In this document: one piece after another, positions 1 through 34,340 of the stretch
How positions within the stretch are numbered: position 1 is the first letter of the stretch
Layout: each line of letters opens with the position of its first letter
Source of the DNA: Candidatus Chloroploca asiatica
GTDB lineage: Bacteria > Chloroflexota > Chloroflexia > Chloroflexales > Chloroflexaceae
DNA length: 34,340 nt
Reading direction: 5' to 3'
Assembly: GCF_002532075.1 (NCBI RefSeq)
Contig: NZ_LYXE01000136.1
Span: 1 to 34,340 of the forward strand
Translations under genes and position numbers: made by a program
The notes under the pieces: model-generated
Database searches by the model: none
What the model saw: only the letters and a program-made list of their open reading frames with translations
What the model was told of the DNA's origin: nothing

Positions 1-15
1 GGCCACGGTTCCACG

Positions 16-46
16 CCTGATCAGGGTTGTGGCATCCTGATCAGGG
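16..46. repeat. Twin palindromes, 20-bp period
   Basis: The 11-mer CCTGATCAGGG, whose first ten bases are a perfect palindrome, occurs at 16-26 and again at 36-46. The two centres are 20 bp apart, about two helical turns, so two dimers could bind on the same face of the DNA. This spacing suits a tandem operator, but the gene it would control lies outside the window or is not recognisable. Confidence 0.4.
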
Positions 47-156
47 CAGTTGCGTTGATGAGAGCAACGAGGCAGTGATTAGCATAGTTACAATGGCCGA
101 CATGAGGAACCAGGACAATCCTGGAGCGAAAACAAGTGCTGACGTGACCGCCCAGG

Positions 157-374
157 CTGTTACACGGGCGGAAGCCCTACACCCGTGCAGAGGTCAGTGA
201 AGAGCAGCTGCTGTTACACGGGCGCAAGTGGTTTCAAAGGGCAAGGGAAAGGGCGGGCGACGGGCACAAGCTGTTAGACGGGCAAAATCCCTACATCCGA
301 GCAGAGGCTAGGCGACGAGCAAAAGCTATTACACGAGCAAGGGCGGGCGACGGGCAAAGGCTGTTAGGCGAGAA
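157..374. repeat. Degenerate repeat cluster
   Basis: The motif CTGTTACACGGGCG is present at 157 and 211, and diverged copies start at 271, 326 and 361. A block starting with CCCTACA recurs at 175 and 289, and a GGGCGGGCGACGGGCA block at 251 and 341. Distances between copies are about 114, 115 and 90 bp, so this is a mosaic of diverged tandem units and not a regular array. Confidence 0.55.
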
Positions 375-457
375 AAACTCTTTACACTTTCTTCAAGCTA
401 GGATTATGTAAACTAGTGATTGCAGAGCCTTATCTTAGGTGTCTTAATAATGGCTAA

Positions 458-715
458 AACCACGCCGGTGACGTAGATGCACCCCTGCTTGGCGCGCATC
501 ACTACGATGAGTTCTATCACATCCAGGGTTATACGCTGCGTCAGACCTGGCGAACCGAGGAAGCTGTGCCACTGATCGCGTCATACCGGCGGGTATGGGT
601 GTTCTACAACCAGATGTTTCACACCGTGCCGCCGCTCGATCTCCCCTACCGCGAGGCAAGAAGATGGCGTGAAGGCAAGCTGGAACTCATCCTTTACGTT
701 GTTGATGAACCGTAG
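458..715 (+). pseudogene. Start-less coding remnant, unknown family
   Basis: An open frame of 85 codons follows an in-frame TAA at 455 and ends with TAG at 713. It has no usable ATG, GTG or TTG near its start, so it looks like the C-terminal remnant of a longer gene. The translation has a protein-like composition, with the stretches YDEFYHIQGYTLRQTWRTEE and LASYRRVWVFYNQ-like aromatic runs, and third positions are GC-rich as in its neighbours. It overlaps the convergent receiver-like gene by 29 bp (687-715). I do not recognise the family. The aromatic, basic tail would fit a transposase end, but that is only a guess. Confidence 0.35.
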
Positions 716-1334
716 ACGGGATTGGGTCTGTTTGCCTGATCCGATGCTGGCTGGCACGCAACGTACCAAGTTCATGGGCGGCATACTCTGTCGCACGGAG
801 GATGCGATCAAGGCTGGCCCGCACTTCGAGGTCAAGATTTTCCTCTTGCAAGAGCTGAGTTTCACCCATAATGACGGTCAGATGTTGGCTGATGTGATGT
901 GCTGCGGCACGCATCGCCTCTTGCTGGAGGCGGAGACGCTCACGTTCGCGTTCCGCCTGCAAAAGACAGGCATAATCATTGGCGCGAACAAGCATTAGAT
1001 GTAACAGATCTGCATTGATGGGCATAGAGAGACAGGCGAAGGCACCTGTGCGCAGTGCTTCGAGGCCGAAAGCCTCTACTTCAGGGGCATCAAGAACCAG
1101 GATCGGCACAGCGGGGAAGCGCTCTTGTTGCAGAATGCGCAACAAGGCAAGGCCACTCCCATCAGGAAGCATCTGGGCAATGAGGATAATGGCGGGATGC
1201 TGCTGTGCCAACTGTTCACGGGCTTCGGCCTGGCTACGAGCAACGAGCAGGGTGAACCCTTCTTTATCTGTGACCGTGCTTCGTGATAGCTCGATAAGGG
1301 AATCGTCTCCGACCACGAGCAATTGTGCCTGCAT
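687..1334 (-). CDS. Degenerate receiver/HisKA-like signalling protein
   Basis: A 215-residue protein. Residues 1-115 follow the response-regulator receiver fold: the acidic pair D10 D11 is kept and the LPDGSG loop follows beta-3. The phospho-acceptor Asp is replaced by Ala53, the Thr/Ser position by Asp82 and the conserved Lys by Met104. After a charged coiled coil (about 120-142) there is an HHISQHLTVIMGETQLL stretch with H146/H147, which resembles the H-box of histidine kinases. No ATPase domain follows. It therefore cannot act as an ordinary phospho-receiver; a scaffold, a decoy or a partner in phosphotransfer on H146/H147 is an inference. The ATG at 1334 has an AAAGGAAG ribosome binding site. 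Its stop lies inside the convergent remnant. Confidence 0.75.
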   Translation of the reverse strand: MQAQLLVVGDDSLIELSRSTVTDKEGFTLLVARSQAEAREQLAQQHPAIILIAQMLPDGSGLALLRILQQERFPAVPILVLDAPEVEAFGLEALRTGAFACLSMPINADLLHLMLVRANDYACLLQAERERERLRLQQEAMRAAAHHISQHLTVIMGETQLLQEENLDLEVRASLDRILRATEYAAHELGTLRASQHRIRQTDPIPSTVHQQRKG

Positions 1335-1437
1335 GATGCTTCCTTTCGCCGTAGGATGTGATGATGGGCTAGGATGGCGAGATTGCGTGAGCGTACCACT
1401 ATCATATTACCAGAAAAAGACGAGGGTTAAAAAGCTT

Positions 1438-2271
1438 TTACAATTCAGGCCGTAGCTGGCATACCGGGCAAAAGAAGGTGCTACGTTGCGCAATGACCAC
1501 ACGTTCGATGGTGGTTCCACAGCGCTGACAGGGTTGACCAGCGCGATCATAGACAAGAAAATAGTCCTGTTGCTGGCCGCGACGTCCATAGCCATTACGG
1601 TAATTACGCAACGAACTGCCCTCGTGTTCAATAGCCTGGGTAAGGATGGCACGAATCGCCTGATGCAAGGCCGCGACACCATTGGCATCAATCGCAACAG
1701 CAGGCAGCAAGGGGTGCAGGCGGGCAAGCCAGAGGGCTTCGCTGGCATAGATATTGCCCATGCCGGCAATGAGGCGCTGGTCAAGGAGCAGGGGCTTGAT
1801 TTTGGTGCGGCGTCCGGCCAGGATATGGGCAAGCGTTGCCGCCGTAAAGGTCTCTGCGAGCGGCTCGGGGCCATGAGCCGCGTCGAGTGCGGCAAGGCCA
1901 TCAGGATCAAGCAGGCGTACGCGGCCAAATTTGCGCTCGTCATCAAAAAAGATCCGCCGCCCATCATCGAGGCCGATGATCAGATGGACATGCGTACGTG
2001 CCGGTTCTGCGGGATAATGAACGGTCAGGTTGCCCGACATACGCAGGTGGATCGCCATTGTCAGATCGTTCGCGAGATGAAGCAAGACCCATTTGGCACG
2101 TCGGGAGACCTGCGTAATGCATTGCCCGCTGATCATCGCAGCAAAAGCTTCGGCAGACAACGGCTCAAGCATGCGCTCCCAGTCGAGGTGTTCAAGACCA
2201 ACGATGGTACGTCCTGTGACTTGTGAGGCGAGCGAGCGGGCAGCAATTTCTACTTCGGGTAATTCTGGCAT
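1438..2271 (-). CDS. mutM: Formamidopyrimidine-DNA glycosylase
   Basis: Fpg/MutM removes 8-oxoguanine and formamidopyrimidines from DNA and cuts the abasic site. The 277-residue protein has full family length. It begins PELPEVE, giving the catalytic Pro2 (after Met removal) and Glu3. K60 in RRAKW matches the conserved beta-strand lysine, and HLRMSG (75-80) and GNIYASEALW are family signatures. The C-terminal zinc finger has C248, C251, C268 and C271, spaced C-x2-C-x16-C-x2-C. It is the last gene of the moxR-to-mutM run and starts 21 bp after moaE, with a GAAGAAGG ribosome binding site. All catalytic residues look intact. Confidence 0.96.
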   Translation of the reverse strand: MPELPEVEIAARSLASQVTGRTIVGLEHLDWERMLEPLSAEAFAAMISGQCITQVSRRAKWVLLHLANDLTMAIHLRMSGNLTVHYPAEPARTHVHLIIGLDDGRRIFFDDERKFGRVRLLDPDGLAALDAAHGPEPLAETFTAATLAHILAGRRTKIKPLLLDQRLIAGMGNIYASEALWLARLHPLLPAVAIDANGVAALHQAIRAILTQAIEHEGSSLRNYRNGYGRRGQQQDYFLVYDRAGQPCQRCGTTIERVVIAQRSTFFCPVCQLRPEL

Positions 2272-2292
2272 AGCCTTCTTCGTAACAACAAT

Positions 2293-2703
2293 TCAATCAC
2301 GCCACTCGACGTCACCGTCGGCCCAATGTTCTTGTTTCCAGATCGGTGCAAGCGCTTTGATCCGATCCATGATGTACTCGGCAGCCTCGAAGGCTTCGTG
2401 GCGATGGGGTGCCGCGACAACTACGAGCACCGCCGTCTCGCCAATGGTGAGTTTGCCTACCCGGTGATGCACAGCGATACGGCCAACACGCCAGCGGGTC
2501 CGGGCTTCATCGGCAAACTGCGTAAGAACCGGCACAGCCATTTCGGCATACGCTTCGTAGTAGAGCGAGGCCGTGGGCCGACCGCCAAAATGGTTACGCG
2601 CCACACCAGCAAAGGTGACGACGGCACCATCTTCAGGTGTCGTCACATACGCCACCAGTGGGGCAGGATCAAGTGGTTCAGCAGTAATAAGGAACGGCTG
2701 CAT
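2293..2703 (-). CDS. moaE: Molybdopterin synthase large subunit MoaE
   Basis: MoaE with MoaD converts cyclic pyranopterin monophosphate to molybdopterin by inserting two sulfurs. Typical motifs are present: FAGVARNHFGG, LYYEAY, the HRVG-L-IGE block, and near the end IKALAPIWKQE, which holds the catalytic lysines of the family. The frame is open upstream to 2754. I chose the ATG at 2703 because an AGAGG sits 6 nt upstream and because the longer N-terminus would read through the moaD tail; the ATG at 2709 has no spaced ribosome binding site. With this start the gene overlaps moaD by 26 bp, which suggests translational coupling. Confidence 0.93.
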   Translation of the reverse strand: MQPFLITAEPLDPAPLVAYVTTPEDGAVVTFAGVARNHFGGRPTASLYYEAYAEMAVPVLTQFADEARTRWRVGRIAVHHRVGKLTIGETAVLVVVAAPHRHEAFEAAEYIMDRIKALAPIWKQEHWADGDVEWRD

Positions 2704-2962
2704 TGGCATCCTCTGTGCCACCACTAACTGGTGGAATAAACGCAACTTCATCATCCTGATGGAGTTGCGCAGACGGCTCGACGAAGGTCTGATTCACCGC
2801 AAAGAGCAGACGACCGGTATAGCCAGCCAGACGGGGATAGGCCGTCACCAGGGTTTGCCAGAGCTCGGCGACCGTGGCGTGATCAGCGACCTCATAGGTT
2901 TGTTCAGCCTGGCCCACAATATCGCGGTGACCGGCAAAAAAGCGTACACGCACCGTGATCAT
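2678..2962 (-). CDS. moaD: Molybdopterin synthase sulfur carrier MoaD, tailed
   Basis: MoaD is the ubiquitin-like sulfur carrier of molybdopterin synthase. Its C-terminal Gly-Gly is normally the very end of the protein and becomes a thiocarboxylate. The body here is typical (VRVRFFAG start, FAVNQ, DDEVAFIPPVSGG), but the frame does not stop after Gly81-Gly82: twelve more residues, TEDANAAVPYYC, follow. The tail codons overlap the moaE ribosome binding site and start. The gene starts at an ATGA overlap with the antenna-domain gene upstream. Either the tail is cut off by a peptidase or the gene has lost its stop; the sequence does not decide. Confidence 0.9.
   Translation of the reverse strand: MITVRVRFFAGHRDIVGQAEQTYEVADHATVAELWQTLVTAYPRLAGYTGRLLFAVNQTFVEPSAQLHQDDEVAFIPPVSGGTEDANAAVPYYC
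2718..2734 (-). promoter_or_regulatory. Hairpin at the moaD/moaE junction
   Basis: A 6-bp perfect inverted repeat (CCACCA / TGGTGG, 5-nt loop) covers the last codons of the MoaD body, including the Gly-Gly codon region, four bases before the moaE AGAGG. Translation of moaD would unfold it, which fits coupling of moaE to moaD. This is an inference from position only. Confidence 0.35.
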
Positions 2963-3426
2963 GACGATTGCTCCGTATATGCTTGGGGGCCAGAACCTGT
3001 TGGGCGCAGCGCCTCGGTCTCAACCCGACGCCAGAAGGCGCTGAAGCGCCGCGGGGCTGCGCCACGCCAGTGTACCAGAGGCTGAGGTTGGTAGACAACA
3101 ACCTTGAACTGACGACGCAACTGCTGAACATACCGATTGAAGCGAGGAGCGACGCTCGTGGTCACATGGATCTCGTCGGCGGCGTGGGTTAGACAAAACG
3201 TACGGATCGTCTCAACAACCTCACCCCGATAGACAAAGCCATTCCGGCCTTCAAGCGCCTCAAGCGCCGACTCATAGAGAAAAAAGAGCCGCTTGAAACT
3301 GAGGCGGGCCTGCTGCAAGAAAGGCTCATCAAAGACAAAGATCGCCGGTGCCTCAGGAAGGGCCAGCAGCGCCGGATCAACCGAACTGAGGCTATCGCCA
3401 TGTAACCAGACAATTGCATTCGGCAT
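2959..3426 (-). CDS. Stand-alone photolyase antenna (N-terminal) domain
   Basis: The product is about 155 residues and matches only the alpha/beta N-terminal domain of DNA photolyases and cryptochromes. It has IVWLHGD at the first strand, the AIFVFDEPFL strand, FKRLFFLYESALEALE, the FVYRGE-V strand and helix, then ADEIHVTTSVAP and the final FSAFWRRVE helix that normally leads into the FAD domain. It ends there; the FAD domain is encoded by the adjacent upstream gene. The ATG at 3426 is preferred because GAGTGAGG sits 6 nt upstream; GTG 3438 and ATG 3432 are alternatives. The order of the two genes is the reverse of the domain order in a normal photolyase. Whether this half binds an antenna chromophore cannot be told. 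Confidence 0.82.
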   Translation of the reverse strand: MPNAIVWLHGDSLSSVDPALLALPEAPAIFVFDEPFLQQARLSFKRLFFLYESALEALEGRNGFVYRGEVVETIRTFCLTHAADEIHVTTSVAPRFNRYVQQLRRQFKVVVYQPQPLVHWRGAAPRRFSAFWRRVETEALRPTGSGPQAYTEQSS

Positions 3427-3434
3427 AGACATCC

Positions 3435-4223
3435 TCACTCAGCAAAGAGGCGGACAGCGAGTTCTTCATAGCTTGCATCAAAGGGGCAACCCTCGCGAGC
3501 AAGGGGGCAGGTGGCGCAGTAGGCCCCGCCACTGAAGCGCTCGACATTCTCGCGGTTGAAGAAATAGGGCTTGTGGCTAAAGGTACTGGCAATCCATTGC
3601 CACGAGAGGCTATTCGAGGCAGGGTCGCCATCGAGCAAATGACGGTAGAAGAGCGCGGCTCCATCGCGCCAATCGATGCCGCGCCAATGTTGCAGATAGG
3701 CGGCGACCCACATCCGGGCGTGATTATGCATATAACCGTCGGTATAGAGCTCACGCAGCGCTGTATCAAGGCAGACCAACCCGGTCGCAGCCTGTTCGAC
3801 ATCGGCAGGCACACCTCGCTCACGGCGCAAGGACACTTTAGCCGGCTCAAGATCCTGGTGAACGGCCTCGCCTTTCTCGGCATACACGAGTTGCCAGAAG
3901 GCACGCCAGGCCAATTCATTGACAAACTTGGCGAGACCGGGGCCGGGCGCAAAACGAGTCACGAGGAAATCTCGCACCTCGGCGAGCCCAAGGATGCCGT
4001 GGCGAAGATAGGGTGAGAGCAAGGAGACGCCACGACGGACGACATCATTGCGAGTACGGGCATAGTCGCGGGGATCAAAGTCACGCAGACGACGGAGCGC
4101 GGCACGGCGCCCGCCAGGGGTAGGCGCAAGCTCAACTGGGCCTTCATAGAGGCCAGCGAGGGCTTCGGCAAGATAGGCAGCGCGTTCGGCACGCGTTGGC
4201 TGATCAGTTTGCAGACGCATCAT
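3435..4223 (-). CDS. Photolyase FAD-binding domain, separate, Fe-S-type cysteines
   Basis: A 262-residue protein that covers only the helical FAD-binding domain of photolyases. It has LSPYLRHGIL (69-79), NELAWRAFWQLVY (102-114), GYMHNHARMWVAAYL (163-177) and LLDGDPASNSLSWQWIAST, all class-I-like. Four cysteines, C151, C236, C239 and C246, sit where bacterial (6-4) photolyases of the PhrB/FeS-BCP group bind a 4Fe-4S cluster: one in the TG-C helix, then C-x2-C followed by CPF. So it looks like a class-I-like core with an Fe-S tail. The frame runs further upstream into the preceding gene; I chose the ATG pair at 4223/4220, 19 bp after that gene ends. It likely pairs with the antenna-domain protein encoded next. 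Confidence 0.85.
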   Translation of the reverse strand: MMRLQTDQPTRAERAAYLAEALAGLYEGPVELAPTPGGRRAALRRLRDFDPRDYARTRNDVVRRGVSLLSPYLRHGILGLAEVRDFLVTRFAPGPGLAKFVNELAWRAFWQLVYAEKGEAVHQDLEPAKVSLRRERGVPADVEQAATGLVCLDTALRELYTDGYMHNHARMWVAAYLQHWRGIDWRDGAALFYRHLLDGDPASNSLSWQWIASTFSHKPYFFNRENVERFSGGAYCATCPLAREGCPFDASYEELAVRLFAE

Positions 4224-4242
4224 AGTGGCAGGATACCATACT

Positions 4243-6390
4243 TCAAGGTTGGCGTAGTAATGGTGTTGCTGGGCCTGATCCGTGCGCCTCAGGGCTACCG
4301 AAATCAGGCCCAGCAAAGAGATGGCGCTGGTTCGCGAGCTGTTCCGCATCAAAGGGGCGCAAGGTCGCAATCAACGCAAGCAACTCGGCACGCGTAAAAC
4401 CCGTCGCCTCAATGAGCATAAAGGCTGTTGGATCGACAAGGTTCGGCGGTATGGCAGCATTGGTTGCCTCGGCGTCACTGACAGGATCAGGGTCACGACG
4501 CAGTGCGACGCGATACCGCTGGTTGAGTCCGGGTTGCAGCGTAACTTGCCAGGGGCCCACCGTTACCTCGTCTTCACCGGTCGGCGTCTCGTCATAGCCA
4601 AAAAGCAGCATCAAACGCTGCGCTTCGCCGAGATAGATCAACGCAATAGGCATATCGATCAGATCCGTACCGGTCAACCATAACAAGAGCGCCCGATCCG
4701 CCGCTGGAGGCGAGGTCGGTAACCAGGGCGGCGTTGCGATCGTAAGCATACGGTCAGGATCGGTGACAATCCGTTCTAGAATCAAGGGCAAAGCGGGATC
4801 GGCACTTGCAAAACGCGGCGCTTCACTAAACTCACCAATGCCAGTCCATGCTCGTTCAATCGCAAAGGCGGCACGGATCTGCTCGGCATTGAGGATAAAG
4901 CCTTCATCCAGGAGTTTCCAGGTCACGCGACTCGTCTGGGTTCCACCAGCGGGGCCAAGCAACTCCGTCGCGCTCCGTAACAGGCCGTGTTGCAGATCAA
5001 AAGCCAGCAAAATGACCACCTGACGGGCACTCTCGGCATCATCGGCAGGCGGCAACCCAAGCGGGCTCGTGCCAGAAAAACTGACAATCTGCACCATCCG
5101 CCCGCCGTCCTGTTGCCTTCCAAGCAGGCGCAGATCAGGCGCAGTTTGGGCCTGACGTAGGTAATGAAGCGGAATCAACCACGGCCCAGTGAGGAGGCGC
5201 TCATCACGGGCACGCACCTGACCCGCCGCATCAACATCCTGATCAAGCAAGATCGGATATTCTTCACTCCATCCTGAAACCAAAGACCCATAGAGTGAAG
5301 GCACATAGGCTGAGTCAATGGCATAGGAGAGGCGGCGCGCCCCATCACCAATCTGAAGTTCATATGGTGCCCCGCCGTCGCGGTGGCTCAATTGCAAACG
5401 ATGACGGGCCGGCAGGCGGGGATCAAGCCACATCTCGGCGCGCATAGGTGCCACGAGGGAGTCGCTGAAATACCAGAGCGTTTCGTAGCGCGCATACCAG
5501 ACCCCATTTTGTTGTTGCGGGGTTGTATACCGTTCGATGGCCCGACTAATGAGAGCCTGAGCATCAACTGGCTCGCTTGCAGTACGCTCAACGACCTGCA
5601 CTGGTTGGCGGAGAAAGCCAGGCAAGACCAGGATCGCAATGAGCACCAAGACACTGACGGGCACCAGCACCATCCGCGATGCACGCCAGTTGAAGGCATG
5701 GCGCTCTGTGGGTGGCGTCGCAATCCGCACAAGCTTGTGCGCCAGCGCATCGGGCAGCAACTGGTCACGCAGCGCCTCGCGGAGGGCTGCTTCGAGGGCA
5801 GGCAACAGCTTGCCCCAGGTCTGTTCAAACGTGCGGCAGAACGCACAGGTTGCGAGATGCCCGCGCACGGCCCCTGTCTGGCGTGAACCAACCGACGGAT
5901 CAGCCAGCACCACCCGCACCGGCGCGCACAACTCACTACTGACCCGGTCAGTCAGCGACATCCCAGCGGCAGGCCCGAGCGCCCTTGCAGCAGCGATCAG
6001 GGCCTCGCGTGCTGCGGCTGGTTCCATCCCCAGCACCGTTGCAAGACGAGCGCCATCGTACCCACGCAACAGATAGAGCGTCAACACCATCCGTGCTTGC
6101 AATGGCTGACCAAGCAGACTCCGATAGAGGGGCGGCAGATCGACAGGCAAACGAAGCGGGCGCTGCTTTTGTGATCGGGCCTGCTCGCGGTCGGCCACGA
6201 TCAGCACACGCGCCAGGAGCGCAGGCTCATCAACGGGCAGATCAGGCGGATCAGCCAGCAGATCCTTGATCAGCGCCTTGAGCAGCCTGGACGCCTGACG
6301 CTCATCGCCAGCCGCAACAAGGGCGACCTGATAGAGCGTAGACCCATAGAGCGCCAGCGTCTCTTCGATAAACTCAGCAGCGATAGCCAT
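4243..6390 (-). CDS. Sigma-like/zinc-finger/transmembrane fusion protein
   Basis: About 715 residues. Residues 8-46 resemble the start of ECF sigma region 2, and about 88-140 resemble region 4 (PLQARMVLTLYLLRGYDGARL, then a helix-turn-helix ending AAARAL). The part that recognises the -10 box is not recognisable. H180-x3-C184-x2-C187 is the zinc-finger anti-sigma (zf-HC2) signature. One membrane segment lies at about 242-262, and the remaining 450 residues would be outside, perhaps related to the LolA/RseB fold (an inference from strand-rich repeats only). The ATG at 6390 follows the moxR stop by 2 nt; the frame also has a TTG at 6396. It is probably a membrane-bound regulator co-expressed with moxR. 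Confidence 0.72.
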   Translation of the reverse strand: MAIAAEFIEETLALYGSTLYQVALVAAGDERQASRLLKALIKDLLADPPDLPVDEPALLARVLIVADREQARSQKQRPLRLPVDLPPLYRSLLGQPLQARMVLTLYLLRGYDGARLATVLGMEPAAAREALIAAARALGPAAGMSLTDRVSSELCAPVRVVLADPSVGSRQTGAVRGHLATCAFCRTFEQTWGKLLPALEAALREALRDQLLPDALAHKLVRIATPPTERHAFNWRASRMVLVPVSVLVLIAILVLPGFLRQPVQVVERTASEPVDAQALISRAIERYTTPQQQNGVWYARYETLWYFSDSLVAPMRAEMWLDPRLPARHRLQLSHRDGGAPYELQIGDGARRLSYAIDSAYVPSLYGSLVSGWSEEYPILLDQDVDAAGQVRARDERLLTGPWLIPLHYLRQAQTAPDLRLLGRQQDGGRMVQIVSFSGTSPLGLPPADDAESARQVVILLAFDLQHGLLRSATELLGPAGGTQTSRVTWKLLDEGFILNAEQIRAAFAIERAWTGIGEFSEAPRFASADPALPLILERIVTDPDRMLTIATPPWLPTSPPAADRALLLWLTGTDLIDMPIALIYLGEAQRLMLLFGYDETPTGEDEVTVGPWQVTLQPGLNQRYRVALRRDPDPVSDAEATNAAIPPNLVDPTAFMLIEATGFTRAELLALIATLRPFDAEQLANQRHLFAGPDFGSPEAHGSGPATPLLRQP

Positions 6391-6392
6391 GA

Positions 6393-7376
6393 TCAACGAC
6401 TCAAGACTGCACCAGCGCGGTCAAAGCGGCGCCCCGAGCGAGCCCCTGGCACCGGTACCGAAGCCAGGATCTCATCGAGAATCGCCGAGGCAGTCACGCT
6501 CCGCACTCGTGCAGACGGACTAACAATCATACGATGGCCGAGGACCGGGCCGACCAGGGCCTTGACATCATCGGGCGAGACAAAATCGTGGCCGCGCATC
6601 GCTGCCCTAGCCTGGGCCGTACGATAGAGAGCCAGTGAACCACGGGCACTCGCCCCGAGATAAATATCATCGTGGTGACGAGTCGCCGTCACCACCGCGA
6701 CAATATACTCCTCGATGAGATCATCAACATAGACCTCTTTCAACGCTTGTTGCAGCGCGATCAACTCATCAATTTCCGCCACAATGGGCAAGCTTTCAAG
6801 TGGATGCATCTGACGTTGGCGCTTTAAGATGGCAATTTCATCGAGCCGATCTGGATAGCCAAGATGGAGGCGGAGCAAAAACCGATCGAGTTGAGCCTCG
6901 GGCAACGGAAAAGTACCTTCATACTCAATCGGATTCTGGGTGGCAAGCACAATGAAGGGCGAAGGCAACGGATGCGTCTCACCATCCACCGTAATCTGGC
7001 GCTCCTCCATCGCTTCGAGCAGAGCGCTCTGCGTCTTGGGTGTCGCCCGATTAATCTCATCAGCAAGCACAATCTGGGCGAAGACCGGGCCGGGACGAAA
7101 CTCAAAGTCGCGGCTTTGCTGGTTAAAAATAGACACACCCGTCACATCAGAAGGCAGCAGATCGGGTGTAAATTGGATACGCTTGAATGTCCCACCAATC
7201 GAGCGGGCAATACTCTTGGCGAGCACAGTTTTACCGGTACCGGGCACATCTTCGAGGAGCACGTGGCCCCGGCAGAGCAGCGCAACAAGCACCAGTTCAA
7301 CAGCCTGCTGCTTGCCAATAATGACGCGCTCGACATTCTGAAAGATACGCTCGGCAAACTCCTTAATGATGACCAT
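6393..7376 (-). CDS. MoxR-family AAA+ ATPase
   Basis: The 327-residue protein has the MoxR layout. The Walker A is VPGTGKT (44-50), the Walker B is IVLADEINR (102-110, D106 E107), the sensor-1 Asn is N148 in LATQNP, and [14 protein letters not shown] precedes the C-terminal lid domain with GASARGS. MoxR ATPases act as chaperones that mature or activate partner proteins, often with von Willebrand factor A proteins. No such partner gene is visible here; instead a membrane sigma-like fusion follows directly (TGA then ATG 2 nt later), so that may be its client or regulator. An extended -10 element lies about 55 bp upstream. It is the first gene of the run down to mutM. Confidence 0.93.
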
Positions 7377-7431
7377 GTAGCCTCAAAATTCGCGAAACAT
7401 CTTTACATAGGATGCACTGGGATCTTCATGC

Positions 7432-7440
7432 AGTATACCA
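7432..7440 (-). promoter_or_regulatory. Extended -10 promoter for moxR
   Basis: Read on the minus strand, TGGTATACT is an extended -10 element (TG-N-TATACT). It lies about 55 bp before the moxR ATG. No good -35 box is visible, as is usual for extended -10 promoters. The same 9-mer occurs upstream of rpsR. Confidence 0.5.
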
Positions 7441-7490
7441 CAGTGCAATTGGCCCTGCGGGGTATGCGTTGTTAGGTCTATCGGCGGAGC

Positions 7491-7567
7491 GTCGTTCCCG
7501 CCCACGCGGGAACCCAGGACGGTCTTGCGCACGTGATCCGTCATTCCCGCGCACGCGAGAACCCAGG
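7491..7567. repeat. REP-like inverted repeats, two copies
   Basis: Two copies of a unit of about 28 bp, 49 bp apart (7491-7518 and 7540-7567). In copy one GTTCCCGC and GCGGGAAC form perfect 8-bp arms around CCAC; copy two has a mismatch in the right arm. Both end in AACCCAGG. The form resembles the short dispersed intergenic palindromes of many genomes (ATTCCCGC...GCGGGAA type). Confidence 0.6.
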
Positions 7568-7847
7568 TCTGGGCCATCCCGCGCCAACTACGGCGTCGCA
7601 AGCACCACTGCGGCGGGGGACTCTATCAGAAACTATGCGCAGGGCAGGTGACACCGTTTGAGGAGAGCCGCCCGTGCCGTGGGCGTAAACACCTCGGCGA
7701 GCAAGGCAAAGGTCACCTTCGTGGGCTTGCGCGGGTGCATTGCTGGAAAAACACACCCCCTCGGCTACGGCGTACGAAGTCGGCCTGCACCAACTGGATC
7801 AGGCTACGAAAGCGGCCTTTGCGTCCCAGAAGCCAAGCCGTTTCCGG

Positions 7848-7894
7848 CTACGGCAGAAACTGCCGTAGGCGAGATGCCCGGGGCCTGCGGCCCC
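7848..7894 (-). terminator. Two hairpins after aroB
   Basis: A perfect 9-bp stem with an AAA loop (CTACGGCAG / CTGCCGTAG, 7848-7868) and a 6-bp GGGGCC/GGCCCC stem with a 3-nt loop (7880-7894) lie 22-68 bp downstream of the aroB stop. No T-run follows on the minus strand, so they may protect the 3' end or work with Rho instead of forming a classic intrinsic terminator. Confidence 0.4.
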
Positions 7895-7915
7895 AAAGCC
7901 CTGGCCGTAGGCGGC

Positions 7916-9052
7916 TTACCTTGAAACAAGGACATCCCGCACAAGCGCCTCGGGCACATCATCGCGGATGACGACATGGCCGATAGCGGTGGGCAAGACC
8001 CAGCGCACCCGGCGAGCCTGGACTTTTTTGTCGCGGAGGGTGAGGGCGAGGATCGCCGAGGGATCAAGTTCAGGGGGCATGGTCGTAGCGAGACCGTAGG
8101 CACCGAGGACGTTTTGCTGGCGCTGGACGAGATCGGCGCTACAGAGCTTCATCGCAAGGGCAAGGCGGGCAGCGGCGTGCATACCAAGCGCCACAGCCTC
8201 GCCGTGCAGCAAGGTGCCATAGCCCATCAATGCTTCGACAGCGTGACCAATGGTATGGCCGTAGTTGAGGGTAATCCGTTCGCCCTGTTCGCGTTCGTCG
8301 CGGCTCACCACGCCAACCTTCACCGCCACGGCCCGCCGAATGATGGCGGTCAGGCGCATCGTCAGGTCGTCATCATCAGGCGTCCAGCAGCCTCCAGGTG
8401 CCGCCAGATTCCAGCCACGCTCAACAGCGAGCGCTTCGAGTTCAGCAAAGAGGCTGGCGTCGCTGATCACACCATGCTTGATCACTTCGGCCCAACCGGC
8501 ACGCAATTCGCGGGGGGCAAGCGTTGCCAGGGTTGCTGTGTCGGCGAGCACAAGCTGTGGTTGATGAAAGGCTCCAATCAGATTTTTGCCAAGTGGGTGA
8601 TTAATTCCGGTCTTGCCACCAACGGCGGCATCAACCATTGCCAGCAGCGTCGTCGGTAGCTGGATCACGGCAATGCCACGCAGCACACTGGCAGCGGCAA
8701 AACCGGCCAGATCGCCGATCACACCCCCGCCCAACGCCAGGATGGTATCACGCCGCTCGACGCCACCACTAATCAACCAATCGTAGAGCAAGCCCAGTTG
8801 CGCACTACTCTTGCTGGCCTCACCCGAGGGAACAGTAGTAAAATTCACGGTGAAGCCTGCCGCACGCAACATCGCCACCAGTGGCCTCCCATACGGGTGC
8901 GCCACAGCCTCATCACAAACCAGCCAGAGCGTCCCACGCAAACCGAGGTTCTTCAACCATTCAGGGAGAGTCGTCAGAGCCTGGGCTTCGACCAGCACCG
9001 GATAGCGGGCACGTTCCATCGTCACCATCAACGTCTCGGCAGCATTATCCAT
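7916..9052 (-). CDS. aroB: 3-dehydroquinate synthase
   Basis: AroB makes 3-dehydroquinate from DAHP, the second step of the shikimate pathway, using NAD and a divalent metal. The 378-residue protein has the NAD-binding GGGVIGDLAGFAAA, the LPTTLLAMVDAAVGGKTGINHPLGKNLIGAF block, AEVIKHG with the metal-binding Glu, and the NYGHTIGHAVE and LHGEAVALGMHAA motifs that give metal and substrate ligands. A short insertion rich in Asp (WTPDDDD) lies between the GVISD helix and the IIRRAVAVK helix. The ATG at 9052 is the first of several in-frame starts and has no strong ribosome binding site. No other shikimate gene is nearby. It is divergent from the metal ATPase. Confidence 0.96.
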   Translation of the reverse strand: MDNAAETLMVTMERARYPVLVEAQALTTLPEWLKNLGLRGTLWLVCDEAVAHPYGRPLVAMLRAAGFTVNFTTVPSGEASKSSAQLGLLYDWLISGGVERRDTILALGGGVIGDLAGFAAASVLRGIAVIQLPTTLLAMVDAAVGGKTGINHPLGKNLIGAFHQPQLVLADTATLATLAPRELRAGWAEVIKHGVISDASLFAELEALAVERGWNLAAPGGCWTPDDDDLTMRLTAIIRRAVAVKVGVVSRDEREQGERITLNYGHTIGHAVEALMGYGTLLHGEAVALGMHAAARLALAMKLCSADLVQRQQNVLGAYGLATTMPPELDPSAILALTLRDKKVQARRVRWVLPTAIGHVVIRDDVPEALVRDVLVSR

Positions 9053-9093
9053 AGACTGTTCAACCAGCAGCTTTCTCTATCAAAAGGGACGGA

Positions 9094-9121
9094 TGCTACG
9101 ATACTCTTCATTGTACAATGA
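9094..9121 (+). promoter_or_regulatory. Extended -10 and 14-bp operator-like palindrome
   Basis: TGCTACGAT at 9094-9102 is an extended -10 element. The perfect palindrome TCATTGTACAATGA occupies 9108-9121, exactly where transcription would start. A repressor bound there would block initiation towards the small ORF and the metal ATPase. No regulator gene is next to it. Confidence 0.45.
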
Positions 9122-9131
9122 GTAGCATGAT

Positions 9132-9254
9132 ATGGCGCAGGTCCTTGAACATAACCTTCAGCCTCTGTTCCCGCAAGGAAACCTGCAGGTATACGCCGCC
9201 GCGATCCTTGGGCGAACAGAGCCGTGTCCCGGCGCACACCTCTGGCAGGTTTGA
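9132..9254 (+). CDS. Possible 40-residue small protein
   Basis: An ATG frame of 41 codons that ends in TGA, with codon choice like the neighbours (GCC, CTG, ATC, GGC common). The product starts MAQVLEHNLQPLFPQG and ends PGAHLWQV. It has no membrane segment and one cysteine. It lies between a likely regulated promoter and the metal ATPase, so it could be a leader peptide or small accessory protein. No strong ribosome binding site is seen, and it could equally be a remnant. I do not recognise it. Confidence 0.3.
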   Translation: MAQVLEHNLQPLFPQGNLQVYAAAILGRTEPCPGAHLWQV

Positions 9255-9258
9255 GGGG

Positions 9259-9331
9259 TTAGATTTCGTTGCTTTCGGTCGGTACAAGCTAGCGACGCTA
9301 GCTTGTACCGACCGGAAGCAATCAGATTTGA
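9259..9331. repeat. Long imperfect inverted repeat
   Basis: Centred on A9295, the arms pair without break from 9276-9294 with 9296-9314 (19 bp). They continue after one T/G mismatch for six more pairs, then as a diverged extension to about 9259/9331. The loop is a single base, so DNA would form a cruciform and RNA a very long hairpin. No T-run follows. It looks like a decayed palindromic mobile element or a structured leader; the flanks give no clear target-site duplication. Confidence 0.6.
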
Positions 9332-9371
9332 GGGCGCAGCCCTCAAGCATACATGTTAGGGCACGAGCCCT
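9328..9371 (+). promoter_or_regulatory. Two leader hairpins before the ATPase
   Basis: TTGAGGGC/GCCCTCAA (9328-9346, 3-nt loop, 8 bp) and AGGGC/GCCCT (9358-9371, 4-nt loop) follow each other directly. The second ends just before the AAGGAA ribosome binding site (9375-9380). Their arms share AGGGC and GCCCT, so they could also pair alternately, which is the layout of an attenuator or metal-responsive leader. This is an inference. Confidence 0.35.
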
Positions 9372-9386
9372 GAAAAGGAACCTACC

Positions 9387-11564
9387 ATGAGCACCACCAC
9401 TGAGGTGATCGAGGTGAACATCTGTGGCATGGATTGTGCCGATTGTGCGGCGCATGTGCAGCATGCGCTGGCGGCCCTGCCGGGCGTGGAACATGCGACG
9501 GTGCTGCTATCGGCAGAGCGGGCGGTTATTCGTGGTGATCCGGCGCTGGTCACGTTGCCGGCGCTGCGAGCGGCGATTGAGGCTGCGGGGTATAGCGTGC
9601 CTGATCCCAAAGTTGCTGGTGAGCTAGGTTCTGTGAGTGGAACTGGGGCAACGCTGACACGCCAGGTCTTCACCATCTTTGGCCTGATCTTCGGTGCCGT
9701 GGTACTGATCGTGGTGGTGGGTGAATGGCTCGGTCTGCTTGAGGCCGTAACCGAAGTCGTACCCTTCTGGCTCGGAGCAAGCCTGGTACTCGTGGCTGGC
9801 TGGCCGGTCTTTGCCAATGTCGTTCGTGCGGCCTGGCGTCGCCAGATCATTGCCCATACGCTGATGACCGCCGGGGTTGTCGCGGCCCTCGCGGTTGGTC
9901 AGTGGGCGACGGCGGCTGTCGTGGTCTTTTTTATGCGCATCGGCGATTATGTCGAACATCTGACCGCTGAGCAAGCGCGTCGAGCGGTGCGCAAACTCAA
10001 TGAACTGGCCCCACAGATGGCGCTTGTTGAACGCGAGGACGGAGAATATCAGGTTCCCGTAGCTGAGGTGCGGCCAGGAGAGACGGTCATTGTTCGCCCC
10101 GGAGGACAAATCCCGGTTGACGGTATGGTGGTGAGCGGTCAGGCACTGATCAATCAGGCCGCGATTACGGGCGAGTCGATGCCGGTCGAGGTAGGCCCTG
10201 GCGTGCAGGTCTATGCGGCGACGATTGCGCAACTCGGCAGCCTACGGGTGAAAGCACTGCACATCGGGGCAAACAGCACCTTTGGGCAGGTCATTCGGAT
10301 GGTCGAAGAGGCCGAGGCAAACCGAGCGCATGTGCAGCGCCTGGCCGATCGTTTTGCGACCTGGTTTCTCCCGGTGGTGCTTGGCCTCGCCCTCCTGACG
10401 TTGCTCGTGCGACGTGATCCGCTGGCAACGGCAGCCGTCCTTGTTGTGGCCTGCTCGTGCTCGTTTGCCCTAGCGACCCCAGTCGCAATGCTTGCCTCGA
10501 TCGGCAATGCCGCACGGCGCGGATTATTGATTAAAGGGGGCCGGTACATCGAATTGCTCGCCCGCGCCGATGTGCTGCTAGTAGATAAGACCGGTACGTT
10601 GACGATGGGGCGTCCGACGCTGACCCATATTGTGCCTTGCCACCCCGAATGGAACGAAAACGATCTGCTGACACTCGCCGCCACAGCCGAGCGCTATTCA
10701 GAACATCCGCTGGCCGAAGCGGTACGCGAAGCAGCACGTGAGCGCAACCTGCCCCTCGCAGCCCCAGACAATTTTAGCGTTGTGCCAGGAGTTGGGATCA
10801 AAGCAACGATCAACGGGCAAGAAGTGATGATCGGCAGTGCCCGTACCCTGGTTGGTGAACAGACGCTGACCCCAGAAGTGGTACGGCGTGAGGCTGAAGG
10901 CGGCAGCTTGCTCTACGTGACTGTGGACGGTGAATGCATTGGGGTGCTAGTCGCCACAGATACCGAACGGCCCGACGTGACGCGTGCGCTGACAACTTTA
11001 CGGCACATGGGGCTGCACGAGATCGTCATGCTGACCGGCGATCGTGAAGCAACGGCAGCAGCTCTCGCCGAGCAGCTTGGCATTGCCTACCGTGCCCAGT
11101 TATTGCCTGAGGACAAACTCGCGCTGGTGCGCATGTATCAAGCACAGGGGCATACAGTCATCATGGTTGGTGACGGCATCAACGATGCCCCGGCGCTGGC
11201 ACAGGCCGATATTGGGATCGCGATGGGCGTGACCGGGATTGACATCGCGATTGCAACCGCCCCGATCACCTTGATGCGAGACGATTGGGCATTGCTGCCC
11301 GAGTTGCTCGCCCTTTCACGACGGACGATGGGCATTGTCCGTGGTAACCTCGGGTTTACCGTAGCCTATAATCTGGTTGGCCTGAGCCTGGCGGCCCTGG
11401 GCTTCTTGCCGCCCATTGTTGCCGCCGCAGCCCAATCGTTACCTGATCTAGGCATCATGGCGAACTCGGCCCGGCTCCTCCACAAAGACTCAGCACATAG
11501 CGTTCATACGGCTGTTCAGGACGAATATCGACCGCACCCAGGGCCACAATCCGCCCATAGATAG
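9387..11564 (+). CDS. P1B-type heavy-metal ATPase with CSC motif
   Basis: A 725-residue membrane pump that uses ATP to move a transition metal across the inner membrane. In order: an N-terminal HMA domain with GMDCADC (C17, C20), membrane helices at about 95-150 and 157-185, the actuator TGES (261-264), the ion-site helix, the phosphorylation site DKTGT (D400), and GDGINDAPAL near the hinge. The ion-site motif, CPC or CPx in nearly all relatives, reads C356-S357-C358 with Ser in place of the conserved Pro. The last helix has the unusual QSLPDLGIMANSARLL. The metal cannot be named. Beyond the usual end (SARLL) the frame runs about 25 residues into the convergent gene. The ATG has AAGGAA 6 nt upstream. 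Confidence 0.93.
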   Translation: MSTTTEVIEVNICGMDCADCAAHVQHALAALPGVEHATVLLSAERAVIRGDPALVTLPALRAAIEAAGYSVPDPKVAGELGSVSGTGATLTRQVFTIFGLIFGAVVLIVVVGEWLGLLEAVTEVVPFWLGASLVLVAGWPVFANVVRAAWRRQIIAHTLMTAGVVAALAVGQWATAAVVVFFMRIGDYVEHLTAEQARRAVRKLNELAPQMALVEREDGEYQVPVAEVRPGETVIVRPGGQIPVDGMVVSGQALINQAAITGESMPVEVGPGVQVYAATIAQLGSLRVKALHIGANSTFGQVIRMVEEAEANRAHVQRLADRFATWFLPVVLGLALLTLLVRRDPLATAAVLVVACSCSFALATPVAMLASIGNAARRGLLIKGGRYIELLARADVLLVDKTGTLTMGRPTLTHIVPCHPEWNENDLLTLAATAERYSEHPLAEAVREAARERNLPLAAPDNFSVVPGVGIKATINGQEVMIGSARTLVGEQTLTPEVVRREAEGGSLLYVTVDGECIGVLVATDTERPDVTRALTTLRHMGLHEIVMLTGDREATAAALAEQLGIAYRAQLLPEDKLALVRMYQAQGHTVIMVGDGINDAPALAQADIGIAMGVTGIDIAIATAPITLMRDDWALLPELLALSRRTMGIVRGNLGFTVAYNLVGLSLAALGFLPPIVAAAAQSLPDLGIMANSARLLHKDSAHSVHTAVQDEYRPHPGPQSAHR

Positions 11565-12018
11565 CAACAACATACTCGCGACAGATTGCGATCGCCCGAG
11601 CCGCCTGAGCATCAGTCAGGCCGACCGCCAGCGTACAGTGGGGGATCCACGTCTCGGGGGCATAGTGGCTCCCCACTGACATACCAGTAGCAACAACCGC
11701 CTGGTAGAGCGTCTGTTGGATTTGCAAGAGGGCAAGGGTGGGTGTGGGGGCAAGAAAGACAATGCCATCACGTGCGAGGAAGGTTGCCGCCGTGGCAAAA
11801 CTGATCTCGAACGGGGCAGTGGTGGCTGCGATTGCGCTAAGGAGGGGACGTAGCGTATAGGTATGCAACTGAGAACCGGCAAGAACCGTGACATGAGGAC
11901 GCATGCCATACGCATCAAGCCGAGGCGTACCAAGCAAACGTGACAGCGTTGCCCACAAGTCACGGACCGCAGCCTCGGCGTGGCTATCCAAAAAAAGCTC
12001 GATAACACCTGTGTGCAT
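11455..12018 (-). CDS. 2H phosphoesterase / 2'-5' RNA ligase-like protein
   Basis: A protein of about 187 residues with two H-x-T-x motifs, HVTV in the first half and HCTL in the second, spaced as in the 2H phosphoesterase superfamily (LigT, cyclic phosphodiesterases). These enzymes act on cyclic phosphates or 2'-5' RNA bonds; the real substrate is unknown. The frame is open up to a TTG at 12102, but a TATAAT box lies inside that extension (12067-12072), so the ATG at 12018, with AAGG shortly upstream, is the better start. The 3' end overlaps the convergent metal ATPase by 110 bp. Confidence 0.85.
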   Translation of the reverse strand: MHTGVIELFLDSHAEAAVRDLWATLSRLLGTPRLDAYGMRPHVTVLAGSQLHTYTLRPLLSAIAATTAPFEISFATAATFLARDGIVFLAPTPTLALLQIQQTLYQAVVATGMSVGSHYAPETWIPHCTLAVGLTDAQAARAIAICREYVVAIYGRIVALGAVDIRPEQPYERYVLSLCGGAGPSSP

Positions 12019-12066
12019 CGCCTTGCATTTCAGTTGGTGGCATAGGGAACTTGCCGCTGTAGGCAT

Positions 12067-12072
12067 ATTATA
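12067..12072 (-). promoter_or_regulatory. -10 box for the 2H phosphoesterase gene
   Basis: A perfect TATAAT on the minus strand lies about 50 bp before the ATG at 12018. The -35 region is weak. It would give a leader of about 40 nt and supports the shorter gene start. Confidence 0.5.
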
Positions 12073-12096
12073 CCCGCCAGCGTCAACATCGGATAG

Positions 12097-12124
12097 TTGC
12101 AAAATGACAGGGATGCGCTACAAT
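12097..12124 (+). promoter_or_regulatory. Upstream promoter towards rpoA
   Basis: TTGCAA and TACAAT separated by 16 bp on the plus strand, about 170 bp before the rpoA start. It is divergent from and adjacent to the promoter of the 2H phosphoesterase gene. Confidence 0.4.
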
Positions 12125-12194
12125 ATGCACGTGATCAAAAATAAGTCACTCACTTGCTGAATGGGCGACGCAGATGCGTTCGGCCCAATTAGTG

Positions 12195-12223
12195 TTGATA
12201 GCCACTGTTATCCTTCATACGAT
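12195..12223 (+). promoter_or_regulatory. Main rpoA promoter
   Basis: TTGATA (12195-12200), a 17-bp spacer and TACGAT (12218-12223) match the main sigma factor consensus well. The start of transcription would be near 12230, giving a leader of about 65 nt that contains the hairpin at 12243-12264. Confidence 0.6.
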
Positions 12224-12242
12224 CCAGACGTAACAGAACACG

Positions 12243-12264
12243 ATGATCCTGGGCGCAGGATCAT
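12243..12264 (+). promoter_or_regulatory. Leader hairpin of rpoA
   Basis: A perfect 9-bp stem, ATGATCCTG / CAGGATCAT, with a GGCG loop lies in the rpoA leader, 32 nt before the start codon. It could be a protein-binding site for feedback control or stabilise the 5' end. Nothing decides between these. Confidence 0.4.
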
Positions 12265-12296
12265 GGATCAGAGCGAGCAGAGACAACGAGAGCGCT

Positions 12297-13313
12297 ATGC
12301 AGAAATCAGAGCCGTTGATCATCCAGCCGCGGGTACACCTGATTGCGGCGGGTACGAATTATGGACGTTTTGCGATTGAACCACTCGAACGGGGTCATGG
12401 CATCCCCCTGGGCAATGCATTGCGACGAGTTCTTTTTTCGTCGATCCCAGGGGCTGCCATCACGCGGATCAAACTGGGCGGGGTGATTCACGAATTTTCG
12501 ACCATCCCAGGGGTCATTGAAGATGGCACGCAATTGGTCTTGAATGTCAAGGGCATCCGCCTGCGGTCATATTCTGAGCGTGCCGTCACGATGCAACTCG
12601 TCAAGCGCGGCCCTGGCCCAGTGTTTGCGAGTGATATTGATGCACCGAGCACCGTCGAGATTGTCAATCCTCAGCATTATCTCTGTACGATTGACGATGA
12701 GTCGATGCTTGAAATGCAGTTGACCGCTGAGCGCGGGCGTGGTACCAGCCTTGCCGATAATAATAGTGGTCTCAGTATTGGCGAAATTGCGATTGATGCG
12801 CTCTTCAATCCTGTACCACAGGTCAATTTTCTGGTTGAGCAGGTCGGGGAGAGCTTTGATACCGTCTATGACCGGTTGATTCTTGAGATCTGGACAGATG
12901 GCACCATCAAGCCCGGTGATGCGTTGGGGCATGCTGCACAGGTATTGACCCAGCATTTTGGGCGCATTGCGATCTTTGATCAACCTGAACCCTCGGCTGA
13001 AGTAGTCGCTCCTGTGGGCCGTGCGATCCCTGCTGATGTATATAATCGCACGATTGACGAACTAGGGTTGAGTACGCGTACGTATAATAGTCTGCGTCGT
13101 GCTGATATTACGACGATCGGGCGCCTGCTTGAACTTGATGACCGCGCCCTCCAGGGTATTCGCAATCTGGGGCCCAAGGGTGTCGAAGAGATTCGGCTGC
13201 GTCTCGCCGCCTTTGGCTACCTTGAGACTGGCGATCAGTTTGCCCTCGAAGGCAGCGAACACGAGGGACACGAGTTTTTGTCTGACCATACCGAACCATC
13301 AACAACCTCGTGA
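12297..13313 (+). CDS. rpoA: RNA polymerase alpha subunit
   Basis: The alpha subunit dimer is the scaffold for RNA polymerase assembly. This 338-residue protein has the N-terminal domain (NYGRFAIEPLERGHGIPLGNALRRVLFSSIPG, then HEFSTIPGVIED and ERGRG) and, after a linker near 240, the C-terminal domain (LGLSTRTYNSLRRADITTIGRLL, IRNLGPKGVEEIRLRL) that binds UP elements and activators; the key Arg and Asn of that surface are kept. The frame is open to 12243, but the leader hairpin and the normal family start favour the ATG at 12297. It stands alone beside rho, not in the usual rpsM-rpsK-rpsD-rplQ cluster. The C-terminus has an acidic tail. Confidence 0.95.
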   Translation: MQKSEPLIIQPRVHLIAAGTNYGRFAIEPLERGHGIPLGNALRRVLFSSIPGAAITRIKLGGVIHEFSTIPGVIEDGTQLVLNVKGIRLRSYSERAVTMQLVKRGPGPVFASDIDAPSTVEIVNPQHYLCTIDDESMLEMQLTAERGRGTSLADNNSGLSIGEIAIDALFNPVPQVNFLVEQVGESFDTVYDRLILEIWTDGTIKPGDALGHAAQVLTQHFGRIAIFDQPEPSAEVVAPVGRAIPADVYNRTIDELGLSTRTYNSLRRADITTIGRLLELDDRALQGIRNLGPKGVEEIRLRLAAFGYLETGDQFALEGSEHEGHEFLSDHTEPSTTS

Positions 13314-13347
13314 GTCATCATTCCCGATACGTTTAGCTAGATTTTCG

Positions 13348-13370
13348 CGGAGAGGATGCCATCCTCTCCG
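13348..13370 (+). terminator. Hairpin after rpoA
   Basis: A perfect 10-bp stem (CGGAGAGGAT / ATCCTCTCCG) with a GCC loop lies 35 bp after the rpoA stop. The following bases, TCCCTTATG, are only weakly T-rich, so termination may be partial, or the stem may mark the end of the rpoA message before rho. Confidence 0.5.
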
Positions 13371-13379
13371 TCCCTTATG

Positions 13380-13533
13380 CACAGCATAACCAGGAAGCAC
13401 ACGACACCGTGTCACTCCTGTTTCCCTCACCAGTGCGTGCTACTACCTGCTCGTGTATACACATCGCAGTCTCGTACACTCCATCGTGTGCGTTTTGTCT
13501 GGTGTTGTCCAGATGAAAGGAGAAAGAGCGCCT
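13380..13533 (+). promoter_or_regulatory. Pyrimidine-rich rho leader, possible rut site
   Basis: The leader before rho is rich in C and T and comparatively poor in G, with many YC steps and few strong hairpins. This is the type of RNA that Rho binds. In several bacteria rho limits its own expression by stopping transcription in its leader, so this may be a rut-like self-control site. This is inferred from composition only. Confidence 0.35.
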
Positions 13534-14751
13534 ATGCCAAGAGGATCAAAGAAGGGGGTTGCGCCTGACGAAAAGGAGGCCCAACTGCCAACGCCGCCTA
13601 CCCAAGCTAGCGAACTGGCTGGTGGGCCAGAATTGGCGGCAACCACAGGCGGTAGTGGGGTGCTAGAGATTGGCCCCGAAGGGTTTGGTTTTTTACGAGG
13701 CCCGCGGCTACTGCCCGGTGGCAGCAATGATATCTATGTGGCTCAATCACAGATCCGGCGCTTTGCCTTGCGCACCGGCGATGTCATTGCGGGTCGTGTC
13801 CGGCCCCCACGTGAAGGGGAACGCTATCCGTCGTTGCTCTGGGTCGAGCATGTCAATGGTGTCTCGACCGAAGTAGCGCAACAGCGCCCGATCTTCGAAC
13901 GACTCACCCCGATCCATCCACACGAACAACTGATGCTTGCGACGGAACCTCAGATTCTCTCAACGCGGTTAATCGATCTGATTGCCCCGATTGGGCGCGG
14001 TCAGCGCGGTTTGATTGTTGCCCAGCCCAAGGCCGGCAAGACAATGTTGCTCAAAGCCATTGCCAATGGGCTCACGGCTAACCATCCCGATTTGAGCTTG
14101 ATTGTTCTCCTCGTCGGTGAACGCCCCGAAGAAGTAACTGATATGCGACGCTCGGTCAAGGGAGAGGTCATTGCGGCAACCTTTGATGAGCCGGTCGAGG
14201 ATCATATTCGGGTCGCCGAGTTGACCCTCGAACGCGCCCGTCGCCAGGTTGAGCATAAACGCCACGTGGTCGTTTTGATGGACTCGCTCACCCGGCTTGC
14301 CCGAGCCTATAATATCGCGATGCCTTCGAGTGGGCGGACACTTTCGGGAGGAATTGACCCGGTCGCCCTCTATCCACCCAAACGCTTCTTTGGTTCGGCA
14401 CGGGCGATCGAAGAGGGTGGCTCGTTGACGATCCTGGCGACCTGTCTGGTGGATACCGGAAGCAAAATGGATGATGTGATCTTTGAAGAATTCAAAGGCA
14501 CCGGTAATATGGAACTTAATCTCGACCGGAAGCTGGCCGAGAAGCGCATTTTCCCTGCGATTGATATCAATCGTTCGGGCACGCGCCGCGAAGAGTTGCT
14601 GCTCGATCTGACCACGCTGCGTCAGACCTACGCACTGCGCCGGATGGTGAGCATGATGGGCGACAATGATGGCACCGAGTTGATGCTCACCCGCATGGCG
14701 AAAACGACCTCGAATGCCGATTTTCTTGCCACCCTCGGCAAACGCGATTAG
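13534..14751 (+). CDS. rho: Transcription termination factor Rho
   Basis: Rho is the hexameric RNA helicase that ends transcription. The 405-residue product has the RNA-binding cold-shock-like domain ([28 protein letters not shown]; about 42-118), the Walker A QPKAGKT (164-170), [16 protein letters not shown] as Walker B, the Q-loop region [21 protein letters not shown] and the R-loop region FKGTGNMEL. The N-terminal Rho_N helical bundle of many relatives is missing; about 40 low-complexity residues precede the RNA-binding domain. AAAGGAG lies about 11 nt before ATG 13534; ATG 13513 would put that site inside the gene. It follows rpoA and precedes the amidase by 21 bp. Confidence 0.96.
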
Positions 14752-14772
14752 CGACGTCTACGATTTCATGTT

Positions 14773-15894
14773 ATGGTGAGAAAACCCTTTCCAGTATGCT
14801 CTGGCTTGATCCTGTGTCTCCTGATGAGCCTGATCCTGGGTGCGTGTGGTCTGGTACCTGCGTCCGGCGCTCTTCCTATGCCAACTGAACCGCCTCGGTC
14901 CACCGCCGCCGTCTTGCCAAAACATAGCCTGCCCGCGGCTGAGTCAGTCGTGCAGGTACCAACGGCGACCGAGCGACCCACGGTAACACCAGTGCCCACA
15001 ACGGTGCCGCCAACGCCAACGGCGACACCCCAACCCGACCTACGTCCTGTCGTAGGCTTGCAAGTTGGGCATTGGAAGATCGAAGATCATCCTGATGAGC
15101 AGGCTGCCCTGCGCAGGTTTTCTGGGGCCTATTACCGCGGCTACGATGAGTGGGAAGTTAATTTTGTGATCGCCGAGTTGACCCGCGATCAGCTTGAGGC
15201 TGAAGGGGTCGTTGTCGAGTTGCTACCTGCAACCGTACCAATTGGTTATGAGGCTGATGTCTTTGTGAGTATCCACGTTGATGGAGTGACCGGGGCGCAG
15301 GCGGCGACACGACGGGGCTGGAAGGTGGCGACGCCCTTCCGGGCTTCTCTTGCCTCGCAACGCCTTGAAGCGGCCATTGCGACAACATATCCTGCGGCCA
15401 CAGGCTTGCCGGCTGATCCGCTTGGGCCATCGTATGATATGCGGGCCTACTATGCCTTTGCCTATTATCGCTACTGGCACAGCCTTGCCCCGACAACGCC
15501 AGCCGTTTTGTTGGAAGCAGGGTTTATGACCCATCCTGATGACCGGGTGCTGATCTTTCAGCAACCCGAACGGATGGCAACAGGTCTAGCCAAGGGCATT
15601 CTGGCATACCTAGAGGCGTACCACCCGGCAGATCCTGATGCTCGGGCCTCGATTGGGCTAGCCATGCTGCGGCCGATCGCCGCCGATACGCCCATCTTCC
15701 CGCGCGCTGACGAACGCCAGACGCCGCTTCTGCGGGTTGGCCCTGCGCAGCCACTCGTCCAAGTTGCCCAAAGCCGCGAAGCTGACTGGTATCTCGTCTT
15801 TACGCACGGGGGATCATGGGATCTCGGCTGGATCAGATCTAGTGCCGTCCGCGACACGGGCGAACCACTTGAACCACCCCACCCGCGCCCGTAA
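14773..15894 (+). CDS. Lipoprotein N-acetylmuramoyl-L-alanine amidase
   Basis: A cell-wall amidase of the Amidase_3 zinc type, which cuts the bond between muramic acid and the stem peptide. A lipoprotein signal peptide ends in LILGAC (lipid-bearing C25). A Pro/Thr-rich linker (35-90) leads to the catalytic domain with the zinc ligands H100 (QVGH), E128 (DEWEVN) and H168 (SIHVDG) and the catalytic Glu E248 (LLEAGFMTH). A possible SH3-like part (about 310-365) ends the protein. The enzyme would be anchored on the outer face of the membrane. It starts 21 bp after rho, with a poor ribosome binding site, so it may be co-transcribed with rho. Confidence 0.9.
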   Translation: MVRKPFPVCSGLILCLLMSLILGACGLVPASGALPMPTEPPRSTAAVLPKHSLPAAESVVQVPTATERPTVTPVPTTVPPTPTATPQPDLRPVVGLQVGHWKIEDHPDEQAALRRFSGAYYRGYDEWEVNFVIAELTRDQLEAEGVVVELLPATVPIGYEADVFVSIHVDGVTGAQAATRRGWKVATPFRASLASQRLEAAIATTYPAATGLPADPLGPSYDMRAYYAFAYYRYWHSLAPTTPAVLLEAGFMTHPDDRVLIFQQPERMATGLAKGILAYLEAYHPADPDARASIGLAMLRPIAADTPIFPRADERQTPLLRVGPAQPLVQVAQSREADWYLVFTHGGSWDLGWIRSSAVRDTGEPLEPPHPRP

Positions 15895-15912
15895 GACACA
15901 GCATGTAACATC

Positions 15913-15969
15913 ATATTTTACACATAAAAAACAGCCAGCTTTGCTGGCTGTTTTTTATGTGTAAAATAT
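15913..15969. terminator. Bidirectional terminator, 27-bp stem
   Basis: A perfect inverted repeat of 27-bp arms with a TTT loop. The core is CAGCCAGC / GCTGGCTG, flanked by A6 and T6, so either strand gives a strong hairpin followed by a U-run. It serves the convergent amidase (plus) and sodA (minus). The outer AT-rich arms (ATATTTTACACAT type) are also perfectly paired, which is more than termination needs. Confidence 0.93.
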
Positions 15970-15973
15970 AAGC

Positions 15974-16588
15974 TTACGCACGAGCCGCGTCGTACAACTC
16001 GGCAACCTTCGCCCAGTTCACCACATTCCACCAGGCATCAACATAGCCGGCACGCTTGTACTGATACTTCAGGTAATAGGCGTGCTCCCAGACATCCAGG
16101 CCAAGGATCGCCTTCTTGCCCTCCATCACCGGCGTATCCTGATTGGGCGTGCTCGTAATCGCAACCGTACCATCAGGATTGACAACCAACCAGGCCCAGC
16201 CAGAGCCAAAACGACCAATGGCAGCCGCCTTGAACTTCTCTTTGAACTCAGCAAAGCTACCAAACGCTGCCGCAATTGCGGTACCAAGCGCACCGGTCGG
16301 CTCACCACCAGCATTTGGCCCCATCGTCTCCCAGAAGAGCGCATGGTTCCAGTGGCCACCGCCATTGTTGCGTACCACCATACGAATAGCCTCGGGCAGC
16401 GCATCGAGGTCGCCAATTAACGCTTCCAGGCTCTTATCCTGCAGATCAGGATAATTAGCGAGCGCATTGTTCAAATTAGTGACATACGTATTGTGGTGAT
16501 TATCGTGGTGAAAATGCATCGTCGCCTCATCAATGTGAGGCTCAAGTGCAGTATAGGCGTAGGGCAAGGCGGGCAATTCGAATGGCAT
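15974..16588 (-). CDS. sodA: Superoxide dismutase, Mn type
   Basis: Converts superoxide to oxygen and hydrogen peroxide. The 204-residue protein has full family length and all metal ligands: H27 (FHHDNHH), H82 (WNHALFW), D165 and H169 (DVWEHAYY). [20 protein letters not shown] and the Gln in the NQDTPV strand point to the manganese form. No signal peptide is seen, so it is cytoplasmic. It starts 30 bp after the SufR-like gene, with an AAAGGA ribosome binding site, and ends at the bidirectional terminator, so the two genes form a short operon. Confidence 0.95.
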
Positions 16589-16618
16589 AGATTCATTCCT
16601 TTTGATATTCAGAAGACA

Positions 16619-17260
16619 TTACACAGGGATACGATAGCGGCAGCAATGCTGACCGCAGGCAATGGAACTTTCACGGACAAGCGGCGCACCAAGCAGGGCC
16701 TCGTAGAGGCGTTCTTCCTGAAGACAGATCTGGTTGTATTTGCGCGCCACACAATCAATCGGGCAATTGTACTCGGTCAACACGAAGGAACCATCTTCTT
16801 CTTCGACCCACTCGCACATATAGCCCTGCGCAGCAAGCAGCTTGGCTAACGTCTCGACCTTCTCACGCCGATTCTTATCAGCAAGGTGTGGGCCAAACTC
16901 GTGCAACATCCTTTCGTGCCGTTGTTCGAGCACTTCTTCGAGCACCATCGCGCCACCGATATGTTCAAGATAGTGCAACAGATCAAGCACCAGACGGTCG
17001 TACTGTTTGGGAAAGCGCGCTTCGGCTTCGGGTGTCAGCACATAGAGATTAGAAGGCCGCCCGATCTGACGACGCAAGCCCGAGACAGAGACAAGCTTGT
17101 CGCGCTCGAGAATGGCAAGGTGCTGGCGGATGCCAACTGCGCCGATACCCAGGTGTTCGCTCAACTCCAGCGCAGTCATCTCACCATAACGACGCAACAA
17201 CTGGAGAATGCTTCGTCGTGTAGAACCCTGCTCTTTTCGCTCAGTCGTGATGGTGTCCAT
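16619..17260 (-). CDS. SufR-like Fe-S transcriptional regulator
   Basis: A 213-residue DeoR/ArsR-like regulator. A winged helix-turn-helix covers about 17-75 (ILQLLRRYGEMTALELSEHLGIGAVGIRQHLAIL), with a wing region RQIGRPSNLYVLT. The C-terminal half has seven cysteines (C149, C166, C170, C179, C202, C206, C207); the C166-x12-C179 spacing is that of SufR, the repressor of Fe-S cluster assembly genes, which holds an Fe-S cluster. The protein probably senses iron-sulfur or oxidative status and controls the operon it shares with sodA; that is an inference. The ATG at 17260 fits the family start better than the upstream 17320. Confidence 0.82.
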   Translation of the reverse strand: MDTITTERKEQGSTRRSILQLLRRYGEMTALELSEHLGIGAVGIRQHLAILERDKLVSVSGLRRQIGRPSNLYVLTPEAEARFPKQYDRLVLDLLHYLEHIGGAMVLEEVLEQRHERMLHEFGPHLADKNRREKVETLAKLLAAQGYMCEWVEEEDGSFVLTEYNCPIDCVARKYNQICLQEERLYEALLGAPLVRESSIACGQHCCRYRIPV

Positions 17261-17340
17261 TGCTCTACGGCTTTCATGCTGATGCACTGTCGCTGAAACG
17301 TGACTGGCATCGCATACCATGCATTACGAAACCTATAACG

Positions 17341-17370
17341 AGTATAACATTGTCATTTTGGCACTGTCAA
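17341..17370 (-). promoter_or_regulatory. Promoter of the SufR-like/sodA operon
   Basis: On the minus strand TTGACA, an 18-bp spacer and TATACT. The TATAAC hexamer (plus strand) occurs twice with a 9-bp period at 17334 and 17343, overlapping the -10 box, and could be part of an operator for self-control. Confidence 0.65.
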
Positions 17371-17391
17371 GGTTGAGGAGCGCAGCGAAAC

Positions 17392-17420
17392 TTGCCGCAT
17401 AAGGATGGGGTTTGTATAAT
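17392..17420 (+). promoter_or_regulatory. Promoter overlapping the start of the giant gene
   Basis: TTGCCG (17392-17397), a 17-bp spacer and a perfect TATAAT (17415-17420). Transcription should start near 17427-17428, which is the A of an in-frame ATG (17428). If so, the message would be leaderless and the ATG at 17419 and TTG at 17392 would not be used. Confidence 0.5.
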
Positions 17421-20400
17421 GAACGCGATGGATAACGATCAACCAAACTCCCCTCCACATACCTCTCGGCTAGCAGGTTCAATACCTGTCTGGCTGTCGC
17501 GCCTTTTGCTGTTGCTCATTTTGTTGCTGGGAGCCTATTTTCGCACCCTTAGCCTCACCGATTGGGATGCGGGCACCGGGCAGCATCCTGATGAACGCTT
17601 TTTTGCCGATGTTACGTCCAATGTCCGGTTGCCTGCGAGTCTCGGTGAGCTCTATGATTCATCGCGGTCGCCGCTGAATCCGCGGAATAATGATCGCTTT
17701 CCGTTTTTTGCCTATGGCCCCCTGCCGGTCTGGATGGCCCGCACGGCTGCCGTTGCGCTGACACCCGACACACGTCCTGATGGAACACCCAATTTTCCGG
17801 CGCAAGTGCCGAGTATCAATGGGCCACCTCGTGCTGGCCTTGATCCAACGCGACCACAAGAACGCCGCACCGATCTCGGCCCTCTCGTTGATAATCCCGA
17901 AGCAAGCTTTGTTCGCCTGACGCCGCTGATTGCCCTGGTCAACCCCGAGGGGCGCAATCTGACGATGTATGGCGACATCCAGAAGGTTGGGCGGAGCCTC
18001 GCGGTGCTTTTTGATCTCGGGTCGTTGCTCTTGATCTATTTGATCGGGCGGCGTCTCTTTGGGGTGCGTGTGGGTCTACTCGCGGCTTTGCTTGGCGCGA
18101 TGGCCGTGATGCCGATCCAGCAGTCCCATTTTTTTGTTGATCCGATCTTTTCGACCTTCTTTGCGCTGTTGAGTATCTATTGGATTGTAAGGATGGCGCA
18201 GGGTGGTGGCCCGCTCGTAGCAATGCTCGTGGGCTTCAGTATCGGCGCGGCAATGGCCAACCGCATTACGATGGCAACCCTGGGGGGCCTGGCGATCGTC
18301 GCTGCACTGATTTCCGCAGCACGTTTTGTGCAGACGCAACGTAGCCAGGCGGGTCAAGCCACGTATCTCCCGTCACTTGTGTGGCCTCTGCTGGCACGCT
18401 TCTGGCGGCGCGACTTTCCGTTGCTGGTGTTCGCCGGGGCAATGACGCTGCTTAGTTTTCGGACGCTCTCGCCCGATGCGTTTACCGGGTCGCGCCCCGA
18501 TTCGCCGGTGGTGGTGAGTGACGGGCACGGCGGCGCGGGGTTGCTGCAGGGGGCCGGGTTCCTTGATGTGCGCCTTGAGCCGCGCTTTCTGTCGGGGCTC
18601 AGCAGTGTGAGTGGCCTCGTCAGCGGCGAGGTTGATTTTCCACCGTCGCAACAGTGGGTCGCCCGTACAGCGTACCTCTTTCCCTGGAGCAATATGGTGC
18701 TCTGGGGGATGGGGCCAGCGCTGGGGTTGGCAGCCTGGGGCGGCTGGCTCGCCTTTGGACTTGGCGGGCTACGTCGGGTGCTCTGGCCGGGCCGTGACGA
18801 TCCGTTGGTCAGTGCCGCCTGGGTGCCGTTTGCCTGGGTCACCTTCTATTTTCTCTGGCAGGGTGGGCAGTTTGTCATTACGCTGCGCTACCTCTTGCCG
18901 ATCTATGGGCCGCTGATCATCTTTGGCGCCTGGGGACTCGTGGGCCTGTGGTCGTGGCGGCGCACACCACCCACGCTACCCCGCATTCCCGTGGCGCTGC
19001 CACGCCAGGCGCCACCTGTGCTGCTCTTTTCCGTCATCATGCTCACGCTGGGTTGGGCCTATGCGTTTACCCGCATCTATACCCAACCCCACTCGCGGGT
19101 GATGGCGGCCCGTTGGCTCGCCGATCATGCGCCCCCTGGTTCGTATGTGATGTCGGAAACCTGGGATGATGGGTTGCCCCTCCAGGTCACGCGGGCTTCG
19201 TGGGGCCAGACCTTTCAGGGCATTTCGTCGGCCCCCTACGCCGAAGATGAGTTGCGCAAATATGTCGGCGGCCTCGGCGGCGATGGGCGCTTCGAGCCAG
19301 GCCTGCTTGATCAACTCGATCAGGCCGACTATATTACGCTGACCAGCAATCGCGTCTATGATAGTACGTCGCGGCTGCGGATGCGCTACCCCGCGCTGAT
19401 GCGCTACTATCAAGCGCTCTTCAATGGCGAACTTGGCTTTCGCCTCGTCGCTGAAGTCACGTCCTACCCACGGATCATGGGGATCGAAATCCCTGACCAG
19501 GCCGCCGAAGAGGCGTTTCATGTCTATGACCATCCCAGGGTACTGATTTTTGCCAAGACGCCGGCCTATTCACGGCAGCGCGCCGAAGCTTTGCTGATCA
19601 ACGAGGTGCTCTGGGGTGAGGTCTACAAGTCGTCGGTACGGGTGGCCGACCGCAATGTGACGGCATTGCGCTTGACTGATGCGCAGTGGCCGCGCTATGC
19701 CGCCGGTGGTACCTGGGCCGAGTTCTTTCAGCGACCGGCGTTGCTCACAGCGCTTGCGCCGCTCTTCTGGGTCATCATCTTGCAACTGCTCGGGTTGGCG
19801 ACCTTTGCGCTCGGCTTCCGCTGGCTGCGCTGGCTGCCTGATCACGGGTATAGTCTGGCAAAGATCGTCGGCTTGCTGCTCGTGGCCTATGCAGCCTGGT
19901 TGATGGGGAGCCTGGGCAATCGTCCTGGCATCCCCGGGCGTGGTGCCGAAGAAGCCCTGGGCTGGGGACCCTTTCCGCTCGCCTTTGCCCCAACGACGCT
20001 CTGGCTCGTTGCGCTGCCGCTGCTAGTCGCCGGGGCGCTGTCAGCCTGGTTCAATCGGGCGAGCCTGGCCGACGTCTGGCGAACCCGCCGGAGCGCCATC
20101 CTTGGGGCCGAACTGGTCTTCGTGAGTTTTTTGCTGCTCGGCTTGCTCTTGCGTTGGTTCAACCCCGACCTGTGGCACTACGCCCGCGGCGGCGAAAAGC
20201 CAATGGATTTTGCCTACTTCAATGCGGTACTCAAGAGTGCAGCTTTTCCACCGTATGATCCCTGGCACGCCGGCGGGACGATCAACTACTACTATTTTGG
20301 CTTTGTCCTTGTTGGTACACTGACCCACCTGAGTGGCGTGGTGCCGAGCATTGCCTACAATCTGGCCGTGGCGACGATCTTCGCGCTCACGGCTGTCGGG

Positions 20401-23400
20401 GCCTGGGGGCTTGTCTATAACGTCCTGGCCCAACCCGTCGCGTCGTCAGAGCACGATCTGGCGAAGACCGGGGAGCGACGCGCCCTCGTCGCGGCCCTGC
20501 TTGCCCCGATCTTGCTGCTCGTCCCGGGAAATCTCGCCCAGGCGCTCTGGTATCTCAATGGTTACGCCACTGAGCAGGCGACCAGGGGGCGCGGCGAATG
20601 GGCCTACTGGGACGCGACACGCATTGTTGAGGGCACCGTCAACGAGTTTCCTTTTTTCACTTTTCTCTTTGGCGACCTGCATGCTCATATGCTTGTGATG
20701 CCATTGAGCCTGGCGCTGCTCGGGCTCGCGGTGGCGTATCTGTTGATACTGCCGCGTGTGCAGGTCGTGACGAGCAAGCCTGTTTGGCGCGATCTTGGGG
20801 GCGTGGTTGGCCTAGTGATACTGATGGGCCTGTTGGCCGGGGTCATCAGGGCAACGAACACCTGGGATTATCCCTCGTTTGTCGGGTTGGCGGGCTTGAT
20901 CATGGCGGGGGCGGGCTGGCGGGCGAGTCGCGCTCAGTTGCGTGGCGAGCAGGCACGGTGGCTCTGGGCCCTGATCTGGGTTGCAGTGCCGCCGTTGGTG
21001 ATGGTCTTGATCGGCAATCTTTTGATCGTGCCCTTCACCTCGAATTTTGCCACTGAATCTTCTGGGGTCGCCCTGTGGCGCGATGATCGTCACATCAGCC
21101 TGCTGCTGCAGGTCGCACTCGCGCAGCGCACGACGCTCGGCGAATTCTTGTTGCTCTATGGACACTGGCTGGTCGTGGCGCTCGTGGCTAGCGCGATGCT
21201 AGCGCGGCGCTGGCTCAAACCTGTGCCGCTTGCCGTGAGCGCAGGGGTGCTTGTTGTCGTGATGGTCAGCCTCGGCTTGCCGGCGATCCTTTTGCTCGGG
21301 CCACTGGTTGGCGTGGGCATCTGGATGCTCTGGCGGATACGCCGGGCGCCCTACGATCTCGTGCTACCGGTGCTCTGGCTGGTTGCCGCGCTCGGACTTA
21401 GCGTACTCGTCGAGATCGTGGTGGTCAAGGGCGATGTCGGGCGGATGAATACCGTCTTCAAGTTTGGCCTGCACACCTGGATGCTCTTTGCGCTTGGCGT
21501 AGCGGCGCTCTTGCCGCGTCTCTGGGCACCTGGGCGCAAGGCGAACCGCGCAACGGCGTTGCTCCGAGGCACCTTCGTGGTGCTCGGCGCAGCAGCCCTG
21601 GTCTATCCGCTGACGGCGACGCCAGCACGGATCGGCGATCGCTGGAACCCCGAAGCCCCCCGTGGACTCGACGGCGCAGCGTTTATGCAGTGGATCAGCG
21701 CCGAGCGCCACGGCAACGCCTTTGCCCTCAACGAAGACGCGGCAGCCATTGCCTGGCTCCAGGCGCATGTCACCGGAACGCCGGTGATCCTTGAGGCGCA
21801 TCAACCCTCGTATCAGTGGGCCGGGCGCGTCGCAACCTTCACCGGTCTCCCTACGATCCTCGGCTGGGAATGGCACCAAATTCAGCAACGCAATGCGGTC
21901 AATGCGAATACGGCGATTGCCTTCCGCCAGCAAACGATCGAGACGATCTACACGACCACAGACGTGCCCATAGCGCTCGAACTTCTCCGTGGCTACGGCG
22001 TCAGCTATGTCTATGTGGGCAGCGTCGAACGCGAATACTACAGCGCCGAAGGCCTGGCGAAATTTGATAGTCTGACGAGCTCCGGTGAACTGGAGCGGGT
22101 CTTTGCCGAAGGCCAGACGGCGATCTATCGCATGGTGAGTCCTGGTACACCGCAGATGCTGACGAGCGACCGTGTGCTGGATCCTCCGGTGATGGATCTT
22201 ACCCCGCCACTACTACTGGACACCCCGGTCAACCAGTTACCTGCGGTTGATGAATTTGCCTGGAACCCCTTCGTCCGCGAGAGCTCGATTGCCTCGTTGT
22301 TGCTCTGGATCGTGGTCTTCTATGGCGTAGCGCTGATCGGTCTTCCCACGGCGGTGATCATCTTTGGGCACTGGCGCGACGGCGGGGTTGTCTGGGCACG
22401 CGTGCTCGGCTTGCTCTTGCTTGGGTACGCCATCTGGCTACCGACCAGCCTGGGGCTATGGTCCTATAATTATCAGGGCGTCCTTGGCGGCCTGATCCTT
22501 GTCGCCGGCCTCAATCTAGGCTTGCTCGGGTGGCTTGGGCGGGGCGCTGAAGCATCGCTGAGCGGTCGCATCAGGGCAGGGCTACGGCATCTACTGGCGA
22601 GCCTGCAAACAAAGCGCCGCGGTATCTTCTGGAGCGAAGGAATTTTTCTGGGGGGCCTACTGGCGCTAGCGCTGGTACGTGCGTTCAACCCCGATCTCTG
22701 GCATCCCATCTGGGGCGGTGAGAAACCGATGGAAGCCGGCTTTCTCTATGCGATCTTACGCAGCCCGGTGATGCCGCCGTTCGATCCGTTTTTCAGTGAT
22801 GGGTATATCAATTATTACTATTACGGCTTCTACCTGCTCTCGCTGCCCATCAAGCTCACCGGCACGGCCCCGGCGATTGGCTTCAACCTGGCGGTCGCGA
22901 CGCTCTTTGCGTTGACCGTAGCGGGAGCCTTTGCCATCGTGTCCGAGTTGACGGGGCGGGTGCGCTACGGATGGCTGGCCGTAGCACTGGTCGGCATCCT
23001 GGGCAACCTGGCGAGCTTCTTTGCGACAGGCTGGTCACGGGGCGCAGCGGCGGTGTGGCAGGTCTTCCGTGGTGGCAGCCTATCTACCTTCGGGGAGCGC
23101 CTGGGCGATTGGTACATCGGGCCGAGCCGGGTGATCCCCAATACCATCAACGAATTCCCTGCGTTTACCTTTCTCTTCGCCGATCTGCATCCCCATATGA
23201 TCGCGCTGCCGATTGCGTTGTTGCTGGTGGCGTGTGCCTTTGAGTTGAGCCGGTCTCGCCCTGGACTCCCTGCGGCAGAACGCTTGCCGCAAGCCCCGCG
23301 GCTGGCGTGGTACACGACGCTGGTGGTAAGCGCGTTGAGCCTGGGCACGCTGGCGGTGACGAATGCATGGGACGTGCCAATCTATGCGCTGCTGCTTGGT

Positions 23401-25299
23401 CTGGCGCTGCTCGGTGGCGCGTGGCGCTCGGTGGGGCGGGGAGAACGCGGCATGCCGTGGGCAGCGCTGGGTCAGGCGCTGCTCGTCGCGGTGCTGGTCA
23501 GCGTAGGCGGCTTGCTGCTCTATGCACCGTTCTTCGACCACTACTGGGCACCCGTTGGCGGAATAGGGGTGGTGGAATGGGCTGATGGCACGCAGATCCG
23601 CGACTACCTGGTGATCTACGGCTTCTTTATGGCGACCCTGATCCCCGTCTTGCTCGGTGGCTTGCAACGAGTCTGGGGGCAACACCGGGTCGCCGGTGAT
23701 CGCCCGGTGGTGACAGCCCTTGGCATCAGTCAACGCCTCTCGATCGGCATCTCAGCCAACTCGCTTGTCTATCTGGTGGGCCTGTTGCTGCTCATTGCGG
23801 CCCTTGTGCCACCGCTGGGATTGCGCGCAGCACTGGCATTGCTCTTGCTCATTGGACTCTTGCTACTTGGGCAGCGCCGGCTCACCAGCGCAACCTGGTA
23901 CGGCTTTGGGTTGGCCTGGGTGGGCCTGGCCGTCTCGCTTGGCGTCGAACTGGTCTATATTCGCGATCACCTCGCCGGGGGCGATTGGTATCGCATGAAT
24001 ACGGTCTTTAAGTTCGGGTTTCAGGTCTGGATCTTGCTTGCGCTCGCAACCGCGATCAGCCTGCCCAACCTGTTGCGGGCGTTGCGGCGCCTAGGCGGCA
24101 GACCAGCACAGACGGCGGCGCTGACGGTGCTGGGGCTCTTGCTGGCCATGATGGCGGTCTACCCGCTGGCCGGCATTCCCTCGCGCATTGCCAACCGTTT
24201 TGAAGTGCAGACGGGGCTAACGCTTGATGGCAGCGCCTTTTTGGCGCAGGCCGGATTTGGCTATAGTTGCGCTGCATTTGGCGGCTGTGCCCCTGGGATG
24301 AACGAGGCCTTTATTGATCTCCGTGGTGACGCCGAAGCGATTGACTGGCTGAACAAAGAGATCAGTGGCACACCGATCGTCGTGCAATCAAACCTCTCTT
24401 TCTACCGAGGCTATGGCATTCGCATCGCCGCCAATACAGGCCTGCCGACTGTCGTCAGTGCCTTGCATGTCAACGAGCAGCGTGATCCACAGGTTGCCGC
24501 ACGGCGCGATGCCGACGTCGAGCGCTTTTACAAAAGCCCCGATGTCGAAGAGGCGTTACGCTTCCTGGCGCGCTACAATGTCGACTATGTCTATGTGGGC
24601 GGGGTCGAGCACGCGATCTATTCTGCCGAAGGGCTCAGCAAATTCAAACAGATGGCGGGCATCTACCTCGACCCGGTCTTTGCCACCTCAGCCGTGCAGA
24701 TCTATGCGGTACGGGGTGTGCCCTCAAGCTATGCGCGCCCCGAGGCCGCAGTTGGCAGCAGTGGTAGCACCAATCGCCCTGGGATGCCAATCGCAGCGCC
24801 TGCGGCTGATCTGGCCGAGCTTGAAGCAGCGCACCGCGCCAACCCAACCGACGGCCCCATCGCGTTTGGCCTTGCCGAGCGCTACCGCAATCTGGGGCGG
24901 CTCGATGAAGCTGCGCGCATTCTCGAGGCACCCGCGCTGGCGAATCCTGATGATATTGGCGTGCTGCACCTCTGGGGCGATATCCTGGCGGACGCCGGGC
25001 GCTACCGCGAGGCCGAAGAGGCCTACCTGCGGGCGGCTCGCCGTCAACCAACCAGCGGCAACTGGAACAAGCTCGGGGCGGCCCTGTTGAGCTGGGGCGA
25101 GTTTGACAAGGCCGAGATCGCGTTGAGCCAGGCGGTGGCGGCAAACCCAAATGAGCCTGAACCCTATTTTCGCCTCGGCCAACTCTTTCGCGAAATCGGC
25201 GACCGCGACCGCGCCCGGGCCATGCTTGAAACCTATCTCCAACTCGCGCCCGATGGCCCCTGGGCCGCCGAAGCGCGCCAGTTATTGCAGGTTGAGTGA
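17419..25299 (+). CDS. Giant GT-C / double YYY-domain / TPR membrane protein
   Basis: About 2626 residues. Residues 1-780 resemble a GT-C (family 39-like) glycosyltransferase: a membrane helix, then D48-W-D and HPDER (56-60) in the first outer loop. Two YYY (DUF2298-type) modules follow, each about 840 residues, starting near 784 and 1626. Each has INYYY (955, 1797), an EFP-x-F-x-F-DLHxH block (1075, 1911) and RMNTVFKF (1342, 2192), then a soluble part ending YVYVG-x-E-x-x-x-YSAEGL. A TPR tail covers 2465-2626. It is probably a polytopic enzyme or transporter for cell-surface glycans or lipids; no function is established. Starts at 17392 (TTG), 17419 and 17428 are all in frame; the promoter favours 17428. 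Confidence 0.88.
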   Translation: MNAMDNDQPNSPPHTSRLAGSIPVWLSRLLLLLILLLGAYFRTLSLTDWDAGTGQHPDERFFADVTSNVRLPASLGELYDSSRSPLNPRNNDRFPFFAYGPLPVWMARTAAVALTPDTRPDGTPNFPAQVPSINGPPRAGLDPTRPQERRTDLGPLVDNPEASFVRLTPLIALVNPEGRNLTMYGDIQKVGRSLAVLFDLGSLLLIYLIGRRLFGVRVGLLAALLGAMAVMPIQQSHFFVDPIFSTFFALLSIYWIVRMAQGGGPLVAMLVGFSIGAAMANRITMATLGGLAIVAALISAARFVQTQRSQAGQATYLPSLVWPLLARFWRRDFPLLVFAGAMTLLSFRTLSPDAFTGSRPDSPVVVSDGHGGAGLLQGAGFLDVRLEPRFLSGLSSVSGLVSGEVDFPPSQQWVARTAYLFPWSNMVLWGMGPALGLAAWGGWLAFGLGGLRRVLWPGRDDPLVSAAWVPFAWVTFYFLWQGGQFVITLRYLLPIYGPLIIFGAWGLVGLWSWRRTPPTLPRIPVALPRQAPPVLLFSVIMLTLGWAYAFTRIYTQPHSRVMAARWLADHAPPGSYVMSETWDDGLPLQVTRASWGQTFQGISSAPYAEDELRKYVGGLGGDGRFEPGLLDQLDQADYITLTSNRVYDSTSRLRMRYPALMRYYQALFNGELGFRLVAEVTSYPRIMGIEIPDQAAEEAFHVYDHPRVLIFAKTPAYSRQRAEALLINEVLWGEVYKSSVRVADRNVTALRLTDAQWPRYAAGGTWAEFFQRPALLTALAPLFWVIILQLLGLATFALGFRWLRWLPDHGYSLAKIVGLLLVAYAAWLMGSLGNRPGIPGRGAEEALGWGPFPLAFAPTTLWLVALPLLVAGALSAWFNRASLADVWRTRRSAILGAELVFVSFLLLGLLLRWFNPDLWHYARGGEKPMDFAYFNAVLKSAAFPPYDPWHAGGTINYYYFGFVLVGTLTHLSGVVPSIAYNLAVATIFALTAVGAWGLVYNVLAQPVASSEHDLAKTGERRALVAALLAPILLLVPGNLAQALWYLNGYATEQATRGRGEWAYWDATRIVEGTVNEFPFFTFLFGDLHAHMLVMPLSLALLGLAVAYLLILPRVQVVTSKPVWRDLGGVVGLVILMGLLAGVIRATNTWDYPSFVGLAGLIMAGAGWRASRAQLRGEQARWLWALIWVAVPPLVMVLIGNLLIVPFTSNFATESSGVALWRDDRHISLLLQVALAQRTTLGEFLLLYGHWLVVALVASAMLARRWLKPVPLAVSAGVLVVVMVSLGLPAILLLGPLVGVGIWMLWRIRRAPYDLVLPVLWLVAALGLSVLVEIVVVKGDVGRMNTVFKFGLHTWMLFALGVAALLPRLWAPGRKANRATALLRGTFVVLGAAALVYPLTATPARIGDRWNPEAPRGLDGAAFMQWISAERHGNAFALNEDAAAIAWLQAHVTGTPVILEAHQPSYQWAGRVATFTGLPTILGWEWHQIQQRNAVNANTAIAFRQQTIETIYTTTDVPIALELLRGYGVSYVYVGSVEREYYSAEGLAKFDSLTSSGELERVFAEGQTAIYRMVSPGTPQMLTSDRVLDPPVMDLTPPLLLDTPVNQLPAVDEFAWNPFVRESSIASLLLWIVVFYGVALIGLPTAVIIFGHWRDGGVVWARVLGLLLLGYAIWLPTSLGLWSYNYQGVLGGLILVAGLNLGLLGWLGRGAEASLSGRIRAGLRHLLASLQTKRRGIFWSEGIFLGGLLALALVRAFNPDLWHPIWGGEKPMEAGFLYAILRSPVMPPFDPFFSDGYINYYYYGFYLLSLPIKLTGTAPAIGFNLAVATLFALTVAGAFAIVSELTGRVRYGWLAVALVGILGNLASFFATGWSRGAAAVWQVFRGGSLSTFGERLGDWYIGPSRVIPNTINEFPAFTFLFADLHPHMIALPIALLLVACAFELSRSRPGLPAAERLPQAPRLAWYTTLVVSALSLGTLAVTNAWDVPIYALLLGLALLGGAWRSVGRGERGMPWAALGQALLVAVLVSVGGLLLYAPFFDHYWAPVGGIGVVEWADGTQIRDYLVIYGFFMATLIPVLLGGLQRVWGQHRVAGDRPVVTALGISQRLSIGISANSLVYLVGLLLLIAALVPPLGLRAALALLLLIGLLLLGQRRLTSATWYGFGLAWVGLAVSLGVELVYIRDHLAGGDWYRMNTVFKFGFQVWILLALATAISLPNLLRALRRLGGRPAQTAALTVLGLLLAMMAVYPLAGIPSRIANRFEVQTGLTLDGSAFLAQAGFGYSCAAFGGCAPGMNEAFIDLRGDAEAIDWLNKEISGTPIVVQSNLSFYRGYGIRIAANTGLPTVVSALHVNEQRDPQVAARRDADVERFYKSPDVEEALRFLARYNVDYVYVGGVEHAIYSAEGLSKFKQMAGIYLDPVFATSAVQIYAVRGVPSSYARPEAAVGSSGSTNRPGMPIAAPAADLAELEAAHRANPTDGPIAFGLAERYRNLGRLDEAARILEAPALANPDDIGVLHLWGDILADAGRYREAEEAYLRAARRQPTSGNWNKLGAALLSWGEFDKAEIALSQAVAANPNEPEPYFRLGQLFREIGDRDRARAMLETYLQLAPDGPWAAEARQLLQVE

Positions 25300-27758
25300 C
25301 CGTGCTAGACGTTCTTATCTGGTGGATCACAATTCAATTGATCGGTCTGGTTGGTCTGCCGATCACCGGAAGTATATTCCGAGCGCTGCCTGATCGTGGC
25401 TATGCCTATGCCAAAGCCTTCGGTCTGCTGCTGGTCGGCTATGTCGCGTGGCTCTTGGCGATGCTGGGCCTGGCCCAATTTGGCAGGCCCGTGCTGATCG
25501 TTGCGGCGCTCGGTGTTGCCATCGCGGGCATCTGGCTTCACGGGGGCGTGCGTGCAGCATTGGAACGAGCCAGAGGCTTTTTCGCAACGCGTTGGCAGGC
25601 AGTGCTCGCTTCTGAGGCCATCTTTCTTGGCGCACTGCTGGCGACGGTCTGGATGCGGATGCACGACCCGACGCCCTTTGGCACCGAGCGTCCGATGGAT
25701 TTCGCTTTCTTTAACGCGATGCTACAGAGTGGCGGTTTCCCGCCGGTTGATCCGTGGCTGGCTGGGTTTAGCATCAACTACTACTACTTTGGCTATCTGT
25801 TGATGGCCGCGATGGCCGCGCTGACCGGCCTCGCACCCGGGGTTGCGTATAATCTAGCGCTAGCCCTGATTGTGGCGTTGACAGCCCAGGGCGTCGCCGG
25901 TACCATCGCCAACCTGATCATCCTGGCGCATCCAGATGCGCAAGACGAGGGGCCTCGCCGCAGATGGCCGCGCCTGGCAGCGCGGATCGTCTTTCCGCTA
26001 CTCGGCGTGATCTTTGTCTTGTTGGCAGGCAACCAGGCCGGGGCGGTGCAGGTGCTGCTCGGTGACGAACGCACGGTCGCCCTCGACAGTCGACAACTCG
26101 TCTCGGCATTTGGTCAGGCCCTCGGCAGCAACGACGAAATCGTGCTCCCCTCGACAGTGACGACCAACGAATTTGGCACCATTGATCGCTGGCAACGCAA
26201 CGACAAACTCGCTGACTTCAACTGGTGGTGGCCGTCGCGAGCGCTCTGGGACGAGTATGGCGACGCGGGAGGCGTACGGCGCTACAATATCACCGAGTTT
26301 CCCTTCTTTAGCTTTCGGCTCGGCGATATGCACCCGCATGTCATGGCGCTGCCCTTTGGCGTGCTGGCAACTGCGCTCGCCCTGGCAACCCTGTTGCGCC
26401 CCGGTTTACCAGGCAACACTCGTGGTGACCTGGGCCTGCTCGCGCTCAGCGGCCTGATCCTCGGCAGCCTCTACACCATCAATAGCTGGGATCTCCCGGC
26501 CTATCTGTTGCTCTACGCTGGCGCGATAACGCTGGTGGCCCGACGGCAACCGGGGCCGCTGCCGTGGCTGGCGCTGGGACGCACCTTGTTCATCGTGAAT
26601 TTCGGTGCGTATCTGCTCTTTCTCCCGTTTCATCTGACGCTGCAACCCCTGGTTGGCAGTGCGGCACCGCTCATTGATGTGCCCGTGCTTGGCCGCCTTA
26701 CCAGCATCATTGCACCCTACACCGCCGGGCGCAGCGGTCTCCACGCCTTCATCATCAGCTTCGGGCTCTTTGCCTTGCCGATACTTGTTTTTCTGTATCA
26801 GCGTACATTGGCGTGCCAAAAAGAGCCACCGGCTGAAGCCAACGCGCTCCCATTGCTGCGGCTGCTCTTCTGGCTACCGCTGATCTTAGTGCCCATCGGG
26901 CTCATTGCCCATTTTCCGTTGCTCCCCCTGGGCGGGCTGGCCGTACTGGCAATGTGGGCCGCAATGCAGCAAACCCACCGCCCCGCCGCGAGCTTCGCAC
27001 TCCTGGTGACGGCTCTCGGTTGCGCGATCATCTTTGGCACCGAAATCATCTTTATCCGCGATGTCTTTGGCAACCGGATGAACACCATCTTCAAATTCTA
27101 CTACCAAGTCTGGCTACTCTGGGGAACCCTGGCCCCGTTTGCCCTCTGGTGGATCATACACGAGGCACGCGGAACCCGCCGTGTTGTCGCCTGGACAACG
27201 GCGGGCCTCACCGGGGTCCTGCTTGCCGGGGCACTGGTCTACCCGGCACTGAGCCTGCGCGACCTGGGGCGCGGCCCACTGATCGGGCTCGAAGGACGCA
27301 CCCCACGTGAACAGAGCGAGGCCGGCTTGGCCTCGATCCGCTGGTTGCGCCAGCAAGCGCCGCCGGGCAGTGTCGTGCTCGAAGCAGCGGCGGTCGAAGA
27401 TTTGGCAGCGCAGCGCTGTGGCGGCTCATACGACGTGCGCAGCGAAGGCTGGGGCGGAGTCGCGTCGACCACCGGGCATCCGACGGTTCTGGGCTGGGTT
27501 GGGCATCAGCAGCAATGGCGTGGGGGCGATCCGGTTGCCATGGCCGAGTTAGGGCCGCGCTGTGTTGATGTGGATACGATTTTTCGCACCACCGACACCG
27601 CCACGGCCCGCGACCTGCTCACCCGCTACCAGGTCACCCACGTCTACCTCGGAGCGCTCGAGCGCCGCCTCTACCCCCCCGAGAGCCTGGCCAAATTTGA
27701 ACTGCTTGGGGAAGCAGTCTTTCAGCAAGACGAGGTCAGCATCTACCAGATCCGCTAG
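25296..27758 (+). CDS. Single YYY-domain (DUF2298-type) membrane protein
   Basis: An 820-residue polytopic protein equal in length and order to one YYY module of the preceding giant gene. It has the LPDRGYAYAKAFGLLLVGYVAW opening helices, ERPMDFAFFNAML, INYYYFGY (from 160), the EFPFFSFRLGDMHPH block (from 334), RMNTIFKFYYQVW (from 594) and the VYLGALERRLYPPESLAKF end. It lacks the GT-C and TPR parts. The GTG start overlaps the giant gene's TGA (GTGA), so the two are translated together. A second N-x-F block with Trp-rich WWWPSRALWDEYG lies before the DMHPH motif and is not in the other two modules. Function unknown; probably acts with the giant protein. Confidence 0.88.
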   Translation: MTVLDVLIWWITIQLIGLVGLPITGSIFRALPDRGYAYAKAFGLLLVGYVAWLLAMLGLAQFGRPVLIVAALGVAIAGIWLHGGVRAALERARGFFATRWQAVLASEAIFLGALLATVWMRMHDPTPFGTERPMDFAFFNAMLQSGGFPPVDPWLAGFSINYYYFGYLLMAAMAALTGLAPGVAYNLALALIVALTAQGVAGTIANLIILAHPDAQDEGPRRRWPRLAARIVFPLLGVIFVLLAGNQAGAVQVLLGDERTVALDSRQLVSAFGQALGSNDEIVLPSTVTTNEFGTIDRWQRNDKLADFNWWWPSRALWDEYGDAGGVRRYNITEFPFFSFRLGDMHPHVMALPFGVLATALALATLLRPGLPGNTRGDLGLLALSGLILGSLYTINSWDLPAYLLLYAGAITLVARRQPGPLPWLALGRTLFIVNFGAYLLFLPFHLTLQPLVGSAAPLIDVPVLGRLTSIIAPYTAGRSGLHAFIISFGLFALPILVFLYQRTLACQKEPPAEANALPLLRLLFWLPLILVPIGLIAHFPLLPLGGLAVLAMWAAMQQTHRPAASFALLVTALGCAIIFGTEIIFIRDVFGNRMNTIFKFYYQVWLLWGTLAPFALWWIIHEARGTRRVVAWTTAGLTGVLLAGALVYPALSLRDLGRGPLIGLEGRTPREQSEAGLASIRWLRQQAPPGSVVLEAAAVEDLAAQRCGGSYDVRSEGWGGVASTTGHPTVLGWVGHQQQWRGGDPVAMAELGPRCVDVDTIFRTTDTATARDLLTRYQVTHVYLGALERRLYPPESLAKFELLGEAVFQQDEVSIYQIR

Positions 27759-27763
27759 AGCGC

Positions 27764-30124
27764 TTACACCTCGCCATACAACTCGAGCAACTCACGCCAC
27801 TCGCCGGTCAACTCCTCGCGTCGGGCGGCATAATAAAAATGCACCTCGCCCTGTTCATCGACAAAGACAAGATCGACCTGACTACGCATCGGGCGAAGGT
27901 AGCCAAGATTGCCCCACCAGCGGATCTTCTCTTCATCGAGGGGCAAATCCTGCTGATACATCCGTGCGGCATACTCGCGCACCGTACCGGGTTCAATATC
28001 CTGCAGGCGCCAGGGCACGCCACTGACATCGCCGGTACGCAGATTGCGAAAGACATACTGCCACTCACCATCTTCGCTGCGCGTCGCACTGATGACCTCA
28101 ATCCCGGTACGCGGGCGAGCGACGCGAATCAAACCGAGCCACGCATCAGTCAACTTCTCAAGCGGCACACCCGGATAACTCTGCTGACCGGTGCCGTCCT
28201 TATCTTTCATCATCAAGTCAAAACTCGGCTGCCCATGGGCATCGCGATGAATGCCGGCCAGACCGCCGCGACCCTTCCAGCGGATACGGCGTTCGGCCCA
28301 GATATCGGGTTCAAAGAGCGCAGTGCTATCAGTGAAAAGGGGTTCATCACCCACCACAAGTTGTTGCGGAGCATCATCAGCGGGATCAAAGGCCTGCGTC
28401 TCTTGCTCAATCGGCTCACCAGTGCGTTCCGAAAGCAACGCCATCCAGCCATCACTGAGGCCCCAATCGCTCACCCCAAAGAAGACATGGTCAATCACGC
28501 CATTGGCATCGCGATGCACCAGATCATACTTAGTACGGCTGCCCTGACGATACGCCCGCCAGAGCCCGAGCCGCCCCCGCCAGCGCACCTGGCTCTGCAG
28601 ATCAACGCGACCATCGCGCAGATCTTCGTGGCGACTGATCGCATACGCCCAGAGGCCCTGAGCGCGGTCGCGGGTCACCCCGGCGGTGGTGCGCAAATCA
28701 CGCACCTCATAGAGCCACACGCCGGCCCGTTTCTGGCACGTGACAATCTCAACGCCCGAGCGGGGCAGATCGAGATCCTGTCCATTATCGAGGGGGGACG
28801 AAGCGCCTTCAGCGAGCGCACGTCGGCAGAGTTGAATAATCTCACTGCGATCGGCGATCGTCGTCTCGCCATCACGACGCACATAGATCGTGCCATTCAG
28901 CCCGACATAAGGAGGAGGCTCGCTCGCCTTCACTTCGACGCGCATAACATCCTGGCCCTCGTAGCTCATCAACTCAAACGACAGATACGGATTTGGGGAC
29001 ACCTGTTCGGCAATGCTCTTGCGGAGCATCTCGCTCACATAATCGGGGCGAGCCACGCCAAGCACCTTGCCTCCGGGCTCGCAGCCAAGCACAAGCACAC
29101 CGCCACCGGCATTCGCCAGGGCCGCCACATCAGTCCAGAGCAAGGCTACCGTCGAAGGATCATCACCGATAGCCCGCAACACCTGGCGTTCGGTGGAACC
29201 ACCGAAGCGCACCGCATCAACCGCCCATTGCTTCTGGTCACGCTTGGGCACGCGCACGCGATCAAAATCCAGGCTCGCAAAGAGGTTACGCAGCGCCTCA
29301 AAGCTATTATTGGGCAAGAGCAACTCGATATAGCGGTCGCCAATGCCGTGTTTATGCACCACCTGCCCATCGCTCTGGGGCAAACGGCGCAGGCGGTGGG
29401 CATCGCTCCCCTGAATGCAAAACATCCGCCGGTCGTAGTGTTCTGTTTTGCCATTGTAAAAGCCTGGCGACGTGAACTTCTCGTGATCAGTATAAAAATT
29501 AACAAACTCGAGGGCATGCAAATGCAGACTCTGCGAGACCGCAATCCGCGACTGCCCACTCGTGCCCATGCGCAACGTCTCAGTCACCACGCCATTGGGC
29601 CCATTGATATGGGGGGCAATGACAATCCCGCCTGCCCGCGCAATAATCTCGTAGGCATCGGTCACATGGCGGGTATTCGAAATCCCACAGACGCCCCCCT
29701 TCAGCTGTTCAGCCGGAACACCGAGTTGCAAAAGCGTCGTCTCGATCAGGCTAATCGGGCGATTCGGGGGAAAGATGCCCAGCACATGCGCCCCAAAGTG
29801 GGACGTAAACTCAAAGCCCGGCAGCACAGTGATCTTTTTGAGCAAACGGCGATATTCATCGATCCGCGCTTGTTCATCGGCGGTCAGGCGACCGGCTGCC
29901 TCAAGGGCACCTAAAAAATCAAGCTCGCGCTGAAACTGCTCGTACCCATGAACGGTATTGTGATCCGTGAACGCAATAATCTCTAATTCGCGGCGCTCAG
30001 CTTCCTGGAGAATATCGAGATACGTAACTTCAGGTTCTACATAATCTTCTGATGCTGGGGTATGAATATGCAAATCCGCACGCATCCAGCGCATACCACT
30101 ACGAACTTCGGTAGGGAGACTCAT
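27764..30124 (-). CDS. PHP phosphoesterase / Schlafen-AlbA fusion
   Basis: 786 residues. Residues 15-245 are a PHP metal-dependent phosphoesterase: DLHIHT (H19, H21), FTDHN (D54, H55), GFEFTS (E105), H172 in APHING and GSDAH (D241, H243). About 295-435 match the Schlafen AlbA_2 nucleic-acid-binding fold: ALANAGGGVLVLGCEPGGKVLGV and YVRRDGETTIADRSEI. The rest (450-786) holds a repeated Trp-rich unit, (I/V)RW-x-G-x-x-G..DLV..D..G, three times, with GVEIV/GIEVI openings twice. A nuclease or nucleotide phosphatase in defence or repair is likely; this is inferred from the fusion. The ATG has GGAG 12 nt upstream. Its stop is 5 bp from that of the convergent YYY gene. Confidence 0.85.
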   Translation of the reverse strand: MSLPTEVRSGMRWMRADLHIHTPASEDYVEPEVTYLDILQEAERRELEIIAFTDHNTVHGYEQFQRELDFLGALEAAGRLTADEQARIDEYRRLLKKITVLPGFEFTSHFGAHVLGIFPPNRPISLIETTLLQLGVPAEQLKGGVCGISNTRHVTDAYEIIARAGGIVIAPHINGPNGVVTETLRMGTSGQSRIAVSQSLHLHALEFVNFYTDHEKFTSPGFYNGKTEHYDRRMFCIQGSDAHRLRRLPQSDGQVVHKHGIGDRYIELLLPNNSFEALRNLFASLDFDRVRVPKRDQKQWAVDAVRFGGSTERQVLRAIGDDPSTVALLWTDVAALANAGGGVLVLGCEPGGKVLGVARPDYVSEMLRKSIAEQVSPNPYLSFELMSYEGQDVMRVEVKASEPPPYVGLNGTIYVRRDGETTIADRSEIIQLCRRALAEGASSPLDNGQDLDLPRSGVEIVTCQKRAGVWLYEVRDLRTTAGVTRDRAQGLWAYAISRHEDLRDGRVDLQSQVRWRGRLGLWRAYRQGSRTKYDLVHRDANGVIDHVFFGVSDWGLSDGWMALLSERTGEPIEQETQAFDPADDAPQQLVVGDEPLFTDSTALFEPDIWAERRIRWKGRGGLAGIHRDAHGQPSFDLMMKDKDGTGQQSYPGVPLEKLTDAWLGLIRVARPRTGIEVISATRSEDGEWQYVFRNLRTGDVSGVPWRLQDIEPGTVREYAARMYQQDLPLDEEKIRWWGNLGYLRPMRSQVDLVFVDEQGEVHFYYAARREELTGEWRELLELYGEV

Positions 30125-30429
30125 AGGTTTTTAACTCCACAATTAATCTCTTGCTTCTCTTCAACTCTTCACCTTTGCCAGCCCTCGTGCCTCGCGCCCC
30201 ATCATTTTGTTTTATCAGGTGGGCAAGCCGGCTTCTGGTTTGTGGCTCTTTTTGCTGCAGGTTTTGCTTTCAGGCCTGTACCGCAAAGGGATAAAGACGG
30301 TACCGACCAGGAGCCTCCTTTCTGGTGGTTTTATGACGACAACGGTCGTTTTATGCTTGCAACCATATTTTGCTTCTCACGTATCATACCCGAAAGCTTC
30401 ACGAACGACAACATGCTATAATTCTTTCT
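30125..30429. other. Divergent gap with no clear gene
   Basis: This 305-bp gap separates the PHP-AlbA gene from the methyltransferase gene. It holds the methyltransferase -10 box at its right end. Short frames here have odd, Phe- and Trp-rich translations and no ribosome binding site. No clear promoter for the PHP-AlbA gene stands out on the minus strand. Confidence 0.5.
30414..30422 (+). promoter_or_regulatory. Extended -10 promoter of the methyltransferase gene
   Basis: TGCTATAAT is a perfect extended -10 element ending 7 nt before the ATG at 30430. Transcription should begin at or next to that A, so the message would be leaderless. The arrangement is the same as at 17415-17428. Confidence 0.6.
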
Positions 30430-31218
30430 ATGATACGGTTCAAGCAGATGGTACAGCCTGACCTGCTCACCCGCGAGTCTGGCCCAACGTCACGCCCGGG
30501 GGCCTTGACGATGTTGCGCAACGGTCTCTGCTGGTCTGGTGGTGCGGCATGTCTTGCGAGCGTAATCTACTGGCAGGTAATCCTGGCTGAAGGAGCCTAT
30601 TTCGGGCCACGTGCGGTTCAACTGGTCTATCGTTTTGGTGCACGACACTATGATCGCGTGCGCGCCTCGTGGCAACCCGAAGCAGATGCCCGGTTGCAGC
30701 CCTGGCTGGCCCGGGCCTTGGCTGGTTGTGACCAACCGCTTGTGCTTGATGTTGCCACAGGCACCGGGCGGGTGCCCTTCTTGCTTGCGAGCAGTCAGCC
30801 CTATGCAGGCTATCTTGCGGCCCTCGATCTGACCCCGCAGATGCTCCGTGTCGCCCGGCAGAAGCTTGAACCCTATCTTCACCCGGCCCAGATCCTCTGG
30901 CATCAGGGCGAAGCGAGTCGGCTACCCTGGCCCTCGGGAAGCTTTGATCTGGTCACATGTCTCGAAGCCCTTGAGTATTTTCCGCAACCAAGACGAGCCC
31001 TGGCAGAAATGGTACGGGTGCTGCGCCCCGGCGGATGGATGCTGCTCAGTAAGATCCCTGATGCCTGGGCACGCTATTTGCCCGGGCGGGCCATGACCCA
31101 CCGGCAACTCGTCACCCTCCTGACAGAGTTCGGGTGTGTTGATGTGCATGTGCTGCCCTGGCAACCTGGTCATTATGAACTGGTTATCGTTCATACAAAG
31201 ACAGATAATTTCGCATGA
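30430..31218 (+). CDS. Class I SAM-dependent methyltransferase
   Basis: A 262-residue protein. A hydrophobic N-terminal stretch (about 33-53) may anchor it in the membrane. The SAM-binding motif I is VLDVATGTGR (105-114), motif II has the acidic ALDLT, then FDLVTCLEALEYF (motif IV region) and VLRPGGWMLLSK (post-IV). This is the UbiE/Methyltransf_11 type; the substrate is unknown. The frame is open upstream to 30370, but the -10 box favours the ATG at 30430. The stop overlaps the start of the pseudokinase gene (ATGA), so the two are co-translated. Confidence 0.88.
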   Translation: MIRFKQMVQPDLLTRESGPTSRPGALTMLRNGLCWSGGAACLASVIYWQVILAEGAYFGPRAVQLVYRFGARHYDRVRASWQPEADARLQPWLARALAGCDQPLVLDVATGTGRVPFLLASSQPYAGYLAALDLTPQMLRVARQKLEPYLHPAQILWHQGEASRLPWPSGSFDLVTCLEALEYFPQPRRALAEMVRVLRPGGWMLLSKIPDAWARYLPGRAMTHRQLVTLLTEFGCVDVHVLPWQPGHYELVIVHTKTDNFA

Positions 31219-32606
31219 CAGATGAACCTGCTACACCTTCATCGAACCCTCTGCTCTTTGGGCGTTATCGTGTCCAGACCCAACTGGGCACCACACGCCT
31301 GGCCGCAGTCTATGACGCGACCGACGAGCGCCTCCAGCGTCGGGTACTCCTCCATCTCTTGCAAAAGCACCTCGTTGGGCAGGAGCTGCTGCGGACACGG
31401 TTTATCACGCAGATCAACCAGATGGCCGCTTGTTCGCAGCCGACGTTGCTCGAAGTTTTTGACCGGGGTGAGGTTGGTGGACGACCCTTTATGGTGACGG
31501 AATACTGTACCGGGCGGGCACTCTATGGCCTTGGGTTGCTGGGTGTTGAACAGGCTTTGCGCTTTATGCGCCAGATCAGTGCCGCGGTCGTCATCTGTCA
31601 GGCTCAACGCAGCGCGGAAAGGCCCACTGGCCTCTACCATCCACCCATCAGCAGTCGGAATGTCCTCATTGTTGATGAACAGCGGGTCAAACTCGTCGAG
31701 AACTGGCGCACGCCCCACGAAGAGTTGAAGCGTGACCAGGCCCATTACCGTGCGCCCGAGTTGAGCGAAGGCTTGCCTGACAACCCGTCCACCGCTGTCT
31801 ATGCGCTTGGAATTCTGCTCTATGAAATGCTGACTGGCGAGCGTCCAATCACGGGCACCGATGCCCATACGATTGCCCTCGCCCACCAGCGTGCCCAACT
31901 CCCCCCGCTCAGCCGCATCCGGCCCTCGCTCTATCTGCCGAGTGTTGAGCGCCTGCTGGCCCGCGCAACGGCACGCATGCCTGAACAGCGCTTTCCTGAT
32001 GTGGAGAGCTTCGCCCACGAACTCGAGGCCGTCTGGCGTGATCTGAGCGCCGCTACGTACCGAATGAAGCGGGCAACGCCCCCGAATCCGATGCCGCGCC
32101 AACCCGCACCCAGTACGACACCGGCAGATCAGTCGAACCAACCCGTCGCTCGTCCGCCGCGGAGCAAACGTACCCGCCAACCACCAACCGCACAGGTGCG
32201 TCACAATCAAAATCAGTTCCGCCAGCAAAATCGCCGCCGCAACCTGGTTGGCTGGCTCGTCATAATGGCTCTGCTCACGCTAGTTGTCTTGGGCTCCTAT
32301 TTCGGTGTGCGCGCCCTGTTTGAACGATGGAACGTCACACCCAGCCTTCCTGATCTGTCCCTGCCCCAGTGGTGGCCAGAAAACGAAATCTATATCGTCA
32401 CCATTGACGCGGGACTCAACCTGCGCCGTACGCCCGATGCAAACACCACCACCAATGTGATCGCCGTCATTCCCAAGGGAACCCTCGTACGCAAGCTTGA
32501 GGGGCCTCGACAAGCTGGGAATGATACCTGGCTACGCGTTCGCGTCGAACTTGAGGGAGGCCAACGTGAGGGCTGGGTGTCACTCGCGTATCTGCAACCA
32601 CAGTGA
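31215..32606 (+). CDS. Ser/Thr pseudokinase with TM and SH3b domain
   Basis: 463 residues. Residues 17-275 have the protein-kinase fold (PFMVTEYCTGRAL hinge, RAPE at 179-182, YALGILLYEMLTGERP), but the active site is lost. The Gly loop reads LGTTRLAAVYD, the ATP-binding Lys position is H47, HRD is H142-P143-P144, and DFG is E162-N163-W164; only Asn149 of the catalytic loop is kept. A Pro-rich basic linker, one membrane helix (345-365) and an SH3b domain (392-462, LNLRRTPDANTTTNVIAVIPKGT) follow. The SH3b part is outside and probably binds cell wall, so this may be a sensor or scaffold linked to the methyltransferase encoded just before it. Confidence 0.88.
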   Translation: MTDEPATPSSNPLLFGRYRVQTQLGTTRLAAVYDATDERLQRRVLLHLLQKHLVGQELLRTRFITQINQMAACSQPTLLEVFDRGEVGGRPFMVTEYCTGRALYGLGLLGVEQALRFMRQISAAVVICQAQRSAERPTGLYHPPISSRNVLIVDEQRVKLVENWRTPHEELKRDQAHYRAPELSEGLPDNPSTAVYALGILLYEMLTGERPITGTDAHTIALAHQRAQLPPLSRIRPSLYLPSVERLLARATARMPEQRFPDVESFAHELEAVWRDLSAATYRMKRATPPNPMPRQPAPSTTPADQSNQPVARPPRSKRTRQPPTAQVRHNQNQFRQQNRRRNLVGWLVIMALLTLVVLGSYFGVRALFERWNVTPSLPDLSLPQWWPENEIYIVTIDAGLNLRRTPDANTTTNVIAVIPKGTLVRKLEGPRQAGNDTWLRVRVELEGGQREGWVSLAYLQPQ

Positions 32607-32618
32607 TGAGGGAAGGTG

Positions 32619-33224
32619 ATGAGAGAGGAACGAGGATCGCGCGTCATCCACGGCAAACAGGTCATGCTGCGCCCCTGGCAGCGTGGTGACACCCTGGCCC
32701 AGGAACTCTGGCCCCGTTATACCGAGCCTTTTCATTCGCTGTGGAATATTCCGAGTTCCAACGGCTTTGATCTGCTCAACGGGCGGAGTGCGCAGCGGTA
32801 TGCGTGGGCCATTGATGACCGTCATCGCCATATGATCGGGCGCATTTCGCTGCGTGACATCGAACCCGCAGGCGATGGGGCACGCCTCGGGATCTCGCTC
32901 GCTCAACCCTATGTGAGTAAGGGTTTTGGCACCGAGGCGCTCGAACTCTTTCTTGACCACTACTTTGGCCCGCTCGACTTCAAGCAACTTTCGCTCGATG
33001 TCGCGGCCTTCAATCGTCGCGCCGTACGCTGTTACGACCGTCTCGGCTTTCAGTATGTCGATAGTGAATGGCGCAGTGCCGGCAATGACCCGGCCCTCCG
33101 CCTGCTGGCCGAGCCACAATACGCCGACCTGAAGGTCTTTTTTCGCCGTAACCGTTTTGAGACCCTGGTCGAATTCTACGAGATGCTCTTGACCCGTGAA
33201 GACTGGCTTGGCCTGTTGCGGTAA
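32619..33224 (+). CDS. GNAT-family N-acetyltransferase
   Basis: A 201-residue acetyltransferase of the RimJ/RimL type. The N-terminal VMLRPWQRGD, the acceptor-side strands, the acetyl-CoA pyrophosphate loop around VSKGFGTEAL, then LSLDVAAFNRRAVRCYDRLGF (motif B) are present. The last 50 residues form an extra helical extension, LKVFFRRNRFETLVEFYEMLL. The substrate is unknown. The ATG at 32619 has GGGAAGG close upstream; a GTG at 32616 is in frame. It begins 12 bp after the pseudokinase stop, in the same direction. Confidence 0.88.
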   Translation: MREERGSRVIHGKQVMLRPWQRGDTLAQELWPRYTEPFHSLWNIPSSNGFDLLNGRSAQRYAWAIDDRHRHMIGRISLRDIEPAGDGARLGISLAQPYVSKGFGTEALELFLDHYFGPLDFKQLSLDVAAFNRRAVRCYDRLGFQYVDSEWRSAGNDPALRLLAEPQYADLKVFFRRNRFETLVEFYEMLLTREDWLGLLR

Positions 33225-33261
33225 GGCCCATGTGCTATCCTGAAGGCAGCGGTAAGGCCCA
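33218..33261 (+). repeat. 13-bp direct repeat around the GNAT stop
   Basis: GCGGTAAGGCCCA occurs at 33218-33230, covering the GNAT stop codon, and again at 33249-33261. The period is 31 bp. It may be a trace of a small duplication; no function is apparent. Confidence 0.45.
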
Positions 33262-33280
33262 GGAAGCTAGGGAGTCTGCT

Positions 33281-33826
33281 ATGTCACTCATTGCCGGAAA
33301 TCTCGCTGTTGTCCAACGTCTCCTCACAACCAACGGGATGCCGTGGGCTGTCTTTGGCGGTGCAGCAGCCTATCTGTATGGCCCACGGCGGCCTATTCAG
33401 GATGTCGATCTGCTGATCGCCCGTGGCAAGTTGCCCACCGTCGTCGCCTTACTCAAAGCCGACGGCAAAGCCGTGCAATTCGATGGTCAGCGCATCCTCT
33501 GGCGCGGCATCAAGCTCGTCGACGATCTGACGGTGCGTCAGGACGGACACATCCATCCGCTCCAACTCGATCAGCCGATGCAGCAACACCTGCGGCAGAT
33601 GCCTCTGCTTGGGGCCCAGATCGCCGTTGCCAGCCCTGAAGACGTTATCGCGCACAAACTGCTGCTTAATCGTGGTGCCGCCGAAGGCAAACACGACTAC
33701 GAAGATGTCGTCGGCATTATCCGCCGCCAGACCCTCGATCATGCCTACTTGACCACGCGTATCCGCCTGCTCAACGCGGAAACCTTGCTCCGCGAACGCC
33801 TGGCAGCCCTCGAGATCCTGATCTAA
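33281..33826 (+). CDS. Nucleotidyltransferase-fold protein
   Basis: A 181-residue protein with the minimal nucleotidyltransferase signature: G26-G27 in VFGGAAAYLYG, then RPIQDVDLLI with D41 and D43 as metal ligands, and a third-part block SPEDVIAHKLLLNRGAAEGKHDYEDV. This C-terminal block is typical of DUF6036/AbiEii-type transferases, including toxins of type IV toxin-antitoxin systems. No matching antitoxin gene is adjacent, so a toxin role is not supported. The ATG at 33281 has AGGGAG 7 nt upstream; the frame is open to 33230. It ends just before the second bidirectional terminator. Confidence 0.8.
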   Translation: MSLIAGNLAVVQRLLTTNGMPWAVFGGAAAYLYGPRRPIQDVDLLIARGKLPTVVALLKADGKAVQFDGQRILWRGIKLVDDLTVRQDGHIHPLQLDQPMQQHLRQMPLLGAQIAVASPEDVIAHKLLLNRGAAEGKHDYEDVVGIIRRQTLDHAYLTTRIRLLNAETLLRERLAALEILI

Positions 33827-33840
33827 CCTTCAAACCTGGG

Positions 33841-33885
33841 TTGGGCAGCAAAAAAGCCAGCAATGCTGGCTTTTTTGCTGCCCAA
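33841..33885. terminator. Bidirectional terminator, 21-bp stem
   Basis: A perfect inverted repeat of 21-bp arms with an AAT loop. The core GCCAGC / GCTGGC is flanked by A6 and T6, then TTGGGCAGC / GCTGCCCAA. It serves the nucleotidyltransferase gene (plus) and rpsR (minus). It shares its GCCAGC-N3-GCTGGC-T6 core with the terminator at 15913-15969. Confidence 0.93.
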
Positions 33886-33893
33886 AAGGTACG

Positions 33894-34154
33894 CTATGCG
33901 CGTGTGTGCTGCGGTGCGGCAGGCAACAGCGCCAGATGGCGTGCCCGCTTGATCGCAACTGACAAACGGCGCTGCATCTTGGCTGTCACACCCGTACGGC
34001 GCCGGGGCAGAATTTTGCCCTGAGCCGTAATATACTTCTGCAACCGCTTGATATCTTTGTAATCGGGATCAATGCCAAGCTTGGTAAACTCACACTCGCG
34101 GCGACGGCCCCGCACACGCCCCCCCGAAGATCCACGTCCACTCTTGAACGTCAT
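33894..34154 (-). CDS. rpsR: Ribosomal protein bS18
   Basis: An 86-residue basic protein of the small ribosomal subunit, near the platform with bS6. The family core [43 protein letters not shown] is complete. A Gly/Arg-rich N-terminus ([21 protein letters not shown]) precedes it; a single Cys is present, so no full zinc site. The ATG at 34154 has AAGGAG 9 nt upstream. It stands alone here: the usual rpsF-ssb-rpsR-rplI order is not seen. Its promoter is at 34218-34226. Confidence 0.95.
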
Positions 34155-34217
34155 AACGTTCTGACTCCTTCACCTGAACCTACGAGCTTCTGCCCAAAAA
34201 CGAACACACTGCGTGAT

Positions 34218-34226
34218 AGTATACCA
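34218..34226 (-). promoter_or_regulatory. Extended -10 promoter of rpsR
   Basis: TGGTATACT on the minus strand, about 64 bp before the rpsR ATG; the same 9-mer lies upstream of moxR. No strong -35 is visible. Confidence 0.5.
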
Positions 34227-34265
34227 TAAGTTTAGGTTCGAGCGAACTGTTCATACTTGTCCTTA

Positions 34266-34330
34266 GGGCTACGTCAAAGTGGTAGCCCATCGTGTATCCT
34301 TCTGAAGGAATGATCGAACGCTTCAGGAGG
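34266..34330 (+). promoter_or_regulatory. Structured leader sequestering a Shine-Dalgarno
   Basis: Two hairpins follow each other. GGGCTAC (34266-34272) pairs with GTAGCCC (34282-34288). Then CCTTCTGAA (34298-34306) can pair with TTCAGGAGG (34322-34330) in nine pairs including one G-U, with a 15-nt loop. The second stem covers the whole AGGAGG ribosome binding site of the gene starting at 34336. This is the layout of a translational switch or RNA thermometer; the signal is unknown. Confidence 0.5.
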
Positions 34331-34335
34331 ACACG

Positions 34336-34340
34336 ATGGA
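34336..34340 (+). CDS. First codons of a gene cut by the window end
   Basis: An ATG at 34336 follows a perfect AGGAGG (34325-34330) by 5 nt. Only five bases are inside the window, so the product cannot be named. The gene is divergent from rpsR and has the structured leader at 34266-34330. Confidence 0.6.

Follow-up and report, generated by a model that had tools for sequence, protein, structure and literature searches.

The window analysed here, a stretch of DNA of 34,340 nucleotides, comes from a Chloroflexus-like bacterium and contains two neighbouring genes. One codes for a giant membrane protein built of three sugar-transferase-like units, and the other for a fourth unit made as a protein of its own. 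The giant open reading frame covers positions 17392..25299 of the forward strand (2,635 aa counted from TTG); an in-frame ATG at 17419 gives 17419-25299 and 2,626 aa. It comprises a PMT-like GT-C domain with an outer globular domain (17419..19743, +), defined from PMT_2, invariant residues and a model, followed by two Chlor_Arch_YYY/DUF2298 modules recognised from TIGR03662/DUF2298, a motif scan and the tree (module A, 19744..22137, +, behind the GT-C domain; module B, 22144..24717, +, second in the tandem) and by a TPR tail identified with Pfam TPR families (24793..25293, +). The separate YYY gene (module C, 25296..27758, +) codes for 820 aa from GTG, and its overlap with the giant frame reads GTGA. 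The head-to-tail layout given in the preliminary description, with two modules fused behind a GT-C-like domain and one encoded separately, was confirmed by reading frames and profiles.

All three modules are full-length members of the Chlor_Arch_YYY (TIGR03662)/DUF2298 family and score far over the curated cut-offs. The NCBIfam profile TIGR03662 (curated cut-off 300.25 bits) matched the giant protein over two stretches (E=0, 1206.4 bits for two copies) and the separate protein once (6.6e-181, 603.6 bits), and the Pfam DUF2298 matches reached 7.6e-229 and 1.1e-107, respectively. The motif scan identified one copy per module of [GT]E[KR]PM[DE], PPxDP[WF], INYYY, EFPxF, D[LM]HxH, NxWDxP and RMNTxFKF, in agreement with the shared blocks noticed earlier (INYYY, EFP-x-F ending in D-(L/M)-H-x-H, and RMNT-x-FKF); the expectation for D[LM]HxH in shuffled copies of the giant protein is 0.003. 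Module A has a GEKPMD that begins at residue 934 (numbering of the 2,635-aa frame), INYYY at 20281-20295, DLHAH at 20674-20688 and RMNTVFKF at 21442-21465. The corresponding motifs of module B are GEKPME from residue 1776, INYYY (22807-22821), DLHPH (23182-23196) and RMNTVFKF (23992-24015), and the GW of its C-terminal GWxxH motif is missing. In module C, E131 is encoded at 25686, INYYY at 25773-25787, DMHPH at 26325-26339 and RMNTIFKF at 27075-27098. Module C shares 36% identity with module A, 35% with module B and 39% with the C77 paralogue.

Of 301 genomes sampled from the same phylum, 212 contain the family, as do 100 of 148 from an archaeal phylum (65 over the cut-off); in archaea a single YYY module is common. 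Its Pfam entry (PF10060) says just uncharacterized membrane protein, and full-text literature searches found no paper on its function. To these entries the window adds the layout GT-C + YYY + YYY + TPR plus a separate YYY.

The AlphaFold2 model of module C (pLDDT 94.0, pTM 0.95) indicates that the YYY module is itself GT-C-like in predicted fold. With VIA-align, rows 1-44 of the 50 shown were all GT-C-fold proteins with Z 14.1-8.6, the next row being at 5.3, and a Z near 14 barely exceeds what chance gives for helical bundles. The rows for OST, ALG, PMT and AftA were tied or nearly tied, so that the fold does not single out OST; where a title gives the complex name only, the matching chains are presumably STT3 and PIG-U. 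Foldseek against the PDB returned nine matches at E<=0.001, which are AglB, OST/translocon and DPY19 chains with low whole-chain TM-scores (TMq 0.28-0.32, rmsd 13.9-16.7). The C-terminal domain of AglB-S2 matched the model with a VIA Z of 10.2 and an rmsd of 2.5 across 115 residues; the YYY C-terminal domain is AglB-like in its predicted fold, and weakly so by profile.

Conservation was analysed in 122 of 156 full modules, representing 80 named loci and the window (34 others were omitted). Among them, E131 is kept in 121, Y162 in 121, D344 in 119, H346 in 121 and H348 in 120. A redundancy filter, from which the first module of locus L052 was excluded by name, kept 105 rows; five more were left out manually (two from L115 and a single one from L107, L098 and L094 each), giving a 100-row alignment. 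Its counts are 100 for E131, Y162, R315, E334, H346, N396, R594 and K600, 99 for D344, H348 and N596, and 97 for D152, and position 583 is acidic (E or D) in 98 rows; counts of 100/100 leave the degenerate L052 module aside, since the filter shut it out. E131 is a conserved acid of the first outer loop (EL1), a mark of the GT-C superfamily. D344 and H346 lie in EL2, the loop that precedes TM4 in the model, and fit the pattern of the second DXD-type motif (D-x-D/H/E), a mark of STT3/AglB oligosaccharyltransferases. In both Ktedonobacterial rows D344 is replaced by Cys. The L052 first module has lost 14 of 18 checked positions, the sole such case among the 122, and was nevertheless retained; a YYY module can thus persist without the site. 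This would suit a role of YYY as a GT-C-fold scaffold or non-catalytic partner, with the PMT-like N-domain alone carrying out transfer, as would the frequent fusion of YYY to, or its position beside, GT-C genes. GPI transamidase, which is among the VIA matches, likewise has GT-C-fold subunits that are not known to carry out transfer. However, residues of this kind are usually lost in scaffolds, and E131 and H346 are kept in 121 of 122 modules, in all three slots and also in separate genes far from a fused gene, which makes such a role unlikely.

Sequence comparison with oligosaccharyltransferases gave a link limited to the last helices and the outer domain. The C-terminal half of YYY aligned with 29 archaeal STT3 sequences (hhalign) with a score of 54.2, against 19.0 reversed and at most 45.9 in 20 block shuffles, one of which still gave a probability of 70, pairwise hhalign E-values being uncalibrated. 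The alignment sets YYY GWxxH against STT3 WWDYGH; WWDYG itself was not found in the YYY C-terminal domain, where the consensus is TGLPTVLGWxxH. The N-terminal half, which holds D-x-H, gave no signal with hhalign against STT3 or the N-domain (probability 0.5 and 0.6). The STT3 profile PF02516 had no match at E<=0.001 across the whole genome and none at E<=1 in either of the two proteins, and PDB sequence searches with single proteins returned no matches. The YYY profile against PDB sequences gave 18 chance-level matches, which were rejected; in 17 cases the protein was triosephosphate isomerase, matched at a YVxxGxxER stretch. YYY shares with AglB/STT3/PglB (PF02516) the predicted fold, a conserved EL1 acid, the EL2 D-x-H and the type of C-terminal globular domain. 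It differs by GWxxH in place of WWDYG, three extra N-terminal helices, an EL2 insertion, a genome without an STT3 profile match, and the location of the conserved acid at position 583 and RMNTxFKF, which by helix count come after TM11 and not after TM9 as in STT3.

The charge bias of the 100-row alignment suggests that the main conserved YYY loops face the outside. K+R versus D+E counts were 2.9 vs 4.3 in EL1, 5.1 vs 8.7 in EL2 and 15.9 vs 20.3 in the C-terminal domain, and 3.7 vs 1.5 in the inner loop L3; EL5 and two other presumed outer loops displayed no acidic excess (1.8 vs 1.5, 1.8 vs 1.0, 1.2 vs 1.0). According to PMC8342417, archaeal AglB holds its metal through an Asp-His-His motif in the second outer loop, the ligands being D47 (EL1) and D161 and H163 (EL2). 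The YYY D-x-H in the second outer loop resembles this motif and is a putative metal site, so that the metal site guessed at in the preliminary description gains a precise parallel. The D-x-H-x-H together with E334 could also form a hydrolytic metal centre; YYY might then be a metal-dependent GT-C-fold enzyme with another reaction on polyprenyl-linked or lipid substrates, e.g. a phosphotransferase or hydrolase. This is highly improbable, as every fold match listed at Z>=8.6 is a GT-C protein and GT2, flippase-like and PMT_2 genes are among the neighbours.

The N-terminal 775 aa scanned alone gave a PMT_2 match over the cut-off (5.6e-9), whereas PMT_2 was absent from the profile scan of the whole giant protein; all of the 40 N-domain homologues matched PMT_2 at E<=0.01. 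The sequence HPDER lies at 17584-17598, and H56, P57, D58 and E59 are invariant in the 40-row alignment. Both the PMT/PMT_2 profile and the EL1 D-E pair, taken as marks of PMT-type GT-C proteins, are thus present. The N-domain model (pLDDT 87.1, pTM 0.91) has 11 TM helices by our own count and matched the Pmt1-Pmt2 structure with a VIA Z of 28.2. A profile search of PDB sequences returned Pmt1 (1.8e-5), ArnT (0.006), Pmt2 (0.017) and one unrelated protein (0.54). The likeness to PMT/ArnT covers the PMT_2 match, the D-E pair and about 11 helices; unlike these enzymes, the N-domain is fused to two more GT-C-like modules. A strong match between the YYY and N-domain profiles was rejected as an artefact, because most sequences of the N-domain alignment continue into the YYY module for about 40 residues; trimming left a weak C-half match (probability 54). 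The same overlap accounts for six TIGR03662 matches among the N-domain homologues. The preliminary description had named folds without GT-C topology, or lack of conservation of the D-H-x-H and INYYY residues, as outcomes speaking against an enzyme. Neither arose, because the predicted folds of N-domain and YYY module are GT-C-like and these residues are nearly invariant in the 122 modules; the enzyme idea is strengthened by the models and conservation, and the earlier interpretation as a whole is partly supported.

The window N-domain had no NCBIfam match at E<=0.01, and the cut-off of TIGR03663 (126.25 bits) was not reached. This profile, titled 'flippase activity-associated protein Agl23', matched 21 of the 40 N-domain homologues at E<=0.01 (best 4.9e-10), and a TIGR03663 gene lies 2-6 kb from YYY in at least six of the 20 best-scoring archaeal loci (not a random set; 17 supplied neighbours, the YYY gene not being shown by a simple gene caller in three). 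According to PMC11182771, Haloarcula Agl23 rescued yeast rft1-delta and moved lipid-linked Man5GlcNAc2 in liposomes. The large GT-C-like proteins might accordingly move lipid-linked sugars across the membrane and not transfer them, as reported for archaeal Agl23. Agl23 is a distant relative of the N-domain homologues; in contrast to the giant protein, it measures about 530-560 aa in archaeal YYY loci and has no YYY modules. The acids, histidines and basic residues are all kept in YYY, with no obvious need for them in a flippase, several archaeal YYY genes already adjoin a flippase-like gene, and the window N-domain lacks the NCBIfam match, all of which renders this explanation quite unlikely.

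Genes adjoining archaeal YYY (n=39) included LPG_synthase_TM in eight cases and GT2 in seven; several archaeal relatives adjoin GT2 and flippase-like genes, and in locus L118 a GT2-flippase fusion lies ahead of YYY. In Chloroflexota the first downstream gene is most often a further GT-C (PMT_2 in 19 of all 51) and not GT2. PMT_2, NHL repeats, cytidylate kinase and acyltransferase were found across this set and a further 75 genes, which were hand-picked out of 138 lying upstream or in second or third place downstream.

In the tree, each module clusters with the equivalent slot of other genera, which rules out recent tandem duplication as source of the three modules; the fused, middle and separate modules are old paralogues and not recent copies. 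A separate YYY gene occurs within the same locus for 31 of 40 complete fused frames (27 downstream within 1.1 kb, three farther downstream, one upstream). Co-occurrence was also checked in 20 hand-picked genomes whose locus is unpaired, namely the seven in which it is fused-only and 13 of those in which it is separate-only. As judged from frame length, the GT-C-fused and separate sizes were both present in 17 of the 20, and the full pair was missing in three. Separate and fused types switch residues at positions 130, 347 and 741, after removal of three S-labelled rows that group with fused or second modules in the tree.

The analysis shows domain content, predicted fold, conservation, lineages, co-occurrence and archaeal gene neighbours; the topology was derived from charge bias, and metal binding, the type of donor, transfer activity, a physical complex and a role of the TPRs are likewise inferred. 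It is moderately probable that the locus codes for a GT-C glycosyltransferase system that is heteromeric, sits in the cytoplasmic membrane and uses polyprenyl-P-sugars, its YYY modules probably being metal-dependent. Each YYY module would be a GT-C-type unit in which three additional TM helices at the N-terminus precede about 13 GT-C-like helices and an AglB-type outer C-terminal globular domain, and its active site would face outward. A GT2 synthase would make a polyprenyl-phosphate-linked sugar which, once flipped outward, would enter the YYY cavity. There E131 (module C numbering) and D344 and H346 may hold a divalent metal binding the donor phosphate in an AglB-like manner, with R594 and K600 of a later outer loop also holding the phosphate, and the acceptor may be positioned by acidic position 583 and H737, R742 and R755 of the outer domain. 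The N-domain would act as a second, PMT-like GT-C unit with its D-E pair, and the fused, middle and separate modules as old specialised paralogues acting together. A bolder and rather unlikely extension is that YYY represents a metal-dependent GT-C lineage, related to STT3/AglB, that has gone unrecognised. In Chloroflexota it would form an obligate multi-enzyme assembly, one complex with three or four outward-facing GT-C active sites of PMT and STT3-like type, for the stepwise building or transfer of a surface glycan in a bacterium without recognisable STT3. YYY function becomes testable now that residues likely to be catalytic, an orientation in the membrane and a partner are named; the proposal, if true, would add a large group of glycosyltransferases working at the outer face, as well as an example of a single chain with three fused GT-C units.

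The TPR tail probably binds an acceptor or a partner. Lying behind the outer C-terminal domain of module B, with no TM segment between by eye, it is predicted to be extracytoplasmic. According to PMC7801869, TMTC O-mannosyltransferases comprise 11 GT-C helices and, after these, TPRs that lie on the luminal side; the giant protein differs in having three GT-C units where they have one, and in its YYY modules, which they lack. By this analogy, acceptor recognition appears as likely for the tail as the assembly with partners suggested earlier. Pfam TPR matches in the giant protein lie at about residues 2468-2634. Of ten tandem proteins, two end within 20 aa; scans of the tails of the other eight detected TPRs in seven.

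The preliminary description had claimed a GT-C domain followed by two YYY modules and a TPR tail, with a single YYY protein behind it, and this layout was confirmed by Pfam and NCBIfam matches. The giant ORF on the forward strand (TTG start at 17392, in-frame ATG at 17419, end at 25299; 2,635 codons) codes, in this order, for a PMT_2-type N-domain, two TIGR03662/DUF2298 modules (A and B) and TPRs, the PMT_2 match appearing only when the N-domain was scanned alone. The second gene (25296–27758, forward strand, GTG start, 820 codons) codes for one TIGR03662 module (NCBIfam), here module C. The claimed overlap was read in the sequence, where the giant's stop and the GTG start share the tetranucleotide GTGA, and the motifs described as common to the three modules were each found once per module by motif scan. 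The pair is flanked on both sides by opposite-strand genes, coding for an ArsR-type HTH protein (16619–17320, reverse strand) and, convergent with the YYY gene, for a Schlafen AlbA_2 protein of 786 aa with a sub-threshold PHP match (27764–30124, reverse strand).

In the window's phylum, TIGR03662 matched 212 of 301 genomes (193 over the cut-off), and in one archaeal phylum 100 of 148 (65 over the cut-off). Two of 14 control genomes, those of Haloferax volcanii and Methanosarcina acetivorans, gave matches. A set of 80 loci among the matches listed was used for comparison; it is mostly from Chloroflexota, and also from Thermomicrobiota, the candidate divisions KSB3 and CSSED10-310, and one Methanosarcinaceae archaeon. 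In seven archaeal genomes (G305, G310, G325, G330, G335, G344 and G363), TIGR03662 matched weakly to frames of about 610–690 aa, with a nearby frame of about 165–225 aa matching only profile positions ~658–726. These are possibly a distant YYY relative whose C-terminal piece also exists as a separate gene. A literature search on the family names found no published function for the YYY family: 'DUF2298' occurs in PMC8756737 and PMC12828279, and the other five names gave no match. The relevant passage of PMC8756737 mentions DUF2298 just as a neighbour.

Module C was modelled with AlphaFold2 (pLDDT 94.0, pTM 0.95) from an alignment of 100 rows taken entirely from the window and the 80-locus set. 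Pfam may assign DUF2298 to its GT-C clan. With Foldseek (E ≤ 0.001), nine chains matched the model, from AglB, OST/translocon and DPY19; their whole-chain TM-scores were low. With VIA-align, rows 1–44 of the best 50 were GT-C-fold structures (Z 14.1 to 8.6) and the next row was unrelated (Z 5.3); Z values below about 13 are possible by chance for helical bundles, and the weight of this model-based result lies in the break in Z and the one-sided list, in no single row. Most matches begin at about residue 90, and three extra helices are therefore placed ahead of the GT-C core. The YYY C-terminal domain matched the isolated AglB-S2 domain over 115 residues (VIA-align Z 10.2, rmsd 2.5 Å), and the N-domain model (pLDDT 87.1, pTM 0.91) matched the Pmt1-Pmt2 structure with a Z of 28.2. 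From the GT-C folds of the N-domain and YYY models, the giant protein is interpreted as a single chain of three GT-C units, with about 11+16+16 TM helices as counted from the model helices.

The orientation was deduced from the charges (K+R against D+E) in the 100-row YYY alignment. EL1 (2.9 against 4.3), EL2 (5.1 against 8.7) and the C-terminal domain (15.9 against 20.3) were acidic, and the presumed inner loops L1 (1.4 against 0.9), L3 (3.7 against 1.5), L7 (2.7 against 1.4), L11 (1.5 against 0.6) and L15 (1.9 against 0.4) were basic. No acidic excess was present in the presumed outer loops EL5 (1.8 against 1.5), L10 (1.8 against 1.0) and L12 (1.2 against 1.0). From this bias, the N-terminus and the C-terminal domain of YYY are likely located outside. 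The three extra helices would then allow head-to-tail stringing, each module starting outside, where the preceding one ended, and the same topology would place the giant's TPR tail outside. The locus is a real, conserved GT-C assembly, probably facing outwards.

In the same alignment (n = 100; module C numbering), E131, Y162, R315, E334, P336, H346, N396, R594, F599, K600, W606, G727, H737, R755 and E789 were invariant, and D344, H348, N596 (99 each), D152 (97) and Y164 (96) nearly so; position 583 was E in 83 rows and D in 15. Conserved residues were retained in all three slots, i.e. separate genes (S), modules fused directly behind the GT-C domain (F/F1) and second modules in tandem (F2). 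In AglB, according to passages of PMC8342417 and PMC7226087, the metal ligands are Asp47 in EL1 and Asp161 and His163 of the Asp-His-His motif in EL2; DHH was present in 30 of 30 extracted archaeal STT3 frames. YYY resembles AglB in having an acid in EL1 and, in the loop preceding TM4, a D-x-H. Profile comparison of the YYY C-half with 29 archaeal STT3 gave a score of 54.2 (probability 88), against 19.0 for the reversed control and at most 45.9 (probability 70) for 20 block shuffles, and aligned GWxxH of YYY to WWDYGH of STT3. The N-half showed no link to the STT3 profile, so that the D-x-H parallel with AglB is based on topology and motif rather than alignment. YYY lacks WWDYG, and no STT3 profile match was obtained in the two proteins or the whole genome. 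The mode of action of YYY may be that of an OST-type enzyme, though it is not classed as OST. New here are the metal motif of AglB type, the age of the pairing and the fused layout of several GT-C units; the enzyme itself is not of a new kind.

Among 122 full modules from the 80 loci and the window, E131, E334, H346, N396, R594 and K600 were each kept in 121, and D344 in 119. At L109 and L112 (Ktedonobacteraceae), an S-type YYY beside a stand-alone N-domain gene has Cys at D344. The sole row departing from the six residues, L052_F1, no longer has 14 of the 18 positions checked. It is the degenerate first YYY module (about residues 761–1429) of a tandem protein (ORF 2484–9923 of L052), whose second module scores as a full module, as does the separate YYY gene, and it is an obvious candidate for an inactive module retained for its structure. 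This module counts against our main reading, a heteromeric GT-C glycosyltransferase system using polyprenyl-phosphate sugars with probably metal-dependent YYY modules; confidence was lowered slightly for this reason, and the reading is considered reasonably probable.

The same 122 modules were used for a FastTree tree, a method weak with long rows such as L052_F1. Slot labels were strongly clustered (13 changes in total against a shuffled mean of 50.1). One supported 66-row group contained 63 of 66 S rows, 35 of 41 F/F1 rows lay outside the 84-row group containing it, and eight of ten F2 rows formed one clade; the six F/F1 rows inside the 84-row group were four beside F2 modules, plus L117 and L094. 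Judged from these sequences, slots match lineages closely, not perfectly. Modules A and B cluster with the first and second modules, respectively, of Oscillochloris sp. ZM17-4 and a Chloroflexaceae genome, and module C with separate Chloroflexales YYY genes. Grouped by slot across genera, they are therefore regarded as old, specialised paralogues. By the cut-offs chosen, ten positions consistently distinguish S from fused modules, some of them motif-adjacent: position 130 (T in 54/63 S, G in 39/41 fused), position 347 within D-x-H-x-H (P in 57/63, A in 33/41) and position 741 behind GWxxH (W in 63/63, Q in 39/41). At GW of GWxxH, F2 rows have Ser for Gly (7/10) and a gap for Trp (8/10). Such differences fit one shared chemistry applied to different donors or acceptors.

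In the 80 loci, 31 of 40 complete GT-C+YYY ORFs share the locus with an S gene, located downstream within 1.1 kb (27), further downstream (three) or upstream (one). For the remaining nine, L101 stops at the contig end, L074 has 1.1 kb left and seven have no nearby S gene. Whole genomes were searched for these seven fused-only loci and for 13 hand-picked S-only loci; judged by frame length, 17 of 20 (7/7 and 10/13) hold both a long frame of at least 1,232 aa and a separate frame of 769–869 aa. Of the three without a full pair, two have one match and one has a 545-aa frame and an S gene. At two Ktedonobacterial loci, the N-domain is its own gene directly upstream of an S-type YYY. This co-occurrence is the pattern of partners and does not in itself prove contact. 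At L049 (9728–11178), the tail of the giant ORF, the only scanned tail without TPRs, overlaps the following YYY frame by 1,450 bases, perhaps by a contig frameshift.

Donor supply was approached through gene neighbours. A passage of PMC11127046 gives synthase, flippase and GT-C as the hallmark of three-component glycosylation at the outer face. In archaea, 17 of the best-scoring 20 loci gave 39 neighbour genes, among them LPG_synthase_TM (flippase-like, 8/39) and GT2 (7/39). The order GT2, LPG_synthase_TM, YYY was found in L170 and L179, both kinds surround a YYY pair in L164, and they are fused in L161 and L162, the GT2 part being sub-threshold in the latter; LPG_synthase_TM was found in the only gene scanned at L178. 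Upstream of YYY in L118, GT2 is fused to a flippase-like domain, its best named match being dolichyl-phosphate hexose transferase (4.8e-16, under the model cut-off). At least six of the best-scoring 20 archaeal loci have an Agl23 (TIGR03663) gene 2–6 kb away, all six over the cut-off. As Agl23 reportedly flips lipid-linked oligosaccharides (passage of PMC11182771), flippase activity is the main rival to the glycosyltransferase reading. Among the 25 leading neighbour families listed for Chloroflexota loci, GT2 was not present. In the Anaerolineae-type loci L062, L063, L069, L079 and L081, a recurrent gene row (about 570–600, 225–235, 215–245 and 1,100 aa) lies behind the pair; PMT_2, cytidylate kinase, acyltransferase and NHL repeats are among the neighbour families tallied.

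A fourth YYY gene of the genome (TIGR03662; contig C77, 826–3987, reverse strand; 1,053 aa) codes for about 200 extra N-terminal residues ahead of the module. A similar long form occurs in L053 and L056, which pair in the tree. The adjoining gene was, by eye, sugar-nucleotide epimerase/dehydratase-like. Two adjacent TIGR03663 (Agl23) genes (contig C169, 34725–39032; frames of 1,151 and 808 aa, both over the cut-off) are located away from the YYY genes of this genome. In the window, a photolyase-like match (2959–4370, reverse strand) is divided between two overlapping ORFs, with FAD_binding_7 in 3435–4370 and a weak DNA_photolyase match in 2959–3438, perhaps because of a frameshift or an unusual order of genes.
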